From contig NZ_CP134771.1 of assembly GCF_031880315.1 (NCBI RefSeq), positions 3,808,501 to 3,872,500 of the forward strand: a DNA stretch of 64,000 nt, in the 5' to 3' direction. The position numbers and the translations under genes are program-made. Shown in pieces: positions 1 to 64,000 of this stretch. This DNA is from Pseudomonas baltica. GTDB lineage: Bacteria > Pseudomonadota > Gammaproteobacteria > Pseudomonadales > Pseudomonadaceae. Within the stretch, counting starts at the first letter, position 1, and every line of letters begins with the position of its first letter. The notes beneath the pieces are model-generated. The model did not search any database and was not told the DNA's origin. It saw only the letters and a program-made list of their open reading frames with translations.

Positions 1-1434
1 CCCAAGGTCATCGCCGACATGCAGGCGAAGTTCGCCATCGCCGATTCGGACGTGGTCACCACGGGGTTCTACCGGGCCAATCTTGATTTGCAAGTGGAGG
101 GGGTGGCCGGCGCCGACAAGCAGGCCCGCTTGGTGCAATGGCTGCAGGCGCGCCAAGGCCAGGCAGGGATCGTCTATGTGACCCAGCAAAAAACCGCAGA
201 AGCCGTGGCTCAGCAGCTGTCGCGCCAGGGTGTAGCGGCGCAGGCCTATCACGCCGGGCTGCCGAACGAGCGCCGCGATGATATTCAGCGCCGCTTCATG
301 GCTGGGGATATCCAATGCATCGTCGCCACCATTGCCTTTGGCATGGGCATCGATAAAAGCGACATTCGCTTTGTGGCACATTTCGATCTGCCCAAATCGA
401 TCGAAAACTACAGTCAGGAAATCGGTCGGGCAGGTCGCGACGGTCAACCGTCCGAATGCCTGGTGCTGGCCAACCGCGACAGCTTGGCGGTGCTCGAGAA
501 CTTCGTTTACGGCGACACGCCAGAGCGCGTAGGTATCGCTGCAGTGCTCGAGGACCTGCAGCAGGCGGCCGGCGACGGCCAATGGGAGTTTCTGCTGGGG
601 CCCTTGGCCGACCAGAGCAATATTCGCCAACTGCCGCTCAAGACCCTGTTGGTGCAGCTCGAGCTTCGAGGGATCATCGCGCCACGCTACAGTTACTTCT
701 CCGAATACCGCTTCAAGTATCTCGTCGAACCCCAGGCCCTGCTCGAGCGCTTCAAGGGCGAGCGGCAGGCGTTCGTAGCGTCGATCATTGCGCACTGCAA
801 GCGCGCCCGGACCTGGGCGACGGTGGACTTCGACACGCTCTACCAACATGGAGCGGAACGCGCACGTGTGATCAAGGCACTGGATTACTTCCAGGAGCAG
901 GGCCTGATCGAGCTGGAGAGCAAGCACATGACCGAGGTGTATAGCGTGCTGGAGCCTGCGTTCGATGCCCAGTTGCAGGGCGACAACCTCTATGACTATT
1001 TCCGCACCCATGAGGGCGCCGAGATCGGCCGCATCCACGCCATGCTGGCGCTATTTGCCAACGATCAATGCTTGAGCGCCAGTTTGGCACGGTACTTTGG
1101 TGACACCGAGGCGCCTGATCGATGTGGCCACTGTTCGGTGTGCCGTGGGCAAATCGCACAGTTACCCGAGCCGCCTGCCAGGCCGCGGCTGGGGGATATG
1201 GTCTTCGTGCAAGAGTGCAGCGAGTTTCTCAATCGTTACCACGAGCAAACGGGCAGCCTGCCGTCTGCAACGCTGGCGACGCGCTTTCTCTGTGGCGTCA
1301 GCGTGCCGATCTTCACCCGCATGAAAGCGCGGGCTGTGCCGGGGTATGGGGTTTTGGAAGATTACCCTTATGCAGAGGTTCTGCAGTGGGCCGAATCAGG
1401 ATTGGCGAGCTTCGTTGACCCCGCCGGGCCCTGA
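1..1434 (+). CDS. recQ: RecQ-family ATP-dependent DNA helicase (5' partial)
   Basis: The frame is open from base 1, so the N-terminal ATPase half lies upstream of the window and the ATG at 19 is internal. Visible are the second helicase lobe, with motif V/VI-like stretches (ATIAFGMGIDKSDIRFV and QEIGRAGRDG, about residues 105-150), and a C-terminal winged-helix-like region. A cysteine-rich CGHCSVC motif near residue 380 recalls the zinc site of RecQ proteins. The family unwinds DNA 3'-5' in repair and recombination. Pseudomonas can carry more than one RecQ-like protein, so this may be a paralogue and not the canonical RecQ. The family call is firm; the symbol is less certain. Confidence 0.85.
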   Translation, partial: PKVIADMQAKFAIADSDVVTTGFYRANLDLQVEGVAGADKQARLVQWLQARQGQAGIVYVTQQKTAEAVAQQLSRQGVAAQAYHAGLPNERRDDIQRRFMAGDIQCIVATIAFGMGIDKSDIRFVAHFDLPKSIENYSQEIGRAGRDGQPSECLVLANRDSLAVLENFVYGDTPERVGIAAVLEDLQQAAGDGQWEFLLGPLADQSNIRQLPLKTLLVQLELRGIIAPRYSYFSEYRFKYLVEPQALLERFKGERQAFVASIIAHCKRARTWATVDFDTLYQHGAERARVIKALDYFQEQGLIELESKHMTEVYSVLEPAFDAQLQGDNLYDYFRTHEGAEIGRIHAMLALFANDQCLSASLARYFGDTEAPDRCGHCSVCRGQIAQLPEPPARPRLGDMVFVQECSEFLNRYHEQTGSLPSATLATRFLCGVSVPIFTRMKARAVPGYGVLEDYPYAEVLQWAESGLASFVDPAGP

Positions 1435-1482
1435 GAGTCGGCAGCCCTGATGCCGCAGCAGCAGGTCAGGGCTGCATTGTTG

Positions 1483-2580
1483 TCAGATGGGCTTGGGCTC
1501 CGTTCGGGAGGCAGCTTCAAGATCCAGCAGTCCGCGCCCGTAGGCTTCACTGTTGGCGTATATGCCTGATCGATTAGCGCTATCGAGCAGCAGCTCGCGA
1601 ATTTCTTGCGGGCTCTTCTCTGGATAGCGGCTTTGCAGGGCTGCCAGCGCGCCCGCTACCAGGGCTGTGGCGGGTGAGGTCCCGGCGGTCTCGACAAACT
1701 TGCCGTCCTTGCCTGTGGTCATCAGCCCTTTGCCCTGGCCGGAGTCGCCTCCGGGCACCGCAATGCACCAGCGGTGGGCCACGCCACAGTAGTTGGATTT
1801 ACCGTTGATGGCAGTGCCGTCGTTGCTCAATGCAACCACAGCCAGCCAGCCTTTTTCCAGTTCGGGCAACGCTACGGGCAGGCCCGGCTCGGCCAAGGGT
1901 TCGCGCTTGAGCTCGTTACCGGTCGGGAATACCAGAACCGCACCTTGCTCGACCATCACGCGCGCCTGCGCCAAGGAGGCCTCCATGACCTGGTTGTAGC
2001 GTGCCTCGGTCAGTTCGGTGGCGGGGATCGAATTGGCCCAGGAGTTACTGAAGATACGCACGCCCTTGTCGAAGGCGAATCGCCAGGATTGGGCAATCTC
2101 CTCATCGAAAAAGAAAGGTTCGTTGTCATCCCCGAAGCGCATCGGAATCAGCTGGGCCTCGTAGGCGACACCATGAATGCCCTGATCGTCCTTGTTGGCC
2201 GCCAGTACTCCGGCCATCTGGGTGCCATGCCCCAAGCGGTCCTCGGTACCTGGCGCCTTGCGCACGTGGTCGTAACCGGGGTCGGCGATACGGCCGCGAA
2301 ATGACGGGTGATCCAGCTCCAGACCGGAGTCGATCAAGGCGACGGTCACGCCGTTGCCGGTGCCGCCACGGGCATAGAGTGCCGACGCGTTGATAATCGA
2401 CAAGGCTTTGAGGGCATGGTATTCGGGGGTTTCAAAACTGGCCCGATCGAGAGCGATCGGTGGTGACTCGGCGTAGGCCCCGCAGCCGATCAAAGTGAAT
2501 GGCAAGCCCAGCAGCCCTGAGCGAAAGACAGTAGGCAGCAATGGGAACGGGTTATGGAATAGCTGAGGTGGGTGACGCAT
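1483..2580 (-). CDS. S8 family serine peptidase (subtilase), probable lipoprotein
   Basis: The 365-residue protein carries the complete subtilisin triad: Asp in VALIDSGLELDHPSF, His in LGHGTQMAGV and Ser in AGTSPATALVAG. An Asn in FPTGNE can serve as the oxyanion residue. The N-terminus is hydrophobic and ends in a lipobox-like LIGC at about residues 30-33, so export and lipid attachment are likely. There is no large prodomain or C-terminal extension, which fits a compact envelope protease. It is convergent with the upstream helicase gene. Substrate is unknown. Confidence 0.88.
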   Translation of the reverse strand: MRHPPQLFHNPFPLLPTVFRSGLLGLPFTLIGCGAYAESPPIALDRASFETPEYHALKALSIINASALYARGGTGNGVTVALIDSGLELDHPSFRGRIADPGYDHVRKAPGTEDRLGHGTQMAGVLAANKDDQGIHGVAYEAQLIPMRFGDDNEPFFFDEEIAQSWRFAFDKGVRIFSNSWANSIPATELTEARYNQVMEASLAQARVMVEQGAVLVFPTGNELKREPLAEPGLPVALPELEKGWLAVVALSNDGTAINGKSNYCGVAHRWCIAVPGGDSGQGKGLMTTGKDGKFVETAGTSPATALVAGALAALQSRYPEKSPQEIRELLLDSANRSGIYANSEAYGRGLLDLEAASRTEPKPI

Positions 2581-2717
2581 GGCAGGTCCCTGGACAGTTG
2601 ATTCAATGCCCTGGCGCTTGGCTCAGGGCATTAGTGAAAGAACTATCCACGATCTTCGATAGCGTCGCTGAACGGTAATGTGAGTACTTGTATCAGCGCA
2701 GGAAAGGACTTTTCCTG

Positions 2718-3170
2718 TTAACGATGACGCCAGTGGTGGCGCGGTGGGCGACCATGGCCACGATAGTCGCGACGGTCGTCGTGGCCACGGTAGTTGCGGT
2801 TGTCCCGGTCGCTCTCGTTGCCCATGTAGTTGCCCAGCGCGCCGCCCGCACCGCCGCCTGCCGCCGCGCCGATCAGCGCGCCATTGGTCCCGCCCATGCT
2901 GCGGCCAACCACGTTACCGCCGGCGGCGCCCAGCGCGCCTCCGATCGCGGCTTCGCCACGGCTGCGTTTGTTGGCGCCGACCGCGCTGCCCGCTGCACCA
3001 CCCACGCCTGCGCCGATGGCCGAACCGGTAGTGCCGCCCAGTTGCTGGCCGACAACCGAACCTAGAACCCCACCCAGTGCGCCGCCAATACCGGCTTCAG
3101 CCGTGCCGCCCGCAGAGGCAGCCCCGCTGACCAAGGCAAAGGACAACAACAGAATCGAGGGAAGCTTCAT
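2718..3170 (-). CDS. Glycine-zipper domain protein, exported
   Basis: This is a 150-residue protein. It starts with a signal peptide (MKLPSILLLSFALVSGAASA) followed by long Gly/Ala stretches with regularly spaced glycines (about residues 25-110), the signature of glycine-zipper membrane-inserting segments. The tail is rich in Arg, His, Asp and Tyr. The frame is open further upstream, but the residues before Met-3170 do not look like a signal peptide, so I start here; no strong Shine-Dalgarno is visible. It is probably an envelope protein of unknown role. Confidence 0.75.
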   Translation of the reverse strand: MKLPSILLLSFALVSGAASAGGTAEAGIGGALGGVLGSVVGQQLGGTTGSAIGAGVGGAAGSAVGANKRSRGEAAIGGALGAAGGNVVGRSMGGTNGALIGAAAGGGAGGALGNYMGNESDRDNRNYRGHDDRRDYRGHGRPPRHHWRHR

Positions 3171-3327
3171 GTAGAGGAGTCTCAGTGGAATGACGACGCG
3201 ATCCTGAGGCTCGGTAACAAGGCTGACAACATCGAAAAAGCCGAAACCGCGACTTGCGCACAGTCTGGTAAACGATTGTTTTAATGATGAAACTTTGTTC
3301 GGATTGTGAAGTCTTTTACTCTTCACG

Positions 3328-3359
3328 AAGGCCTTTTGCATTTCGCAAAAGGCCTTTTT
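3328..3359. terminator. Hairpin between the glycine-zipper gene and fdhA
   Basis: A perfect 12-bp stem (3328-3339 paired with 3345-3356) has a 5-nt loop and a T-run on the plus strand just after it. It lies just past the stop of the molybdopterin oxidoreductase gene on the minus strand, where it would stop that transcript. The T-tract is better on the plus strand, so direction is uncertain. Confidence 0.55.
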
Positions 3360-3371
3360 CGTGTGCGCAGA

Positions 3372-5708
3372 TTACAGGATTCTGGCGCTTTGGGCCGTTG
3401 CTTCCAGGCGAATCGCGACAAATTTGGACGTCGGCGTGCTGCTGCCGTCGCCCACGCTTTCCAACGGAATAAGCGGGTTGACTTCAGGATAGTAGGCGGC
3501 TGCCTGGCCGGCTGGGATGTCGAACGCCAGCAAGGTGAAGCCGTTGACCCGGCGCTCACGGCCATCGTCCCAGATCGAGATCAGGTCGGCCTTCTGCCCA
3601 GGCCGGAAGCCCAGGCGGATGATGTCCGCTTCGTTGGCGAACAGCACGTCACGCTGGCCACGCACGCCACGATAGCGATCGTCCAGGCCGTAGATCGTGG
3701 TGTTGTACTGATCGTGGGAGCGCATCGATTGCATGATCAGATCCGGGATCTGCCCGGTGGCACGAACCCGTTCATGAATCAGGTCGTTGGGCAGGGCGTT
3801 GGGTTTGAAATTGGCGCGGCCGCTCGCGGTGCTCCACTTGCGCGCGCCAGCGCTGTTGCCCAGATAGAAGCCGCCAGGATTTTTCAGGCGCTCGTTGAAA
3901 TCTTTGAAGCCCGGGATGGTGTCGGCAATCAGATCACGAATGCGGTCGTAGTCGGCTACCAGCCATTTCCAGTCTACCGGGTGCGTGCCCAGAGTCGCAG
4001 CAGCGATGCCCGCGATGATGGCCGGCTCCGAGTGCATCTGCCGCGACAGGGGCTGCAGTTGACCGTTGGAAGCGTGAACCATGCTGAACGAGTCCTCCAC
4101 GGTCACCGCTTGTGGACCTTCGCTCTGCAGGTCGATATCGGTACGCCCCAGGCACGGCAGGATCAGCGCCTGTTTACCGTGGATCAGGTGGCTGCGGTTG
4201 AGCTTGGTGCTGATCTGCACCGTCAGGTCGCAATTGCGCAGCGCCTCGGCTGTGCGGTGACTGTCAGGCGTGGCCTGTACGAAGTTGCCGCCCAGGCCGA
4301 TGAAGACCTTGGCGCGCCCATCGATCATCGCGTGGATGGCTTCGATCACGTTGTGGCCATGGCTGCGCGGTACGGTGAACTTGAAGCGTTGCTCCAGGGC
4401 ATCGAGGAAAAAGGCCGGCGGGCGCTCGTTGATGCCCATGGTGCGGTCGCCCTGCACGTTGCTGTGGCCGCGTACTGGACACAGGCCGGCGCCCGGTGCG
4501 CCGACGTTACCGCGCAGCAGCATCAGGTTGGCGATTTCCTGGATGGTCGCGACCGAGTGGCGATGCTGAGTGATGCCCATGGCCCAGCACATGATGACCT
4601 TCTCGGCCTTGACGTACATGCGCGCAGCAAGCTCAATGTCGTCCAGCGGCAGGCCGGACTGCTCGGTGATCTGTTCCCACGAAGTGGCGTCAACGGCAGC
4701 GAGGTAGTCCAGCACCGAGACGGTGTGGGCATTGAGGAAGTCATGGTCGAACACCGACGGGGCGTTCTGGGCTTGCGCATCGCGCTCCCACTGCAGCAGG
4801 AACTTGGCCATGCCGCGCATCATCGCCATATCGCCACCCAAGCCTGGGCGGAAGAACGCGGTGTTGGTCGGCTTGTCGCCGTTGGTGAGCATCTCCAGCG
4901 GGTGCTGCGGGTGCTGGAAGCGCTCCAGGCCGCGCTCCTTGAGCGGGTTGATGCACACTACCTGGGCACCACGCTCCACGGCTTCGCGCAGGGGCTCGAG
5001 CATCCGTGGATGGTTGGTGCCGGGGTTCTGGCCCCAGACGAAAATCGCCTCGGCGTGTTCGAAGTCGTCGAAGGTCACGGTGCCTTTGCCGACCCCGACA
5101 CTTTGCGACAGCGCCACACCGCTGGCCTCGTGGCACATGTTCGAGCAATCGGGGAAGTTGTTGGTGCCGTACGCGCGCACGAACAGCTGATACAGGTAGG
5201 CCGCCTCGTTACTGGCCCGGCCCGAGGTGTAGAACTCGGCCTGGTCCGGGCTGGTGAGGTTGAGCAGATGCCTGGCCACCAGACCGTAGGCGTTTTCCCA
5301 GGTAATGGGCTTGTAGCGATCGGTCTCGGCATCGTAGACCATCGGCTCGGTCAGTCGGCCCTGGTATTCGAGCCAATAGTCGCTCTGCTCCAGCAGCGAG
5401 GTCACGCTGTGCTTGGCGAAAAAACTGCCATCGACGCGGCGCTTGGTGGCCTCCCAGTTGACCGCCTTGGCGCCGTTTTCGCAGAACTTGACCATGCCGC
5501 TTTCCGGCGAATCGCCCCAGGCGCAACCGGGGCAGTCGAAGCCGCCGTTCTGGTTGGTCTTGAGCATGGTGCGAATATTCTTCAGCGCGTTATCGCTGGT
5601 CAGCCAGGCTTGGGTCACGCTGATCAGCGCGCCCCAGCCACCGGCTGCACCTTTGTACGGCTTGTAGCGCGGCGTCGGGGTCTTGTCGGCTTGGTTGTGA
5701 GTGGTCAC
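3372..5708 (-). CDS. fdhA: FdhF/YdeP family molybdopterin oxidoreductase (formate dehydrogenase alpha-like)
   Basis: The 778-residue protein belongs to the molybdopterin-dependent formate dehydrogenase alpha-like (YdeP) family. Near residue 60 a CPGC motif with a further Cys about 15 residues on is placed to hold an Fe-S cluster. Molybdopterin-binding stretches follow (for example VRGHSNVQGDRTMG near residue 425 and GLGGNFVQATPDS near residue 480). It starts within a 4-nt overlap with the end of fdhD, so the two are translationally coupled and FdhD very likely matures its cofactor. YdeP-type members have been linked to acid stress and to formate oxidation. The physiological substrate here is inferred. 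Confidence 0.88.
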   Translation of the reverse strand: MTTHNQADKTPTPRYKPYKGAAGGWGALISVTQAWLTSDNALKNIRTMLKTNQNGGFDCPGCAWGDSPESGMVKFCENGAKAVNWEATKRRVDGSFFAKHSVTSLLEQSDYWLEYQGRLTEPMVYDAETDRYKPITWENAYGLVARHLLNLTSPDQAEFYTSGRASNEAAYLYQLFVRAYGTNNFPDCSNMCHEASGVALSQSVGVGKGTVTFDDFEHAEAIFVWGQNPGTNHPRMLEPLREAVERGAQVVCINPLKERGLERFQHPQHPLEMLTNGDKPTNTAFFRPGLGGDMAMMRGMAKFLLQWERDAQAQNAPSVFDHDFLNAHTVSVLDYLAAVDATSWEQITEQSGLPLDDIELAARMYVKAEKVIMCWAMGITQHRHSVATIQEIANLMLLRGNVGAPGAGLCPVRGHSNVQGDRTMGINERPPAFFLDALEQRFKFTVPRSHGHNVIEAIHAMIDGRAKVFIGLGGNFVQATPDSHRTAEALRNCDLTVQISTKLNRSHLIHGKQALILPCLGRTDIDLQSEGPQAVTVEDSFSMVHASNGQLQPLSRQMHSEPAIIAGIAAATLGTHPVDWKWLVADYDRIRDLIADTIPGFKDFNERLKNPGGFYLGNSAGARKWSTASGRANFKPNALPNDLIHERVRATGQIPDLIMQSMRSHDQYNTTIYGLDDRYRGVRGQRDVLFANEADIIRLGFRPGQKADLISIWDDGRERRVNGFTLLAFDIPAGQAAAYYPEVNPLIPLESVGDGSSTPTSKFVAIRLEATAQSARIL

Positions 5709-6544
5709 GCTGATTTCTCCATCGCGGGGCTATAGACCCGCGGCGCACTGTGGTGCGGCAGGTGGATAAGATTAAGGTTGTGGCGGCGCGCCCATTGCAG
5801 GGCCAGGCCGGTGGGGGACGACAGGCTGACCAGGGTCTGGATGCCGGCCCGCAGGACTTTCTGAATCAATTCCAGGCTGCAGCGACTGGTCACCACGGCT
5901 ACGCCGCCGGTGGTGTCGATGCGTTGGCGCAGCAGGGCACCGATGAGTTTGTCGAGAGCATTGTGGCGGCCGATGTCTTCACGGCCGAGCAGCAGCTCGC
6001 CACGACCATCCATGAAGATGGCGGCGTGTACCGCGCCGCAATGCTGGCCCAGCGGCTGGAAGTCGCTGATGCGCTGGCGCAGGCCGTCGAGCCAGTGCGC
6101 GGGCGGCAGGGGCGCGCCGGGCAGTACCTTGAGGTCGGGCAACGCCTGTTCGACGGCTTCTACGCCGCACAGGCCGCAGCCACTGGTGCCGGCCATTTGG
6201 CGGCGTTGATCCTTGAGGTTCCAGAAAGCACGGCTCGCGATCTCGACCTCGGCCTGTTGCGCCGAGCCACAGCCGCTGAGCTTGATGTCGTAGATTTCAT
6301 CGGGGCTGGCAATCAGGCCGCTGCCGATGCTGAAGCCGACGATGAAGTCTTCGAGATCGGTGGGGCTGACCAGCATGACCGCCTGGCTGATGCCGTTGTA
6401 GGCGATCGCCAGGGCGACCTCTTCGGCCAGGGCGGTGGCGGTCTCACCTTCGTGCTCGAGGGTGCAGAAACTGTATTCATGACTGGCCGCTGCAGCGGCC
6501 GTCGAAAAGCTGGACGCCGCGGGGGCCGGGCGTTTGGCATTCAT
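5705..6544 (-). CDS. fdhD: Formate dehydrogenase accessory sulfurtransferase FdhD
   Basis: This is a 279-residue FdhD protein. The family passes sulfur from IscS to the molybdenum cofactor of formate dehydrogenases. The conserved CGLCG loop bearing the sulfur-carrying cysteines is present near residue 122. Other family stretches include DLEDFIVGFSIGSGLI and GREDIGRHNALDKLIGA. It is the first gene of an fdhD-fdhA pair joined by a 4-nt stop/start overlap. Length and motifs are normal for the family. Confidence 0.93.
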   Translation of the reverse strand: MNAKRPAPAASSFSTAAAAASHEYSFCTLEHEGETATALAEEVALAIAYNGISQAVMLVSPTDLEDFIVGFSIGSGLIASPDEIYDIKLSGCGSAQQAEVEIASRAFWNLKDQRRQMAGTSGCGLCGVEAVEQALPDLKVLPGAPLPPAHWLDGLRQRISDFQPLGQHCGAVHAAIFMDGRGELLLGREDIGRHNALDKLIGALLRQRIDTTGGVAVVTSRCSLELIQKVLRAGIQTLVSLSSPTGLALQWARRHNLNLIHLPHHSAPRVYSPAMEKSA

Positions 6545-6667
6545 CGCAGATTACCGGCTGGAAGATAGGCTAAAGCCTAGGCCTGCCAGCGGTGGACGTC
6601 TAATCGCTAGTACTGATATGCCGATAGATGGCGTCGATGAAGATGGGTTTGGGTTGTGAATGGTGGC

Positions 6668-6730
6668 TCTTTCGCGGGCGAGTCCCGCTCCCACAATGGT
6701 GAGTGGGAGCGGGCTCTGCCCACGAAAAGG
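6668..6730. repeat. REP-like palindromic pair
   Basis: Two facing copies of a Pseudomonas REP-type sequence (core like TTCGCGGGCGAGTCCCGCTC and its imperfect inverse) form a hairpin in the 207-bp gap between the LysR gene and fdhD. Related sequences occur at 11473-11555 and 20986-21085. Confidence 0.6.
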
Positions 6731-6751
6731 GCGGTATGGTCAGCGCACAAT

Positions 6752-7630
6752 TCAGGACGTTTCACGACACAGCGCAAAGCACGCCTCAGCCAGCGCCGAG
6801 CGGGGCGCGCTGCGGCGCATGATCAGCCCCAGCCCCGCAAGGGTATGGGCGTCGGCGATGGGCGCCAGGCGCAGATGTTCGGTCAGCGCATCAAGGCCGC
6901 CATTCAACGGCATCACGGCACAGCAAAGCCCGCCATGGACGGCCTGCAGCAACTGATGAACGGCATCGGTCTGCAGCAGGAACGATGGATTCAAGCCGCG
7001 ACTGTGGAAGTTGTGATCCATGGACTGGCGAAAGTGCATGCCGCTGGTCAGGGCGGCCAATGGTAGCTCGGCCAATGTTTCCCAGCTCAAGGGCTGATCA
7101 CCAAAATCAAAATGGCGCTGATCGTAGAGCAAGCCCATGCGCGTTTCGTCCAGCGCCAAGGATTCGAAGCGCTCGGTGTCCAGCCGCTCAAGGTAAGACA
7201 CGCCGATATCAAGTCGATTGCTGGCCAACTGCTCGAGAATCTGTTCGGAGCTCAGCGCACTGAGTTCGAAGCGCAGATTGGGATGCTGGCCGTGCAAGCG
7301 ATGCAGCAGCGGCAGCGGGTCGAAACTCGACAAGGGCACCACGCCCAGGCGCAAGGTACCAACCAGGTTACCGCGGCAGGCTGCTGCCTCGGCTTGCAAG
7401 CCGTCATAGGCCGCCAGCACGGTGCGCGCCCAGGCCAGCACGCGCTCGCCGGGCGCAGTGAAACCTTCGAAGCGCTGGCCACGGTTGACTAGTGGCAGGT
7501 CGAGTTCCTGCTCGAGGTTGCGCAAGCGCATCGACAGCGTCGGCTGGGTGATGTGGCAGCGCGCCGCGGCCTGGCCGAAATGCCGGGTTTCGTCGAGGGC
7601 GATGAGGAATTTGAGTTGCTTTATGTCCAT
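6752..7630 (-). CDS. LysR family transcriptional regulator
   Basis: The N-terminal winged helix-turn-helix (about residues 1-60, FGQAAARCHITQPTLS) is followed by a typical LysR effector-binding domain, 292 residues in all. An in-frame Met lies 6 nt upstream, but ATG-7630 has AGGA at good spacing, so I use it. The gene sits upstream of, and on the same strand as, fdhD-fdhA, separated by a REP-like element. Control of that pair is possible but unproven. Confidence 0.88.
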   Translation of the reverse strand: MDIKQLKFLIALDETRHFGQAAARCHITQPTLSMRLRNLEQELDLPLVNRGQRFEGFTAPGERVLAWARTVLAAYDGLQAEAAACRGNLVGTLRLGVVPLSSFDPLPLLHRLHGQHPNLRFELSALSSEQILEQLASNRLDIGVSYLERLDTERFESLALDETRMGLLYDQRHFDFGDQPLSWETLAELPLAALTSGMHFRQSMDHNFHSRGLNPSFLLQTDAVHQLLQAVHGGLCCAVMPLNGGLDALTEHLRLAPIADAHTLAGLGLIMRRSAPRSALAEACFALCRETS

Positions 7631-7735
7631 CTGCATTCCTGACGCACGTTTGGGGGATCTGAGGGGCCGCTGCAGCTTGCACACAGCTCACACCCCCACA
7701 CCGAGAATAAGCCGTCAATGCGCAACAAAGGTCGC

Positions 7736-8398
7736 TCAAAGACCTTTGATCAACTCGCGATAATCGTCCACTGCGTCGAATTCCTCGGTGTCCTTGGGGC
7801 CCTTCTTGCTATCAGGCTCGCGCACCGCCAGCAGATGCCCGACGCCGAACGCGCGCGCGCTGCGCAGTATCGGCAAGGTATCGTCGATGAACAGACTGCG
7901 CGCCGGATCGAAGCCGATATCGGCCTGCAGGGCGTCCCAGAACTGCTGGGTTTCCTTGGGGTAGCCGTAGTCGTGGGAGCTGATCAGGCGCTCGAAATAG
8001 GGCGCCAGTTCAATCCGCTCCATCTTCAGCGACAGCGAGTCACGATGGGCGTTGGTGATCAGGATCACTCGCTTGCCGGCATCGCGTATCGCCGCCAGAA
8101 AGGTGTCGGCATCGGGCCGCAGGGCGATCAAGTGCGCGGTTTCGACCTTGAGGTCGCGCACCGACAGATTCAGCTCGGCGCTCCAGTGGTCCAGGCAGTA
8201 CCAGGTCAGCTTGCCGGCATTGCGCTCGAACAACGGATGGATTTCGAGTTCGGCCATGGCGCGGCTGACGCCATGCAGCTCGGCGTAGCGTTGCGGCAGG
8301 TGTTCCATCCAGAAATGGTTGTCGTAGTGCAGGTCCAGCAGGGTGCCGTCCATGTCGAGCAGCACGGTGTCGATGTCTTGCCAGGCGAGGGGAGCCAT
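7736..8398 (-). CDS. yrfG: GMP/IMP nucleotidase, HAD superfamily
   Basis: This 220-residue HAD hydrolase has motif I DMDGTL (nucleophile Asp15, acid Asp17), motif II in ILITNAH and motif IV LFIDDTLP. It matches the YrfG type that dephosphorylates GMP and IMP. The open frame extends to 8590, but the start at 8398 gives the normal family length and leaves a short divergent promoter region shared with nudE. The yrfG-nudE arrangement is typical of gammaproteobacteria. Confidence 0.88.
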   Translation of the reverse strand: MAPLAWQDIDTVLLDMDGTLLDLHYDNHFWMEHLPQRYAELHGVSRAMAELEIHPLFERNAGKLTWYCLDHWSAELNLSVRDLKVETAHLIALRPDADTFLAAIRDAGKRVILITNAHRDSLSLKMERIELAPYFERLISSHDYGYPKETQQFWDALQADIGFDPARSLFIDDTLPILRSARAFGVGHLLAVREPDSKKGPKDTEEFDAVDDYRELIKGL

Positions 8399-8486
8399 AA
8401 AGATTCTCGGGCAATGGGTTGGTTCGATGGCCTTTGCAGGCAAAAGCCACGGTATAGTAACCCGTTCACGCTCAGGAGCCGCCCCC

Positions 8487-9053
8487 ATGCGCCAGAAACC
8501 TATCGCCCTTTCCCGCGAGATCGTCGCCAGCAGCCGTCTATTCCGTGTCGAACAGGTGGAATTACGGTTCAGCAATGGCGTCGAGCGCACCTATGAACGG
8601 CTGGTCGGGCGCGGCACCGGCCATGGTGCGGTAATGATCGTGGCGATGATCGACAGCGACCATGCGTTGTTGATCGAGGAGTATTGCGGCGGTACCGACG
8701 AATACGAACTGTCCTTGCCCAAGGGCCTGATCGAGCCGGGCGAGGACGTGCTGGCGGCGGCCAATCGCGAACTCAAGGAAGAGGCCGGCTACGGTGCGCG
8801 GCAGTTGGAGCATCTGACCGAGCTGTCGCTGTCGCCCGGCTACATGAGCCAGAAAATCCAGGTGGTGCTGGCCTCTGACCTATACGAAGAACGCCTGGAG
8901 GGCGACGAGCCTGAAGAGATGCGCGTTGATCGCGTCAACCTGCGCGAACTGGCAAGCCTGGCCCAGCACCCGCAATTCTCCGAAGGGCGGGCGCTGGCGG
9001 CGCTGTATCTGGCTCGGGATCTGCTGACACAGCGGGGCAGCTTTCAACCATGA
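8487..9053 (+). CDS. nudE: ADP compounds hydrolase NudE
   Basis: The 188-residue Nudix hydrolase has a perfect Nudix box from Gly80 to Tyr102 (GX5EX7REUXEEXGU). NudE hydrolyses ADP-ribose, NADH, Ap3A and similar ADP compounds. ATG-8487 has AGGAG 8 nt upstream, which fixes the start although the frame is open earlier. It is divergent from yrfG. Its 3' end overlaps the end of the convergent delta-60-repeat gene by about 10 nt. Confidence 0.93.
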   Translation: MRQKPIALSREIVASSRLFRVEQVELRFSNGVERTYERLVGRGTGHGAVMIVAMIDSDHALLIEEYCGGTDEYELSLPKGLIEPGEDVLAAANRELKEEAGYGARQLEHLTELSLSPGYMSQKIQVVLASDLYEERLEGDEPEEMRVDRVNLRELASLAQHPQFSEGRALAALYLARDLLTQRGSFQP

Positions 9054-10387
9054 TGGGTGGGTGTCGCGGCACCGCCCTGCAGCCACCAGATATCATTCTT
9101 GAAGCCGAGAATAATGTCCTCGTTGGGGAGTAGGTGCAGTTGTGCCAAGACCAGCAGGCCGCTATCTGCTGGATCGAAGGCCGCGATGCCTTGCTCGCCG
9201 AACGTCTCATCGAAATTTCCGTCATCAAGCAGGCGCACTACCCCGATCCTCGTCACCTCTTTGGGCACGGACGTGGACAATACCATTCGCGCCTCTCTGC
9301 CTTGACCATAAAAAGCCCCACCGTGCCAATTGCCATAACCCGGCACGATCTCTTTCAATAGTAACTCTCCCCGGTTGAACGAAGTATCAACTTGACCCTC
9401 AGCGGTATAGCCACTTATAGCACCTTTGAGGCCTATGCCGTCCTTCACCGAGGCCCCCAGCACTTTCAATGCGCCGTTCTCATCGGCCCACAAAGCGTTG
9501 ACGACATAAAAATCATCCTTATCGATGCGCACCAATCCTTGGTCGTTGCCATTGCCACCGAAGCTGTAGTCCTGTTTGCCCTCAGCGTCGTAACGCACCA
9601 GGAATTGCTGCCCTTCATCTGGGTTGGTAAACGGTAATGCCTCCTTGACGAGAATTACCAGCTTACTGCTCCCGGCGCCTCCCGTTTGCAGAGCGGCCGC
9701 GACGGCAAAGTTGAAGGGGATGAGGGTGCCAGCCAGGGTTACCACTACATAACCGGAGCCGTTGAATGCTCTGTCCAACTTGCCCTGGTTGTCGAGGCGG
9801 ACTACTACCGGCAGCAATTCGTCGTAACCACCCCAGCCCACTGTTAACACCAGATACAAGCTGTCACCGTCAGCAATGCTGATCAGGTTTCCGGTCTTCG
9901 GTGGCAGGCCCTTATCTTGAGCCGATTTATGTTCCGGGGTATGAATGCGAGCCCCGCTCTCACCATCAAAGATCAATTCGGACACGTGTACGACAGCGTG
10001 GCCGTCTTTGCCATACGTGCTATCCAGCCGACCATCAGCGTGAAAGCGTGAAGCTGACAGGAGCTCGCCATCTGAACCGCCGGTTACTAAAAACGATCCG
10101 TTCTCCAGCAAATGGAGCCTGTCGCGGTCCTCGTAGATCGGATCTTCGACGTGAACAAAACCTGCGCCGTCGGCGAACGAGGGATCAAGTTCGCCTTGCG
10201 GGGTGAATTGGCTGAGAAAGTAGCCCCGAGCGCCGATACTGCGCGAGAGTACGAGGAGATTTGCGTCCGTAGTCTGTTCCAGGCTGAGTACGAATGCAGC
10301 GTTACCGGTGTGATCCAGCGTAACCTTGCCGCCGTTGAACGCCGGATTGAGATCCCCCGGCCGTCTTGATTGATTTTGATTAGCCAT
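9044..10387 (-). CDS. Delta-60 repeat (beta-propeller-like) protein
   Basis: The 447-residue protein contains several spaced units of the type G-x-LD-x-SF/TF-x-x-G (GELDPSFADG, GRLDSTYGKDG, GKLDRAFNGSG, GKQDYSFGGNG, GQVDTSFN, GNFDETFGEQG), the delta-60 repeat signature, plus an N-terminal DLNPAFNGG. No signal peptide is visible at this start. ATG-10387 has AGGGG at good spacing, which makes the upstream in-frame extension unlikely. Function is unknown; such repeats are thought to form propeller-like folds. It sits between nudE and cysQ, which are otherwise often close neighbours. Confidence 0.75.
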   Translation of the reverse strand: MANQNQSRRPGDLNPAFNGGKVTLDHTGNAAFVLSLEQTTDANLLVLSRSIGARGYFLSQFTPQGELDPSFADGAGFVHVEDPIYEDRDRLHLLENGSFLVTGGSDGELLSASRFHADGRLDSTYGKDGHAVVHVSELIFDGESGARIHTPEHKSAQDKGLPPKTGNLISIADGDSLYLVLTVGWGGYDELLPVVVRLDNQGKLDRAFNGSGYVVVTLAGTLIPFNFAVAAALQTGGAGSSKLVILVKEALPFTNPDEGQQFLVRYDAEGKQDYSFGGNGNDQGLVRIDKDDFYVVNALWADENGALKVLGASVKDGIGLKGAISGYTAEGQVDTSFNRGELLLKEIVPGYGNWHGGAFYGQGREARMVLSTSVPKEVTRIGVVRLLDDGNFDETFGEQGIAAFDPADSGLLVLAQLHLLPNEDIILGFKNDIWWLQGGAATPTHHG

Positions 10388-10616
10388 GATGGTGCCCCTT
10401 TGGATGATGGAGATAAACCCGAAAGGTTCGGTCTCAAGGAGCTTACTGGGGGCTATATCTGCCCACACCTCTCAGAAGTGTCAGGTAGCGCGTCTGCGCT
10501 GATTCGTGTTACCAGCCTCGTGGGTAGCGTCAGGTTTGACTACATCCTCCGGCTGTCCCAAGCTCATCGGCTGGCGCGCACCGCGGCACGCCGGTTCAAC
10601 GTTGGAGTTTTCGACC

Positions 10617-11456
10617 ATGCCTCAAGCTGTAACCCCCCTCAGTGCCCATCCGCTGTTGCCCGGTGTCATAGAACTGGCTCACCGCGCCGGCGAAGCGATC
10701 CTGCCGTTCTGGCGCGCGGATGTTGCGGTAGAGGTCAAATCCGACGATTCGCCCGTTACGGCCGCTGACCTGGCCGCTCACCACGTCATCGTCGCCGGGC
10801 TGACGGCGCTGGCGCCGGATATTCCGATCCTGTCTGAAGAAGACGCAGATATCCCTCTCAGCGTGCGGCAGGGCTGGCAGCGTTGGTGGCTGGTCGACCC
10901 GCTGGATGGCACCAAGGAGTTCATCAGCGGCAGCGAAGAATTCACGGTCAATATCGCCTTGGTGGAGCAGGGTCGGATCGTGTTCGGCGTGGTGTCGATG
11001 CCGACCAATGGCCGCTGTTACAGCGGTGGCGCCGGGCTGGGCGCGTGGCGCAGTGAGGGGGATGGCGAGAGCAAGGCGATTGCTGTGCGCGAGCAGCCTC
11101 CAGCAGGCAGCCCTCTGGTGGTGGTCGCCAGCCGCCGTCATTCGAGCCCGGAACAGGAGCGTTTGCTGGAGGGATTGAAGGCCGATATGGGGGCGCTGGA
11201 GCTGGCCAATATCGGCAGTTCGCTTAAATTCTGCGTGCTGGCCGAAGGTGCTGCCGATTGCTACCCGCGGCTGGCGCCGACCTCGCAGTGGGACACTGCT
11301 GCGGCGCAAGGGGTGCTGGAAGGGGCGGGCGGTGAAGTGCTGGAAGTGGACGGTTCGCCGTTCCGCTATCCGGCTCGGGAATCGCTGTTGAATCCGTTCT
11401 TCATGGCGTTGCCCGCAAAGGCGCCGTGGCGTGAGGCGTTGCTCAAACATCTTTGA
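10617..11456 (+). CDS. cysQ: 3'(2'),5'-bisphosphate nucleotidase CysQ
   Basis: This 279-residue inositol-monophosphatase-fold enzyme has the metal-binding motifs LSEED, DPLDGTKEF and SQWDTAA. CysQ recycles 3'-phosphoadenosine 5'-phosphate made during sulfate assimilation. ATG-10617 has GGAG 9 nt upstream; the open frame before it is ignored. Length is normal. Confidence 0.93.
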   Translation: MPQAVTPLSAHPLLPGVIELAHRAGEAILPFWRADVAVEVKSDDSPVTAADLAAHHVIVAGLTALAPDIPILSEEDADIPLSVRQGWQRWWLVDPLDGTKEFISGSEEFTVNIALVEQGRIVFGVVSMPTNGRCYSGGAGLGAWRSEGDGESKAIAVREQPPAGSPLVVVASRRHSSPEQERLLEGLKADMGALELANIGSSLKFCVLAEGAADCYPRLAPTSQWDTAAAQGVLEGAGGEVLEVDGSPFRYPARESLLNPFFMALPAKAPWREALLKHL

Positions 11457-11472
11457 ATCTATCGGTGTGCCT

Positions 11473-11555
11473 GCGGGCCTATTCGCGGGCTCCCCCGGGT
11501 GTATGGCTGAGCTGCGGCGTGCACTGTGGGAGCAAGGCTTGCCCGCGAAGAGGCC
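11473..11555. repeat. REP-like palindromic element
   Basis: A TATTCGCGGGCTCCC copy and a facing GGCTTGCCCGCGAAGAGG copy, separated by about 50 nt, lie between cysQ and the convergent thioesterase gene. They resemble Pseudomonas REP sequences. Confidence 0.55.
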
Positions 11556-11575
11556 CGTCGCTTCACCGCACTCGT

Positions 11576-12028
11576 TCAGCGGTGCAACACATACTGCCCG
11601 CTGAAGCGCACCGCATCCTCGTCGCTGCCCTCATTGCTGATCCGCGTCTGTAGCGTGATCCGCGCGCGGCCACGGCGCTGGTAGGTCGTGATAAACCGCT
11701 GCCACACCGCCGCCTCGGGCATTTCACAGTGGGCGATGCCAGCGCCGCGCACCGCCTGTGGATAACTGATCTGTCCTTCCTGAATGACGATATGGCCGTC
11801 TTCGATGCCGGCATCGCGCAAGCTCAAGTATAGCCATCCCCATCCCACCAGTACGGCGCCGCAGTACAGGCTGCCGCCGAACATGGTGTTTTTATGGTTG
11901 ACGTTAGGCTCCAGCGGCAGTCGCAATCGTAATGCGTGGGCCTCCCAGCTCAAGACCTGCATCTGCATGTCGGCGGTGAGCGGGATATCGTGGTGCAGCA
12001 CCTGCTGCAAGTGTTCGACAGGGTTCAT
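11576..12028 (-). CDS. Thioesterase-like protein (YiiD C-terminal / hotdog fold)
   Basis: The 150-residue protein has the NHKNTMFGGSLY stretch typical of the YiiD_C thioesterase-like hotdog family. The start at ATG-12028 has GGAAA 8 nt upstream and gives the normal length; the frame open to 12067 overlaps dctD. It follows dctD closely on the same strand. Substrate is unknown. Confidence 0.8.
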   Translation of the reverse strand: MNPVEHLQQVLHHDIPLTADMQMQVLSWEAHALRLRLPLEPNVNHKNTMFGGSLYCGAVLVGWGWLYLSLRDAGIEDGHIVIQEGQISYPQAVRGAGIAHCEMPEAAVWQRFITTYQRRGRARITLQTRISNEGSDEDAVRFSGQYVLHR

Positions 12029-12044
12029 CAACGGGTTTCCTGGC

Positions 12045-13433
12045 TCATGAGTCCGAGTCCTCGCCACTGGCGAAGGTCAGGCCGTGTTTGCGCAATTTGT
12101 CGTGCAGGGTCTTGCGGGGCAGGCCCAAGGCTTCGGCCAAGCTGCGCATCGAACTGTGGGGGCGGGCCATCTCGGCGGCGATCAGCGAGCGCTCGAAGTG
12201 TTCGACTTGCTCGCCCAGCCCGCCCTCGATAACGCTCGGGACACTGCCGGGCGGTTCGTTGACCGGTACGTCGAGTTCAAGCTCCAGTCCCAACGCGAAA
12301 CGCTCAGCAACGTTTTGCAGCTCCCGCACGTTGCCTGGCCAGCTGTGGCGCAACAACAACGCGCGCTGGCCGGGGCCCAGGGAATGCGGTAACAGGCCGT
12401 GGCGATCGCTGGCAGCATCGGCGTAATGCTGGAACAGCATCAATACATCTTCGCCGCGTTCACGCAGCGGCGGAATGCGCAGATTGGCGACGTTCAGGCG
12501 GTAGTAGAGGTCGGCGCGGAAGCGCCCTTGATCGGCAGCGTGGCGCAAGTCCTCCTTGGTAGCGGCGATCACGCGGATATCGAGGCGGATCTGCTGATTG
12601 CCACCCAGGCGCTCGACCACTCGCTCTTGCAGCAGCCGCAGCAGTTTGACCTGTACGTCGAGGCTCATGCTTTCGATTTCATCGAGGAACAAGGTGCCGC
12701 CATTGGCGAATTCGAACTTGCCGATACGGCGCTTCTGCGCGCCCGTGAACGCCCCAGGTTCGTGGCCGAACAGTTCACTCTCGACTACCGACTCGGCCAG
12801 CGCCCCGGCGTTGATTGCTACGAAAGGCCCGCCACGGCGATTCGACAGGTCGTGCAGGGCTCGCGCCACGACTTCCTTGCCGGCGCCGGTTTCGCCGAGG
12901 ATCAGCACGTCGGCCTTGGTCGCGGCCAGGGCGCCGATCTGCTCGCGCAAGCGCGTCATCGACGCCGACTGCCCCACCAGGCGCGTGCTCAGTGCCTGGC
13001 GATCACTCAGGGCCAGACGCAGGCTGCGATTGTCGAGCACCAGGCGGCGCAGGGCCAGGGCGCGCCGCACGCTGTCGAGCAGGGCATCGCTGGCGAAGGG
13101 TTTTTCCAGAAAGTCATAAGCGCCGGCACGCATGGCCTGCACGGCCAAGGGCACATCGCCATGGCCGGTGATCAGCAGCACGGGCTGCTCGGCATCCTGG
13201 GCGTGCAGTTGTTCGAGCAATTGCAAGCCATCGATACCCGGCATGCGGATATCGCTGACCACCACCCCCGGCCAGTCACGCTCGATACGTTCGGCGAGGC
13301 CGCGGGCGTCTGCCAGTGGCAGGATTTTCAGGCCGGCGAGGTCGAGGGTCTGGGTCAGGGCCTGACGCAGGTGTTTGTCGTCATCGATCAATACCACTTG
13401 GATCTGGCTGTCGATGATCGGCTCATGGCTCAT
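12045..13433 (-). CDS. dctD: Sigma-54-dependent response regulator DctD
   Basis: The 462-residue protein comprises a receiver domain (phospho-acceptor Asp in VVSDIRMPGIDG, Lys in EKPF), an AAA+ domain (Walker A GETGAGKE, sigma-54-contact loop GAFTGA, Walker B FLDEIES) and a Fis-type helix-turn-helix (LAEALGLPRKTLHDKL). It matches DctD, which activates C4-dicarboxylate transport genes with RpoN. It overlaps dctB by 4 nt and forms one operon with it. The dctA/dctPQM target is not in the window. Confidence 0.9.
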   Translation of the reverse strand: MSHEPIIDSQIQVVLIDDDKHLRQALTQTLDLAGLKILPLADARGLAERIERDWPGVVVSDIRMPGIDGLQLLEQLHAQDAEQPVLLITGHGDVPLAVQAMRAGAYDFLEKPFASDALLDSVRRALALRRLVLDNRSLRLALSDRQALSTRLVGQSASMTRLREQIGALAATKADVLILGETGAGKEVVARALHDLSNRRGGPFVAINAGALAESVVESELFGHEPGAFTGAQKRRIGKFEFANGGTLFLDEIESMSLDVQVKLLRLLQERVVERLGGNQQIRLDIRVIAATKEDLRHAADQGRFRADLYYRLNVANLRIPPLRERGEDVLMLFQHYADAASDRHGLLPHSLGPGQRALLLRHSWPGNVRELQNVAERFALGLELELDVPVNEPPGSVPSVIEGGLGEQVEHFERSLIAAEMARPHSSMRSLAEALGLPRKTLHDKLRKHGLTFASGEDSDS

Positions 13434-15244
13434 ACCGAGAGATCCTCTGGTGGTTGCAGATTGACGCCCGGTGCGCCCGCGCGCAGGCGCAGGGTCAGGA
13501 GGGCGCCGCCCTGGGGGTGATTGGCCAGGACCAGTTCGCCGCCCAGAGCGCCGATCAGGGTATCGCAGATCGCCAGCCCAAGGCCAAGGCCCTGGGTGCG
13601 GGTCTTGGTGGTGAAGAATGGCTCGCGCGCGCGCGCCAGGGCGACGCTGCTGAAGCCCGGGCCATTATCGCGAATGCTCAAGTTGATACCTTCGGCGGTC
13701 TGCTCGGCGCTGATCCACAGGCAGCGCGGGTTGGCTTTCTCGGTCAAGGCGTCGAGGGCGTTGGCCAGCAGGTTGCCGAGGATCTGCCGCAAGCGGGTTT
13801 CCCCGGCTTGTACCCAAAGTGTGGCGTCAGGCACATCGCGGATCAGTTCCACGGCCATGGCCCGACGGCGCTTGCCGAGCAGTGCCAGGGCATCATCGAG
13901 TGCCGGTTGCAGGGCCACGCTTTCCGGCGCGTGGTGGTCGCGGCGGGCGAATGCGCGCAAGTGGGCGATGATCGAGGCCATGCGCCCGGTCAGTTCGTTG
14001 ATCAGCTTGAGGTTGCCGCGGGCATCGTCGGTACGTTGATGATCGAGCAGCACTTCGGCGTTCTCGGCGTAGCTGCGAATGGCGGCCAGCGGCTGATTGA
14101 GCTCGTGGCTGATGCTGGCCGACATGGTCCCGAGTACCGACAGCTTGCCGGCCTGGACGAGTTCGTCCTGGGCCTGCACGAGGTTTTGCTGGGCCTCTTC
14201 GCGGATCAGTACTTCCTGTTTCAGTCGGCTGTTGAGGCCTTCCAGGGCGCTGGTCCGTTCGATCACGCGCTTCTCCAGCTCGTGCCGGGCCTTGGTGTCG
14301 AAGTTGATGCGGTCCAGGTAGTGACGGCGGCGTTGCATCATCAGGCCCAACAGTAGCATCAGCACCAGCAAGGTAGCGCCACCGACGGCGACCACCGTGC
14401 GGACAGGGCGATCGATCAGGGTGCGGGGCGCAAGGATACTCACGTCCCAACCGGTTTCGCCGATGCTTTGGGTCTGGGTGACCCAGGCGCCTGTGTCGAG
14501 GCGCAGCGGTTGCGGGTCGCGGGTCGGGTAGGGCTGCACTTCGGCGATGCTCTGGCGCTCGCTATCGCTGAGCGCCCTGGTGGCCTTGAACCGCCAGTCG
14601 GGCCGCGAAGTGAGGATGACCACGCCGTTGTTGTCGGTCAGCAGCAGTTGCTCGGGGGTGTTGCCCCAGAGCGTTTCGGTGTGGTCCAGGTCGACCTTGA
14701 CCACGAACACGCCGATCACCTGGTTGCCTTCTCGCACTGGCGCGGCGAAGAAATAGCCGCGTTTGGCCGAGGTGGTGCCCAGCCCGAAAAATCGCCCCAT
14801 CTGCCCGGCGAGGGCATCTCGGAAATACGGGCGGAAAGCGAAATTGCGCGCGATGAAGCTGTCCTTGTGATCCCAGTTGGACGCCGCCAGGGTGAGGCCT
14901 TTGGTATCCATGAGGTACATCACTTCGGCACCGGTCTGGCGCGCGATGGCCTTGAGCAAATGGTTGGCGTTGTCGACGGTGGCCGCCGAGGCAGGGGTCG
15001 CCAGGGTCTGGCGCAGGGCGGGCAGGTCGCCGAGGATCTGCGGCAGCGTTTCGTAGCGATGCAGGGTGCCCAGCAGGTTGGCGACGTAGAGATCGAGGGT
15101 CTGGCGATTCTGGCTGGCGAGCTCGCTGCCATAGTACCGCTCGGCCAGGCGTTGCAACGGCCACAGCAAGGGCGCGAGGCAGATCGCCAGGATGGCGAGG
15201 CTGCGCCAGCGAGGCCGGCGCGGGAGAATAGGGGTCTTGTTCAT
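13430..15244 (-). CDS. dctB: C4-dicarboxylate sensor histidine kinase DctB
   Basis: In this 604-residue kinase two transmembrane segments (about residues 14-32 and 270-290) bracket a periplasmic dCache-type sensor. A short coiled linker follows, then an H-box (SHELNQPLAAIRSYAEN) and an ATPase domain (DNGPGF, GLGLAICDTL). It pairs with DctD, joined by a 4-nt overlap. An alternative start at 15289 would begin inside a short tandem repeat, so 15244 is preferred, although no strong Shine-Dalgarno is seen. Confidence 0.9.
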   Translation of the reverse strand: MNKTPILPRRPRWRSLAILAICLAPLLWPLQRLAERYYGSELASQNRQTLDLYVANLLGTLHRYETLPQILGDLPALRQTLATPASAATVDNANHLLKAIARQTGAEVMYLMDTKGLTLAASNWDHKDSFIARNFAFRPYFRDALAGQMGRFFGLGTTSAKRGYFFAAPVREGNQVIGVFVVKVDLDHTETLWGNTPEQLLLTDNNGVVILTSRPDWRFKATRALSDSERQSIAEVQPYPTRDPQPLRLDTGAWVTQTQSIGETGWDVSILAPRTLIDRPVRTVVAVGGATLLVLMLLLGLMMQRRRHYLDRINFDTKARHELEKRVIERTSALEGLNSRLKQEVLIREEAQQNLVQAQDELVQAGKLSVLGTMSASISHELNQPLAAIRSYAENAEVLLDHQRTDDARGNLKLINELTGRMASIIAHLRAFARRDHHAPESVALQPALDDALALLGKRRRAMAVELIRDVPDATLWVQAGETRLRQILGNLLANALDALTEKANPRCLWISAEQTAEGINLSIRDNGPGFSSVALARAREPFFTTKTRTQGLGLGLAICDTLIGALGGELVLANHPQGGALLTLRLRAGAPGVNLQPPEDLSV

Positions 15245-15311
15245 GGAAAGCCGGAGAGGTAGCTGCGAGTTGCAAGCTTCATGCTTCAAGCTTCAAGCCG
15301 CAAGCTCTAAT

Positions 15312-15346
15312 GCTTGCAGCTTGCAGCTTGCAGCTTGCAGCTTGCA
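15312..15346. repeat. Tandem heptamer GCTTGCA x5
   Basis: Five perfect head-to-tail copies of GCTTGCA lie in the 105-bp gap between rfbC and dctB. They are flanked on the dctB side (15276-15306) by related TTCAAGC units forming an imperfect inverted arrangement. It is close to the rfbC stop at 15350, so it could act as a weak transcript end or be a replication-slippage microsatellite. Confidence 0.85.
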
Positions 15347-15349
15347 GCC

Positions 15350-15892
15350 TCAGGCCAGCTCGGCATCCTGCAACAGCTTGCCGAGTTTATCCTTGGCAGA
15401 CAGTTGCGGCTCCTGGCTCAGCTGCCAGTCGATGTTCAACGTCGGGTCATCCCAGCGGATGCAGCGCTCGGCACTCGGCGTGTAGTAGTCGGTGGTCTTG
15501 TAGAGGAACTCGGCGGTGTCGCTCAGCACCACGAAACCGTGGGCGAAACCCGCCGGAATCCACAGCTGACGGCAGTTCTCGGCCGACAGCTCGACCCCGA
15601 TCCATTGGCCGAAGGTCTTCGAGGTACGGCGGATATCCACAGCGACGTCCAGTACAGTGCCCTGCGTCACGCGTACCAGCTTGCCCTGAGGGTTTTCAAT
15701 CTGGTAATGCAGGCCGCGCAGCACGCCCTTTTGCGAGCGTGAGTGGTTGTCCTGCACGAACTCCACGGCTGCACCCGTCGCTTCACGAAAGGCCGCCGCA
15801 TTGAAGCTTTCGTAGAAAAATCCGCGATCATCGCCAAATACTTTCGGCTCGATGATGAATACATCGGGGATTTCACATGCAATAGCTTTCAT
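15350..15892 (-). CDS. rfbC: dTDP-4-dehydrorhamnose 3,5-epimerase
   Basis: The 180-residue cupin epimerase has the family stretches [15 protein letters not shown] (with the active-site His), [15 protein letters not shown] and IPAGFAHGF. It performs the third step of dTDP-L-rhamnose synthesis. It is the last gene of the rfbB-rfbA-rfbC operon and overlaps rfbA by 4 nt. No rfbD (reductase) gene is present here, so that step must be encoded elsewhere. Confidence 0.94.
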
Positions 15893-16764
15893 CGTTTCTC
15901 TCCGGCCAGGGCGAACAGGTATTGGCCATAGCCAGTCTTGCCGAACGCCTTGGCGCGGACCAGCAGTTGTTCGCGGTCGATCCAGTCTTGCTGATAGGCG
16001 ATTTCTTCAAGGCAGGCGACTTTCAGGCCCTGACGATGCTCGATGGTCTGCACGTACTGGGAAGCTTCCAGCAGGCTGTCGTGGGTCCCGGTGTCGAGCC
16101 AGGCGAAGCCGCGGCCAAAGCGCTCGACGCGCAGATCGCCGCGCTGCAGGTAGGCGTTGTTGACGTCGGTGATTTCCAGCTCGCCACGCGGCGATGGCTT
16201 GACCGCCTTGGCGATCTCGACCACATCGTTGTCGTAGAAATACAGGCCGGTCACGGCATAGCTGGATTTCGGCTGGGTGGGTTTCTCTTCGATCGATAGG
16301 GCGCGACCGTGCTCATCGAAATCGATGACACCAAAGCGCTCTGGATCCTTGACCCAATAGCCGAACACAGTGGCGCCCGGCCCGGCATTGGCGGCACGCT
16401 GCAACTGATCGCTGAAATGCTGGCCATGAAAGATGTTGTCGCCGAGGATCAGGCACACCGGGTCGTTGCCGATGAACTCCTCGCCAATCAAGAATGCCTG
16501 CGCCAGGCCGTCCGGCGCGGGTTGTTCGGCGTATTGGATGTTTACCCCGAACTGGCTGCCATCGCCCAGCAACTGGCGGTATTGCGGTAGGTCGACAGGC
16601 GTGGAGATCAGCAGGATCTCGCGGATACCGGCGAGCATCAACACCGAGATCGGGTAGTAGATCATCGGTTTGTCGTAGATCGGCAGCAGTTGCTTGGAAA
16701 CACCCAGGGTGATGGGGTGCAGGCGGGTGCCGGAGCCGCCCGCCAGAACGATACCTTTGATCAT
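15889..16764 (-). CDS. rfbA: Glucose-1-phosphate thymidylyltransferase
   Basis: The 291-residue nucleotidyltransferase has the signature [20 protein letters not shown] near the N-terminus and the LGDNIFHG metal/nucleotide stretch. It makes dTDP-glucose, the first step of dTDP-rhamnose synthesis. ATG-16764 overlaps the rfbB stop by 4 nt; an upstream in-frame extension lies within rfbB and is rejected. Confidence 0.95.
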
Positions 16765-17843
16765 GCGAGCAGATCCTTGTGTTCGGTCATGCCAAGGCGT
16801 TGGCCTTGATAGCTGCCATCCTGAACGCGGCGGCACCACTCGAGGTTGTCGAGGTACCACTGGACGGTCTTGCGCAGGCCGCTCTGGAAGGTTTCTTCCG
16901 GGACCCAACCCAGCTCGCGCTCGATCTTGCCGGCATCGATGGCATAGCGCAGGTCGTGGCCGGGGCGATCCTTGACGAAGGTGATCAGGTCGGCGTACTG
17001 GGCCACTCCGGCCGGGCGCTGAGGCGCCAGTTCTTCGAGCAGGGCACAGATACCACGCACCACGTCGATGTTTTTCTGCTCGTTGTGGCCACCGATGTTG
17101 TAGGTCTCGCCGACCTTGCCTTCGGTGACGACCTTGAACAGCGCGCGGGCGTGATCTTCGACGTACAGCCAGTCGCGCACTTGCAGGCCATCGCCGTACA
17201 CCGGCAGCGGCTTGCCGGCCAAGGCGTTGAGGATCACCAGCGGAATGAGTTTTTCCGGGAAGTGATACGGGCCGTAGTTGTTCGAGCAGTTGGTGACCAG
17301 CACCGGCAGCCCATAGGTACGCTGCCAGGCCCGGACCAGGTGATCGGACGCCGCCTTGCTGGCCGAATAGGGCGAGCTGGGTGCATACGGGGTGGTCTCG
17401 AGGAACAGATCGTCGACGCCGTGCAGGTCGCCGTACACCTCATCGGTGGAGATATGGTGGAAACGAAACGCTTCGCGCTCGGCGGTCGGCAGTGTCTGCC
17501 AGTAGGCGCGGGTGGCCTCGAGCAGGCTGTAGGTGCCGACAATGTTGGTCTGGATGAAATCCGAAGGGCCATCGATGGAGCGATCGACGTGGGACTCCGC
17601 AGCCAGATGCATGATCGCCTGGGGCGCGAAGCGCTCAAGTACGGCGCTGACGGTCGCCTGGTCGGCAATATCGGCCTGCACGAACTCATAGCGGCTGTTG
17701 CTGGCAATCGCAGCCAGGGACTCGAGATTGCCGGCATACGTGAGCTTGTCGAGGTTGAGGACTTCGTGTTCGGTGTTGCCGATCAGGTGACGCACTACGG
17801 CCGACCCGATGAAGCCGGCACCGCCTGTAACCAGAATTCGCAT
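16761..17843 (-). CDS. rfbB: dTDP-glucose 4,6-dehydratase
   Basis: This 360-residue extended short-chain dehydrogenase has the NAD-binding GGAGFIGS at residues 7-14, the STDEVYGDL stretch and the catalytic YSASKAASD. It catalyses the second step of dTDP-rhamnose synthesis and heads the rfbBAC operon. GGAAGAAGG lies upstream of ATG-17843. The 212-bp gap to the divergent fusion gene should hold both promoters. Confidence 0.95.
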
Positions 17844-18055
17844 GTAATCGCCTTCTTCCTTAGCTGACTGTGAAGCTATTCGCCGCATAGATTGTGGGCA
17901 ATGATCAAGCGAAGCAAGCGGCAGTCGTCTCAAACTGTAAGTGCTGGGTTTCCTTGCTGACAAATTGGCACTGATAACTATAAAGCCGCTGTCGGACTTG
18001 CACCGTTCGCCCGCTCACGGCGATATTGGCGCCTGAAAATCGCCGAGGTCATGCC

Positions 18056-20989
18056 ATGCCGCTCACTACGCTGATGCACCGTTCCAGTTTGCCGTCGCCG
18101 CAGGTCGACCCCGAGCAGGCACGGCGCTTGTTGCGCGAGCATTATGGTCTGGACGCCAGCCTCGAGCGGCTGGGCAGCCAGCAGGATGTCAACTTCAGGG
18201 TAGAGAGCAGGGGCAGCGACGGTGAAGTACAACGCCACGTACTGAAAATCTGTCATGGCAGCTACGCCGCCAGCGAACTGCTCGCCCAGCATGGCGCATT
18301 GGCGCGCCTGGCCGAGCGCGGGTTGCCGGTACCCGGTGTAGTCGCTGCCCTGAACGGCGAGTCGTTACTGTCTCTCAGTATCGACGGCCAGCCGGTGCGG
18401 CTGCGCTTGCTGGACTATATAGAAGGCAGCTCGCTGACCAAGCAGGCCTGGGTCGGGCCGCCACAGTTTGCGCGGCTGGGGCGTGCCTGCGCCGAGATCG
18501 ATATCGGCTTGGCGGATTTCCAGCATCCCGGCCTTGACCGCACCCTGCAATGGGACCCGCGCCATGCGCAACCGTTGATCAATCACCTGCTGCCCGTACT
18601 CGCCGACCCCGTGCGCCGTGCCCAGGTCGCGCGGGCCAGCGATCAGGCGGCGCGACATCTGCACGCCTTGTTGCCCAGCCTGCCGGTTCAGGCGGTGCAT
18701 CTGGACATCACCGATGACAACACAGTGTGGCAGCGCGACGTGCAGCGCCAATGGCAACTGCAGGGCATCATCGATTTCGGCGACGTGCTGCGTACCTGGC
18801 GTATCGCCGACCTGTCGGTCACCTGCGCGGCGCTGCTGCATCACGTCGCGGGCGAGCCGTTCGCCTTGCTGCCGGCCATTGCCGCGTATCACGCCGCCAA
18901 TCCGCTACAGGTCGAAGAACTGCGCGCGCTGTGGCCGATGATCGTGGCCCGAGCGGCGGTACTGGTGGTGAGCAGCGAGCAGCAGTTGAGTGTCGAACCC
19001 GGTAACGCTTATATCCGCGCCAATCTGCAGCATGAATGGGAAATCTTCGACGTCGCCACCTCGGTCCCCTTCGAGTTGATGGAGCTGGCGATTCAGCAGT
19101 GCGCGGGCCTGGCGCCGCGACTGCCTGCGCCGTTGCCGATGTCCGCATTGCTGCCGACGCTCCAGGTCGAGGATGTGCGCCGGATCGATCTGGGCGTGCT
19201 GAGCCCATGGTTCGAAGCGGGCAACTGGGAGACGCCGTTGATCGACTCGCGGATTCTGGCCGAGCAGGCGGGGAGCGAGGGTGTCGCCAGTTCGCTGTAT
19301 GGTGAATATCGATTGTCCCAGACCCGCATCGACTGCGCCATGGGGCCAGCCACCTGTGCACTGCATGTCGAATTGCACTTGCCGCCGGGGAGCGCGGTGC
19401 ACGCGCCTTTCTGCGGTGTACTGGAGGCCGTGGAGCCCGACGGACTGCGTTTGGTGGGCGACGGTGCCAGCTTGTACCTGACGGGTGTGCAGGTATCGAC
19501 CGACGAGGCGGCGGTCAATCGCGGCGTCGCCGAGGGGCAGTACCTGGGCCGCGGCGAAGGCGTGGTGCGGGTGCAATTGTGCCGCATGGCATGGATCGCC
19601 CCGCCGTTGTTCACCACGGCGCTGCGGGCCCGCGCCTGGCAGGCTCTTTGCCCCTCGCCCCAGGCGTTGCTGGGTTTTGATTGCGATGCCCCGCCGGCGG
19701 TGGACGCCCAGCGCCTGTTACAGCGCCGCGATGCCAGCTTCGCGCGCTCGCAAAAGCATTACTACCAGGCGCCACCGCACATCGAGCGTGGCTGGCGCAA
19801 CCACTTGATCGACATGCAGGGCCGTTCTTACCTGGACATGCTCAACAACGTAGCGGTGCTCGGCCACGGGCACCCGCGCATGGCCAGCGAGGCGGCGCGG
19901 CAATGGTCGTTGTTGAATACCAACTCGCGCTTTCACTACGCCGCCATTGCCGAGTTTTCCGAGCAGTTGCTGGCACTGGCACCGGCGGGGATGGACCGGG
20001 TGTTTCTGGTCAACAGCGGCACCGAGGCCAACGACCTGGCGATTCGCCTGGCCTGGGCCGCCAGCGGCGGGCGCGACATGCTCAGCGTGCTGGAGGCCTA
20101 TCACGGCTGGTCGGTGGCCACCGATGCGATCTCGACCTCGATCGCCGACAACCCGCAGGCACTCAGCACCCGGCCGGACTGGGTGCATCCGGTCATGGCG
20201 CCCAACACCTATCGCGGCAAATGGCGCGGCGCCGAGAGTACCGGCAACTATGTCGCCGATGTGGAGGCCATCCTGGCCGGGCTGAGCGCGCAAGGCCGCC
20301 AGGTCGCCGGGTTCATCTGCGAGCCGGTGTACGGTAACGCGGGCGGCATCGCTCTGCCGCCCGGTTATCTGCAACAGGTCTATGCCCGCGTGCGAGCACT
20401 GGGGGGCGTGTGCATCGCCGACGAGGTGCAGGTCGGCTATGGCCGGCTGGGCGAGTACTTCTGGGGTTTCGAAGAGCAGGGCGTGGTGCCCGATATCATC
20501 ACCCTGGCCAAGGGCATGGGCAATGGCCACCCCCTTGGCGCGGTGATCACTCGGCGGGAAATCGCCGAAGCGCTGGAGGCCGAGGGGTACTTTTTCTCCT
20601 CAGCGGGAGGCAGCCCGGTCAGTTGCCGCATCGGCCTGGCGGTGCTCGACGTCATGCAGCAAGAGCAGCTCTGGGACAACGCGCGTGACGTCGGCCGGCA
20701 TTTCAAGGCGCGATTGCAGGCGTTGACCGATGATTATCCGCTGGTGGGCGCCGTGCATGGCTCGGGTTTCTACCTAGGGCTAGAGCTGGTACGGGATCAT
20801 CAGACACTGGAACCCGCCACGCTGGAGACCGCCGCGCTGTGCGATCGCCTGCTCGATCTGGGGATTTTCATGCAGCCGACCGGGGATTATCTGAATATCC
20901 TTAAGATCAAACCGCCGATGTGCACCACCCGACAAAGCGTCGATTTCTTTGTGGACAGCGTGGCCCGGGTGTTGTCAGAAGGCCTGTAG
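18056..20989 (+). CDS. Phosphotransferase / M23-like / class III aminotransferase fusion
   Basis: This single 977-residue protein has three parts. Residues about 15-330 are an APH/hydroxylysine-kinase-like phosphotransferase (QQDVNFRV nucleotide loop, catalytic HLDITDDNTVW, metal-binding IDFGD). Residues about 400-520 resemble an M23-type beta barrel (VHAPFCGVLEAVEPDG) without visible zinc ligands. Residues about 550-977 are a class III PLP aminotransferase fold (NSGTEANDLA, EVQVGYGRLG, TLAKGMGNGHPLGAV with the PLP lysine). The aminotransferase half resembles AGXT2L phospho-lyases that act on phosphoethanolamine or phosphohydroxylysine, so kinase plus lyase in one chain is a plausible catabolic unit. 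ATG-18056 has GAGG 7 nt upstream. The substrate is inferred and unproven. Confidence 0.85.
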   Translation: MPLTTLMHRSSLPSPQVDPEQARRLLREHYGLDASLERLGSQQDVNFRVESRGSDGEVQRHVLKICHGSYAASELLAQHGALARLAERGLPVPGVVAALNGESLLSLSIDGQPVRLRLLDYIEGSSLTKQAWVGPPQFARLGRACAEIDIGLADFQHPGLDRTLQWDPRHAQPLINHLLPVLADPVRRAQVARASDQAARHLHALLPSLPVQAVHLDITDDNTVWQRDVQRQWQLQGIIDFGDVLRTWRIADLSVTCAALLHHVAGEPFALLPAIAAYHAANPLQVEELRALWPMIVARAAVLVVSSEQQLSVEPGNAYIRANLQHEWEIFDVATSVPFELMELAIQQCAGLAPRLPAPLPMSALLPTLQVEDVRRIDLGVLSPWFEAGNWETPLIDSRILAEQAGSEGVASSLYGEYRLSQTRIDCAMGPATCALHVELHLPPGSAVHAPFCGVLEAVEPDGLRLVGDGASLYLTGVQVSTDEAAVNRGVAEGQYLGRGEGVVRVQLCRMAWIAPPLFTTALRARAWQALCPSPQALLGFDCDAPPAVDAQRLLQRRDASFARSQKHYYQAPPHIERGWRNHLIDMQGRSYLDMLNNVAVLGHGHPRMASEAARQWSLLNTNSRFHYAAIAEFSEQLLALAPAGMDRVFLVNSGTEANDLAIRLAWAASGGRDMLSVLEAYHGWSVATDAISTSIADNPQALSTRPDWVHPVMAPNTYRGKWRGAESTGNYVADVEAILAGLSAQGRQVAGFICEPVYGNAGGIALPPGYLQQVYARVRALGGVCIADEVQVGYGRLGEYFWGFEEQGVVPDIITLAKGMGNGHPLGAVITRREIAEALEAEGYFFSSAGGSPVSCRIGLAVLDVMQQEQLWDNARDVGRHFKARLQALTDDYPLVGAVHGSGFYLGLELVRDHQTLEPATLETAALCDRLLDLGIFMQPTGDYLNILKIKPPMCTTRQSVDFFVDSVARVLSEGL

Positions 20990-21085
20990 CAGGAGGCTTG
21001 CGCCCGAAGTCCTCGGACTCACCTCGAAACTTGTGAAGGGCCATGGATCTTTCGGGGGCAACCCCCCTCGCACACGGCTGTTTTA
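20986..21085. repeat. REP-like element
   Basis: Imperfect facing copies (GGCTTGCGCCCGAAG and TTTCGGGGGCAACCCCC) lie between the fusion gene and aguA and are related to the other REP-like elements in the window. They may separate the two transcripts. Confidence 0.4.
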
Positions 21086-21153
21086 AAGCCGATATTTATC
21101 GGTTATAAGGTGGCTATTATTTGCTCAACCCTTCGCTGGAGATCTCGCCTGCC

Positions 21154-22260
21154 ATGACCACGCTTACCAGCACGCCCCGCGCCGATGGCTTTCACATGCC
21201 CGCCGAATGGGCACCGCAGACCCAGATCTGGATGATCTGGCCCGAGCGTCCGGACAACTGGCGCCTGGGCGGCAAGCCGGTACAGGCCGCCCATGTGACG
21301 CTGGCCAAAGCGATCGCCCGTTTTGAGCCGGTGACCGTGGCCGTCAGCGCAGCGCAGTACGACAACGCCCGCGCTCGCCTCGACGTGCCGAATATCCGCG
21401 TAGTCGAAATCAGCAACGACGACGCCTGGATGCGCGATACCGGGCCGACCTTCGTCATCAATGACAGCGGCGAAGTGCGCGGTGTGGACTGGGGGTTCAA
21501 CGCCTGGGGCGGGTTCGACGGTGGCTTGTACAGCCCGTGGAACCGCGATGAGCAACTGGCCAGCAAGGTCATGGAAATCGAGCGTTGCCCGCGGTATGTC
21601 ACCGAAGGCTTCGTGCTCGAGGGCGGCTCGATCCATGTCGATGGCGAAGGCACTCTGGTGACTACGCAGGAGTGCCTGCTCAACCGCAATCGCAACCCGC
21701 ATTTGACGCGCGAGCAGATCGAAGCGGTGTTGTCCGAGCACCTGGCGGTGGACAAGATCATCTGGCTGCCCGACGGCCTGTTCAACGACGAAACCGATGG
21801 CCATGTGGATAACTTCTGCTGTTACGTGCGCCCTGGCGAAGTGTTACTGGCCTGGACCGATGATCCCCAGGACCCCAACTACCCGCGCTGCCAGGCGGCG
21901 ATGAAGGTGCTGCAAGCAAGCAAGGATGCCAAAGGCCGCTCTTTTATAGTGCACAAGATGCCGATCCCGGGCCCGCTGTATGCCACTGAAGAGGAGTGCG
22001 CGGGGGTCGATCTGGTCGCAGGTTCTCAGGAGCGCAACCCCAGTGTCAGGCTCGCCGGGTCCTATGTGAACTTCCTGATCATCAATGGCGCGATCATCGC
22101 CCCGAGCTTCGACGACCCGCTCGACGAGACCGCTAGGGCCCTGTTGCAGCAGCTGTTTCCAGAGCATGAAGTGGTCATGGTGCCTGGCCGCGAGCTCCTC
22201 CTGGGGGGCGGCAACATTCACTGCCTGACCCAGCAGCAGCCGGCCCCCGCCCGGGCCTGA
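21154..22260 (+). CDS. aguA: Agmatine deiminase
   Basis: This is a 368-residue enzyme of the agmatine/peptidylarginine deiminase family. Visible are the substrate/catalytic stretches [21 protein letters not shown] and the C-terminal [11 protein letters not shown] with the nucleophilic cysteine. It converts agmatine to N-carbamoylputrescine in arginine-to-polyamine catabolism. aguB is not adjacent on the plus strand, which is an unpaired arrangement compared with aguBA operons. An internal ATG at 21154 fits family length better than the upstream frame. Confidence 0.95.
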
Positions 22261-22276
22261 AGCTGACGAGTCGATC

Positions 22277-22309
22277 AGCCCGCCACGGTTCGCCGTCGCG
22301 GGCTTTTTT
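22277..22309 (+). terminator. Rho-independent terminator after aguA
   Basis: A 7-bp GC-rich stem (AGCCCGC 22277-22283 with GCGGGCT 22298-22304) is followed by a T-run. It lies 17 nt after the aguA stop. Confidence 0.8.
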
Positions 22310-22444
22310 GTATGCGTGGTGTTACCCGGCGGCGCGCTGGCATAGCTCTTGTATTGTCTTTGATTCAAGGTTCATGTTCGAACGCGTCGCGGTTCTGTCA
22401 TGAAGTCTCCGTATTTTGGCCACTCTATCTGGGAGAGTGACTTT

Positions 22445-22648
22445 ATGAACCCAAGCAACATGAGCGTGGCACGGTCCTCGGTAATCAATGGCGTGTCGAT
22501 GCAGCTTCTGGCGCATTGGCTAAGACGTAATAGTCATGAGCACCAAACGAGCGGCCATAACCTGCGCCAGCAAATGGCAGCGCGGTATCCAGTCGGTCTG
22601 CTCACTGACGATGAGCTGGACGCCTTGCTGGGCGCCGCTTGCCGCTGA
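22445..22648 (+). CDS. Small hypothetical protein
   Basis: A 67-residue frame starts at ATG-22445 with GGAGAG about 10 nt upstream and ends in an acidic/hydrophobic helix (GLLTDDELDALLGAACR). I do not recognise the family. A longer start at 22400 is possible. The remainder of the aguA-porin gap (22649-22954) holds no convincing gene; it should contain the porin promoter. Confidence 0.4.
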   Translation: MNPSNMSVARSSVINGVSMQLLAHWLRRNSHEHQTSGHNLRQQMAARYPVGLLTDDELDALLGAACR

Positions 22649-22954
22649 AACCGCAGGATGCGCGCAGGCTTTCCCTGGCGACCTTCGGTCAATGTTGACT
22701 GTTACATCAGGTAATTCATCCCTTCGCTGCCAGCCCCGCAGCAAATTGACACCCCCCTGACCCGCCGCTAGGATTCCCGCCTCGCCTGCGGTCCTGGCAA
22801 TCTGCGCTTCACTTTTCAGCTCGCCCATCGGCGAGCTTCGTCGTTTTCGATACGGCGGCGTGCCTGGGAGGGCAGCGGTAAAAGGTGGCGCGGCAGGACA
22901 GACCCACGAGGTCGCCGCAGACGTATAAAAAAATATCAAAATAGGGACACACAC

Positions 22955-24232
22955 ATGTTCAACACAAGGATCTGCCTGGTTGCACTGGGCATCATGGCGG
23001 CCACTCAGGCCGTCGCCAGCGAGCAATCCGACTCGAAAGGATTCGTTGCCGACAGCAGCCTGAACGTACTGCTGCGTAACGCCTACATCAATCGTGATTA
23101 CAAGAACCGGCCGAGCGACGAGAAGGACAAGGCTGAATGGGGCCAGGCCTTCATCGGTACCTTCAGCTCGGGCTTCACCCAGGGCACTGTGGGCGTTGGT
23201 GTCGATGCTTTCGGCTTGTATGCGCTGCGTCTGGACGGCGGCAAGGGCAAAAGCGGTGCCGGTGGCATCGACTTCTTCAAGCAGGACAGCAACGGCGATG
23301 CCGCTCGCGACCTGTCGCGCGCCGGTGCCGCGATCAAGTTCCGGGTATCCAACACCGTGCTGAAATACGGCGACATGATGCCGTCCCTGCCGCTGCTGCA
23401 ATATGACGACTCGCGTCTGCTGCCAGAGAGCTACACCGGCACCATGATCACCTCCAAGGAGATCAAGGGTCTGGAAATCAACGCCGGTCACTTCACCGAA
23501 GAAGCGCGCAAGAGCGCGACCGGTCGTGACAGCGGTGGCCTGAAGCAGATCGACGTATTGGGCGGCAGCTATACTTTCAACGACCAGCTCAAGGGTTCGC
23601 TGTATGGCATGAACGTCCAGGACATCTACAAGCAGCAGTACCTGGGCCTGACCTACGTACAGCCGCTGTCCAAGGATCAATCCCTGACACTGGACTTCAA
23701 CGGCTATCGGACTGACCTGTATCGCGACTTCGCCGCGACTCAAGGTGGCGACACCAACCGTATCTGGAGCCTGGCGGCCACTTACACCACGGGCCCGCAC
23801 TCGTTCACCCTGGCTCACCAGCGCAGCAGCGGCAACGCTGGCTACCCGTACGGTGGCTACCAGAACAACGGCGGCGTCGGTAACGGTGGCAACTCCATCT
23901 ACCTGAGCAACTCCTACTGGTCGGACTTCAACGGTGAAGACGAGCGCTCCTGGCAGTTGGGTTACGGTCTGGACTTCAACACCTTCGGCGTGCCTGGCCT
24001 GACCTACAAAGTCGCCTACGTGCGCGGTGACAACATTCACACCGACAATGGCAATGGTTCCGAACGCGAAATCTTCAACCAGCTGCAATACGTCGTGCAG
24101 AGCGGTGTTGCCAAAAACCTGAAACTGCGTGCGCGCAGCTCGTTCCTGCGGGTCGACAACAGCGTTCAGGATTACAACCACGGCGGTAATGAATACCGTC
24201 TGTTCGTGGAATACCCGATCAGCATCTTCTAA
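22955..24232 (+). CDS. OprD family outer membrane porin
   Basis: The 425-residue protein has an N-terminal signal peptide (cleavage about after ATQAVA) and the OprD-family pattern: FVADSSLNVLLRNAYINRDY, GFTQGTVGVGVDAFGLY and a C-terminal VEYPISIF ending in Phe for BAM-dependent insertion. These porins form narrow substrate-specific channels for amino acids or carboxylates. The substrate cannot be read from sequence. A strong terminator follows. Confidence 0.93.
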   Translation: MFNTRICLVALGIMAATQAVASEQSDSKGFVADSSLNVLLRNAYINRDYKNRPSDEKDKAEWGQAFIGTFSSGFTQGTVGVGVDAFGLYALRLDGGKGKSGAGGIDFFKQDSNGDAARDLSRAGAAIKFRVSNTVLKYGDMMPSLPLLQYDDSRLLPESYTGTMITSKEIKGLEINAGHFTEEARKSATGRDSGGLKQIDVLGGSYTFNDQLKGSLYGMNVQDIYKQQYLGLTYVQPLSKDQSLTLDFNGYRTDLYRDFAATQGGDTNRIWSLAATYTTGPHSFTLAHQRSSGNAGYPYGGYQNNGGVGNGGNSIYLSNSYWSDFNGEDERSWQLGYGLDFNTFGVPGLTYKVAYVRGDNIHTDNGNGSEREIFNQLQYVVQSGVAKNLKLRARSSFLRVDNSVQDYNHGGNEYRLFVEYPISIF

Positions 24233-24249
24233 GGCTGTCGCGGTATGCA

Positions 24250-24283
24250 AAGGCGCCACCCCTTACCGGGCTGGCGCCTTTTT
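24250..24283 (+). terminator. Rho-independent terminator after the porin
   Basis: A perfect 9-bp stem (AAGGCGCCA 24250-24258 and TGGCGCCTT 24272-24280) is followed by a T-tract, just after the porin stop. Confidence 0.85.
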
Positions 24284-24491
24284 CATGCTCGAAGAGTTCA
24301 TGCAGGACCGGCATGACTTTAAAGAATTTGTAAAAAATGCCCGCTTTGCTCAGGTACGTGAGGATTTGTTGTTTTGTCAGATTGCCGAGCCTGGGGTGAA
24401 CTAGGGGCCAGGTTTGCGGCTGCCTCATCAGACCCGCAACCGTCCATGTCGGACTTTCTCGGCTACGGACACTCTCACCAGGAGATCCACC

Positions 24492-24719
24492 ATGAAAACT
24501 TCACATGTCTTTTTTGCCCTTGCCCTGCTGGGCGCCTCTGCAGGCGCCATGGCTGAAGACGGTGCTTCGCGTGTCGACAAGCAGATGGACGATGCTCGCA
24601 CGCTTGCCATGCAGCACTACGACGCCACCCACGACGCCTCCCAAGTCGCGCATCAGGACCCTCACGTTCAGCCGCCCCAGAGCGATAAAGCCACCCAGGT
24701 GGAGAACCAGCAAGGCTGA
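24492..24719 (+). CDS. Small exported hypothetical protein
   Basis: The 75-residue protein starts at ATG-24492 behind AGGAG. A signal peptide (FFALALLGASAGAMA) precedes a short, polar, His- and Gln-rich mature part (MDDARTLAMQHYDATHDA). It is likely periplasmic. It is followed by a strong terminator, so it is a monocistronic unit. I do not recognise the family. Confidence 0.7.
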   Translation: MKTSHVFFALALLGASAGAMAEDGASRVDKQMDDARTLAMQHYDATHDASQVAHQDPHVQPPQSDKATQVENQQG

Positions 24720-24738
24720 TCGAGCGTCGTTTGCACAC

Positions 24739-24772
24739 AAAAGGGCCCGTCATCACTGACGGGCCCTTTTTT
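24739..24772 (+). terminator. Strong rho-independent terminator
   Basis: A perfect 14-bp stem (24739-24752 with 24757-24770) has a TCAC loop and a T-run, 19 nt after the stop of the small exported protein. The stem is flanked by A and T tracts, so it may work in both directions. Confidence 0.88.
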
Positions 24773-24965
24773 CATGGAGGGGGCAGGGTAAAACAAGCTT
24801 CACTTGGCGCCGACCCACTTCGGATCGCCAGCATCATCAGGTTTGGCGCGCGGGCGTTGACGCGTGGGGCAATTGCATGGAATCTTTGCGGATTGACGCC
24901 ACGGAAGGCCGATGTCGCAACGGAGTTGTTTTTTAATTATTTTTATTTTGTCTGGAAGCCCATCG

Positions 24966-25409
24966 ATGAAGCGTTTGATCGCCCTGCTGGCCCTTGCCGC
25001 CGGCCTGCACCTTGCCCCCGCTATTGCCGATGAACAAGGCTCGCCGAAACAGATCACTGAGGCCTTCTACAAGTGGTACGTGAAGAGCCTGGCCGATAAT
25101 AAAGTGCCGCTGGACGATGATGTCGAGCATCTCAAAGGCTTCGTCGCCGAGAGCTTGATCAAGGACCTCGATAAACAGGCCAAGAGCGAAGACGGGCTCG
25201 AAGAAGACTACTTCATCAAGTCCCAGGACTACGATGACTCCTGGCTGACCAGCGTCAAGGCCGCGGACCTCGGCACCAAAGGCGCCACCGCCAAAGAAAG
25301 CGTGGTACTGGGCACCACCGAAGACAACGCCCAGCGCTTGACCGTAGCGCTGAGCAAAGGCAAGGACGGCTGGCGGATCACTTCTGTAGAGATCGTGCCG
25401 GAAGACTGA
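24966..25409 (+). CDS. Periplasmic protein, DUF3828-like
   Basis: The 147-residue protein has a clear signal peptide (MKRLIALLALAAGLHLAPAIA). The mature part (ITEAFYKWYVKSL, then YFIKSQDYDDSW, and a C-terminal GWRITSVEIVPED) resembles the DUF3828/YbjP-like fold. ATG-24966 gives the signal peptide at the start; the earlier frame is rejected. It is convergent with the PACE efflux gene. Function is unknown. Confidence 0.75.
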   Translation: MKRLIALLALAAGLHLAPAIADEQGSPKQITEAFYKWYVKSLADNKVPLDDDVEHLKGFVAESLIKDLDKQAKSEDGLEEDYFIKSQDYDDSWLTSVKAADLGTKGATAKESVVLGTTEDNAQRLTVALSKGKDGWRITSVEIVPED

Positions 25410-25415
25410 TCAGCA

Positions 25416-25841
25416 CTAAGCGCTTTTGGCCGACGCCGGGACATCGAAGAGTTTGTCGAAGCAGTACTGGAAGACAAACGAATAGACCAGGAAAAACCCC
25501 AGCAATGCCACGTCGGTCAACACTGCTTGCTGCACTGAAATATCCAGCCACCAGGCAATAAATGGAATCAGCAACAGCGCCAGTCCGCCTTCGAATCCCG
25601 TTGCGTGCATAGCGCGGCGCATGAAGTTGCGAGTGCGCTGGCGCTGGCGGGCCTCCCAATACTCGAACATCGCGTTATAGGCCACGTTCCACACCAGCGC
25701 GAATGCCGACAGCAACAGTGAGAACACCCCCGAATACCGCAGATCGCTGTTATAGACATAGGCGATCGCGGGGGCGATGAACACCCAGGCAATGGCTTCG
25801 TAAGTGACGGCTTGAAAGACTTTTCTGACCGGGCCTTGCAT
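25416..25841 (-). CDS. PACE family multidrug efflux transporter
   Basis: The 141-residue protein has four predicted membrane helices in two tandem pairs, the bacterial transmembrane pair arrangement of PACE (AceI-like) transporters. The early AVTYEAIAWVFIAP with its membrane Glu and the loop WNVAYNAMFEYWEARQ are typical. PACE proteins export chlorhexidine, acriflavine and related compounds; short-chain diamines are proposed natural substrates. It is transcribed divergently from a LysR gene, the common regulator arrangement for this family. Confidence 0.85.
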   Translation of the reverse strand: MQGPVRKVFQAVTYEAIAWVFIAPAIAYVYNSDLRYSGVFSLLLSAFALVWNVAYNAMFEYWEARQRQRTRNFMRRAMHATGFEGGLALLLIPFIAWWLDISVQQAVLTDVALLGFFLVYSFVFQYCFDKLFDVPASAKSA

Positions 25842-25952
25842 TGCAACTCTCCGTGGCGTGTTGTCTGGCCGCCACTATTGCTGCGCTTCCCGGCCCCAAG
25901 CAATTCAGATAAATTCAGTTCGGTTGAATTGATTTCATCCGAGAGGTATTTC

Positions 25953-26828
25953 GTGTTTTCCAAGTTGCCACTCACTGCGCTCAAGACGTTCGAAGCTGCG
26001 GCCAGGCTATCGAGCTTCAAGCTCGCGGCCGCCGAACTGGCAGTGAGCCCGTCGGCGATTTCTCATCAGATAAAGGCGCTGGAGCAATGGCTGGGGCAGC
26101 GGTTGTTCGAGCGCATCGCCAAGGGCACGCAATTGACGCCGACTGGCTCAGCGCTATTTAGCCAGGTGCATGATTACTTCCTGGGGCTTGACCGAGCCCT
26201 CGAACAGTATCGGCCCGCAGTGGATAAAGTCGATATCGTCGTCACCACCACTCAGGCGTTCGCCGCACTTTGGCTGATTCCACGGTTGGGCAGTTTTTAT
26301 TCCATTCATCCTGGTATCAACGTCAAGGTGGAAGCCACTAACGATGTGGTCGATCTGCTTCGTGACGGGAGTGTGGATGTAGCCGTGCGTAATACAGACA
26401 AACCATGGACGGGCCTATATCAGCGGCCATTCATTCAAGAGCGGTTTGGCGTGTTCATGGCTTCTCAGGCGGCGTGCGCGGTGGAGGAGTTGATCGACGT
26501 AGCGTGGAACGCCCCGCAAATGGCCGTGGTGCACTGGCAACAATGGTGCGAGAAAGCCGACTGCCCGCATTGGCTGACGAATTACAAAGTCCGCCACTAC
26601 GAGGACGAGCACTACGCCTTGCAGGCCGCTGTGGCGGGGCAGGGCTATCTGCTGGCCAGTGATGTACTGGCACAAGACAGCGTGCAGCGCGGACTGTTGA
26701 AGCGCTATCGAGCGGACGTGATGCTGACGGGGTACGACTACGTCGCACTGTGCCGCCCAGGCCACGAACGCCAACCCGCCATCCGCTGTTTTCTGGACTG
26801 GATCGCCGCTGAGGCAGGCGTTATCTAG
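25953..26828 (+). CDS. LysR family transcriptional regulator
   Basis: The 291-residue LysR protein begins at GTG-25953 with GAGAGG 6 nt upstream; the ATG at 25812 would overlap the divergent gene. The helix-turn-helix is FKLAAAELAVSPSAISHQI (about residues 25-45), of the GcvA/AmpR-like type. The 111-bp divergent gap suggests it controls the PACE gene. Its stop overlaps the stop of the convergent EAL gene by 4 nt. Confidence 0.88.
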   Translation: MFSKLPLTALKTFEAAARLSSFKLAAAELAVSPSAISHQIKALEQWLGQRLFERIAKGTQLTPTGSALFSQVHDYFLGLDRALEQYRPAVDKVDIVVTTTQAFAALWLIPRLGSFYSIHPGINVKVEATNDVVDLLRDGSVDVAVRNTDKPWTGLYQRPFIQERFGVFMASQAACAVEELIDVAWNAPQMAVVHWQQWCEKADCPHWLTNYKVRHYEDEHYALQAAVAGQGYLLASDVLAQDSVQRGLLKRYRADVMLTGYDYVALCRPGHERQPAIRCFLDWIAAEAGVI

Positions 26829-27592
26829 TCGCTGAACCTTACCTGCGCCAGCGCCTTGAACGCCGGCTTGGCAAACCAGTAACCCTGCATCAGGTAGATC
26901 CCGCAATCGCTGAGAAAGGCCCGCTCTTCGGCCTGCTCGATCCCTTCGGCGATGATGCTCACGCCCAACTCGCTACACATCGACACCACCGCGCGCACGA
27001 TCGACTGACGCACACGATCACGGTGGATGTCACGCACCAACGCCATATCGAGCTTGATCAAGTCCGGCTGAAAATCCGCCAGCAACGTCAGCCCCGAATA
27101 ACCCGCTCCGAAGTCGTCGATGGCCGTCTTGAAACCGAACTGGCGGTATTCACGCAGGATATTGGTCAGATGGCCATTGTCCCCCACATGCTCGCTCTCG
27201 ACTGTCTCGAAAATCAGCCGATCAAGCGGGAAGTTGTGCGCGCGAGCCGCCTCCAGCGTACTGCGGATGCACAGCTCGGGGCGATACACCGCGTTGGGCA
27301 GAAAGTTGATCGACAGGTGCTCGGCCATGCCCAACTGCGCCGCCGTAGCGATCGCCCGCGTGCGGCACATCTGGTCGAATCGATAGCGGTTCTGATCGTT
27401 TACCTGCTCCAACACCGACAGCGCGCCCTCGCCATTGGGGCCGCGCACCAGCGCTTCGTGGGCAAAGACCGAGTGATCGCGCACATCGACGATCGGCTGG
27501 TAGGCGAAGTCGAAATCCAACTCCAGTTCCGGATTGCTTCTGCAGCCCTGGCAACCGCCGGGCGATGTCAATGAAGGGGGGAAATCGGTCAC
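26825..27592 (-). CDS. EAL domain protein, probable c-di-GMP phosphodiesterase
   Basis: The 255-residue stand-alone EAL domain carries the key residues of active enzymes: EALVRGPN, the Asn in INFLPNAVY, FETVESEH, DDFGAGYSGL, DLIKLD and AEGIEQ. I use GTG-27592 with GGAG 6 nt upstream in place of ATG-27673. An N-terminal Cys pair (GGCQGC) precedes the domain. No membrane or sensor part is present, so it is cytosolic and would hydrolyse c-di-GMP. Confidence 0.88.
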   Translation of the reverse strand: MTDFPPSLTSPGGCQGCRSNPELELDFDFAYQPIVDVRDHSVFAHEALVRGPNGEGALSVLEQVNDQNRYRFDQMCRTRAIATAAQLGMAEHLSINFLPNAVYRPELCIRSTLEAARAHNFPLDRLIFETVESEHVGDNGHLTNILREYRQFGFKTAIDDFGAGYSGLTLLADFQPDLIKLDMALVRDIHRDRVRQSIVRAVVSMCSELGVSIIAEGIEQAEERAFLSDCGIYLMQGYWFAKPAFKALAQVRFSD

Positions 27593-27825
27593 GTCACACT
27601 CCACAAAGTCGGGCGCCACTGTCGATGGCGGACACCTTTGACAGTGTATCGGCCAGGGCGCCCGAAGCTGCAACCCGGAGCGGATGGACGGTGTGTTGAG
27701 GTGGTAGCGCTCGCAGATGTGGCGTAACCGCTGCGGGCATTCGCTATTAGTTTGGCCGGGGGGTTGAAGCGCTCAGGAATACCATCAGATCGCTAATGCC
27801 GGCCGGGTTGGTGATGGACTTGGGC

Positions 27826-28134
27826 TTACAGCACCCAGCGCATTTCATCTACCGCCTTGCCGAGCTTCTCGCGCAAGGGTTCAAGCAGGCAGCGCAGGCA
27901 GTCTGCATCCAGCTTGCGATCGTACGCGGCTTCCATCATTTGAATGACCAGGGTCAGGGCGCCGTTGACGTCGGCGGTGGTCTGGATGGCGTTGTCCAGT
28001 GTTTGCAGGTCGGTGTCCAAGGCGGCGAGCTGGTGCAGGATTGGGCCCAGGGCTTCGTGGGGCACGGAGTTGGCGGCGGTGGCGTAGGTGGAGAGTTGGG
28101 TGTGGATGTTTTTTGGGGTTGATAGGGCGGTCAT
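27826..28134 (-). CDS. Hypothetical helical protein
   Basis: The 102-residue all-helical protein has a heptad-like N-terminal half (LAALDTDLQTLDNAI) and a basic/acidic C-terminal helix with a CLRCLL pair. AAGGAC sits 7 nt before ATG-28134. I do not recognise it. It lies near the end of the core segment before the accessory island. Confidence 0.6.
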   Translation of the reverse strand: MTALSTPKNIHTQLSTYATAANSVPHEALGPILHQLAALDTDLQTLDNAIQTTADVNGALTLVIQMMEAAYDRKLDADCLRCLLEPLREKLGKAVDEMRWVL

Positions 28135-28358
28135 GGTGCTTGTCCTTGGGAGTGGGCCATCGGACGTAGAGAGCTGAGCCTCGCGCCGATAACCAGATCA
28201 ACACAATATAGTGGCGACCAAGGGTATAAGACTCTGATTAAACGCATCCTAAGAGTTACTTAGGGTTTATTGGTTCTGGATGGACGGCTGATGGAGTGGT
28301 TACGACGGGACTGTCAGTTTTTTTGTGTTCGGGCATAACATGAGCAAGAGGTGCATGT

Positions 28359-28529
28359 ATGCCAACCAAAAAGAAACCCGAACTACGAAAGCTACCGAAA
28401 ATCCCTGCAGAGCTGCTTGAGCAGTTCGCCGACGGGATGATGACCGAGGACGATGAAGCCTTGATCTCGACAGTGCGCGAGCGGCTGGCCAATCCCCAGC
28501 GGGTCAAGGTTTCGCTAGATCACCTATAG
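28359..28529 (+). CDS. Short hypothetical protein
   Basis: This 56-residue frame starts at ATG-28359 with AAGAGG upstream. It has a lysine-rich N-terminus (MPTKKKPELRKLPKIP) followed by an acidic helix. No family is recognised. It is the last gene-like frame before the composition drops to AT-rich accessory DNA. Confidence 0.5.
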   Translation: MPTKKKPELRKLPKIPAELLEQFADGMMTEDDEALISTVRERLANPQRVKVSLDHL

Positions 28530-29448
28530 CTTCGATGATGTGCGAGCGTTAGAGGGGTGGCACTAATTAGGAGATACCGTGCGCCAGCAGGTGGAGGACA
28601 GGAGCTCCATGGTCGTCAATGGAATTCCAGGGGGGCACCAAGAGTCGAAAAAGTTATTAACTATATGATCCGTAAGACTTTTATTTATATGTGATGATCC
28701 TCCTATCTCTAAAACTATCCCGGCACCCGGGCTTGCTAAGCATTGATCGAGAGGGGAAAGCCAGAGTGGGACCGATTGCCATCAGTGCGTGGCTGTCTCT
28801 CATGCTTTCCTGAGTCTGGGGGCTCGTTCTCCAACTACGGTAAGCGACAACCAACGACTAAAGGCTACCGTTGCTAGACGGCCGCTATCGGCCAATACCT
28901 GCCATTGGTTAAGAGATGTGTTAGCCGAACATTTAGCCGTGATTTGCCCAGAGGCTACTTTTTAGTTTTGTTTCGGCTATGCCATAGGACGACTGCGGGG
29001 GGGCGCAATACTGGAGAGCACTGCGAGCTGCCAAGGGGCAGGGTACTCATCGAACTTCGGCCACCACTCATTGAGCGCCGGTATCAAGCGGTCCCCATTG
29101 GTCTGGGGGCTACATCAGGGCCAGTGGCACAGAGGCCAAGACTCAGTCTGCACACTGGCCTCACCCCCAGCTAACTGCAGCAAAAGAACGGAATGTTCAC
29201 GGAGCGTGACGAGCTTGAGATGGAACAATGGGTGAGCGAGGCGCTCCAGAACCATCTGAGGAGCAACCTGTTGGTACCCAAGGCCATTTTCAGCCAGCAC
29301 GAAATTGCTAGGTGAAGAGCCGCCCAGCGTCGCGACACCTGCCACTGTTTATGGTGATTAGCTCAATGCGAGCCTATTCTAAGTAAGTAACCATTCCTTG
29401 CAGGCTTCTGTGCTATAACAGCGATATGAATCTGGAAGCCTGATCGTC
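28530..29448. other. Gene-free left margin of the accessory island
   Basis: No frame here has a convincing start, ribosome site and composition. AT content rises sharply from about 28,655. At 28634-28649 the sequence GGCACCAAGAGTCGAA matches 15 of 16 bases of the tRNA-Thr 3' segment at the other island end, and may be the worn left attachment site. Confidence 0.45.
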
Positions 29449-30681
29449 ATGCCAAATAGTGAAACGCAAAACTCCGCAAAGCCAGGAACGACAAAGAAGA
29501 ACAGAACAAATGATTTGTGTATGGCCTATCTTCAAACTAAGTGGCGGACTATATTAACCACGAGATTTGCCTATTTTTATGATAAGTCTCCCCAAAGTGG
29601 TCAGCGCATGGAGCTGATAATGGACTGTATGATAAAAGGTCTAGAGTCCCTCTTCTTGAGGTTTTCGAACTTAAAGGATACTCAGTTCAATACGCAAGTC
29701 ATGCTGCCTGATTCAGGTGCATATTCCCAGCGAATGGCGGAGATGCTGTTTTACTACAGGCTTTTGGGGATGGGCTTCGGCGACATTAAAAGCAAGGATT
29801 CTGGGCCAGACTTTGTTGCCTCGAAAAATGGTGAGACTTTTTGTTTTGAAGTGGTTACGCCAACCCCGCAAGATTCTATCAGAGAGCTTATTGGGCGAAG
29901 CAAGTTAGCGCCTGAGGAGCGAGATTTAGTGTTTCGTGAGCGTTTGTTGTCAGTCACATCAGCTATCAAAGACAAATTGGAGAAATTCGAAGCTCATAAG
30001 TCGGCCGGACACGTACCAGAAGGTGCCCATTACATAATCGTTGTCAATGATTCACTGCTGCTACCCTATGACCAGCCCTGGCATGGAGTGCAAGCTGAGC
30101 TTTGCTTTGGTGAGAGTACTCTACCGATTGCCGTGGATGCGACGCTTGGGTCTGGGGACATCGATTTCACTGATATTCTCGGTGAAGAACCTTCGGAGGA
30201 TGATGGCGACGAGTTTCAAAACCTCGTAATGAGAAGCAATTACGGAGTTTCTATCAATAGAGGGCCGCCGGTTACTCCAGGGGACTTTTTGTTACGTGTG
30301 AAAATCAGGAAGGAAATACCAAGCAGAAAGTGCACCGGCACCGTCACGGTTGATATAGCTGAGTCTGTAGGTGTAGCGGGGATTTATCAGATAACATTGC
30401 GGGAGGACCTGATGTTCTACCATTCTTTTAAGTCTGGTCAGGCCATAATGCCCGCTTCCGCACTGATCAGCTCGGTGAAAAATAAACAGCTGGTCAGAAA
30501 TTCAATATTTTTCACATCAACATATGCGAGGGATGAGGCTCTAGTTCAACCTCTTATGTCTCCTGCGCGTATGTTAGGTTACGAACCACACGATTTTAAC
30601 AATCAGGCTATTTATGATAAATTTTTCAAGCCTGTTTTGGAAGGTGGTGAGTTTTATAGGTCACCTGAATCTCAAGGTTAG
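29449..30681 (+). CDS. Hypothetical protein with restriction-nuclease-like motif
   Basis: The 410-residue protein is AT-rich compared with the core. Around residues 122-142 it shows GPDFVASKNGETFCFEVVTP, which has the spacing of a PD-(D/E)XK core (Asp in PDF, Glu in FEV), with Val where Lys is usual. The rest is unrecognised: an N-terminal helical part, an acidic insert near residue 255 (GEEPSEDDGDEF) and beta-rich C-terminal segments. It could be a divergent or inactive nuclease, or a sensor with that fold. The next gene on the same strand also has a nuclease-like motif, with 109 bp between them. Function is not known. Confidence 0.7.
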   Translation: MPNSETQNSAKPGTTKKNRTNDLCMAYLQTKWRTILTTRFAYFYDKSPQSGQRMELIMDCMIKGLESLFLRFSNLKDTQFNTQVMLPDSGAYSQRMAEMLFYYRLLGMGFGDIKSKDSGPDFVASKNGETFCFEVVTPTPQDSIRELIGRSKLAPEERDLVFRERLLSVTSAIKDKLEKFEAHKSAGHVPEGAHYIIVVNDSLLLPYDQPWHGVQAELCFGESTLPIAVDATLGSGDIDFTDILGEEPSEDDGDEFQNLVMRSNYGVSINRGPPVTPGDFLLRVKIRKEIPSRKCTGTVTVDIAESVGVAGIYQITLREDLMFYHSFKSGQAIMPASALISSVKNKQLVRNSIFFTSTYARDEALVQPLMSPARMLGYEPHDFNNQAIYDKFFKPVLEGGEFYRSPESQG

Positions 30682-30790
30682 TCGGCAATTGAAGCTCACG
30701 GTAGCGTTGATGTTGTATGAAACACGGCTGCAAGTTGTGACAATTGCATCCCCCTAACCAATTACTTGCACTCACGAATGAGATTACATT

Positions 30791-31507
30791 ATGCAGATGC
30801 ATATAGCCCGACGCATATCCGAAGCCATTGGTAGTTGGCTGCACATGGAATTTTGCTGTTATAGAGCTGGATTGCTTTCCGAAAGTTCGTTGAAGGCCGC
30901 AGTGGGCCAGGTTCTTAGCTCATTCCCAATCCTAGTGAAAGGTGAGCGCGTTCATGCAGATTTTCCTCACGCACTCTTGAATCCTACTGCTCAATCCGGC
31001 CGTAAGAGAGAGCTCGACTTTGCACTTGTTCTTGCGGGTAGGGGGCTGCCAAAACGAAATGCCCAAATTGCCGTAGAAGCAAAGTGGGCAGGTTCTTCGC
31101 ATTGCACTCCATCGAATATCATTCAGGATTTTTTGCGACTCTCTGAAATCAAACGAGGAGATCCCGATACTGTTTGTATTTTCGTACTAGCAGGATCGCA
31201 TCTGCAGGTATCTAAACTCCTGAGTGGGATGCCCTTTGCTACGTCGGGCAACACAAATACCGGGGTAGGCTCATCCGGTAACGAGAGAAGACTGAAACCT
31301 AGTCATACAAACATGGATCATCGAAATTGCTTCTCTGAACCAATTAAGAAATTGTCCTCTGCAGGCTTTACTATTCCGGAGTCGTTTGTTTGCCAATCAC
31401 ACGGAATACACCCGCTTCAAACAGCTGGCGGTACCGTGGATTTTCAAGCGATAGCCTGGGAAATAAAGTCTGTTTCTGCGGCCAATCTCAATATCAAAGT
31501 TTGGTAG
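30791..31507 (+). CDS. Putative PD-(D/E)XK nuclease-fold protein
   Basis: The 238-residue protein has RELDFALV followed about 20 residues later by IAVEAKWAG, the Asp ... Glu-x-Lys pattern of PD-(D/E)XK nucleases, at about residues 75-103. The N-terminus (ARRISEAIGSWLHMEFCCYRAG) is helical. The C-terminal third is unrecognised. It lies on the same strand as the preceding nuclease-like gene, and together they resemble a two-gene cargo module. Enzyme activity is inferred only from the motif. Confidence 0.7.
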   Translation: MQMHIARRISEAIGSWLHMEFCCYRAGLLSESSLKAAVGQVLSSFPILVKGERVHADFPHALLNPTAQSGRKRELDFALVLAGRGLPKRNAQIAVEAKWAGSSHCTPSNIIQDFLRLSEIKRGDPDTVCIFVLAGSHLQVSKLLSGMPFATSGNTNTGVGSSGNERRLKPSHTNMDHRNCFSEPIKKLSSAGFTIPESFVCQSHGIHPLQTAGGTVDFQAIAWEIKSVSAANLNIKVW

Positions 31508-31672
31508 AAAACGGCTTACCATTCGTTCAAGTCGACCCGCTAAAGCGGGCGGCTGAATGCCAACGTCAGGAAATGAGCACTTTTGGCCGTTTTTTGTCTG
31601 TGGTGATCGGCCGAAAACGGCCAGAAGCGGCCGCCTGACGAAGACAGCTTTCCACTCGAAGCGGAATATCAC

Positions 31673-32734
31673 CTAGGGATTACTGAAGTTTTTGCCGAAA
31701 TAATCTATGACCTCACTGGCCTGCGTATCCTGGCGGAAACGTTTCTGCCCTTCGAAGTCAGTCGAGGGCAGCATGTGGATTATCTGATGATCCGCATAGA
31801 GGGACATAACATCATGAGGATTCAACCCTCCGGCGCGCTGCCCCGTAAGCGTGTTAGTCACCTCAATGGCAGCACCAATCATAACGTCCGCCAGCTGTAC
31901 TGCAGGACTGGTCCTCGAGTCGACTTGTGTCACTGACTGGAGCTTGAGTGGAAAGGTGAGGCTCGCGATCTCTGATTGGCGAAATGTGACCTCGTCCTTG
32001 TGATTAATAAAGCGCAGCAGCAAGTCATGGTAAGTGAGCAGGTTCTTGGACTGATCATGCTCAACCAAGTAGGGGCCATCAGCCATGACTTCCATCCGGC
32101 TTATCAGCGATTGCAACACCACAAAAGCGGCGTCAGTGGTGACACCTGATGTGGCGATCGCTTGAAGGCATTCCGGCGCGGCATACTGTGCCAAAGGCCC
32201 CAAAGCTTCCGGTAGTTCCTGCCAGCGTGTGGCCCGAGCAGCAGCAGCCACGAGGTCGGTAAGTGCTACAGGGCTTTTTTCCTTTACTGCTCGCTGGAAA
32301 CAAACAAGCAACTGCTCAAAGGCTGCCTCTCCAAGAAGGGGGGGACCCGCCACATAAAGCAGCGACCCAAGCGCGTAGTTCTGCCCATCCTTATAAAAGT
32401 CGCATCCGCGCTCGTGGTAGTACGGTTCAACTGCGTAATCCAGAAACATCAGCAGCAGCAGAAAGCGCTTATCACAGACGTAGGTAACGCACTTGTGATG
32501 GTTCAGGACATCACGCATTAACGCCAGAAGCCGTGGGTGATTGGCTGGCCGGCGTGACAGAGCCCGGTACTTGAGCTCTTCCGCTTGTAGCTTAGGAAAG
32601 TGCTCTTGAATCAAGCGTCTGGCCTGATTATCATCAATGGCAATGGCTGCGGCCCCTTGAAACCTCTGCTCGATATTTAGCAGGTCATATCCGGTATAGC
32701 CACTTTCGTCGACGCTGAAGCTCTCCATATGCAA
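31673..32734 (-). CDS. DUF3800 domain protein
   Basis: The 353-residue protein begins with SFSVDESGYTGYDLL and ends its core with SPAVQLADVMIGAA, the two conserved acidic stretches of DUF3800, a predicted RNase H-like fold often found on mobile elements and near defence genes. The middle (about residues 80-250) is helical and unrecognised. It follows the membrane/coiled-coil gene by 25 bp on the same strand, so the two probably form one operon. Catalytic activity is unproven. Confidence 0.75.
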   Translation of the reverse strand: MHMESFSVDESGYTGYDLLNIEQRFQGAAAIAIDDNQARRLIQEHFPKLQAEELKYRALSRRPANHPRLLALMRDVLNHHKCVTYVCDKRFLLLLMFLDYAVEPYYHERGCDFYKDGQNYALGSLLYVAGPPLLGEAAFEQLLVCFQRAVKEKSPVALTDLVAAAARATRWQELPEALGPLAQYAAPECLQAIATSGVTTDAAFVVLQSLISRMEVMADGPYLVEHDQSKNLLTYHDLLLRFINHKDEVTFRQSEIASLTFPLKLQSVTQVDSRTSPAVQLADVMIGAAIEVTNTLTGQRAGGLNPHDVMSLYADHQIIHMLPSTDFEGQKRFRQDTQASEVIDYFGKNFSNP

Positions 32735-32759
32735 CTCCCCGAGGTCGTAGACAGCACGA

Positions 32760-33896
32760 TCACCGTTGCGATTGTTTTTTGCTAGTTTTTGAATTGGTCA
32801 GCTTGGTAGCAGGCGCATTCGAGGTCAATGACTTTCCCAATAGCGAATTTAGCGATTTCAGCTCCGCCTGGAGATTCTGAGTCGCTTGAATTTGCGTGCT
32901 CAGGAGCGCCTGTTGTGTCGCCGATTGCTTCTCCCAGTAGGCCTGGCGTTCGTTAGCCTGCCGCAGAGTCGTATCGGCATCTACGTAGCCGCTTTGCTGC
33001 TGGTAAGCAGCAATCCCAATTGACGTGATAATGCTTGTGATAACGGCCCATTTCGTCCAACGCAGGCTGCTCGCAGCGCTTCGTAGAGAGAGCTCGGATT
33101 GCTCCTTGTTGCTTTCTTGTTGGGCCATCCATTGTGGTATGGCTTCAAGGACCAGCGTCGAATACATCGAAGCGGTATGCGCCTGAACCTCCCCCATGTG
33201 TGCGGCCAGCTGGTTAAGGACGTCTACGGCCTTTTCTGAGGCCCTGGCCGCCCGTGCGTCGTTCGTATTGGAGAAATCCAATTTCGGTAAAATAATCTCA
33301 CTTTTCGTGTAAGGAGGGCGGTCCTGATATGGCGATTTGAGGCTTTCCATGCCGTTTGCCACATGTGCAACTGACGGATCTCTATAAATATTCGAAACGA
33401 GTGATTTCCACTTTTGGTTCGACTGATCGATCGCTGTTACCGAAGCGGTCAGGGATTCCAAGGTGCTAGGTTGAAGGAACGAAAGGCTGTTTCGAAACTG
33501 ATCGAAAATTTTCTTGCTCGCCTGATCAAGGTCAGCGTATTGGTCAAGGACACCTCGACCCAAACCAGCGATTAAATCTTCGGTTGCTGGATACTCGGCC
33601 TCCTCAAGGGCCACGGTCGCCAGTGCATCTAAGTCAGATGTTGTTAGCATCGAAAAAACTTCATCGTTGAGCCCATCCCATCCACCAGGATCCTGCAAGG
33701 TGGACGTCGTAGCTCGTATCGCTTGTAGGCCGATCTCACGCTCGTTAGCTTCTTCGAAAGCGCCCGATTCGACTATTGTTTTGTAATCCTTGTAGACCAG
33801 ATGGCGTATGTACAGAGGACCCAAAGATGTGGATACTTCGCGCTTGGAACTAGCTCTGATGAGGTCTTTTAAGCTCGGTTTTTTCTTGTCAGTCAT
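32760..33896 (-). CDS. Membrane-anchored coiled-coil hypothetical protein
   Basis: In this 378-residue protein the N-terminal 270 residues are mostly helical and polar. One transmembrane helix near residues 278-298 (WAVITSIITSIGIAAY) is followed by a Gln/Ala-rich coiled coil and a basic Lys/Ser/Thr tail. No family is recognised. It is the first gene of a two-gene unit with the DUF3800 protein. A membrane partner beside a nuclease-like protein is a layout seen in several phage-defence and toxin systems, but that role is a guess here. Confidence 0.65.
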   Translation of the reverse strand: MTDKKKPSLKDLIRASSKREVSTSLGPLYIRHLVYKDYKTIVESGAFEEANEREIGLQAIRATTSTLQDPGGWDGLNDEVFSMLTTSDLDALATVALEEAEYPATEDLIAGLGRGVLDQYADLDQASKKIFDQFRNSLSFLQPSTLESLTASVTAIDQSNQKWKSLVSNIYRDPSVAHVANGMESLKSPYQDRPPYTKSEIILPKLDFSNTNDARAARASEKAVDVLNQLAAHMGEVQAHTASMYSTLVLEAIPQWMAQQESNKEQSELSLRSAASSLRWTKWAVITSIITSIGIAAYQQQSGYVDADTTLRQANERQAYWEKQSATQQALLSTQIQATQNLQAELKSLNSLLGKSLTSNAPATKLTNSKTSKKQSQR

Positions 33897-34344
33897 CGGG
33901 TCGCGGCCATGTGATCGTTAAAATATCATTATCGAAATCTTACACGACTCATCGTGACTCCATCCCCCAAATCGGGCGCAACTTTCGGAATCGGACGCAG
34001 GCCTGCCGAGCTAGACCTTCCGTAAAAACGGGAGTTTTAGTCCAGTACTTGGCTCCAATCGAGCTTAAAAAAACTCTACACCGCCTTGCCGGAAACTGCC
34101 GGAGGCACAAAATTGTGCTGCGGTGGCGCGCGGCAATAGCCGTGCGAGCAACGCATGTTGTCCTTTACTGGCAGACGGGCCGAGTAGCTGATTCTGAACG
34201 GCAGTTGCTGGCCGATTGCAGTCGGTCGTGATTATCGGGATCACATCCCCTTCAGAGCTTGAAAAGCCATGACGTTCCTAGACGTCGAGCTAGCAGTCGG
34301 GCGGTCAGCACGTAGTAGTACTGCGTTGCCTGACTGTGTTCGCT
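33897..34344. other. Intergenic stretch without a supported gene
   Basis: Open frames are short and lack ribosome sites. It should contain the promoter of the 33896-31673 unit at its left end. Short GC-rich inverted segments occur near 34190-34230. Nothing else is recognised. Confidence 0.4.
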
Positions 34345-34527
34345 CTAGCGATTCTCAAGAAACCACACCACATGCTTCTTTTGCCAAGTCCAAGGGTTTT
34401 CCCGCTGCCAGCGCTTTGCGATTGCAACCTGAATGATTTTTGCCTGGCGCACATGACGTTGCCGCGTTGCGTGCGATCCAATCAGCACGCCAGCCAAAAA
34501 CAGTTCCATATCGAATGACTTACTCAC
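34345..34527 (-). CDS. Small hypothetical protein coupled to the recombinase-like gene
   Basis: The 60-residue basic protein starts at GTG-34527, which overlaps the upstream stop by 4 nt (GTGA) and has GGAGG 6 nt before it. The sequence has a Trp- and Arg-rich C-terminal part (AKRWQRENPWTWQKKHVVWF). The tight coupling to the integrase-domain gene suggests a partner, for instance a directionality factor, but no family is recognised. Confidence 0.6.
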   Translation of the reverse strand: MSKSFDMELFLAGVLIGSHATRQRHVRQAKIIQVAIAKRWQRENPWTWQKKHVVWFLENR

Positions 34528-35504
34528 GTCCGTCCTCCGATGTAGGCAGCGACCACATCGATCCGACCGTGCCCTAGCTCATAGCTGACTTGCTTCCGCG
34601 CTTCATGATCGAGGCGCGGATTCATCTGGCAACATTCACCACCGTTGATAGGTGCGCGATGTTGGGTAATTTCCTCGTAGCGCTCACACGCATACGCGGC
34701 TCGTAGCTCATGGAAGCCTTTGAGGTTGTGTGCATGAATGGTGTCGCGCGCAGGGCGGACGATTTCCTGAAGAATGCTCAAGTAGCTTTCGTTCGAAGCA
34801 ATGAGGTTGCGGCTACCAGCAGGCGATACCTGCTTCGCAAACTCAAGCGCGGCACGAATATGGTCGTCCACCGTAATCCAGCGATGTGCTGATGCACCGG
34901 CGCGGCCGCCTTTGGTGCCGTCCTGAACGTTGATCTTGGCTAAGCTTTCAGCCTCGCGGCTCAACCGGGGCAGGTCAGCCAAGATGGCCTCACGCAAACG
35001 CATACCGGTGGCTCGTGCCAGCTGCACGATAGCCGCAGCCCTTAGATGGTGACGGCTGCAAAGCGCCTCGACTATTCGCTGTATGTGTTCGCGATCCTGG
35101 CCCTGTGGCACGGATTGACGAACTCCGGTTCGTTGCATACCCAACGCCTTGCTCGGACTTGGCACTTTCACATACTGATCACCGCGAAGCGCAGCCATTG
35201 TCCTATTAACGCTGGATAGCCGGTTTTGCGCAGTGCTGATAGCTAGGTGGCCGTGCTCAACCAGGCCGCGAAGGTATGCCACATAGTTTGACAACACCTC
35301 GCGGTCAATCTGCCGCGCATCATTGATCCCGGGTCCCGCTTCGGACCGGCACCACTTCACGAAGTCCCGCCACCGATCACTGTTCGCCTTGACCGTACCG
35401 TAGTGCCCGCCGCCGAACATATCTTTCAGCGCTTGCGGTCCTGCGTAGCTCAATTGTCTGCCGTAGCCGAAATTACGACCATCGCGTCCACCCACTAATG
35501 CCAT
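34524..35504 (-). CDS. Integrase domain-containing protein (tyrosine recombinase-like)
   Basis: The 326-residue protein has an N-terminal SAM-like core-binding part (SDRWRDFVKWCRSE) and a C-terminal tyrosine-recombinase catalytic part: the first Arg in ARATGMRLREA, then HELRAAYA, then GHGRIDVVAAYIGG with a candidate nucleophilic Tyr. It resembles the integrase-domain proteins of integrative elements and is distinct from the P4-type integrase 1 kb away. ATG-35504 has AGGAGG at 8 nt; GTG-35513 is an alternative. Whether it recombines DNA is unknown. Confidence 0.75.
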   Translation of the reverse strand: MALVGGRDGRNFGYGRQLSYAGPQALKDMFGGGHYGTVKANSDRWRDFVKWCRSEAGPGINDARQIDREVLSNYVAYLRGLVEHGHLAISTAQNRLSSVNRTMAALRGDQYVKVPSPSKALGMQRTGVRQSVPQGQDREHIQRIVEALCSRHHLRAAAIVQLARATGMRLREAILADLPRLSREAESLAKINVQDGTKGGRAGASAHRWITVDDHIRAALEFAKQVSPAGSRNLIASNESYLSILQEIVRPARDTIHAHNLKGFHELRAAYACERYEEITQHRAPINGGECCQMNPRLDHEARKQVSYELGHGRIDVVAAYIGGRT

Positions 35505-35926
35505 GTCGCACACCTCCTACCCGTTTCTCCAGTTCTGCCCCACGTCATCCCGCCAAGAATGTTGAGTGTTATCAGGGATCAAGGCCCCTGCGGCCTGTGG
35601 GGATGTCCTTAACGCTGGACTGGCAGCTCCTTACGACCGGGAGCAAGGGCATCTCAGGATCTAGCCCCCTGAGCACCGTTACCGGTGGGCGGGTGGAGGC
35701 TGCATTGACTGACGAAACCAGCGCCGCGAGATCCTGAGTCGGGTGAAGGCAGCTATGCGGTGACCGGGGCATGCCTCGCTGTCAGCCAGGTGCAGTCCAA
35801 TCCATGGTCTGCGGCACCATCATCTACATCGCTGTTGCTGGTGACTTCGGTGTTTGTCACGCCGATTGTCACGAGGAGGATTGCGGCAAAGCCACGTTTT
35901 ATATGGGCTGCAGCGGTGGTTTGAGC

Positions 35927-35957
35927 GCCCGTCTCTTTCCTGGAGAAAGAGACGGGC
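35927..35957. repeat. Perfect 13-bp inverted repeat
   Basis: GCCCGTCTCTTTC (35927-35939) pairs with GAAAGAGACGGGC (35945-35957) around a 5-nt loop. No T-run follows on either strand, so it is not an ordinary terminator. Confidence 0.8.
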
Positions 35958-36192
35958 AAAGGGTTGGCGCACACGAAATGGCCAAGCGGGTAGGTTGCTG
36001 CTGGGCAGAAGGGTAGGGTGGTTGCCGCAGTGGCAACGATATTGAGTAGGCATCCATCACATGGGTAGTGACCGTACGAGCTACCGGACGCGAATCGTAC
36101 TTGGGATGAACCGCCTCACGAGGGGCGTGACCTTTCAGGTTTCTGGCCACATTTTGCTGCCTCGGCAGCACTTGCAATGCCTGGTTTACGCC

Positions 36193-36282
36193 TGTGGACA
36201 AAAGACGTCAAGCGGCGAGATTTCAGACAATTAGCGCCTGTGGATAAAATTATCCTCCGGTGGACAATGGTGGTTTTCCACA
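36193..36282. promoter_or_regulatory. Cluster of DnaA-box-like sites, candidate origin
   Basis: TGTGGACAA (36193-36201), TGTGGATAA (36239-36247, a perfect DnaA box), GGTGGACAA (36259-36267) and, in the opposite sense, TTTTCCACA (36274-36282) fall within 90 bp of non-coding DNA. Such clustering is typical of DnaA-dependent origins. Replication by this island is inferred and unshown. Confidence 0.5.
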
Positions 36283-36318
36283 GACGCTCAGTTGTGCCAG
36301 CCGTTTTTTTCAACGTTC

Positions 36319-36363
36319 GGTCCTTTTAAACGGGGCGGCTTTGCAGCCCCGTTTAAAAGGACC
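36319..36363. repeat. Perfect 18-bp inverted repeat
   Basis: An 18-bp perfect stem (36319-36336 with 36346-36363, containing TCCTTTTAAACGGGGC) has a 9-nt loop and lies 69 bp past the integrase stop. It has no flanking T-run. It could stop transcription or be a protein or nickase site. Confidence 0.85.
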
Positions 36364-36431
36364 CGCGCGGAGGAGCTTCATGCGGTGCGGCGTGTAACTA
36401 CACAGCGGGTTTGCAGCGGTGGGGCGGCGGG

Positions 36432-37751
36432 CTACTCGGCCCACCTGGCACTGCGAATGCGCGTGACGTTCTCACCCGCCTGCTTGGCAAATTCATGCGG
36501 CGTCACATGATCCCCGCGGTTTGCCTCCAGAAACCGACTCCACCAAGTCATGATCATCCGGCGCTCCTCAAGAAACTCGGCCTTGTGGATATACGCGGCG
36601 CGCACGTTGTTGCGTTCCTTGTGGCTCATCTGCCGCTCGATTGCCGTCTCTGACCACAACCCGGACTCGATCAGTGCGCTACACGCCATGGCGCGAAAGC
36701 CGTGGCCGCAGATGTCCGCCCTGGTGTCATAGCCCATCGTCCTCAATGCAGCATTCACCGTGTTTTCGGACATCGGTTTCCACGGCTTGGCGTCTCCGGC
36801 AAACACCAGGTCGAATTTGCCGGTGATCTTGTGGATCTGCTCCAGCAGGGTCACCGCGTGCGGGGATAAGGGTACGAGGTGAATGTCTCCGGCCATTTTT
36901 GTACCCCGTGTGGAAAAGGGTACGCCGTCCAACGCGGGGCGGGTGTCGGGTATCTCCCAGATACCGCGCTTGAGGTCAAACTCGTTCCAGCGAGCGAAGC
37001 GCAATTCACTGGAGCGCACGAACACGTGCAAGGAGAGCATCACCGTCAGCCGCGTGAGGGCCCTGCCGCGATAGGTGTCTATCAGTTCCAGCAGTTCTGG
37101 CAGGCGAGCCAGTGGCAGTGCGGGCCTGTGTTTCACGCGGGGGGCCTTTATTGACCCTTCGAGATCGTGCGCTGGGTTCTGGATGATCAGCCGGAGCCGT
37201 TTGGCTTCCCGCATGATGCTCTGGAGGTAGTTTTGTACCCTTAAGGCAACGTCGATCGTGCCGCGCTTCTTGATGGCCTCAAGCGGCGTCATCAAGTCAT
37301 GGGTATCCAGTTCGACGATGGCTCGGGCGCCAATCAAGGGGAAGACGTGAGTCTTGAGCCGGCTCAGTACGGTTTTGGAGTGCCCGGGCGCCCACTTGGC
37401 AGACATTTCCTTGTGCCAGTCCAACGCTACTTCTTCGAATGTGCGGCCGTTGATAGCAGCCGTGGTCTTGGCGTCACGCTTTGACTCAATGGGATCAATG
37501 CCATTCGCCAGCTGCCTTTTCGCCTCGAGCCGTTTCCGTCGTGCATCGGCGAGGGTTATCACCGGGTAGTTGCCGAAAGAGGTCAGGCCCTCCCGCCCGT
37601 CTGGCTTTACATAGCGAAGACGCCAGCCTTTGCGACCATTCGGTTGAACGAGGAGGTAGAGCCCGTCGCCATCGAAGAGCTTGTAGGCGCGGTCTGTAGG
37701 CTTTGCCGAGCGGCAAGCAGTGTCGGTAAGAGGTGCGGTTGTACGCGACAT
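36432..37751 (-). CDS. P4-type tyrosine integrase of the island
   Basis: The 439-residue integrase has an N-terminal arm-binding domain (LTDTACRSAKPTDRAYKLFD, DUF4102 type), a central core-binding domain, and a catalytic domain with Arg in RSSELRFARW, HGFR and a terminal Tyr in RAAYIHK. ATG-37751 has GGGAG 7 nt upstream; the longer frame would run into the tRNA fragment. It sits 163 bp from the 3' tRNA-Thr segment in the same orientation, the canonical layout for elements integrated at a tRNA. Confidence 0.92.
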   Translation of the reverse strand: MSRTTAPLTDTACRSAKPTDRAYKLFDGDGLYLLVQPNGRKGWRLRYVKPDGREGLTSFGNYPVITLADARRKRLEAKRQLANGIDPIESKRDAKTTAAINGRTFEEVALDWHKEMSAKWAPGHSKTVLSRLKTHVFPLIGARAIVELDTHDLMTPLEAIKKRGTIDVALRVQNYLQSIMREAKRLRLIIQNPAHDLEGSIKAPRVKHRPALPLARLPELLELIDTYRGRALTRLTVMLSLHVFVRSSELRFARWNEFDLKRGIWEIPDTRPALDGVPFSTRGTKMAGDIHLVPLSPHAVTLLEQIHKITGKFDLVFAGDAKPWKPMSENTVNAALRTMGYDTRADICGHGFRAMACSALIESGLWSETAIERQMSHKERNNVRAAYIHKAEFLEERRMIMTWWSRFLEANRGDHVTPHEFAKQAGENVTRIRSARWAE

Positions 37752-37844
37752 AAGGGTACTCCCTATTATCGAATTGAAACCTACCCTAATCTTTACCCTT
37801 AAAAGCGCTGGCTGCCACCGGAATCCGACGGAACGCCAAAACGA

Positions 37845-37870
37845 AAAAACCCGCCAGAAGGCGGGTTTTT
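37845..37870. terminator. Bidirectional terminator next to the tRNA-Thr segment
   Basis: AAAAACCCGCC and GGCGGGTTTTT pair around AGAA. On the minus strand it lies about 45 nt past the tRNA CCA end and is the likely tRNA terminator. Confidence 0.8.
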
Positions 37871-37913
37871 CAAGGGTTCCAGAGATTTTGAAAGCCTTCT
37901 CTGGAACCTCAAA

Positions 37914-37958
37914 TGGTGCCGGCACCAGGAGTCGAACCCGGGACCTACTGATTACAAG
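37914..37958 (-). other. Attachment site: 3' 45 nt of tRNA-Thr(TGT)
   Basis: Read on the minus strand, the segment runs from the anticodon loop (CTTGTAATCAGTAGG) through the T-arm (GGGTTCGACTCC) to the encoded CCA. The 5' half of the tRNA is missing; element sequence abuts at the anticodon loop. The segment separates two integrase genes and is the shared att core of the island to its left and the prophage to its right. An intact copy should lie beyond the far prophage end. Confidence 0.85.
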
Positions 37959-37985
37959 GAACCTCTGTTTTCCTTATAAATCAGT
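37947..37985. repeat. Imperfect inverted repeat at the tRNA/prophage joint
   Basis: ACTGATTACAAGGAA (37947-37961) and TTCCTTATAAATCAGT (37970-37985) are near-perfect inverses around an 8-nt spacer, CCTCTGTT. One arm belongs to the tRNA segment and the other to element DNA. The shape fits tyrosine-integrase core-binding arms around an overlap. Confidence 0.65.
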
Positions 37986-38022
37986 CAGTTGTAAATTTTT
38001 CTGTTACGTGCAAAAACGGCGA

Positions 38023-38043
38023 AGCCCGCTGTTTATGCGGGCT
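38023..38043 (-). terminator. Weak terminator after prophage integrase
   Basis: AGCCCGC and GCGGGCT pair around a 7-nt loop; on the minus strand a T5 follows 5 nt later. It lies just past the integrase stop. Confidence 0.45.
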
Positions 38044-38070
38044 CCGATGTGCTTGTTACGCAAGGGATTT

Positions 38071-39216
38071 TCAATCGGCAGAAGGATTCACCAGCGGAAC
38101 GCTCAGGTCGTAAATATCCATCATTGACTCATCCCGGTGGCCGCTGGCCTCTTGCTTGTCTGCCCTGGTGCCAGTGGTGTCAGTGATCCCGCGGCGCTTC
38201 AGATCATGCAGGCCAAACCGTTGCTCCTGGTCAATTGTTCCGTCTCCAATGGCGGAAATCATGAAACGTTGCCAAGCACTATCCAGGCTGGATTTACGGA
38301 GCGCGCCTCCGTGGCTTGCGACGATGATGTAGCGACGATCGGCCCTGATGTGGATAGCGGTTTTCTTCTTGGTCCAGATCTCAGCGCGATAGGCCTTTGC
38401 CCCGTCCCATGCTGCCCGCAACCGCGGCGTCCAACGCACCACGTTGTCCCGGCTGCCCTTCCTTCGGTTTGTCATCACGCCTTCATCCAGCTCGTGTGCG
38501 TCTGTGAGGGTAATGACCTCGATGCCTCGCAGTCGGCACAAGTACGCAAGCTCCATCACGTAGCTTAAGTACTCCGGGCACCCGCCTGGCTCGTTTCTGG
38601 CCAGGCGACCAAATGCTCGGGCCCGATCGATAAGAGCGTCCATCACCAGGTGCGTTGGCAGCCTGCGGCGCTTACGTTCCACGGGCGCCTCGATCCCTAA
38701 AGCCGGATTTACATCGACGAAGCCTCTGTTTCTGCCCCACTGCATAACTCGCCGTAGATATCGAAGCGCGTGTGCAGCTTTTGAGGGTGTGCCGTCATCG
38801 GCGAGCCTATCGACGATCCTTTGCACCAGGGCGGGCGTGAATTTCTTGACGGTTAGGTCCCCAAGTTTGCCCAGTTTCGTGGGCAACTCGAGAAGGACGT
38901 CCCGTGAATAGCAATAATCCTCGTGAGTCTTCGGGGCCAGGGTTTTGTATTTGGCACTCCCGTGGAACTCTTTGCAAAGGTACCGCAGGGTCCCACGGTC
39001 GACGTTCGAGCAGTCGTCCATGATCTGGTGTAGATCCGCCAGCGACACCTCGGCTGGAGCGATGTTTCGCCTGCGCTGTTTGCCCGTCTCGTCATAGTGC
39101 AACGTGTACCAGACCCCTGATCCACGCTGGTCGAAGTAAACGGCCGCAGGGAGAGCGGCCTGATCGATGTGGGGGGGAATATGCGGATTATGCTTCCGCT
39201 TCCGTGCTTTCCTCAT
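38071..39216 (-). CDS. int: Prophage tyrosine integrase
   Basis: The 381-residue phage integrase has the first catalytic Arg in LCRLRGIEVITL, then HDLKRRGITD, then SGHRDESMMDIYD with the Tyr nucleophile. It points toward the tRNA-Thr att segment, 113 bp away. Its start overlaps the stop of the DUF4224 gene by 4 nt. It differs clearly from the P4-type integrase on the other side of the att segment. Confidence 0.92.
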   Translation of the reverse strand: MRKARKRKHNPHIPPHIDQAALPAAVYFDQRGSGVWYTLHYDETGKQRRRNIAPAEVSLADLHQIMDDCSNVDRGTLRYLCKEFHGSAKYKTLAPKTHEDYCYSRDVLLELPTKLGKLGDLTVKKFTPALVQRIVDRLADDGTPSKAAHALRYLRRVMQWGRNRGFVDVNPALGIEAPVERKRRRLPTHLVMDALIDRARAFGRLARNEPGGCPEYLSYVMELAYLCRLRGIEVITLTDAHELDEGVMTNRRKGSRDNVVRWTPRLRAAWDGAKAYRAEIWTKKKTAIHIRADRRYIIVASHGGALRKSSLDSAWQRFMISAIGDGTIDQEQRFGLHDLKRRGITDTTGTRADKQEASGHRDESMMDIYDLSVPLVNPSAD

Positions 39217-39425
39217 AGGATTTCGGCGTCGTACCGGTCTGCTGTGGCTGGCCTAAAACCGGCCGCTTGGTTAATGAGATCCAGCGTAGTCCACGGCCCT
39301 GTCCGGCCCCGGAACATGCGAATACCTTGCTCTACGAGCGTGCGCTCAACATCGGACCTGCGTTGATAGCCCGTGATGCGTTGCAGATCCTCGAACACCA
39401 GAATATTGGTTGGTTGGGAGTTCAT
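39213..39425 (-). CDS. DUF4224 protein, probable excisionase
   Basis: The 70-residue protein has the DUF4224 pattern (LVFEDLQRITGYQRRSDVER, then a helix-turn-helix-like TTLDLINQAAG). Such genes usually sit directly upstream of a phage integrase and are thought to act as directionality factors. Here it overlaps the integrase start by 4 nt. Confidence 0.75.
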   Translation of the reverse strand: MNSQPTNILVFEDLQRITGYQRRSDVERTLVEQGIRMFRGRTGPWTTLDLINQAAGFRPATADRYDAEIL

Positions 39426-39487
39426 GGCTTGCCTTCAATCAGGTGGAGCTCCCAAGGCAGTCTAGCGACGTACCTGGGAGCTGTTGA

Positions 39488-40129
39488 TCAGAATATGGTC
39501 ATGGAATTGCTGGGTTTATTCCTGGCGGCGTTGGAAAGGGGCATCCAGTGGGTGGCCTCCGGGTCGTACCAAAAACACCAGCCAATTTGGTCGTCATAAA
39601 TCCATTCTGACAGTGCCACCTCCCCCCGGTAGGAGGTGATCAGGTAGTCACCTTTTCGATCTTCTGGCCGGCGATCAGCAACACTGATCCATTCGGCTAG
39701 GGCGGCCGATGCTGATTCAGGCGGATGAATCGCGCACGGCCAGCGTAGCGACCCGTCCCCAGAAGGACAGGAGCACGCAGTGTTGAGTGATGCAAGCTGC
39801 CCTTGTAGCGCATCGATTTGACACTGTAGAACCTCTGCAACTGCCCTTTCCTCGCCGCTTAGACTTGCCAACTGCCGCCGTTGCAAGTCAACGTGCTTGA
39901 GCATCAATACGCGATGATCGGTTTTTACTGTGGCGAGTTCTTGGACAATGGACTCGTCTGGGGTCTTGGCCCGCGTGTTCCACCAGTCATATGCACGTTG
40001 CTTTGTCTGGAAGTAGTCCATTTCCACACCGCATTCATTACAGAGGATGCGGTGATAGTTGTGGATGCTCCACATTGAATGGCCTGCTTTGCCATTGCAA
40101 AACGGGCATGACTTTAGTTCGTCACTCAT
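39488..40129 (-). CDS. Lar-like zinc-ribbon and DUF551 protein
   Basis: In this 213-residue protein the N-terminus is a zinc ribbon of the Lar restriction-alleviation type (SCPFCNGKAG, then LCNECG). The C-terminus carries a DUF551 pattern (WISVADRRPEDRKGDYLITS, ending THWMPL). It starts with a 4-nt overlap to the upstream gene. Lar-type proteins modulate host type I restriction; that role is inferred. Confidence 0.75.
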   Translation of the reverse strand: MSDELKSCPFCNGKAGHSMWSIHNYHRILCNECGVEMDYFQTKQRAYDWWNTRAKTPDESIVQELATVKTDHRVLMLKHVDLQRRQLASLSGEERAVAEVLQCQIDALQGQLASLNTACSCPSGDGSLRWPCAIHPPESASAALAEWISVADRRPEDRKGDYLITSYRGEVALSEWIYDDQIGWCFWYDPEATHWMPLSNAARNKPSNSMTIF

Positions 40130-40365
40130 CTTTTGCACCCCGGAGCGGGCAATGCTTCACGCTCAGATTCGATGAACCCGGTGGTCTTGACGCCGGCGCC
40201 GACCGCATTGATGAACATAACCTCTACTTTGGCTGAGTCGACTAGGACTTTGCCAACGTCTGCAATCGCTTTAGCACGGTCGATATCCATCGGCTTCTCA
40301 GGGTCCTGCAGTGCTTCCAAGGTCGCGAACAAATGGTCGCGAAGATCGGTCATTTTATTTTTCAT
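40126..40365 (-). CDS. Small phage protein, hypothetical
   Basis: The 79-residue helical protein (MTDLRDHLFATLEALQD, then DRAKAIADVGKVLVDSAKVE) is of a type common in Pseudomonas and Burkholderia prophage early regions. ATG-40365 has GAGG close by; an internal Met at 40353 is possible. It overlaps both neighbours by a few bases, so it is part of the early operon. Confidence 0.65.
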   Translation of the reverse strand: MKNKMTDLRDHLFATLEALQDPEKPMDIDRAKAIADVGKVLVDSAKVEVMFINAVGAGVKTTGFIESEREALPAPGCKR

Positions 40366-41050
40366 CAGCGGCCTCGATAGCACGTTTCAGTTTGCCCAAT
40401 TGGCGGATCGTACCCTTCAGTTCCGGCGGATACCGGTGGATGGTATTTCGCAACATCAGCTGGCTGCGTGTCAGCAACTCAAGGTTCTCGACTTCACAGT
40501 TGAGTCGATTTCCATCTTTGAACACTAGCGCATGCCCCTTGGGGATTGGGCCGTTTACGGCTTCCCAGTTTCGTCGGTGTGACCACTCCCAAACGTTCGG
40601 TTCTTCCACCTTGATTTTCATATAGCCATCGGTGGCCAAGACCTCGGTACCTACGTCGACATGGTTGTGAGGCATGGCGCCCTGGGCAAACTGTGTTTGC
40701 TCCGATCGACCGCCGGCACGGAAAGGTTTGTTCTTATTCCAGGCCGTGTTTCCTTTCTGAAACCTGGTTGCGGTGCCAGGGTCGTTGCTGGTGCTCAATC
40801 GTCCGCTATGTTCGCTTGCCAAGAACGAGCCGCTGCGATGGAGCCCAAGGGCTTGGGCTTTCGCATAGATAGCTCTCGCATCGCGTCCCAATAGCTGGAT
40901 CAACTCACACATTGGCGTCTCCGGATAAAGCTCAGCCAGAGCGCGCTCTTCACCTGTCGTCCAAAATTTGCGCGGCATGGGTTGCCTGGGGCGCTGGTGC
41001 GCCAGGCGTTGGCGGGCATTTTCAAGGGCTTGAAGTGCTAGTGGGTTCAT
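40355..41050 (-). CDS. HNH-type endonuclease
   Basis: The 231-residue protein has an N-terminal SANT/HTH-like part (FWTTGEERALAELYPETPM, LIQLLGRDARAIYAKAQAL) and a C-terminal HNH-like core (WSHRRNWEAVNGPIPKGHAL, FKDGNRLNCEVENLELLT). The layout matches phage HNH endonucleases with a DNA-binding head. It starts within a 4-nt overlap with the DUF2528 gene. Confidence 0.85.
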   Translation of the reverse strand: MNPLALQALENARQRLAHQRPRQPMPRKFWTTGEERALAELYPETPMCELIQLLGRDARAIYAKAQALGLHRSGSFLASEHSGRLSTSNDPGTATRFQKGNTAWNKNKPFRAGGRSEQTQFAQGAMPHNHVDVGTEVLATDGYMKIKVEEPNVWEWSHRRNWEAVNGPIPKGHALVFKDGNRLNCEVENLELLTRSQLMLRNTIHRYPPELKGTIRQLGKLKRAIEAADEK

Positions 41051-41532
41051 TTTACTGGCCCGCTTAATGCGCTGATTTCTGACAGCTCGACCTCAAAAAA
41101 CGTCGGCACATCGACGGCTGCGCCGAGTACGCGGATCCCGCACCAGCCGTAGGGCATTTCAGCAGCTTCACATCCGCCGAAACCTTCCGTGCTATGCAAG
41201 TCGTAGGTCCGGGCAACACCAGGACTATCACCGAACAAATTTGTGAGTTCCGGGCCAAATTCTGCACCGCCTTGCTCGAGCATGATCCGGATCATGGTGG
41301 TGCCGGCCATACGGATTGCGACACGAATGATGTCTCCATTTTCATCGGCCAATCTGGTTTTGTTATCAGACAAATAGTCGTTGATCAGGCTGGCACGCTC
41401 TACGGTCAGTACGTCGAGGTTGACCTCGAGCGTCACCTCGTAGTCCTTCCACGATTCCGTAACGCGATATCGCTTCAAGTTCGCAGCGGTGGTAGCCTGA
41501 TCCACGCCGCCGTTGTTGGTTGTCTCTTGCAT
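41047..41532 (-). CDS. DUF2528 family phage protein
   Basis: The 161-residue protein has the DUF2528 stretch YEVTLEVNLDVLTVERASLI around residues 30-50. ATG-41532 has AAGGA 8 nt upstream; the longer frame overlaps the upstream gene. It is an early-operon gene of unknown function. Confidence 0.75.
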   Translation of the reverse strand: MQETTNNGGVDQATTAANLKRYRVTESWKDYEVTLEVNLDVLTVERASLINDYLSDNKTRLADENGDIIRVAIRMAGTTMIRIMLEQGGAEFGPELTNLFGDSPGVARTYDLHSTEGFGGCEAAEMPYGWCGIRVLGAAVDVPTFFEVELSEISALSGPVK

Positions 41533-41593
41533 GAGGTCTATCCTTTCGAAGTGGTAGGTGCCAGGGAGTTGCAGCTCCTCGGCACCGCTTGTT

Positions 41594-41911
41594 TTATTCC
41601 GCGCGGGCAACAGCGCCTCGCGGCTCGACTCGCACCAGGTGCAACACCAGGTCCTCGAACTCGACGTTCTCTTCTGTGCACGATTGCCATTCCAGAGCTG
41701 CCAGGACTTGCTCCGCGCTGCAGTTCAGCACCAGCATTTCGCGGTTGCCGCCGGCGGCCCGAACTTCCAAGATCCCGAGCAACCCCTGCGGGTCGTAGGC
41801 CTCGGCGTACACCATAGGAGCCTTCTTGCCCATGGCGCAGGCGAGGGCGTCGGCTTGCCTTTGCGTGGCCAAACCGTCTGAGCTATGCCGAAGAATCACT
41901 TGAATCAACAT
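41594..41911 (-). CDS. Hypothetical phage early protein
   Basis: The 105-residue mixed alpha/beta protein (MLIQVILRHSSDGLATQ, CSAEQVLAALEWQS) sits in the early operon between the small membrane protein and DUF2528 genes. No family is recognised with confidence. Confidence 0.65.
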   Translation of the reverse strand: MLIQVILRHSSDGLATQRQADALACAMGKKAPMVYAEAYDPQGLLGILEVRAAGGNREMLVLNCSAEQVLAALEWQSCTEENVEFEDLVLHLVRVEPRGAVARAE

Positions 41912-41925
41912 GTTGTTTTCTCGAG

Positions 41926-42063
41926 TCAGCGGATCAGCCAGATGATCAGGTCGGGTACTTGGGAGGCGGCACCGACCATCAGCAAGATGGAAATCACTAC
42001 GCCTAGTAGCTGACCGGCAACGTGGCTCCGGTGCTGCTCATTGATTTGGTTCGTAGGTTGCAT
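41926..42063 (-). CDS. Small membrane protein of the prophage
   Basis: The 45-residue frame starts at ATG-42063 behind a strong AAGGAGAG. A polar N-terminus is followed by a membrane helix (LLGVVISILLMVGAA) and a short hydrophobic end (DLIIWLIR). It fills the gap between the primase-helicase gene and the next early gene. No family is known to me. Confidence 0.6.
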   Translation of the reverse strand: MQPTNQINEQHRSHVAGQLLGVVISILLMVGAASQVPDLIIWLIR

Positions 42064-42103
42064 GAGTCTCTCCTTTCGGGGTAATTGGCGCGGGGTTGCA
42101 GCC

Positions 42104-44926
42104 CTACGCCTGGAAAATCCAGCACTTCACGGTTGCGGACTTCGCGACCGTATGATTTGCACGCATGGCCTGGTGCGCACGTACGGCGCTGTCGACGGCC
42201 TTGTTCTTCTCAAGGAACTTGTGGGAGCGGGATTCCGTCAGGCGATCGCGCAATTCGCCGACGTCGGCCAGCTTCTGGCGGTGCTCTGCAGCGCGCTCGG
42301 CGAACTCGTTGAGGTTGATCGCGATGAGGCCGTCCTTCTTGGCGTGGTTGACCACGGGGCCTTCGGCATCGAGGCTTTGCAGGTACTCGTACACTTCCCA
42401 AAATTCCGCGACGACAGGGTGATCAGCACTGATCGCGTTCTGCCGCTCGATCGCCATTCCGATGAGGCAGCGCTGGACGGTCTTCACCTGGTGCTCGCCC
42501 AGGGGCACGACATGGAGCAAGCAATCCAGCAGTGCCAGCAGCTGTGCGTGGTTCTTGATGATCCGCTCGACCCGGATGTAGCCCTTAAGTCGGTTGCCGC
42601 ACGCCTGGCACGACTGGGAGTCCTGGTGCTGCGGATATTCGGTTGCGCACACAAAGCAATGGGAATGGAGCCTGCGCAGCATCGTTTCGTAGATGGGCAT
42701 GCGATCGGCGAACAGCGTCATGACGGCGTCTTCCAGCTTCACTGCGGCGAGCAGGAAATGGCTGAGTCGGTCGCCATCCAGCGCGGTGAGCTTGTCGGCT
42801 GCGGCGCGGCTTTCCGGCGTTACGTTGGGGCGGACGAAGTGCAGCTTCACGATCCGGGTCATGATCGCTTCGGAGGCGACCACCGGGGCGTTCTGGCTGA
42901 TGGCGATCGTTCCGCGGAAAGGCGGCTCATAGGTTTCGTTGCCGGCCGTTTTCACACCTTTGGTGGCCAGCGTGCCGCCGCCGAAGAAATCCTTGAGCTC
43001 ATCCCATTCGAAGTTCTTTGCGTGGGACTTGTCGTCGCCACTGCGATCGGACTCCAGCAGCACGATTGGCATGCCCGAAACCTGGCCCATCAGGCGGCTA
43101 CGCCCGGCCTTGGTTGATTTCGACGGGTCGAAGCCTTCATACCCGGCCCGGCCGAGCAGTTTCCATAGCAAGTTGAGCAGGGTGGTCTTGCCAGCGCCGG
43201 CTTCACCAGTGGCCTCAAGGAACGGGAACGACTGATACCGGGCGCGGATCTGCTCGGCGAAGAGGGATCCAAACCAGAAAGTCAGCGCGACGACGCCCTG
43301 AGCACCGAAGCAAGTCCACAGCAGCTTGATCCATTCGTCGCTATAGAGCTTGACGTCCCGCTGTGGTTTAACCGGCACGGCCTTCTGCAAGCTCTTGAGC
43401 TTGAGCTTGCCCATCTCGAAGAAGTCTTCGTCGTTGATGTCGATGATCTGCCCAGCGCGCACCGCCACGTCGCCGTAGACGTAGCAGCTGTATTCCTTGC
43501 TGTAGCCGATGTAGTCGATGGTCTGGACGGTTTTGATGCCGAACAACTGATCCTTCATGATCTTGTCGAGCTGCTGACCGCTGCCGGTGAACACTGCGCC
43601 GGCGCCCATGCCGAGCAGGCGCTTTTTGAACTCGCTTGCGGCCGCGACCTGGCCCCCGGTAAAGGTGTTTTTCACGGAACCACCGTCGTGGGGAAAGTCC
43701 ACCTGGAAGAAGTACCAGGACTCGTCGGTGATCTCGTTCCGCTGGAAATACAGGGCCTTTGGGTAGCAGTTCGCAATCTCCACCACGCAACCCGACATCC
43801 GGAGGGCCTTTTCGCGGCGACCTTTTTCGTCGAGCAGTTGGTCTTCGTGGCCCTCGCTGGACTCGAGGGCCTGCATGGCGCTGTTGAACTTGGAGATATC
43901 CAGCTTGAACCAGTAAAGGCGCGAGTCGTAACCGAAGTGGAACTCCTCCCGTTCCTTCCAGGTGTACATCAGGTGCGCTTTCTCACTGGCGCTTTCGGCT
44001 ATCAGCAGTGCGCCGTGATGGCGGGCTTGGCCTAGGTCGCTGTCAATGCGGCGTTGGCGGGCGTCCTCGTCGACAAAGGCCCACCGCTGGTGCAAGTCGT
44101 TCCAGTCGACCTTGCGCTTGTCCATCTGCGGGATCTGCGCTGCCGTACATTTGTAGCCCATTGAACGAGCCATGGTGACCCACTTGCGGGTGTAACGATG
44201 TGCACCCGGTTCGTTGTCCAAGGCCCAAACCAAAGTCGGCAGATTGCCGTCCCGATCGCGTGCCAGATCCCGCAGAGATTGCTCAGGGAATGCGTTCGAT
44301 GACATGGCAGCTACGGCCGCGATGCCGTGATGCTGCAAGGCGATCGCATCAAAGATGCCCTCGACGATCCATACCTCGCTCGCCTCGAGTAGGTCGACGT
44401 GGGGCGATGTCCACCACACGCCCTTGTAGCTCTCGCCTGGTTTGAAGCGGGCCTTCTTCTTACCAAAGCGTTGCGGCTGATCTATCAGACGCTCCCAGTA
44501 GCCTCCTTTTTCAAGCGGAAATCGTACGGTCGCGGAGCCGATGCCAAGGTCGCGGTCGAAGTAGTTCTCCTGGGTGAACAGGCCATCCAAGTGTTCGAGG
44601 TGAAAGCCTCGCCCGAACTCCAAGTAGGCCCGAGCACTGGCGGTTGGCTGCGACTCCGTCGAAGGGGCGCGCTTGCTCCAATCGTCGAACAGGTCGCTAT
44701 AAAGCTCCTTGACGTGCCACTGCTGACCGCACTTGCTCTCCCGGCCGCATTTGATAAACCAAGGCGTATTGAAGTTGGTGTACAGCTCTTTTTTGGCGCA
44801 CGCAGGGCATTCGCCGCCGCGCATATAGTCGGTGCCAGCGCGGTGACGTAGGCCGTAGTCACGTTCGAGCCGGAGAAGAACCTCAGTCCTGACTTTCTCT
44901 TGCTCAACCGAGAGGTGCTTTTGCAT
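42104..44926 (-). CDS. Phage primase-helicase fusion protein
   Basis: The 940-residue replication protein begins with an N-terminal zinc ribbon (CPAC at 40-43, CGRESKCG near 60-67). A Toprim-like segment follows (WIVEGIFDAIALQ near 190, LPTLVWALDNEPG near 230), then an ATPase core with Walker A GEAGAGKTTLLN near 575-585. A second Cys4 cluster lies near residues 755-780 (CFVCATEYP, CQACG). The combination fits priming plus unwinding of phage DNA. Classical P2 uses a rolling-circle gpA nickase instead, so the replication module is from a different lineage. Confidence 0.88.
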   Translation of the reverse strand: MQKHLSVEQEKVRTEVLLRLERDYGLRHRAGTDYMRGGECPACAKKELYTNFNTPWFIKCGRESKCGQQWHVKELYSDLFDDWSKRAPSTESQPTASARAYLEFGRGFHLEHLDGLFTQENYFDRDLGIGSATVRFPLEKGGYWERLIDQPQRFGKKKARFKPGESYKGVWWTSPHVDLLEASEVWIVEGIFDAIALQHHGIAAVAAMSSNAFPEQSLRDLARDRDGNLPTLVWALDNEPGAHRYTRKWVTMARSMGYKCTAAQIPQMDKRKVDWNDLHQRWAFVDEDARQRRIDSDLGQARHHGALLIAESASEKAHLMYTWKEREEFHFGYDSRLYWFKLDISKFNSAMQALESSEGHEDQLLDEKGRREKALRMSGCVVEIANCYPKALYFQRNEITDESWYFFQVDFPHDGGSVKNTFTGGQVAAASEFKKRLLGMGAGAVFTGSGQQLDKIMKDQLFGIKTVQTIDYIGYSKEYSCYVYGDVAVRAGQIIDINDEDFFEMGKLKLKSLQKAVPVKPQRDVKLYSDEWIKLLWTCFGAQGVVALTFWFGSLFAEQIRARYQSFPFLEATGEAGAGKTTLLNLLWKLLGRAGYEGFDPSKSTKAGRSRLMGQVSGMPIVLLESDRSGDDKSHAKNFEWDELKDFFGGGTLATKGVKTAGNETYEPPFRGTIAISQNAPVVASEAIMTRIVKLHFVRPNVTPESRAAADKLTALDGDRLSHFLLAAVKLEDAVMTLFADRMPIYETMLRRLHSHCFVCATEYPQHQDSQSCQACGNRLKGYIRVERIIKNHAQLLALLDCLLHVVPLGEHQVKTVQRCLIGMAIERQNAISADHPVVAEFWEVYEYLQSLDAEGPVVNHAKKDGLIAINLNEFAERAAEHRQKLADVGELRDRLTESRSHKFLEKNKAVDSAVRAHQAMRANHTVAKSATVKCWIFQA

Positions 44927-44928
44927 GG

Positions 44929-45162
44929 TTACGCCTGCTCATTCATAGCGGCTTGAAGCGCGCCGAGGGTTTTCTTCTGTGCTGCCAGTGCTGGGTACTT
45001 CGCCAGGATCGCCCCGGTACGCAAACCATCAGCGATAAGCCGGAATTCGTCCGAGTACCAGTGCTCCTGGATTCCGAGACGCAGCTGCTCGCGCAGGTGC
45101 GTCTGGAACGCGGAGGCGGTGCCTCGAGGCAAATCCATACGGATCGAAAGCAATGTGTTCAC
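44929..45162 (-). CDS. Hypothetical phage protein
   Basis: The 77-residue helical protein starts at GTG-45162 with GGGGA 7 nt upstream. It ends 2 bp before the primase-helicase start, so it lies in the same operon. Function is unknown. Confidence 0.65.
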   Translation of the reverse strand: MNTLLSIRMDLPRGTASAFQTHLREQLRLGIQEHWYSDEFRLIADGLRTGAILAKYPALAAQKKTLGALQAAMNEQA

Positions 45163-45228
45163 GGTATGTCCCCTGATTTCGGGCGCAATTTGCCCAAACC
45201 CACGGCAGCGGGTCAGTCGTTGTTTAGG

Positions 45229-45597
45229 TCAGTCGACGGGGCGGTTGGGCCGTATGTCAGGAGGATCGATCAACACTTGGAAGATCATTGCTACCGGGAC
45301 GGCAAAGCTCTTGCCGCTCGCCGGATCGGAGAGGATGGCTACCGAGCTGCTGCTGGAGGAGATATCCAGGTGCCGCTGTGTGCCGGCGACGCGCAACTCG
45401 CTGTAGGCAAGGCTCGCCAAGGTTTCGGCGAGATAAACAGGCACCTCATGGAAGGCCTGCAGGTGAGTGACAGCCCGAGTGAATAGCTGTTGGTCATCGC
45501 CCAGATGTTCACTCTGATGCCGGTGCATGAAGGTAAGCGCAGCTTGCTGCATTGACGCTCGGTATTCGGTTTCTATCCTGCTTGTAGGGGTATGCAT
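45229..45597 (-). CDS. Hypothetical phage protein
   Basis: The 122-residue protein (QQAALTFMHRHQSEHLG, then a Ser-rich DISSSSSS stretch). ATG-45597 shares one base with the stop of the Ogr-like gene (TGATG), so translation is coupled. No family is recognised. Confidence 0.65.
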   Translation of the reverse strand: MHTPTSRIETEYRASMQQAALTFMHRHQSEHLGDDQQLFTRAVTHLQAFHEVPVYLAETLASLAYSELRVAGTQRHLDISSSSSSVAILSDPASGKSFAVPVAMIFQVLIDPPDIRPNRPVD

Positions 45598-45878
45598 CAC
45601 ACCGCCTCCAGTTCGAGTAGGTCCATCTGTTGGTCTGAGTCCGATCGCATGGCATCGCGTCGGATAGAAACGGGTGCCACCGGAAGTTGGACGCCTGGAT
45701 TCGGCATGCCGGAGGGACTCATTTCATGGGTGATTTCGAACTGGCCGCGATACGTTGCGCCGCATGCCTCGTTGCAACATTGCAAGTACGCAGTCCGCAG
45801 GAAAATATGCTGACCAACGCTCGTGCGAATGCGCAGTGACCCGCCGCAGTGCGGACACACCAGCTTGTACGTGCTCAC
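45597..45878 (-). CDS. Ogr/Delta-type zinc-finger late activator
   Basis: The 93-residue protein carries CPHCGG near residue 8 and CNEACG near residue 35, the Cys4 arrangement of the P2 Ogr / P4 Delta family that turns on P2 late promoters. The TYRGQFEITHEMSPSG stretch is also typical. In P2 ogr lies next to D at the left end; here it lies in the early operon on the same strand. Confidence 0.88.
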   Translation of the reverse strand: MSTYKLVCPHCGGSLRIRTSVGQHIFLRTAYLQCCNEACGATYRGQFEITHEMSPSGMPNPGVQLPVAPVSIRRDAMRSDSDQQMDLLELEAV

Positions 45879-45968
45879 TATGTTCTCCCCGTCGCTAATC
45901 GCGACCTTCGGCCTTAGCCGAGAATTGGCGGTGCTTCCTGCACCTACTTCGATTCCTGCCTGCCCGGG

Positions 45969-46448
45969 TTATTTTTCCCGGTGCAGAATGATCACTGCGG
46001 CAATTTCCTCGTGACGCGCTGCTACATGGGCGCGGTGAGCTGCGAGGATTTGCTCAACTTCCAGGGCGTTGATGACGCCGTCTTTCAACGCCTCGGCGAT
46101 AATTAGGTCCACAGCACCGCGCTTCACTGCGGTGTTTACTGCGCGGGCATATAGGTCGAGGTTGTCCATCTGTTCCGGGTTGGCGAGCGGAACGAAGACA
46201 CCCCCGTAGAGGCCGCATACGTACTCAGGCAAAAACGCCGTGCCGGCGTCCTGCTCAAGCTGGTGGATCTGGCTATCGCTCAGCGGCCGGGCGCCTTTGT
46301 TTTCGTAGGCGTGGTTGTCGAACTTCTTCAGATCCAGGCCGAGGCGTGGGGCGGCGCATTCGCGACCACCGGGATAGGCTCCGATCAAAGCGCTCACCAC
46401 TTGGCGCCGTGTTTCCAGAGTTGACCGCTTCATTTTCTGGTTTTTCAT
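45969..46448 (-). CDS. YmfL-like phage regulatory protein
   Basis: The 159-residue protein has the YmfL-family opening (RRQVVSALIGAYPGGRECAA, LKKFDNHAYENKGARPLSD) and a helical end. Such proteins sit beside Cro/CI genes and behave like CII-type regulators. It follows the Cro-like gene by 14 bp. Confidence 0.8.
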   Translation of the reverse strand: MKNQKMKRSTLETRRQVVSALIGAYPGGRECAAPRLGLDLKKFDNHAYENKGARPLSDSQIHQLEQDAGTAFLPEYVCGLYGGVFVPLANPEQMDNLDLYARAVNTAVKRGAVDLIIAEALKDGVINALEVEQILAAHRAHVAARHEEIAAVIILHREK

Positions 46449-46462
46449 GTAGGCCGCTGCCG

Positions 46463-46672
46463 TTAGTTTGATATCACGCCGTCTTTGATCCCGAGCAGCA
46501 CCGCAGCGCGATGTGACTCCCCTCTACGGCCCTTCTTCCTGCCGTGTAGTAGATCGCTGACCAAATTTTTGTTCAGCCCATGCTCCCGGCAGAAATCGAC
46601 AATGGTTACGCCGCGACGATCAAGTTCTGCGCGGGCTTGCTCTAATGTGAGGGGGCTAGGCATAGTGTTCAT
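46463..46672 (-). CDS. Cro-like DNA-binding protein (BcepMu gp16 family)
   Basis: The 69-residue protein shows LTLEQARAELDRRGVTIVDF, then VSDLLHGRKKGRRGESHRA and LLGIKDGVI, the pattern of the BcepMu gp16 family of small phage helix-turn-helix proteins. It is divergent from the repressor gene and is the likely Cro. Mets at 46693 and 46663 are other possible starts. Confidence 0.8.
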   Translation of the reverse strand: MNTMPSPLTLEQARAELDRRGVTIVDFCREHGLNKNLVSDLLHGRKKGRRGESHRAAVLLGIKDGVISN

Positions 46673-46766
46673 TCGTGTACTTTCGTGTTGCATGTGCCAC
46701 CATTATGCCCAAGATTTTGGCTGTGTAAAGCTCGTGCTGCCAAAAAATTGTGTGCCTGGAGATTCC
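46673..46766. promoter_or_regulatory. Lysis-lysogeny control region
   Basis: This gap lies between divergent cro-like and repressor-like genes. TTCGTGT occurs twice, at 46672-46678 and 46682-46688, ten bases apart on the same helix face, and these are candidate operators. No clear -35/-10 pair could be fixed by eye. Confidence 0.4.
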
Positions 46767-47123
46767 TTGGAAAAAACATTGGGCGAACGGCTCCGGGAGG
46801 AGCGCGAAAGGCTTTCGCTTAATCAAGAGCAGATGGCTGATTCGGGAGGCGTAAAACGTAATTCCCAAGGCAATTACGAGCGAGGTAGACAGAACCCCGA
46901 CACCGCATATTTATTGGCGATCGCAGCTATTGGCGCGGACATTCATTACGTTCTGTTTGGTGAGCGGAATTTGGGTGCCGGAGATCTTTCGTCCGATGAG
47001 TCGAAGATATTGGAAACGTACCGAGCCTTGACCCCAGGTGACAAATTCATGGTCACCCGCATGGCCACCAGCCTTCTCGCTATGAAGACGCGAGCCGAAG
47101 ACCAGGAACAAAAAACTGGCTGA
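46767..47123 (+). CDS. Phage repressor, CI-like helix-turn-helix
   Basis: The 118-residue protein has a Xre-type helix-turn-helix (GERLREERERLSLNQEQMAD, RNSQGNYERGRQNPDTAYL) and a short C-terminal part. TTG-46767 has TGGAGA 6 nt upstream and gives a normal length; the frame is open upstream into the cro-like gene, which I do not use. It is the only early gene on the plus strand here, as expected for a repressor. Confidence 0.8.
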   Translation: MEKTLGERLREERERLSLNQEQMADSGGVKRNSQGNYERGRQNPDTAYLLAIAAIGADIHYVLFGERNLGAGDLSSDESKILETYRALTPGDKFMVTRMATSLLAMKTRAEDQEQKTG

Positions 47124-47239
47124 CGGCCCGCTGCAATCCCTCCCCCGAAAATCCTCAAGCCCCCGAGCCAGAGCCTCGCGGGGCCTTTAGCATTTCCCCA
47201 TCAGGTCGATTTCGTCGTGCATTTCAAGGAGCTCTACAC

Positions 47240-47509
47240 ATGCACGATTCGCGAAAACTTGGTGACAACCAACTGCCTATTAACGAGGCGGGCAATGGGC
47301 AGCTGTCCCCTATTGAGGTCCGCCTACTGGGCCTATACAGGCAGCTTTCCGAGCAGGATCAGTACTATCTGCGCCGACTGGCTGAAGCTATGGGGATGGC
47401 TACCGATACAGTGACCAGCCTTTCCGATGGAGGGCGGGAGATTGAAGATAATTGGATGGAAGAGGGGAGTAGGAATGAGTCTTACAGCCTGCAAAGAGTG
47501 CAAGCATGA
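47240..47509 (+). CDS. Hypothetical prophage protein
   Basis: The 89-residue protein has AAGGAG at good spacing before ATG-47240. The helical part LSEQDQYYLRRLAEAMGM resembles a helix-turn-helix-like segment. It follows the repressor and overlaps the next plus-strand gene by 35 nt, so it belongs to the lysogenic transcript. Confidence 0.65.
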   Translation: MHDSRKLGDNQLPINEAGNGQLSPIEVRLLGLYRQLSEQDQYYLRRLAEAMGMATDTVTSLSDGGREIEDNWMEEGSRNESYSLQRVQA

Positions 47510-47948
47510 AGTATCAACGACGGCGAAGGTGTGCCCTAGTTGCGGTGTCAGCGATCCAGGCACTACCGCTACTCAGGCAGTCCTGGGATTAAGCCTGGTC
47601 GCCTTGGTCGTTTGGGTTGGGTTCAAGGTTTGGGGCTTTTTCAGCCCGAGCGAGCACCAAGTCGCACCGGATGTACCAGCTGTTTCGATATCGGCGTCAG
47701 AATATGGCGAGCAATGGCCATTGACCTTGGCCAACGGCTCCCTCTCGTGCCAATCACCTTCGTGGGTGCTGTTCAAGTCGAACGATGTCACCTATGCGGT
47801 CAACGGTTCAGCCCGCAGCCGCATGAAGCAATTCAATTGGCACGATATCTCCGAGGTTCAGCGGGACGTAGTTGCCAATGGGGCGATGTGGAAAGCCACC
47901 GTCACGCCACTGATCGACCGTGGCCTGGCTCTTTGTAAGCACGGCTGA
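47475..47948 (+). CDS. Zinc-ribbon, membrane-anchored DUF2511 protein
   Basis: In this 157-residue protein an N-terminal Cys4 zinc ribbon (CKECKHEV, CPSCGVSD) is followed by one membrane helix (VLGLSLVALVVWVGFKVWGF). The outer domain is DUF2511-like (EQWPLTLANGSLSCQ, VTYAVNGSARSR). The GGGGAG ahead of ATG-47475 sets the start. It sits on the opposite strand to the adjacent tail genes and reads from the repressor side, so it is likely expressed in the lysogen and may be a moron. Confidence 0.75.
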   Translation: MSLTACKECKHEVSTTAKVCPSCGVSDPGTTATQAVLGLSLVALVVWVGFKVWGFFSPSEHQVAPDVPAVSISASEYGEQWPLTLANGSLSCQSPSWVLFKSNDVTYAVNGSARSRMKQFNWHDISEVQRDVVANGAMWKATVTPLIDRGLALCKHG

Positions 47949-47958
47949 CACCCTATAT

Positions 47959-49221
47959 TCAAGCGGCGGCGTTCAGCCGCTTGAATTCTCGTTGGACTGC
48001 CCGCTTGGCGCTGGCATGGCTGGCATAGAGGTGCGGTAGCCGCCGCGGCTGGGCCTGGTCTCCGAGCGTGATCTTTTTCTCCTTGCCGGTTTTCTCGTCC
48101 CGGTACATCGCTGCGATCCCCGTGTATTTCACAGTGGAGTCCGCCAGATCCGTCACGTCCTCTTCTTCCGGAAGCTTCGATTCGAGCTCAAGGCTGGTGG
48201 TAAACGCCTCAGTGGTGAAGCTGTGTTTGACGTTCCCGCCCAGCCAGACAATTTCCGTAATCTGCTCCTTGATCCCAGAAAGCACATAGCTCAGCTCCGG
48301 AATGAGGTCAGGCCTACCTTTCGCCAGGGTGTAGCTCAGCGTCGCGCTACCACGCTGCAGGCGGCGAAATTCTGCCCGGGCGGCATTCAGCGCGCTTCTG
48401 CGATCTGAATAGACATGCCGGAGATCCTTCAGCGCCTCGCCGGCGCCGGCGACCGCCTCCTTTTTCGCCGCGCTATTCACTTCGTAGTAGAACGCGCGTA
48501 CGCCAGTGTAGCTATCCCGATCGGCCTGCAGAAACCGGTGCTGATCCCCGTCTGTACGCGTCAGGTTCACATATGGCAAGGCCAGTCCGCTGGCTGAAGT
48601 GGAGCCACCGACAGCCATGAACAGCAGTTTGCCTGCCTTTACGGTGGCGATTGCATCGTGCTCGATGCCCAAGCGAGTGAGCACGTTGGCGTCAGACTCG
48701 TTCGCTTGGTCCAGGTGATCGATCTTGAGCATCTGGAACGCTGCGCCGACCACGGCGCCCAGACCATAAGTAGAGGCGATCGCCTGGACGATGTCGCGTA
48801 TCGATTGGCCGTGCCAGCTGCGCTCGCGTTTCACCTTGAATCCGGCGCGCAGATCAGCGCCGCGGGCTCTGATATTCAGTATGTCGGGCGCTCCGCTGTG
48901 CTCTGTTTCATCCACGGTATAGGTGCCCTTATCGACCAAACCGGTATCACTCCAGCCGAGCCACAGCCGAATCACCGCGCCTCGACGGGGGATGGCCAAC
49001 TTGCCGTCGTGGTCGGAAAGAGTAATCTGCAGCTGATCGGATACCAGGCCACGGTTGTCGTCGAGATCCAGGCCGACCAGGCGATCGACCACAGCAGAGG
49101 TGATGTCGTTGCCGTCGACCACCACCCGGCAAATGGGTTTGGGATAGCTTGTGAGCTCGCGATAGGCATCGGCTGCTTTGCTGACCTGCCCGCTGGCTGC
49201 GCTGAGTAGGGTATCAATCAC
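47959..49221 (-). CDS. D: Phage late control protein D (baseplate/tail)
   Basis: The 420-residue P2 gpD homologue (PICRVVVDGNDITSAVVDRL, RRGAVIRLWLGWSD) is the last gene of the tail operon as in P2. Its start overlaps the U stop by 4 nt. gpD forms part of the tail tip and hub. Confidence 0.92.
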   Translation of the reverse strand: MIDTLLSAASGQVSKAADAYRELTSYPKPICRVVVDGNDITSAVVDRLVGLDLDDNRGLVSDQLQITLSDHDGKLAIPRRGAVIRLWLGWSDTGLVDKGTYTVDETEHSGAPDILNIRARGADLRAGFKVKRERSWHGQSIRDIVQAIASTYGLGAVVGAAFQMLKIDHLDQANESDANVLTRLGIEHDAIATVKAGKLLFMAVGGSTSASGLALPYVNLTRTDGDQHRFLQADRDSYTGVRAFYYEVNSAAKKEAVAGAGEALKDLRHVYSDRRSALNAARAEFRRLQRGSATLSYTLAKGRPDLIPELSYVLSGIKEQITEIVWLGGNVKHSFTTEAFTTSLELESKLPEEEDVTDLADSTVKYTGIAAMYRDEKTGKEKKITLGDQAQPRRLPHLYASHASAKRAVQREFKRLNAAA

Positions 49222-49658
49222 AGCAAGCTCCGAAGGATGTTGCCCGCCGTGCTGATCCCGGTACCGAGTAGATCGACGCGGCCGTCATCGATGCGCTTGA
49301 GGCTGACAGTGAATTCCACCCGGCGCGCGGCGCCATCCCTGAAAAACAGGGTGCGGGTCTCGCTGATGCTTTCGATGATCCATATCCCGAGTACGCGCCC
49401 AGTGCCCTCGATGAGTGGCCAAGCCTTACCGGTATCGGCCATCGACCTAAGCGCGTCGAGGCTCAATGGCGTGCCGGCGAGCCCGGGGAGCACCACCCCC
49501 GGCAGAGTGATGGAATCCTCGCCACGGCCGAGGAACTGCCGCGCAGGATTGGTACCGATGCGGGAAGTACTTCCATGTCGCCATTCCGTCTGCCGCTGCA
49601 GCTCCTGGTAGACCAGGGTTTCAAGGGTGAAGATGAACATGCCCAAGGCCATCATCAT
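49218..49658 (-). CDS. U: Phage tail protein U
   Basis: The 146-residue P2 gpU family protein (MFIFTLETLVYQELQRQTEW, RDGAARRVEFTVSLKRIDD). AGGAG lies 9 nt before ATG-49658. It contributes to tail completion and sits between T and D as in P2. Confidence 0.92.
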   Translation of the reverse strand: MMMALGMFIFTLETLVYQELQRQTEWRHGSTSRIGTNPARQFLGRGEDSITLPGVVLPGLAGTPLSLDALRSMADTGKAWPLIEGTGRVLGIWIIESISETRTLFFRDGAARRVEFTVSLKRIDDGRVDLLGTGISTAGNILRSLL

Positions 49659-49664
49659 GGTCGG

Positions 49665-52253
49665 TTACTCCTGGTCGAACAGGGAGCTACGTCCCCTCGC
49701 CTGTTTGGCTGATTGGCGCCGGTCCAGCTCGGCAGAGACTGCTCGGGCGATCGCCGCAGGGTCCATGCCTGGCGCCGCATTGATCTCGATCTTGATGCTG
49801 TCGCCAGCCCTTTGGACGGTGGTCGGTGCAGCTGCTGAGATGGGGGCTCTGTTGTCGATCGCCAGCGCGCCGCTCGATGCCCCGACGCCCAGCGCGAGTG
49901 CGCCGGCCTGGGTGAACCGCTTGCTCATTGAGGCGAGCGCTTGCAACGGCTCGCTTTGGCCACGATTCAGCCCTTGAGCAAGTCCTTCCATGGTGAACCC
50001 GCCCAGTTGGGCAAACACCCTCGAGGGGCTGTGGATCCCGAGCTTTTCCTTGAACCAGGAGATGGTGCTTTCGCCGGCGTTAGTGATCGCGCTCTTGACC
50101 GCGCCCAGGCCGTTGCTGATCCCGGTGGCCAGGCCACTCAGGATCATGCCGCCGAAGTCTGTGAACTTGGCAGGCAGCTCGACGCCGAAATAGCTCATGA
50201 CCCCGGCGAAGGCGCGGTAAAAAATGCCAAGCGGGCTGAAGTTGGTGAGGATCCGAAGCACGCCGGCGATTCCGCCCTGGGCGTCCTGGGTGATCTCGGC
50301 CCACAGCGAGCCGAAGTAGCTCTTCACCGCGTCCCAGTTCTTGTAGATCAGGTAAGCCGCCACCGCGATCGCCGCGATAGTGGCGGTGATCGGGTTTGCC
50401 ATTGCCAGGCGCCCGACCCACAGCAGCGCCTGGCCGACCATGGGCAATGCTTTCTGAGCCAGCCACATAAGAGAACCAACTAGCCCTGGGATTTTGATGC
50501 CGATCATGGACAGGGCGAATCGGACTGCGAGGAACGGCCCCATGGCGCCCGCGACGGCCAGCGCTGCTGCGCCAAAGCCGGTTGATACAGCTGCGATGCC
50601 GAGTGCCGCTTTCAAAGCGCCTTGTACCAGTCCAGGGTTGGCTTGCACCCATGCGTTTATCTTGGTCAGCACCCTGTCGACCCCCTCGCCGAACTCGACA
50701 AGGGCGGGACGCAGGGTTTCCCCCATGGCGCTGCTGAGGTTGAACAGCCGGTTCTTGGTCATTTCCAGCCGCGCGGACAACAAGTCGCCTTTGATGTCGC
50801 CTTCGCGCTGCATCGAGCCATTGCCCTTATCGGTGCGAACCAGATCCAGCTGGCGACGGTATTCACCCATGTTGGCGGCCAGTTTCGCAGCGTCGTCGCC
50901 GTATTCCTTGCCGAAAAGCTGAGTCATGACCCCCAGCTGGTCGCCCTTGGGCAGCTTATTGACCGCATCGAGCACCGCCTCGATGGTGCCGGTGGCATCC
51001 TTGGTCATCCCTTCTTGCACCTTTTTCGCCTCAAGCCCGATGGCCTTCAGCCCGAGCTGGAAGCGCTTAGGTTGCTGGGTCGCGATGGCCAGCTCACGGA
51101 TCATCGCGTTGGTCGCGGTACCCGCGATTTCGGCAGATGACCCGAGGGTCAGGAACGTGGAGCCCAGTGCAGCGGCATCCTTAAACGACATGCCCACCGA
51201 CGCAGTGATACCCGCGGTGCGCTGCATTACATCGATGATGTCGGCGCCCTTGGACATGGCGTTATCGTCCAGGTAGTTGATCGCATCACCCAGCTTGCTG
51301 ACATCCTTGATGGGGATTTTGTACATCTCTGCGATCCGCGCGAGGCTCTCCCCAATCTGATCAGCAGGAAGGTCGAACGCGGTGGCCGCAGTGGCAGCCA
51401 CCCGAGCGAATTCGAGTAGGTCGTCTTTGCCCTGGATCCCCATCCGCGCGCCGCCCTCGACCAGTGCTGCGATGTCCGTGGTGGCCATGGGGATATGCTC
51501 GGCCATGGTCTTGATGGCCGCGCCCATTGCGTAATAGGTCGGGGTCAGCTTGCCGTTGGCGTCACGGGCGCCGTCGACCTGCTTCGCTACCCCGGCCATG
51601 GCATCCTCGAAGGCGGAGTAGTTTTTGATCATGCCCAGGACGGGCATGCCAGCAGCAGCGCCCGTGGCGACGCTGCTCGCGCCGGCGACGGCCGCCTTGT
51701 CCTGGAGTTCTCGACCCTTGTTATAGCTTTCCTTGACCTTCGCCACGCGCGCTTGCTGGCGGCTGACTGCTGCGAGCCGGTCCTTTTGGGTCTGCAGCGC
51801 GGCATTGGCGGCCTGGATATCGGCAGCGAGACGCTGCTGGGTGGCACCGAGGTTCCCGGTATCGGCGCCTGTGGCTTTGACCAGGGGGATCAGCCGCTGC
51901 AGCTCGGCTCTTTGCTCACCGTGCTTGGCCGACAGCCGATCGACCGCCGCACTGGCGTTCGCAAACGTTTTCTGGAACTTGGCAGAAGGGGCGTCCATGG
52001 ATTTTAGCTGCTCGCGGTACTGGCGCAGCTTGTCCTGGGCTTTTGCCAGTTCCTCGGAGCTTTGGCGCACCGCCTCGCGCTGCCGGGCGTAGCCGGTCAC
52101 GTTGGCCTGCTGGGCGTTGAGCTCTTTTACGGCGTCTCTTGCTTCCTTCAACGCCCTGACGGTCTTGTTGGAACCGGCGGTAATGTTTCGGAGCGGACCT
52201 GTGACCTTGTCGATAGCCGACCACAGCATTTCCAGCTTCAACTTGTCAGTCAT
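49665..52253 (-). CDS. T: Phage tail tape measure protein (gpT-like)
   Basis: The 862-residue protein has a long N-terminal coiled-coil (about residues 15-190), a tape measure core (MPVLGMIKNYSAFEDAMAGV, VEGGARMGIQGKDDLLEFAR), and hydrophobic helices near residues 575-640 typical of the DNA-delivery segment. Its length sets tail length. It starts inside the E' gene with 8 nt overlap. AGGAG is about 10 nt upstream. Confidence 0.93.
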   Translation of the reverse strand: MTDKLKLEMLWSAIDKVTGPLRNITAGSNKTVRALKEARDAVKELNAQQANVTGYARQREAVRQSSEELAKAQDKLRQYREQLKSMDAPSAKFQKTFANASAAVDRLSAKHGEQRAELQRLIPLVKATGADTGNLGATQQRLAADIQAANAALQTQKDRLAAVSRQQARVAKVKESYNKGRELQDKAAVAGASSVATGAAAGMPVLGMIKNYSAFEDAMAGVAKQVDGARDANGKLTPTYYAMGAAIKTMAEHIPMATTDIAALVEGGARMGIQGKDDLLEFARVAATAATAFDLPADQIGESLARIAEMYKIPIKDVSKLGDAINYLDDNAMSKGADIIDVMQRTAGITASVGMSFKDAAALGSTFLTLGSSAEIAGTATNAMIRELAIATQQPKRFQLGLKAIGLEAKKVQEGMTKDATGTIEAVLDAVNKLPKGDQLGVMTQLFGKEYGDDAAKLAANMGEYRRQLDLVRTDKGNGSMQREGDIKGDLLSARLEMTKNRLFNLSSAMGETLRPALVEFGEGVDRVLTKINAWVQANPGLVQGALKAALGIAAVSTGFGAAALAVAGAMGPFLAVRFALSMIGIKIPGLVGSLMWLAQKALPMVGQALLWVGRLAMANPITATIAAIAVAAYLIYKNWDAVKSYFGSLWAEITQDAQGGIAGVLRILTNFSPLGIFYRAFAGVMSYFGVELPAKFTDFGGMILSGLATGISNGLGAVKSAITNAGESTISWFKEKLGIHSPSRVFAQLGGFTMEGLAQGLNRGQSEPLQALASMSKRFTQAGALALGVGASSGALAIDNRAPISAAAPTTVQRAGDSIKIEINAAPGMDPAAIARAVSAELDRRQSAKQARGRSSLFDQE

Positions 52254-52365
52254 CTTTGACCCCGCTCCTTACTCGCGCGCGCTCGCGCCATTCCATCAGC
52301 TCCGATAGGGACAGCGGATCCATCGCCGCTGGCCCCCAGTGAAAAATCACCGCTATGTCCGCCAT
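52246..52365 (-). CDS. GpE family tail protein E' (3' part of the E+E' frameshift product)
   Basis: The 39-residue frame ADIAVIFHWGPAAMDPLSLS then ELMEWRERA is the GpE/E' family sequence of P2-like phages. It lies in the -1 frame of E and is best read as the extension made by frameshifting in E. Its own ATG-52365 is not preceded by a good ribosome site, which supports the frameshift reading. Confidence 0.85.
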   Translation of the reverse strand: MADIAVIFHWGPAAMDPLSLSELMEWRERARVRSGVKDD

Positions 52366-52373
52366 CGCGTCAT

Positions 52374-52685
52374 CTACGCAACGAGGGACGCTTCCGCCTT
52401 CGCCGATTTCGGTAGCAAAAAATTGGTGATTACCGTCCCCATCTGCACCAGGTCAGCCGGATCCATGTTGCCGATCTCGTGATCGGTGAGTGCTGGAGTG
52501 GTAATGCGGGGCAGCAACTTGCGCAACGCCAGGACATCCATCTGCATCACATCGATCAGCGACAAGCCGCGCAGCTCGCCGGAGCGCGGCTTGCGGATCA
52601 CAACGCTGTCGATAGGAGCTTCGCCGCGCACGATCGGCGTATCCAGCTCGACGGTTTCTTCGTAGGGGGTTTTTTCGGTGGTCAT
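52374..52685 (-). CDS. E: Phage tail assembly protein E
   Basis: The 103-residue gpE homologue (VIRKPRSGELRGLSLIDVMQ) is the tail assembly chaperone between FII and T. Near codon 90 the minus strand reads AAT TTT TTG, a T TTT TTG slippery site. A -1 shift there joins E to E' and gives a 146-residue product, close to the 142 residues known for P2 E+E'. Confidence 0.92.
   Translation of the reverse strand: MTTEKTPYEETVELDTPIVRGEAPIDSVVIRKPRSGELRGLSLIDVMQMDVLALRKLLPRITTPALTDHEIGNMDPADLVQMGTVITNFLLPKSAKAEASLVA
52416..52422 (-). promoter_or_regulatory. Slippery heptamer for -1 frameshift in E
   Basis: TTTTTTG on the minus strand sits in the E frame as T TTT TTG. Shifting -1 here reads on through codons in frame with E' without a stop until 52246. 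The same heptamer is used by P2. Confidence 0.88.
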
Positions 52686-52748
52686 AACGTCTGTTCCTTG
52701 GGAGGGGGAATGCGTGCCGGCTGCTTTGCGGGCGGCCGGCGTATTGGG

Positions 52749-53264
52749 TTAAAGGCCGATCGCCTTGCGGTGCGCGGCGTACATGTCGGTACCGTTGACG
52801 TTGAAGATGAAGTTCAACAGGTCGATCTCGATCTCGACATTCGAATCGATGGTCAGCTTGTAATAGCTGCAGGTCGTGGTGAATTTGTGCTCGGTATCTT
52901 CACCAGGCTGCGCGTCACCCATGTCGATTTCCTCGTGGCGGCCGCGAACTACTACCTCAACCGCGCTGACGTCGCCTGTGTCATCGCGTTGGACTGAACC
53001 TGCCCAGCGCAGCATCACGCCGCTGGCCGAGATGGCGCCGAATTGACGGAGGGCGGTCAGATCCCAGCCGCCCAAAGTCCATTCGATCTGGATCCCGTCG
53101 TCGCCGTGGCCCAGGTCGACCTTGACCGGGCCGTCCATGCCGCCGCCGCGCCATGCCTCAAATTTGCGCGCGAGTTTGGGCAGGGTCACGCTCTTGGATT
53201 GGCCGACGTAGCTGGTACCGTCGTTGAACAGGTTCATGTTCTTGAGCTTTTTGGGCAGCGCCAT
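52749..53264 (-). CDS. FII: Phage major tail tube protein FII
   Basis: This 171-residue tube protein of the P2 FII family (MALPKKLKNMNLFNDGTSYV, GMDGPVKVDLGHGDDGIQIE). GAGAG precedes ATG-53264. It follows FI as in P2. Confidence 0.93.
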   Translation of the reverse strand: MALPKKLKNMNLFNDGTSYVGQSKSVTLPKLARKFEAWRGGGMDGPVKVDLGHGDDGIQIEWTLGGWDLTALRQFGAISASGVMLRWAGSVQRDDTGDVSAVEVVVRGRHEEIDMGDAQPGEDTEHKFTTTCSYYKLTIDSNVEIEIDLLNFIFNVNGTDMYAAHRKAIGL

Positions 53265-53312
53265 TTGGGGCTCTCCTACGGCGCGGCCAAGGCCGCGCGA
53301 ATGATCGGGTTA

Positions 53313-54485
53313 TCAGGAATTGACGCGGCTGGCGAAGTCCACCAGGTATCGGTCGGTGATGCGCTGGCGAAGGTTGAGGTTCTCGAGCGGCGGGACCGGG
53401 GTGTAGTCGTAGTCCAGGTAAAGCTTGCCGGCCTTGAGGGTGTCCTTGTCGTTTGCGGCCTCGTCGTACCAGCACTCGCCGCCAATCAGGTAGCCCAAAC
53501 GAGTCATCTCGCGGAACTTCGCGTTGATGCCCTCGACGATGTCGCGCACCAGGCTCGGGTGCATGGGCTTGTCCACAGCCCAGAATTGGCCCTCGGCCAT
53601 AGTGTCTGCCAGCACCTGGGCCGTGCGGGTGTAGTTCTCGAAGGCGAATAGCGGATCGTCGCTGCAGGTACGCGAACCCCAAAAGCGGAAGCCGTCACGG
53701 CGAATCAGCGTGGTGACATCAGCAGCGTTGAGCAGCCCGGCGTCGGTAGCGGGGTTCTGCAGGTCCCAATAGATGTCCTTGCTCAAACCAGTGACACCGT
53801 TGACCCCGACGTTCGACAGGGTCTTGTGCCAGCCCACCTGCTCATCGATCTGAGCGCGAAGGCCCAAGGCCCGTGCGACGGCCGACGCGGTAACGTCCGC
53901 GCTGGTGACGGTGTCCCAGCTGACGAAATCCGGCCAGGCCAGCATCAACTCGCGAGCAGAAAAGTTTTCGCGATAGGCGATCGCCTCCGACGCGGTCTGG
54001 CATTCCCATGCATTGGCATAGGCAAAGCCGCGCAGCTTCTGGGCAATGGTCACCATGGCGGTGGTCACTGGCAACGAGTCGAGCCCTGGTGCGCCCAGAA
54101 TGCGAGGCCGCACGCCCAACTGGACCTCGGCAGCGAGCAGCGCCTGCATGCCGGTGTATTGTCCATTGGCGTTGACCCCGCCGATCACGTTTGAGGTCGT
54201 GAGAGCGTCGGTGCCGCCTTCCTCTACGCGCACCACCACGGTGACCGGGCTGGCCTGGTCGGAAATGGCATCAAGGCTCGCCGCCAAGGTGCCCAGTTCG
54301 CCGGCCTTACCGCTGGCGGTCAGCACATCGGTCAGCAGTACCGGCTTGTTCAGGGGAAAAGTGGCCGCGTCGGCATCGCTGGCGGTGCAGACCATGCCGA
54401 TGATTGCGGTGGAAATGGTACGGATGGGGCGGCTGCCCTCGTTGATCTCTACGACCCGTACGCCGTGGTGGTAATCGGTAGCCAT
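53313..54485 (-). CDS. FI: Phage tail sheath protein FI
   Basis: The 390-residue contractile sheath protein ([51 protein letters not shown]). ATG-54485 is the canonical start; a 73-residue open extension upstream has no sheath similarity. Together with FII and the baseplate genes it shows a myovirus tail. Confidence 0.95.
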
Positions 54486-54634
54486 TGGGGTGTCCTGCGC
54501 GTGATTGGCGATAAAGCGCAGAGTGACGCGCGCGCGACTGAGCGACGAGCGAGGCGGGATGTAACGAGGCTTCCTACATCGCAGACGAAAAAAAGCCCCG
54601 CATGTGCGAGGCGAATCCTCCCCAGGTGAAACTA

Positions 54635-55009
54635 TTACGCAGCGGTCCTGTAATGCGAAGCTCCCCCAATGCGCACTCCCACCCAAAACAGCCAGGCACG
54701 CCACTTCGCTATGCCCTCAGCGCGCAGCGCACGGTAGAACACTGCGTCGGCGCGGTCGCGGCTCATCACACCAGTGGTGTAGAGAAAGTCATGCACAGTC
54801 GCTGCATAGTTTCCGTATCCCGCTACCAACGCGAAGAGAAGAAACAAAAAAATGTTATGCAGCGAGCCAATGCTGGCGAAGTTTGTTTGGAAACCCGAAG
54901 GCACTGAAATATTGCCTTCTATTTCATCTTCGAGGTCCAGGCGGCCCAGCAAAGTGTGATTCCATTTTCCAACTTGCTCAGTTTTAAGAGTGTTCAAGAA
55001 CTTGCTCAT
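54635..55009 (-). CDS. DUF1353 phage protein
   Basis: The 124-residue protein matches DUF1353: a [18 protein letters not shown] stretch, then [20 protein letters not shown] and a C-terminal VRIGGA. A hydrophobic segment lies near residues 50-65. It overlaps the upstream gene by 4 nt and sits between the fibre genes and the sheath gene, an addition to the P2 order. Function is unknown. Confidence 0.8.
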
Positions 55010-55563
55010 GTTGGCCACCCCTCGACCAGCATCGCATCAGCGTAAGTGCCATCAGTCAGGGCGCTGAGTAAGACGGCCTCGCGGTCATAGCAAGCCTGGA
55101 CATAGTCACCGACGGCATCGGCGATCGCGACTAGCTGCGTAGCACTGAGCTCGATGTATTTTCCGTCAGATTGCTTCCAGTTCACCGAATAACTCGCATC
55201 CCTCTGAGCTCGCACGGCGGCAGCAGTCAGCTTCATCTGCGTCGTTCGATCAGTAAGAACAGCTACGCCGCTTACGGCCGTTCCGGCTGTCTCCCGCAAG
55301 AAGCGCTCATCTGCAATTTTCTGGATGCGGTCTTTGGCGATGTAGTCGGCCGATTCCTCGAACGAGACGAAGGACCAACTGTTACCTTTTCTCGTACCGT
55401 TCCAGCCCACCGCAATATTCGGATGATCATCAACCTGAATAAGTGATGCGGTGTACTCGGGATTGCCAGGAAATACTTCGTCCACCGTAGTCCCACTCGG
55501 ATTTGGAACCGTGACAACGCTAATTACTACGTTGTCTGGGTCCAAGGTCACATAAATGCTCAT
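55006..55563 (-). CDS. DUF4376-type tail fibre assembly-like protein
   Basis: The 185-residue protein has the C-terminal DUF4376 pattern (AVLTDRTTQMKLTAAAVRAQ, WKQSDGKYIELSATQLVAIA). Such proteins take the place of the P2 G fibre-assembly chaperone directly after the fibre gene. It starts 11 bp after H. Confidence 0.8.
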   Translation of the reverse strand: MSIYVTLDPDNVVISVVTVPNPSGTTVDEVFPGNPEYTASLIQVDDHPNIAVGWNGTRKGNSWSFVSFEESADYIAKDRIQKIADERFLRETAGTAVSGVAVLTDRTTQMKLTAAAVRAQRDASYSVNWKQSDGKYIELSATQLVAIADAVGDYVQACYDREAVLLSALTDGTYADAMLVEGWPT

Positions 55564-55574
55564 GCGCGCTCCTG

Positions 55575-57557
55575 TTAAAAAGTAAATCCAGTCAAAATAG
55601 CGGCCGCCAAAATTGCCGCCGTTGTCGACACGGAGTTGAAGAAGAAGTAGGCGATCGTCCTTGGCGTGTGAATGGGCAAGTCAGCAAACGAGTTGTTATT
55701 CGAGCAGAGCCCAGACGAGCTAGTCAGAAGAATTTGTGTAGCCGAACCGCCGGCGACAGCCGCAATCCCGCCCTGAAGCGTCATTGGGCCGCTGCTATAG
55801 TTTGAGGTCATGCTCAAAAAACCATCTACGGACAGCGCGCCAAAAGGAATGCTCGCAGATGCCACCGTTTGCCAGGATTGCGACGTTGGTATGGCCGAAA
55901 GACTCACAATTGCAGACTGAGCCAGTCTTACCCTTCGACCTACCTGGGTGAACGCACCAAAGGTGGTCGGAGTGCTGCCCACCGGAGCAATCCCGATCAG
56001 AGCTGTAGCGGTATAGCCCGCTGGAAGGTTTGCGCCTTGATACGTTGCAGGAGCGCCTACCGTCCCAACTGTCCCGGCCGACTCCATCTGCCCAAAAACG
56101 CCATAAGCCTTGGTTACCGGGTTGTAAGCAGCGTAAACCAGCAAGAACCCGTTTGCCGTGGCAGAACCCGTATCCAATCCGCCTATACCTGTTTTGCTCA
56201 AACTGAGCTGCGCTGAAAAGTTGGGGATCTTCCACGTCTTGCTGGAGTTCGCCACGCCTACGATGACCCAGTCGTCGACCCATCCAGAAATTGTCGCGCC
56301 GACGATGGTGATATTTCGAATACGTGCCGATGGCCCGATGCCCGCTGGCGCAGATAGCGGCGCGCCGCCAGCGTTGCTCAACAGCACCCACGACCCAGTA
56401 CCTATCGCGCTGTTCCACTGCAGAACCAACTCGCCATTGGCAGCGATCTCGCCGCCTTGCAAGACAGAGTGCGTCAGGTCCACGATCGGAGCGGGCGCCA
56501 AGGCATTGACCTTGAATGTCGCTGCCCCGGGGTTTGGATTCGAAGCTTTTAGCCGGACTACCATTTGATCTTTCAGCTCGGTTATCGCCGGGGAATACAG
56601 TCCAACGTAGGCACCAGCCGCGCCGGTATCGACGGCCAGAATTCCCGCGGAAACCTGAATTGCCTGCGCCACGCGAAGTGCCGTCATGGTCTTGCTCGCG
56701 TTGATGCCGGCGATAGCTTCGGACTGGGAGGCCTGCTTGCCGACCAGCAGTTCGAACACCAGCGCAGTGGCGCCAAGCGTGATGGGTGCGTTGGTCGTCA
56801 ACTGCCAGATGCTATCCGCGTACGCATCGCCTTCCTCTACGACCACCAGGACGCCAGGGGTAACCTCGGCAGATATATCAGCGTCCGTTGCCCGGGACCA
56901 AGGGCCGGCGGCCGCGACGTACAAACCGTTGTCTTTCCCGGTGTTCTGCGTCGGTACCAGGACGCGATCTCCTGCGACCACCACGACGCCATCGACGGTT
57001 TGTAGCCCGCTCAGGACGATGTTTGCAGTTGCGACAGCTCGTACTGATTGCTTGTAGTCCTGCTTGCTCAGTTCCGTAGCAACGGCCTGATCTACATAGG
57101 CCCTGGTAGCCAATACCACCGAAGGGTCGATTTTCAACTCAACACTGCTGGTATTGCTGACGATCAGGTTCATGCGCACAGTCTGGGTGCGCCCCGAGCC
57201 CTGAGTGAGCAGCGGCTTGAAGGATGGCGGGCAGTTGGCCACAGCAACCATATCGCCGGCATCGTCGTATAGCGCTAGCTCGCGGATCCAGAACCCGCCG
57301 ACCTCGGCCGGGATGACCTGCTCGGCAACTATGATCGCTGAGTTATTCGGGTCCACCTTCAGCTGGTTGAGCGGTGCGCGGCGAACTTCATTGATGAGCT
57401 TGGTCTGGGTCGCTGCAGGCATTGGCTCAGTGCCGTTCGCATCACCCACACCCATTTGAGTGATTTTCCATCCAATGCCGAGGGCATCGGCGTTCGCCTG
57501 CTTGGCCAGGCCGATGTTTGTGAGGATGGCGTAAAACTGCGAGGTCTGGTCGGTCAT
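55575..57557 (-). CDS. H: Phage tail fibre protein H
   Basis: The 660-residue fibre: the N-terminal 140 residues are the conserved P2-like fibre attachment part (QFYAILTNIGLAKQANADAL, WIRELALYDDAGDMVAVAN). The rest is repetitive and beta-rich, as in receptor-binding shafts and tips. It overlaps I by 4 nt. The tip region has no recognised domain and sets host range. Confidence 0.92.
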   Translation of the reverse strand: MTDQTSQFYAILTNIGLAKQANADALGIGWKITQMGVGDANGTEPMPAATQTKLINEVRRAPLNQLKVDPNNSAIIVAEQVIPAEVGGFWIRELALYDDAGDMVAVANCPPSFKPLLTQGSGRTQTVRMNLIVSNTSSVELKIDPSVVLATRAYVDQAVATELSKQDYKQSVRAVATANIVLSGLQTVDGVVVVAGDRVLVPTQNTGKDNGLYVAAAGPWSRATDADISAEVTPGVLVVVEEGDAYADSIWQLTTNAPITLGATALVFELLVGKQASQSEAIAGINASKTMTALRVAQAIQVSAGILAVDTGAAGAYVGLYSPAITELKDQMVVRLKASNPNPGAATFKVNALAPAPIVDLTHSVLQGGEIAANGELVLQWNSAIGTGSWVLLSNAGGAPLSAPAGIGPSARIRNITIVGATISGWVDDWVIVGVANSSKTWKIPNFSAQLSLSKTGIGGLDTGSATANGFLLVYAAYNPVTKAYGVFGQMESAGTVGTVGAPATYQGANLPAGYTATALIGIAPVGSTPTTFGAFTQVGRRVRLAQSAIVSLSAIPTSQSWQTVASASIPFGALSVDGFLSMTSNYSSGPMTLQGGIAAVAGGSATQILLTSSSGLCSNNNSFADLPIHTPRTIAYFFFNSVSTTAAILAAAILTGFTF

Positions 57558-58165
57558 GGGTAGATGTCCAAGGTATCAATAGTTGTTTCACGGGCCACGC
57601 GGCCGATGACGCCCGAGACCTCGATGTCTCGGGGTTCAGGTGGGTAAACGTCGATTTCATCGCCGTCGTATGCAGCGGCGCCGCGATAGGTGCGGCCATC
57701 GGTGCCCAGGCTGATGGCGAGGCCAGTCAGCTGCCTGCTTAGGGGTTTGGCGTCGTCGATGAGCCAGGTGAGCAGGTCATACATCTCCTCGGTGATCCCG
57801 GTGTCGAGGACACCGACCTTGATCGCGAACGTGCCAGGCACGCCGGGCGGTACCGTCTGCCACCACTCCACAACCTCGAGCAGATAACCCAGTGGCTCGA
57901 CGACACGCCGCAGCGCGCCGATCGTCCCCTTGTGGGAGTGGACGTAGTAGGACGATTTGATGACCTGTCGCTTGGTCACTTCTGACCAGGTCGAGTCCCA
58001 GCGATCTACCGAAAAAGCCCAGGCAAGGTACGGCAGCAGGTCGACGGGGCAGCGGTCCGGGCTCACCAGGTCCTTGATAGGAATCGGGACTTGGTAAATC
58101 AAAGCGATGGCTTCGGCCGTCAGGCTCTCCAGCTGCTTCGCGTTTGGCGGAAGTAGGGCAGTCAT
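57554..58165 (-). CDS. I: Phage tail protein I
   Basis: This 203-residue baseplate wedge protein of the P2 I family (DLVSPDRCPVDLLPYLAWAF, RQVIKSSYYVHSHKGTIGAL). It is joined by 4-nt overlaps to J before it and H after it. Confidence 0.94.
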   Translation of the reverse strand: MTALLPPNAKQLESLTAEAIALIYQVPIPIKDLVSPDRCPVDLLPYLAWAFSVDRWDSTWSEVTKRQVIKSSYYVHSHKGTIGALRRVVEPLGYLLEVVEWWQTVPPGVPGTFAIKVGVLDTGITEEMYDLLTWLIDDAKPLSRQLTGLAISLGTDGRTYRGAAAYDGDEIDVYPPEPRDIEVSGVIGRVARETTIDTLDIYP

Positions 58166-59076
58166 GTCTGGGCTCCGACCACGACGCGGACGCTGGTGCA
58201 GTACGCGGCTTGGCTGGAAGTGGGAGTGATGTCCACCCAGTTCGCAAGAACCACCTTGCGCACGCCTTCGACATGCAGCGCGGCGTCGATCGCGGATCGG
58301 GCAATTTCCACACCTAGCCGGCGGCGTTGGTTTACGAACGCCGTCAGCTTCGCTTCGGAGGCTGCGCGGATCGGCTCGGCCTCGGGCCCAGTCGAAGGCA
58401 GGTAGATGGTCGCGTCCACGCTGTATGGCATTACCTGGGCGGACTGGACCGTCAGGCGATCGGCGACTGGGCGCCGATCATCGTCGCTTAGGTACGCCGC
58501 GACGGTCGCAACCACATCGTCCGATACCGTACCGTCGGCCAGGAGCGATTGCACGGTGACCACCACTTCCGCTGGGGAGGGGCTATCCGCTGTCGCGTCG
58601 GCGATGGTCCCGTGGGCACTGCGCGCGTGCAAGATATAGCTGTTACGGGGGCCCGCAGTGGAAAGGCCTTCCCAAGCCATCTGGGCGCGTTCGCGGAGGC
58701 TGTCATCGGACTCCATAACTGCTGCGACAGGGGGTACCGCGGTTGGATCGGCCGGAGTGACCACTAGGCGAGAGACGTTGCAATTCGCCGCGAGCTGCAC
58801 CAAGTCATCGCCCTTTGCCTTGGCGAGCATGGTCGCAAGGGCCGCCTCGTTCACCCGTTGGCGCCAGAGCGTCTCACGATATGCGTTCTCCTGGATGAGT
58901 TTTGTCAGTGGCTCCGACTCGAGGGCCAGCGTCGCGGCCACCTCGGCCTGCTGTGCCGTTGGCCAAAGACTGACCGCGTAGGCCTTGCGCTCTGCGAGGA
59001 TGATTTCGTAGTCGATCTGCTCGACCACGGCGGGATCCGGCAGGGCTGCGAGGTCGATCGGCGTAAAGGTAGTCAT
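58162..59076 (-). CDS. J: Baseplate assembly protein J
   Basis: This 304-residue protein is of the P2 gpJ family (TPIDLAALPDPAVVEQIDYE, RLGVEIARSAIDAALHVEGV). Codon 59076 is the canonical start; the open extension further upstream lies within W. Confidence 0.94.
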   Translation of the reverse strand: MTTFTPIDLAALPDPAVVEQIDYEIILAERKAYAVSLWPTAQQAEVAATLALESEPLTKLIQENAYRETLWRQRVNEAALATMLAKAKGDDLVQLAANCNVSRLVVTPADPTAVPPVAAVMESDDSLRERAQMAWEGLSTAGPRNSYILHARSAHGTIADATADSPSPAEVVVTVQSLLADGTVSDDVVATVAAYLSDDDRRPVADRLTVQSAQVMPYSVDATIYLPSTGPEAEPIRAASEAKLTAFVNQRRRLGVEIARSAIDAALHVEGVRKVVLANWVDITPTSSQAAYCTSVRVVVGAQT

Positions 59077-59426
59077 GCGGTGGCTCCCATGTTCAGCGGT
59101 ACGCGCAGGCTGGTCGAGGAATTGGTGTCTACCCGGGTAGCGCTGATATCGAGGAATGCTTGCCCAGGGCTGTCGCCCAGGGTCAGTTGGATCTGGCTCA
59201 AACGGATCCTCGGTTCCCAGCGCATCAACGCTGTAGCGATTGCGGCGTAGGCCTGCAGGCGTGTGGCATCGTTCAAGGGCCAGTCCACAAGGTCTGCGAG
59301 CTGGCTGCCGTATTCGCGGCGCATCACCCGAGATCCGAGAGGCGTGGTCAGGATGTCGCCGATCGACTGCACCAGGTGCTCGTTGTCGGTGATGGTTCGG
59401 CCCGTGGCCGCGTTCATGCCAATCAT
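59073..59426 (-). CDS. W: Baseplate protein W (gp25-like)
   Basis: The 117-residue GPW/gp25 family protein (SIGDILTTPLGSRVMRREYG, then LVDWPLN). It forms the sheath-initiating part of the baseplate. It overlaps both V and J by 4 nt. Confidence 0.95.
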   Translation of the reverse strand: MIGMNAATGRTITDNEHLVQSIGDILTTPLGSRVMRREYGSQLADLVDWPLNDATRLQAYAAIATALMRWEPRIRLSQIQLTLGDSPGQAFLDISATRVDTNSSTSLRVPLNMGATA

Positions 59427-59968
59427 GGGACCGGCCCGTCGGAGACGCCGCCGCCACGCTGGACGCCGCTGGTCCTGTGGTTGATCAGGCTGATTTTCTG
59501 AGGTCCGGCGGTCACGTCCTGGGTCGAGTTGATCAACCCATCAACGTCAAGGTTTCCCACGATCGACATACCACCAGGTGCGACGACATCCACCTTGCCG
59601 CCGCTTGGTAGCGTGGCGGTGAGGGTGTGGGTGTCGGTGTCATAGTCGATGACGGCCCCGTCGCGATACTTGCGGCGATGGCGGGTCAGACTGGTGTCAG
59701 GTGCAGGAAACTGGTTGCTGTAGATGCCCACCAGCACGAAGCCGGTTGCCGGGTCGCCCGAAGGCGAGAGAATCACGCACTGCTCGCCAATGCTGGGCGG
59801 ATCCCATTCGCTGTCGGTACCGGCGCGTGGCGCGAAAAAGGGAAGCCAGGCCGATACCAGGCCACCGCTTTTGACCCGGCACAGGGGCGCGTTCTGATCG
59901 ATTTCGGCAATGGTGCCGCCACGGATCAGGTTTTCAAGGCGTCGGGTCAGATCGGAGAGTTTGTCCAT
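59423..59968 (-). CDS. V: Baseplate spike protein V
   Basis: The 181-residue spike has an N-terminal OB-like part (IAEIDQNAPLCRVKSGGLVS) and a beta-helical tail with a terminal ISLINHRTSGVQRGG stretch. It is the membrane-puncturing tip of P2-like tails. ATG-59968 gives the family length. Confidence 0.94.
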   Translation of the reverse strand: MDKLSDLTRRLENLIRGGTIAEIDQNAPLCRVKSGGLVSAWLPFFAPRAGTDSEWDPPSIGEQCVILSPSGDPATGFVLVGIYSNQFPAPDTSLTRHRRKYRDGAVIDYDTDTHTLTATLPSGGKVDVVAPGGMSIVGNLDVDGLINSTQDVTAGPQKISLINHRTSGVQRGGGVSDGPVP

Positions 59969-60042
59969 GCCGCCGATGGTGGCGCTCGCGCGTGCGAGGA
60001 TCATCCAGCTGGCGATGTAGAAAGGGGCGTTACAAGGGGTGA

Positions 60043-60498
60043 TCAGATTCTGATGTGGTCGATCACCGCATTACGGATGGCTTCGAGCTCTGCCTGGGTA
60101 AAGCCCAGCAGCTCCCGCGGGTCGTAGCGCACATCCGCCTGGCCAAAGGCCGGCCGATCATTCAAACCGTATTGGTGCACCCTAGCGATCCGCCCGACCC
60201 TACCAGCGAAACCAACGGTGAAGCCTGACATGGTGGTCTGGGTGCGGAAGTACTTGGCGGTCCGTAGCTTGGTGAACATCTTACTTTTGATCCGGCCCTT
60301 TTTGCCACGCAGGTCCTTTTTTGGCTTCCGGGGGACGAACGAGCTGCCGTCTGGGTTGCGCTGAGAAGCAATGCGCTGGGCTTGGCTGCGACGAATGTCA
60401 CGGGCCAGGGTACCCATCAATTTGCGGCGCTCGGGACCATTCAGGCGCTCAAGCAGGGCTCCGGCCCAATGTTCAACCGCGCGCAAGTCATCCGTCAT
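60043..60498 (-). CDS. S: Phage virion morphogenesis / tail completion protein S
   Basis: The 151-residue gpS family protein (LMGTLARDIRRSQAQRIASQ, GFAGRVGRIARVHQYGL). ATG-60498 overlaps the R stop by 4 nt and follows a GGGGAG. Confidence 0.93.
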   Translation of the reverse strand: MTDDLRAVEHWAGALLERLNGPERRKLMGTLARDIRRSQAQRIASQRNPDGSSFVPRKPKKDLRGKKGRIKSKMFTKLRTAKYFRTQTTMSGFTVGFAGRVGRIARVHQYGLNDRPAFGQADVRYDPRELLGFTQAELEAIRNAVIDHIRI

Positions 60499-60977
60499 GG
60501 CTCCCCCCAAACCCAGAGCGTATCGCCGGCGCTGTTGCGAACCGTTATGCCTGGGGCCAGGAACAGCTCTTCGTCCACGATCGGCTCTGCGGGGTGCGAC
60601 ACTTGGAGCGATCCATCGTCCATCCTTTTGACGATCACTCGTTCGGTCAGTGGCAGTTTGATGGACAGATCTACCTTACTGTTGTCTAGGACATCGGCCT
60701 CGAAGCTGATGGCCTCTTTGCCTTTGTCCAGGTTTTCCATGAGCTCGCGCTGGTTGACCAGCACCCAGGCGAACAGGGGAATGGCTACGGCGTCGGGGTG
60801 CCCGGCGTAATCGGTGAGGATTAGGTTCAGCGTGTAGGAGTACTCGAAGGACAGGCCTGGCGCTGCGGTGCTGCGCATTGTGCCGTTGTCCACGAAGACG
60901 ATCATGCGATCGGGGTTGTGGCGCAGCTCGGGAATGGTCGCCATCAGATGAGCGCGCAGGGACTCGGGTTTGTTCAT
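60495..60977 (-). CDS. R: Phage tail completion protein R
   Basis: This 160-residue protein is of the P2 gpR family (KPESLRAHLMATIPELRHNP, LNLILTDYAGHPDAVAIPLF). Its start overlaps the stop of the outer spanin gene. Confidence 0.93.
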   Translation of the reverse strand: MNKPESLRAHLMATIPELRHNPDRMIVFVDNGTMRSTAAPGLSFEYSYTLNLILTDYAGHPDAVAIPLFAWVLVNQRELMENLDKGKEAISFEADVLDNSKVDLSIKLPLTERVIVKRMDDGSLQVSHPAEPIVDEELFLAPGITVRNSAGDTLWVWGEP

Positions 60978-61240
60978 TTCGCCTTCGCCTGTTTGACCTG
61001 GTGCTCGTAAATCATATCGACTTGGGCAGCGCAGGCGGCCCAGTCCGCTTCGACAGCCTCGGCGTCGGTGAGCAACGCGCCGTTATTTCGCGGCCCCGTC
61101 GCTCCCAGCGTGCATGGGATCACCGCTGGACAGCCAGTCTCGATAAGCAGCTGCGCCGGTGATGGCGGGGCGCTCGCGCAGGCGGCGAGCAACATCAGGC
61201 AAAGGCTGGTCAGCCCATTTCTGCAATTCTTCGTTTTCAC
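60974..61240 (-). CDS. lysC: Outer-membrane spanin lipoprotein (Rz1/LysC type)
   Basis: The 88-residue lipoprotein has a lipobox (LMLLAACAS, Cys near residue 21) followed by a Pro-rich start of the mature part. The gene overlaps the 3' 158 bp of the inner spanin gene in another frame, the usual nested Rz/Rz1 layout. The pair disrupts the outer membrane at the end of lysis. Confidence 0.88.
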   Translation of the reverse strand: MKTKNCRNGLTSLCLMLLAACASAPPSPAQLLIETGCPAVIPCTLGATGPRNNGALLTDAEAVEADWAACAAQVDMIYEHQVKQAKAK

Positions 61241-61526
61241 GCTTCAAGTCCTCAATCTGCTTGTTCCGTTTGGCTACGCCCAGCTTGAGGTCCTGATGCA
61301 ACCGCATCAGGCTGGCCTGGCTCATTCGTTCGTCTTTGAGCTCAGCGGCTAAATGCAATTGGGCAGCTTCGGCGCGGTTTGCTCGGTCCAGGGCGGTGTC
61401 GGCGTCCTTCTGCGCGAGCTCGGTGTTCTTATCCGCGACCTCGATCCGCTGCGCCTGCGCCCAGAGCAGCAGAGCAAGGGCGGTCAGTAGGGCGAGGCCG
61501 TAGAGGGCCTGGCGGAGCGTGCTCAT
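61083..61526 (-). CDS. lysB: Inner-membrane spanin (Rz/LysB type)
   Basis: The 147-residue protein has an N-terminal signal-anchor (ALYGLALLTALALLLWAQA), a long coiled coil (about residues 30-105) and a C-terminal region. Its 3' part encodes the outer spanin in a second frame. Together they link the two membranes during lysis. Confidence 0.9.
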   Translation of the reverse strand: MSTLRQALYGLALLTALALLLWAQAQRIEVADKNTELAQKDADTALDRANRAEAAQLHLAAELKDERMSQASLMRLHQDLKLGVAKRNKQIEDLKRENEELQKWADQPLPDVARRLRERPAITGAAAYRDWLSSGDPMHAGSDGAAK

Positions 61527-61729
61527 GCCCGGTACCAGCCGGCAGCGTTCATGGCACCGGTGTCCAAGCGGCGAATATCACCGCGGATCACGACAGCCCG
61601 GAGTCCGGGCTTGGCGATGGTCAGCGCCTCGATAAGTTCGTGGGCCAACGCCTGCGGCGCGTCTTCGGGCAGCTGGAATATGTCACCGTCCTGCGGGGAC
61701 AATTTGCGGATGGCGTCGATATCGATCAT
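61523..61729 (-). CDS. Hypothetical phage protein in the lysis cluster
   Basis: The 68-residue protein (LSPQDGDIFQLPEDAPQALA, AVVIRGDIRRLD). Its start overlaps the endolysin stop by 4 nt and its stop overlaps the spanin start by 4 nt. No function is known. Confidence 0.75.
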   Translation of the reverse strand: MIDIDAIRKLSPQDGDIFQLPEDAPQALAHELIEALTIAKPGLRAVVIRGDIRRLDTGAMNAAGWYRA

Positions 61730-62565
61730 GCGGCCACCTCCACGGCGCTCGCAGAGGCGTGCCGGTCATAGGCGCGCTCGAGCTTGGTGTCGTAAAGGTT
61801 GCGCAGGTAGTCGGGGCCATTGTAGGCCTTGGCAAAAGCTGCCCATTTTTTTCCGCGCAGGGCCTTCAGCAGCGCCGGATCGGCTTCAATGAAGCGGATG
61901 AAAGCTTCGAACTGCTCGTTCTCGTCCTGGGCCATCAGCCCGGCGAAGGCCTGCACGCTGGGATAGCCCAATCGCACGGCGTGAAAACCCATGATCTGGA
62001 AGGCGCCCCAGCTGGCCGACTCCAGCGCACTGGTTTCATCGATCAACTTGGCGTTGGCCAGGCGCTGGTGTTCGGCGGTACCGCCGCTGTAGCCACCAGG
62101 TGCGGTGTTGACCAGGTTCGGTTGTGCAACGCACAGCTTGTCGGCCCTGGCTTTGAGCTCGCTCGCATCGTCCTGAGTGGAGCGGGTGACCTGCAACTGA
62201 CGATACATGATGTGGCGTTCGTACAGGATCTTCGGTTTGCCATTGGGCAAGAAGCCCGCGCCTTGGCTCTCCACCTCGTTGACGGCGAGAATCGCGGCAA
62301 GCTCGACGCCCAGGCGTTGGGCGCCAACGGCGAGCGCTGCCTGGGAAAGAAGTCCTGGCGCCTCGACGCCGTTGATGGTGGCGATGGTCTTGGGTCCGGC
62401 GATACCGTCTGCGACCAATCCCTTTCGGGCCTGATAGGCGCGCACTGCGGATTCGGTTGAATCGCCGAAGTAGCCATCATCGGCCACCTTGAATCCTGCC
62501 TTGGTCAGTGCGCGCTGTAGGTCGCACACGTCCTGGTTGCGGTCACCGTGCTGAAGCGAATTCAT
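61726..62565 (-). CDS. N-acetylmuramidase-family endolysin with peptidoglycan-binding domain
   Basis: In this 279-residue protein residues 1-65 are a peptidoglycan-binding domain (LQHGDRNQDVCDLQRALTKA, DGYFGDSTESAVRAYQ). Residues about 85-265 are a DUF3380 N-acetylmuramidase domain (AILAVNEVESQGAGFLPNGK, ILYERHIMYR, SWGAFQIMGFH). It cuts the host cell wall at lysis. It overlaps the holin gene by 4 nt. Confidence 0.92.
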   Translation of the reverse strand: MNSLQHGDRNQDVCDLQRALTKAGFKVADDGYFGDSTESAVRAYQARKGLVADGIAGPKTIATINGVEAPGLLSQAALAVGAQRLGVELAAILAVNEVESQGAGFLPNGKPKILYERHIMYRQLQVTRSTQDDASELKARADKLCVAQPNLVNTAPGGYSGGTAEHQRLANAKLIDETSALESASWGAFQIMGFHAVRLGYPSVQAFAGLMAQDENEQFEAFIRFIEADPALLKALRGKKWAAFAKAYNGPDYLRNLYDTKLERAYDRHASASAVEVAA

Positions 62566-62876
62566 AGCTGGTCCACCTTGCGATTGAAAAATTGACTGGC
62601 CAGCGCTCGGGTGCCCTCGACACCGAGCAGGCCGATAACCCCCCCGAAGAACGGGCCAGTGGTGCTGGGAATGCCCAAGAGCGAGAGGCCGCTGCAGGCC
62701 GCCATGGCCAGGGCGCCGCACAGGGGAGCCTCCAAGGCGAATCGGCGCCAGTTACCGCCGCCGTACATCACGCGCAGCATGGCGATGAATGCGGCTAAGC
62801 CGCCGGCGTAGATGCCAGGCCAGTTTTGCTCGAGCCAGCTCGCAAACCAGGCCCAGGTGTCGGGTTTGTCAGGCAT
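62562..62876 (-). CDS. Phage holin
   Basis: The 104-residue protein has membrane segments near residues 18-37 (YAGGLAAFIAMLRVMYG) and 50-90 (CGALAMAACSGLSLLGI, FFGGVIGLLGVEGTRALASQ). It resembles holins of pyocin/phiCTX-like phages. ATG-62876 is chosen for family length. Confidence 0.85.
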   Translation of the reverse strand: MPDKPDTWAWFASWLEQNWPGIYAGGLAAFIAMLRVMYGGGNWRRFALEAPLCGALAMAACSGLSLLGIPSTTGPFFGGVIGLLGVEGTRALASQFFNRKVDQL

Positions 62877-62945
62877 GGGCGTGACTCCAGAATCCAAGGT
62901 AGATGTTTGTTGGCCAATCCCGGCCGGTGGTGTTGTCGTGGTAAA

Positions 62946-63155
62946 TCAATCCCATAGGTTCACAACCTGCTGCTCTTCGGCCTGCGGCGGCTCGTCTGGA
63001 AGCGTCACCAACGTACCGTGCGGCAAGATGGGGCCCAGATCAGCAAGTCCGGGGTTCGCATCGAGCACGGCCTCCGTCACGCTGGCGGTCCGGCCATAGA
63101 CTCTCCAGCAGATGGCATCGACGGTGTCGCCCTGCTGGGCGTAGACGGCGGCCAT
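62946..63155 (-). CDS. X: Phage tail protein X
   Basis: This 69-residue LysM-like protein of the P2 X family (VYAQQGDTVDAICWRVYGRT, ILPHGTLVTLPDEPP). It shares its first base with the end of the L gene. Confidence 0.92.
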   Translation of the reverse strand: MAAVYAQQGDTVDAICWRVYGRTASVTEAVLDANPGLADLGPILPHGTLVTLPDEPPQAEEQQVVNLWD

Positions 63156-63619
63156 CAGATCAACTCCACTGTCGAATGCCCGATGCCGAGCAGATCGCGG
63201 ATGGCAAAGCGCGCATCGCGGCGATATTCGTCGATCGAGGGAGTGATTTCGTCTGCGTTGCGGTTACCTTCCGCGCTGCTGTCGAAGCTGCGGTACCGCT
63301 CGAACAGTTCCGATGCCGCAGTGCAATAGATCGCCCGCAGATAGAGCAATACCAGCTGGCTTTTCCCTGCGATCTGGTCCGCAGGCACATCCGCCAAGGT
63401 GTTGAAGCCTGCGGCCTTGTGCTCCGCCATGACCCGGGACAACTCTTGGTTAACCTGGATCAGTGCATTCACGGCGGCGACCTCGAGGCGCGCGTCGCTG
63501 ACAGTCCCATCGAGGCGAATGGAGGCGCGCATCTGGATGCCGTCGATATCGGGCCAGAACCCGTTATTGGTGATGGGGTAACTCCCCGTCGGGGTCCCTG
63601 TGGCTATGAAGCCGCTCAT
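63155..63619 (-). CDS. L: Head completion/stabilization protein L
   Basis: The 154-residue gpL homologue (PITNNGFWPDIDGIQMRASI, IPSIDEYRRD-like DEITPSIDEYRRDARFAI). ATG-63619 is the start; the open frame before it lacks similarity. A head gene here shows the element makes, or once made, capsids. Confidence 0.92.
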   Translation of the reverse strand: MSGFIATGTPTGSYPITNNGFWPDIDGIQMRASIRLDGTVSDARLEVAAVNALIQVNQELSRVMAEHKAAGFNTLADVPADQIAGKSQLVLLYLRAIYCTAASELFERYRSFDSSAEGNRNADEITPSIDEYRRDARFAIRDLLGIGHSTVELI

Positions 63620-63728
63620 GGTCTGGCCGCCTGGTCGAATTAGTCGGCGGTGGCCGGGGCGTCTCAGCAAGGACAACAAGTTACCTGCTGATCAGCCCCG
63701 GGCCGCCGGGGTTGCGGGGTACGCTCGG

Positions 63729-64000
63729 TCAGCTCCCTTCGGGGGGAGCAATCTTTTTCAGCAGGCGCTCGGCGCCGTCCAGATCCTTTTTGCCACCGCA
63801 GCTGCTGTTCAGCTCGATGGCACGCTTGAGCAGTTCGATGCCGGCGGCGACCTGGCCGGGCTGGCCTGGGTTCTCCAGGGTCAATCCGGCGACGGTGGCG
63901 CGGCCAGTGGCGAGGTACAGCTTCGCCCGGGCTTCGTCGGGCATATCCTGCTCGGCGGTGAGTTCCATGGTTCGGTGCAGGGTGCTCAGCTCGAACCCAC
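63729..64000 (-). CDS. M: Small terminase subunit M (5' part outside window)
   Basis: The frame is open to the window end on the minus strand, so the start lies beyond 64000. The C-terminal residues (LHRTMELTAEQDMPDEARAK, GIELLKRAIELNSSCGGKKD) match the end of P2 gpM-type small terminases. It leads the L-to-D cluster; N, O, P and Q should follow further right. Confidence 0.85.
   Translation of the reverse strand, partial: GFELSTLHRTMELTAEQDMPDEARAKLYLATGRATVAGLTLENPGQPGQVAAGIELLKRAIELNSSCGGKKDLDGAERLLKKIAPPEGS

Follow-up and report, generated by a model that had tools for sequence, protein, structure and literature searches.

The single-contig genome of Pseudomonas baltica (6.63 Mb) contains a block of four genes, here termed A to D, within the 64,000-nucleotide stretch that we analysed (genome positions 3808501–3872500, referred to as the window). 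The genes and the features flanking them are as follows, in window coordinates:

28892–29448, no strand assigned: segment upstream of A common to P. graminis (L008) and Phytobacter (L009), from blastn
29449–30681, plus strand: gene A, 410 amino acids
30791–31507, plus strand: gene B, 238 amino acids, with E31, D76 and E96-x-K98 as a PD-(D/E)XK signature (alignment of 45 sequences)
31673–32734, minus strand: gene C, 353 amino acids as called from TTG
32760–33896, minus strand: gene D, 378 amino acids, directly upstream of C
34524–35513, minus strand: tyrosine recombinase (Integrase_1, from Pfam)
36432–37925, minus strand: integrase with Arm-DNA-bind_3 and Phage_integrase domains (from Pfam; NCBIfam PRK09692 below cut-off)
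37913–37958, no strand assigned: 46-base copy of the 3′ part of tRNA-Thr(TGT), from sequence identity

All four reading frames proposed in the initial annotation of this DNA are present at these positions and on these strands, with A and B facing D and C as two convergent pairs. They are also AT-richer than the core, as had been claimed, with GC contents of 0.453 (A), 0.474 (B), 0.533 (C) and 0.506 (D) compared to 0.622 for window positions 1–24000. Genes A, B and C are evidently maintained by selection, because dN/dS is 0.07–0.37 in all eight comparisons, which cover these three genes. Scans for promoters and terminators yielded nothing above shuffled sequences.

The block was described initially as part of an integrase-bounded island, which is shown for its right side, where three tyrosine-recombinase-like genes lie between 34524 and 39216 (one of them, 38071–39216, seen by sub-cut-off matches only); on its left, no integrase was recognised by eye among the window ORFs. 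The 46-base tRNA-Thr copy overlaps the called start of the integrase gene at 36432–37925, and the same 46 bases occur about 37.5 kb to the right, beyond the window, within this genome's intact tRNA-Thr (confirmed by ARAGORN); the copy is also identical to the tRNA-Thr in L005, a locus with a C relative. The sequence at 37913–37958 is a probable attachment site. In another genome of the genus (G008), an intact tRNA-Thr(TGT) lies 3.7 kb from a C relative that is accompanied by an ATPase gene, and one contig carries the 46 bases three times; for this reason tRNA-Thr looks like an integration hotspot that has been used more than once. An empty site was not found among the relatives, and in those with the longest matches the left-side similarity ends near 27600. 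The similarity upstream of A begins at 28880 in the P. graminis locus and at 28892 in that of Phytobacter, such that about 560 bases 5′ of A are common to distant hosts; the minus strand of the Phytobacter counterpart (L009, 9440–10000) reads by eye like the decayed end of a regulator. These alignments suggest that A travels together with some adjoining DNA, 28892–29448 being part of the moving cassette. The part of the window from about 38 kb to its end (38071–64000) holds an integrase-like gene and genes that by eye read as a P2-like prophage, whose end is probably the intact tRNA-Thr beyond the window. A protein with Lar restriction-alleviation and DUF551 domains is encoded at 39488–40138 on the minus strand, an Rfam radC RNA motif (RF01754; 44.3 bits against a threshold of 40) lies between two of the recombinase genes at 36050–36182 on the minus strand, and the Pseudomonas sRNA P34 (RF02405) is present at 3070–3422 on the plus strand.

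The product of gene A has a helical N-terminal part (residues 21–85), a PD-(D/E)XK-like core (approximately residues 91–200, with E98, D121, K126 and E134) and then an alpha/beta part. Its predicted structure is good, the structural matches are mainly to PD-(D/E)XK proteins, and the model shows the alpha-beta-beta-beta-alpha-beta core with conserved acidic residues by which this superfamily is defined; A is predicted from the model to hold a PD-(D/E)XK core. The motifs noted earlier in A (PDF and FEV) are present as GPDF (D121) and FEV (E134), and these two residues together with E98 are invariant in all 35 aligned sequences (A and 34 relatives picked from the 78 found). The lysine of motif III (D/E-x-K) is absent, with E134-V-V at that place, and the nearly invariant K126 might serve in its stead. 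All 35 aligned sequences match the PADLOC model of PD-T7-1, the strongest with an E value of 3.4e-7, and A itself with an E value of 5e-4. PD-T7-1 is a tested anti-phage protein, so A is not wholly undescribed; the match of A itself spans 60 of the 452 model positions (residues 89–148 of A to model positions 160–219), and A differs further in its missing motif III lysine. PD-T7-1 is reported to have protected against T-even phages and T7, and a figure legend in the same article places its homologues in a defence island or prophage (PMC9519451); a review lists it under PD(D/E)XK nucleases (PMC10952713). The weak Foldseek matches of A include the homing endonuclease I-Ssp6803I. At the two E. coli loci read with a whole A, type I restriction and DarTG genes adjoin it, with darT annotated as frameshifted at one of the two. 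In E. coli, a 223-base remnant of A likewise has type I restriction and DarTG genes as neighbours (L021, 8001–8223); this remnant is seen in 15 of the 20 E. coli records among the matches listed, one locus (L021) having been read in context.

In the product of gene B the ELD and VEAK motifs reported initially are likewise found, with D76, E96 and K98 invariant in all 45 aligned sequences (B and 44 relatives picked from the 120 listed) and E31 conserved in at least 90% of them. This D ... E-x-K signature with its upstream glutamate makes B a candidate PD-(D/E)XK protein. A homologue search returned 139 proteins, and among the 120 listed most are without a name; Pfam PDDEXK_11 is touched by one of the 45 aligned members, with an E value of 0.042. 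Among 348 genomes of the genus and 321 of the class B has a match in its own genome only, and it has none in plasmid records or phage records. Two viral contigs carry it; as judged by eye, it directly follows an integrase-like gene on one and sits among structural-looking genes on the other. A possible repeat lies 3′ of B. A profile comparison of A and B as related nucleases gives a probability of 0.3% and no sign of kinship, and a sequence search of all four proteins against solved structures gave no convincing match.

Most of the aligned relatives of C start at the ATG at 32728 and not at the called TTG, and 32728 is the likely start. Its identification as a DUF3800 protein was correct, with a match to Pfam PF12686 (21.6 bits) just over the cut-off of 21, conserved DESG and QxxD motifs whose D9, E10, Q280 and D283 are invariant in all 11 aligned sequences, and a match to phrog_12991 with an E value of 2e-75. 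DUF3800 proteins are described as nucleases of the RNase H fold that accompany some type V and type VI CRISPR effectors (PMC10910872, PMC12669027). C differs from these in that no CRISPR effector was recognised beside it in the window, that it lies under D, and that there is no DUF3800-linked RNA nearby (none at gathering score in the window, and none at E values up to 1 in 28000–38200). Matches to C are present in 234 of 72,556 plasmid records, 206 of them typed as conjugative; among six plasmid loci that were read, D is present in none, and named abortive-infection or restriction genes are close by in three (AbiV and a restriction endonuclease; AbiEii and an Abi protein; Shedu and an Abi protein). 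Of 95 genomes from the genus and order, 3 have a match, including this one, which carries a distant second copy. At 3 of 11 other C loci (L005, L006 and L017) an SMC_N ATPase of 916–958 amino acids is encoded alongside the C relative, that of L017 being assigned from its 95.5% identity to the L005 ATPase. The L006 ATPase is only 27.6% identical to that of L005 and the gene order is swapped, so the DUF3800–ATPase pairing has been seen twice independently. With their weak LmuB-like PADLOC matches, C relatives and the SMC-type ATPase form a candidate two-gene system, which resembles Lamassu in that such an ATPase adjoins a nuclease gene but differs in that neither LmuA nor LmuC was recognised beside these three loci; the C gene of the window has no ATPase of this kind. 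Because of the SMC_N ATPases at these loci, C may be able to accept different partners.

The product of gene D has a tail-assembly-chaperone-like N-terminal domain (approximately residues 18–122), a helical stalk, a probable membrane helix (approximately 280–299) and a C-terminal helix, and this architecture of domain, stalk, hydrophobic segment and C-terminal helix is kept in relatives at 22–80% identity. The AF2 model consists of long helices at low confidence, with an overall pLDDT of 57, while block means for residues 21–120 are 72–88. Only two rows among 50 listed solved structures are confined to the D N-terminus, and both are chaperones, YqbN and HK97 gp13; in a viral structure library 6 of the 50 listed rows are named tail assembly chaperone, with a best probability of 0.94 and a TM score of 0.54. 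By this predicted fold the N-terminus of D may be that of a phage tail assembly chaperone, although hhalign against six HK97-type proteins gives a probability of 1% and thus no sequence-profile kinship to these, and D departs from the chaperones in its stalk and probable membrane helix and in its location beside C and a recombinase gene, rather than between tail tube and tape-measure genes. Residues 1–122 have two chance-level matches only in phage records, and no relatives of D were found there. D was annotated initially as a membrane protein and probably is one, although this copy is a weak example; its best 19-residue hydropathy value is 1.11, compared to 1.6 or more at that site in 7 of 13 aligned rows, and in 4 of the 13 the most hydrophobic stretch lies elsewhere. 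Among open-licence papers we found no report of a defence membrane protein with a chaperone-like domain. One D relative lies directly beside integrase-like genes, by eye apparently at the edge of a prophage (L056, 9702–12797), and one copy is broken (L059). The D stop codon is separated from the called start of C by 25 bases on the same strand, with GGGGAG just before the C start, and the two genes may be a functional operon; this arrangement is seen in this genome alone.

Comparison of neighbourhoods shows that the four genes do not travel as a unit. B adjoins A at one of 14 other A loci and is absent from the remaining 13, and A adjoins B at one of three other B loci; D adjoins C at none of 11 other C loci, and C adjoins D at none of four other D loci. 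These counts comprise loci with readable flanks, and the four D loci do not include the contexts of its closest relatives; five of the 14 A loci hold distant relatives only, with approximately 30–33% identity. Duplicates (L002–L004, L023–L026 and L028), the E. coli remnant (L021) and weak, stop-bearing loci (L029 and L030) were left out. The flanks are unequal, one side of L014, L018 and L045 being shorter than 3 kb, and the C gene of L041 falls outside the ORF list, its neighbours being judged from annotation. The one linked A-B copy is that of P. graminis (L008), where a common 2.7-kb segment with 94.7% identity is present without C or D, followed by LmuA, LmuC and LmuB of Lamassu, an FRG protein (PDC-S15) and an Aga-like/DpnII-MboI restriction endonuclease (8643–15115). 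An obligate A-B pair was considered and rejected, the two being together only in the window and in this close copy. The nuclease-like signatures, foreign composition, mobile island and defence-type neighbours noted initially are all borne out, but a single four-gene system is not, and the four look like separate, independently moving genes. Such independence in the neighbourhoods is the outcome that the initial annotation had named as refuting its proposal.

The explanation that we favour, and hold to be fairly probable, is that the block is defence-island cargo at a tRNA-Thr hotspot, made up of independent modules with A and B as nucleases, C as a portable nuclease and D as a tail-protein binder; the roles in phage defence, the nuclease activities and the tape-measure target are all inferred. 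A and B would each be a single-protein PD-(D/E)XK nuclease that most likely cuts phage nucleic acid, directly or on activation, and their adjacency would reflect carriage on a single cassette. C would be a portable DUF3800 (RNase H-fold) nuclease that occurs alone or with varying partners. The N-terminal domain of D would copy the fold of a tail assembly chaperone, which is reported to coat the tape-measure protein during tail assembly (PMC10884400), on a probable membrane protein. D would most likely bind a tail protein of the infecting phage at the inner membrane, above all the tape-measure protein, and so block DNA entry or tail assembly, either on its own or together with C, a possible co-acting nuclease. 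Tab (PMC10884400) and Tai (PMC11364771) are described as small mobile-element cargo proteins that stop tail assembly, the target of Tab being linked to the tape-measure protein (PMC10884400); compared with D by description only, they differ in that the accounts drawn on describe no membrane anchor or chaperone-like domain.

A single defence or conflict system comprising all four genes, in which A and B would supply the nucleases and C and D a membrane partner pair, would fit their tight packing, their common low GC content and the retention of A with B in P. graminis. We nevertheless consider it highly improbable, given the two convergent pairs, the 13 A loci without B and 11 C loci without D, and a P. 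graminis locus that has neither C nor D. A narrower reading, in which A and B are independent and only D and C form an immune pair, D being the membrane-located sensor or trap for a phage tail protein and C the nuclease effector, draws on their short same-strand spacing and on the other large partner, the SMC_N ATPase, found with C relatives at three of 11 loci (two independent), but is unlikely with the pair confined to this genome and missing at every other C and D locus counted. A more specific form of it looks to SNIPE, which is described as one membrane-bound protein with DUF4041 and a GIY-YIG nuclease that is thought to meet the tape-measure protein and cuts incoming DNA (PMC13190303). 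D and C could split these membrane and nuclease roles, with the chaperone mimic D gripping the tape-measure protein at the injection site and bringing a swappable C to phage nucleic acid; DUF4041 and GIY-YIG are however absent from both proteins (Pfam, E values up to 1), and we regard such a split pair as quite improbable.

Two further alternatives dispense with defence for part of the block. D and its neighbours could be debris of a decaying prophage or island, D having arisen through the chance fusion of a tail chaperone with a membrane segment and lacking a function in defence, for which its chaperone-like fold, the relative beside an integrase-like gene and the broken copy would all be expected; its architecture is however kept across relatives of widely varying identity and none of these is in phage records, making mere debris rather unlikely. 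A and B could instead serve the mobile element itself, in a homing-like role or in conflict between elements. The common flanking DNA that moves with A and the I-Ssp6803I match agree with such a role, whereas the defence-type neighbours in several hosts and the PD-T7-1 match throughout the A alignment favour phage defence, and we rate an element-serving function as similarly doubtful.

On the favoured reading of independent cargo modules the island is ordinary, and mixed in structure. A would be a distant relative of a tested defence nuclease and B an unnamed candidate nuclease family, and both represent nuclease-like families that neither Pfam nor NCBIfam names and that are testable through simple cloning. 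The changing partners of C would show defence effectors being mixed and matched. D is the unusual protein of the island; if it is a true membrane-anchored copy of a chaperone, then a bacterial island uses a phage assembly factor as bait for the tape-measure protein, for which links to Tab (PMC10884400) and, during injection, to SNIPE (PMC13190303) have already been reported.
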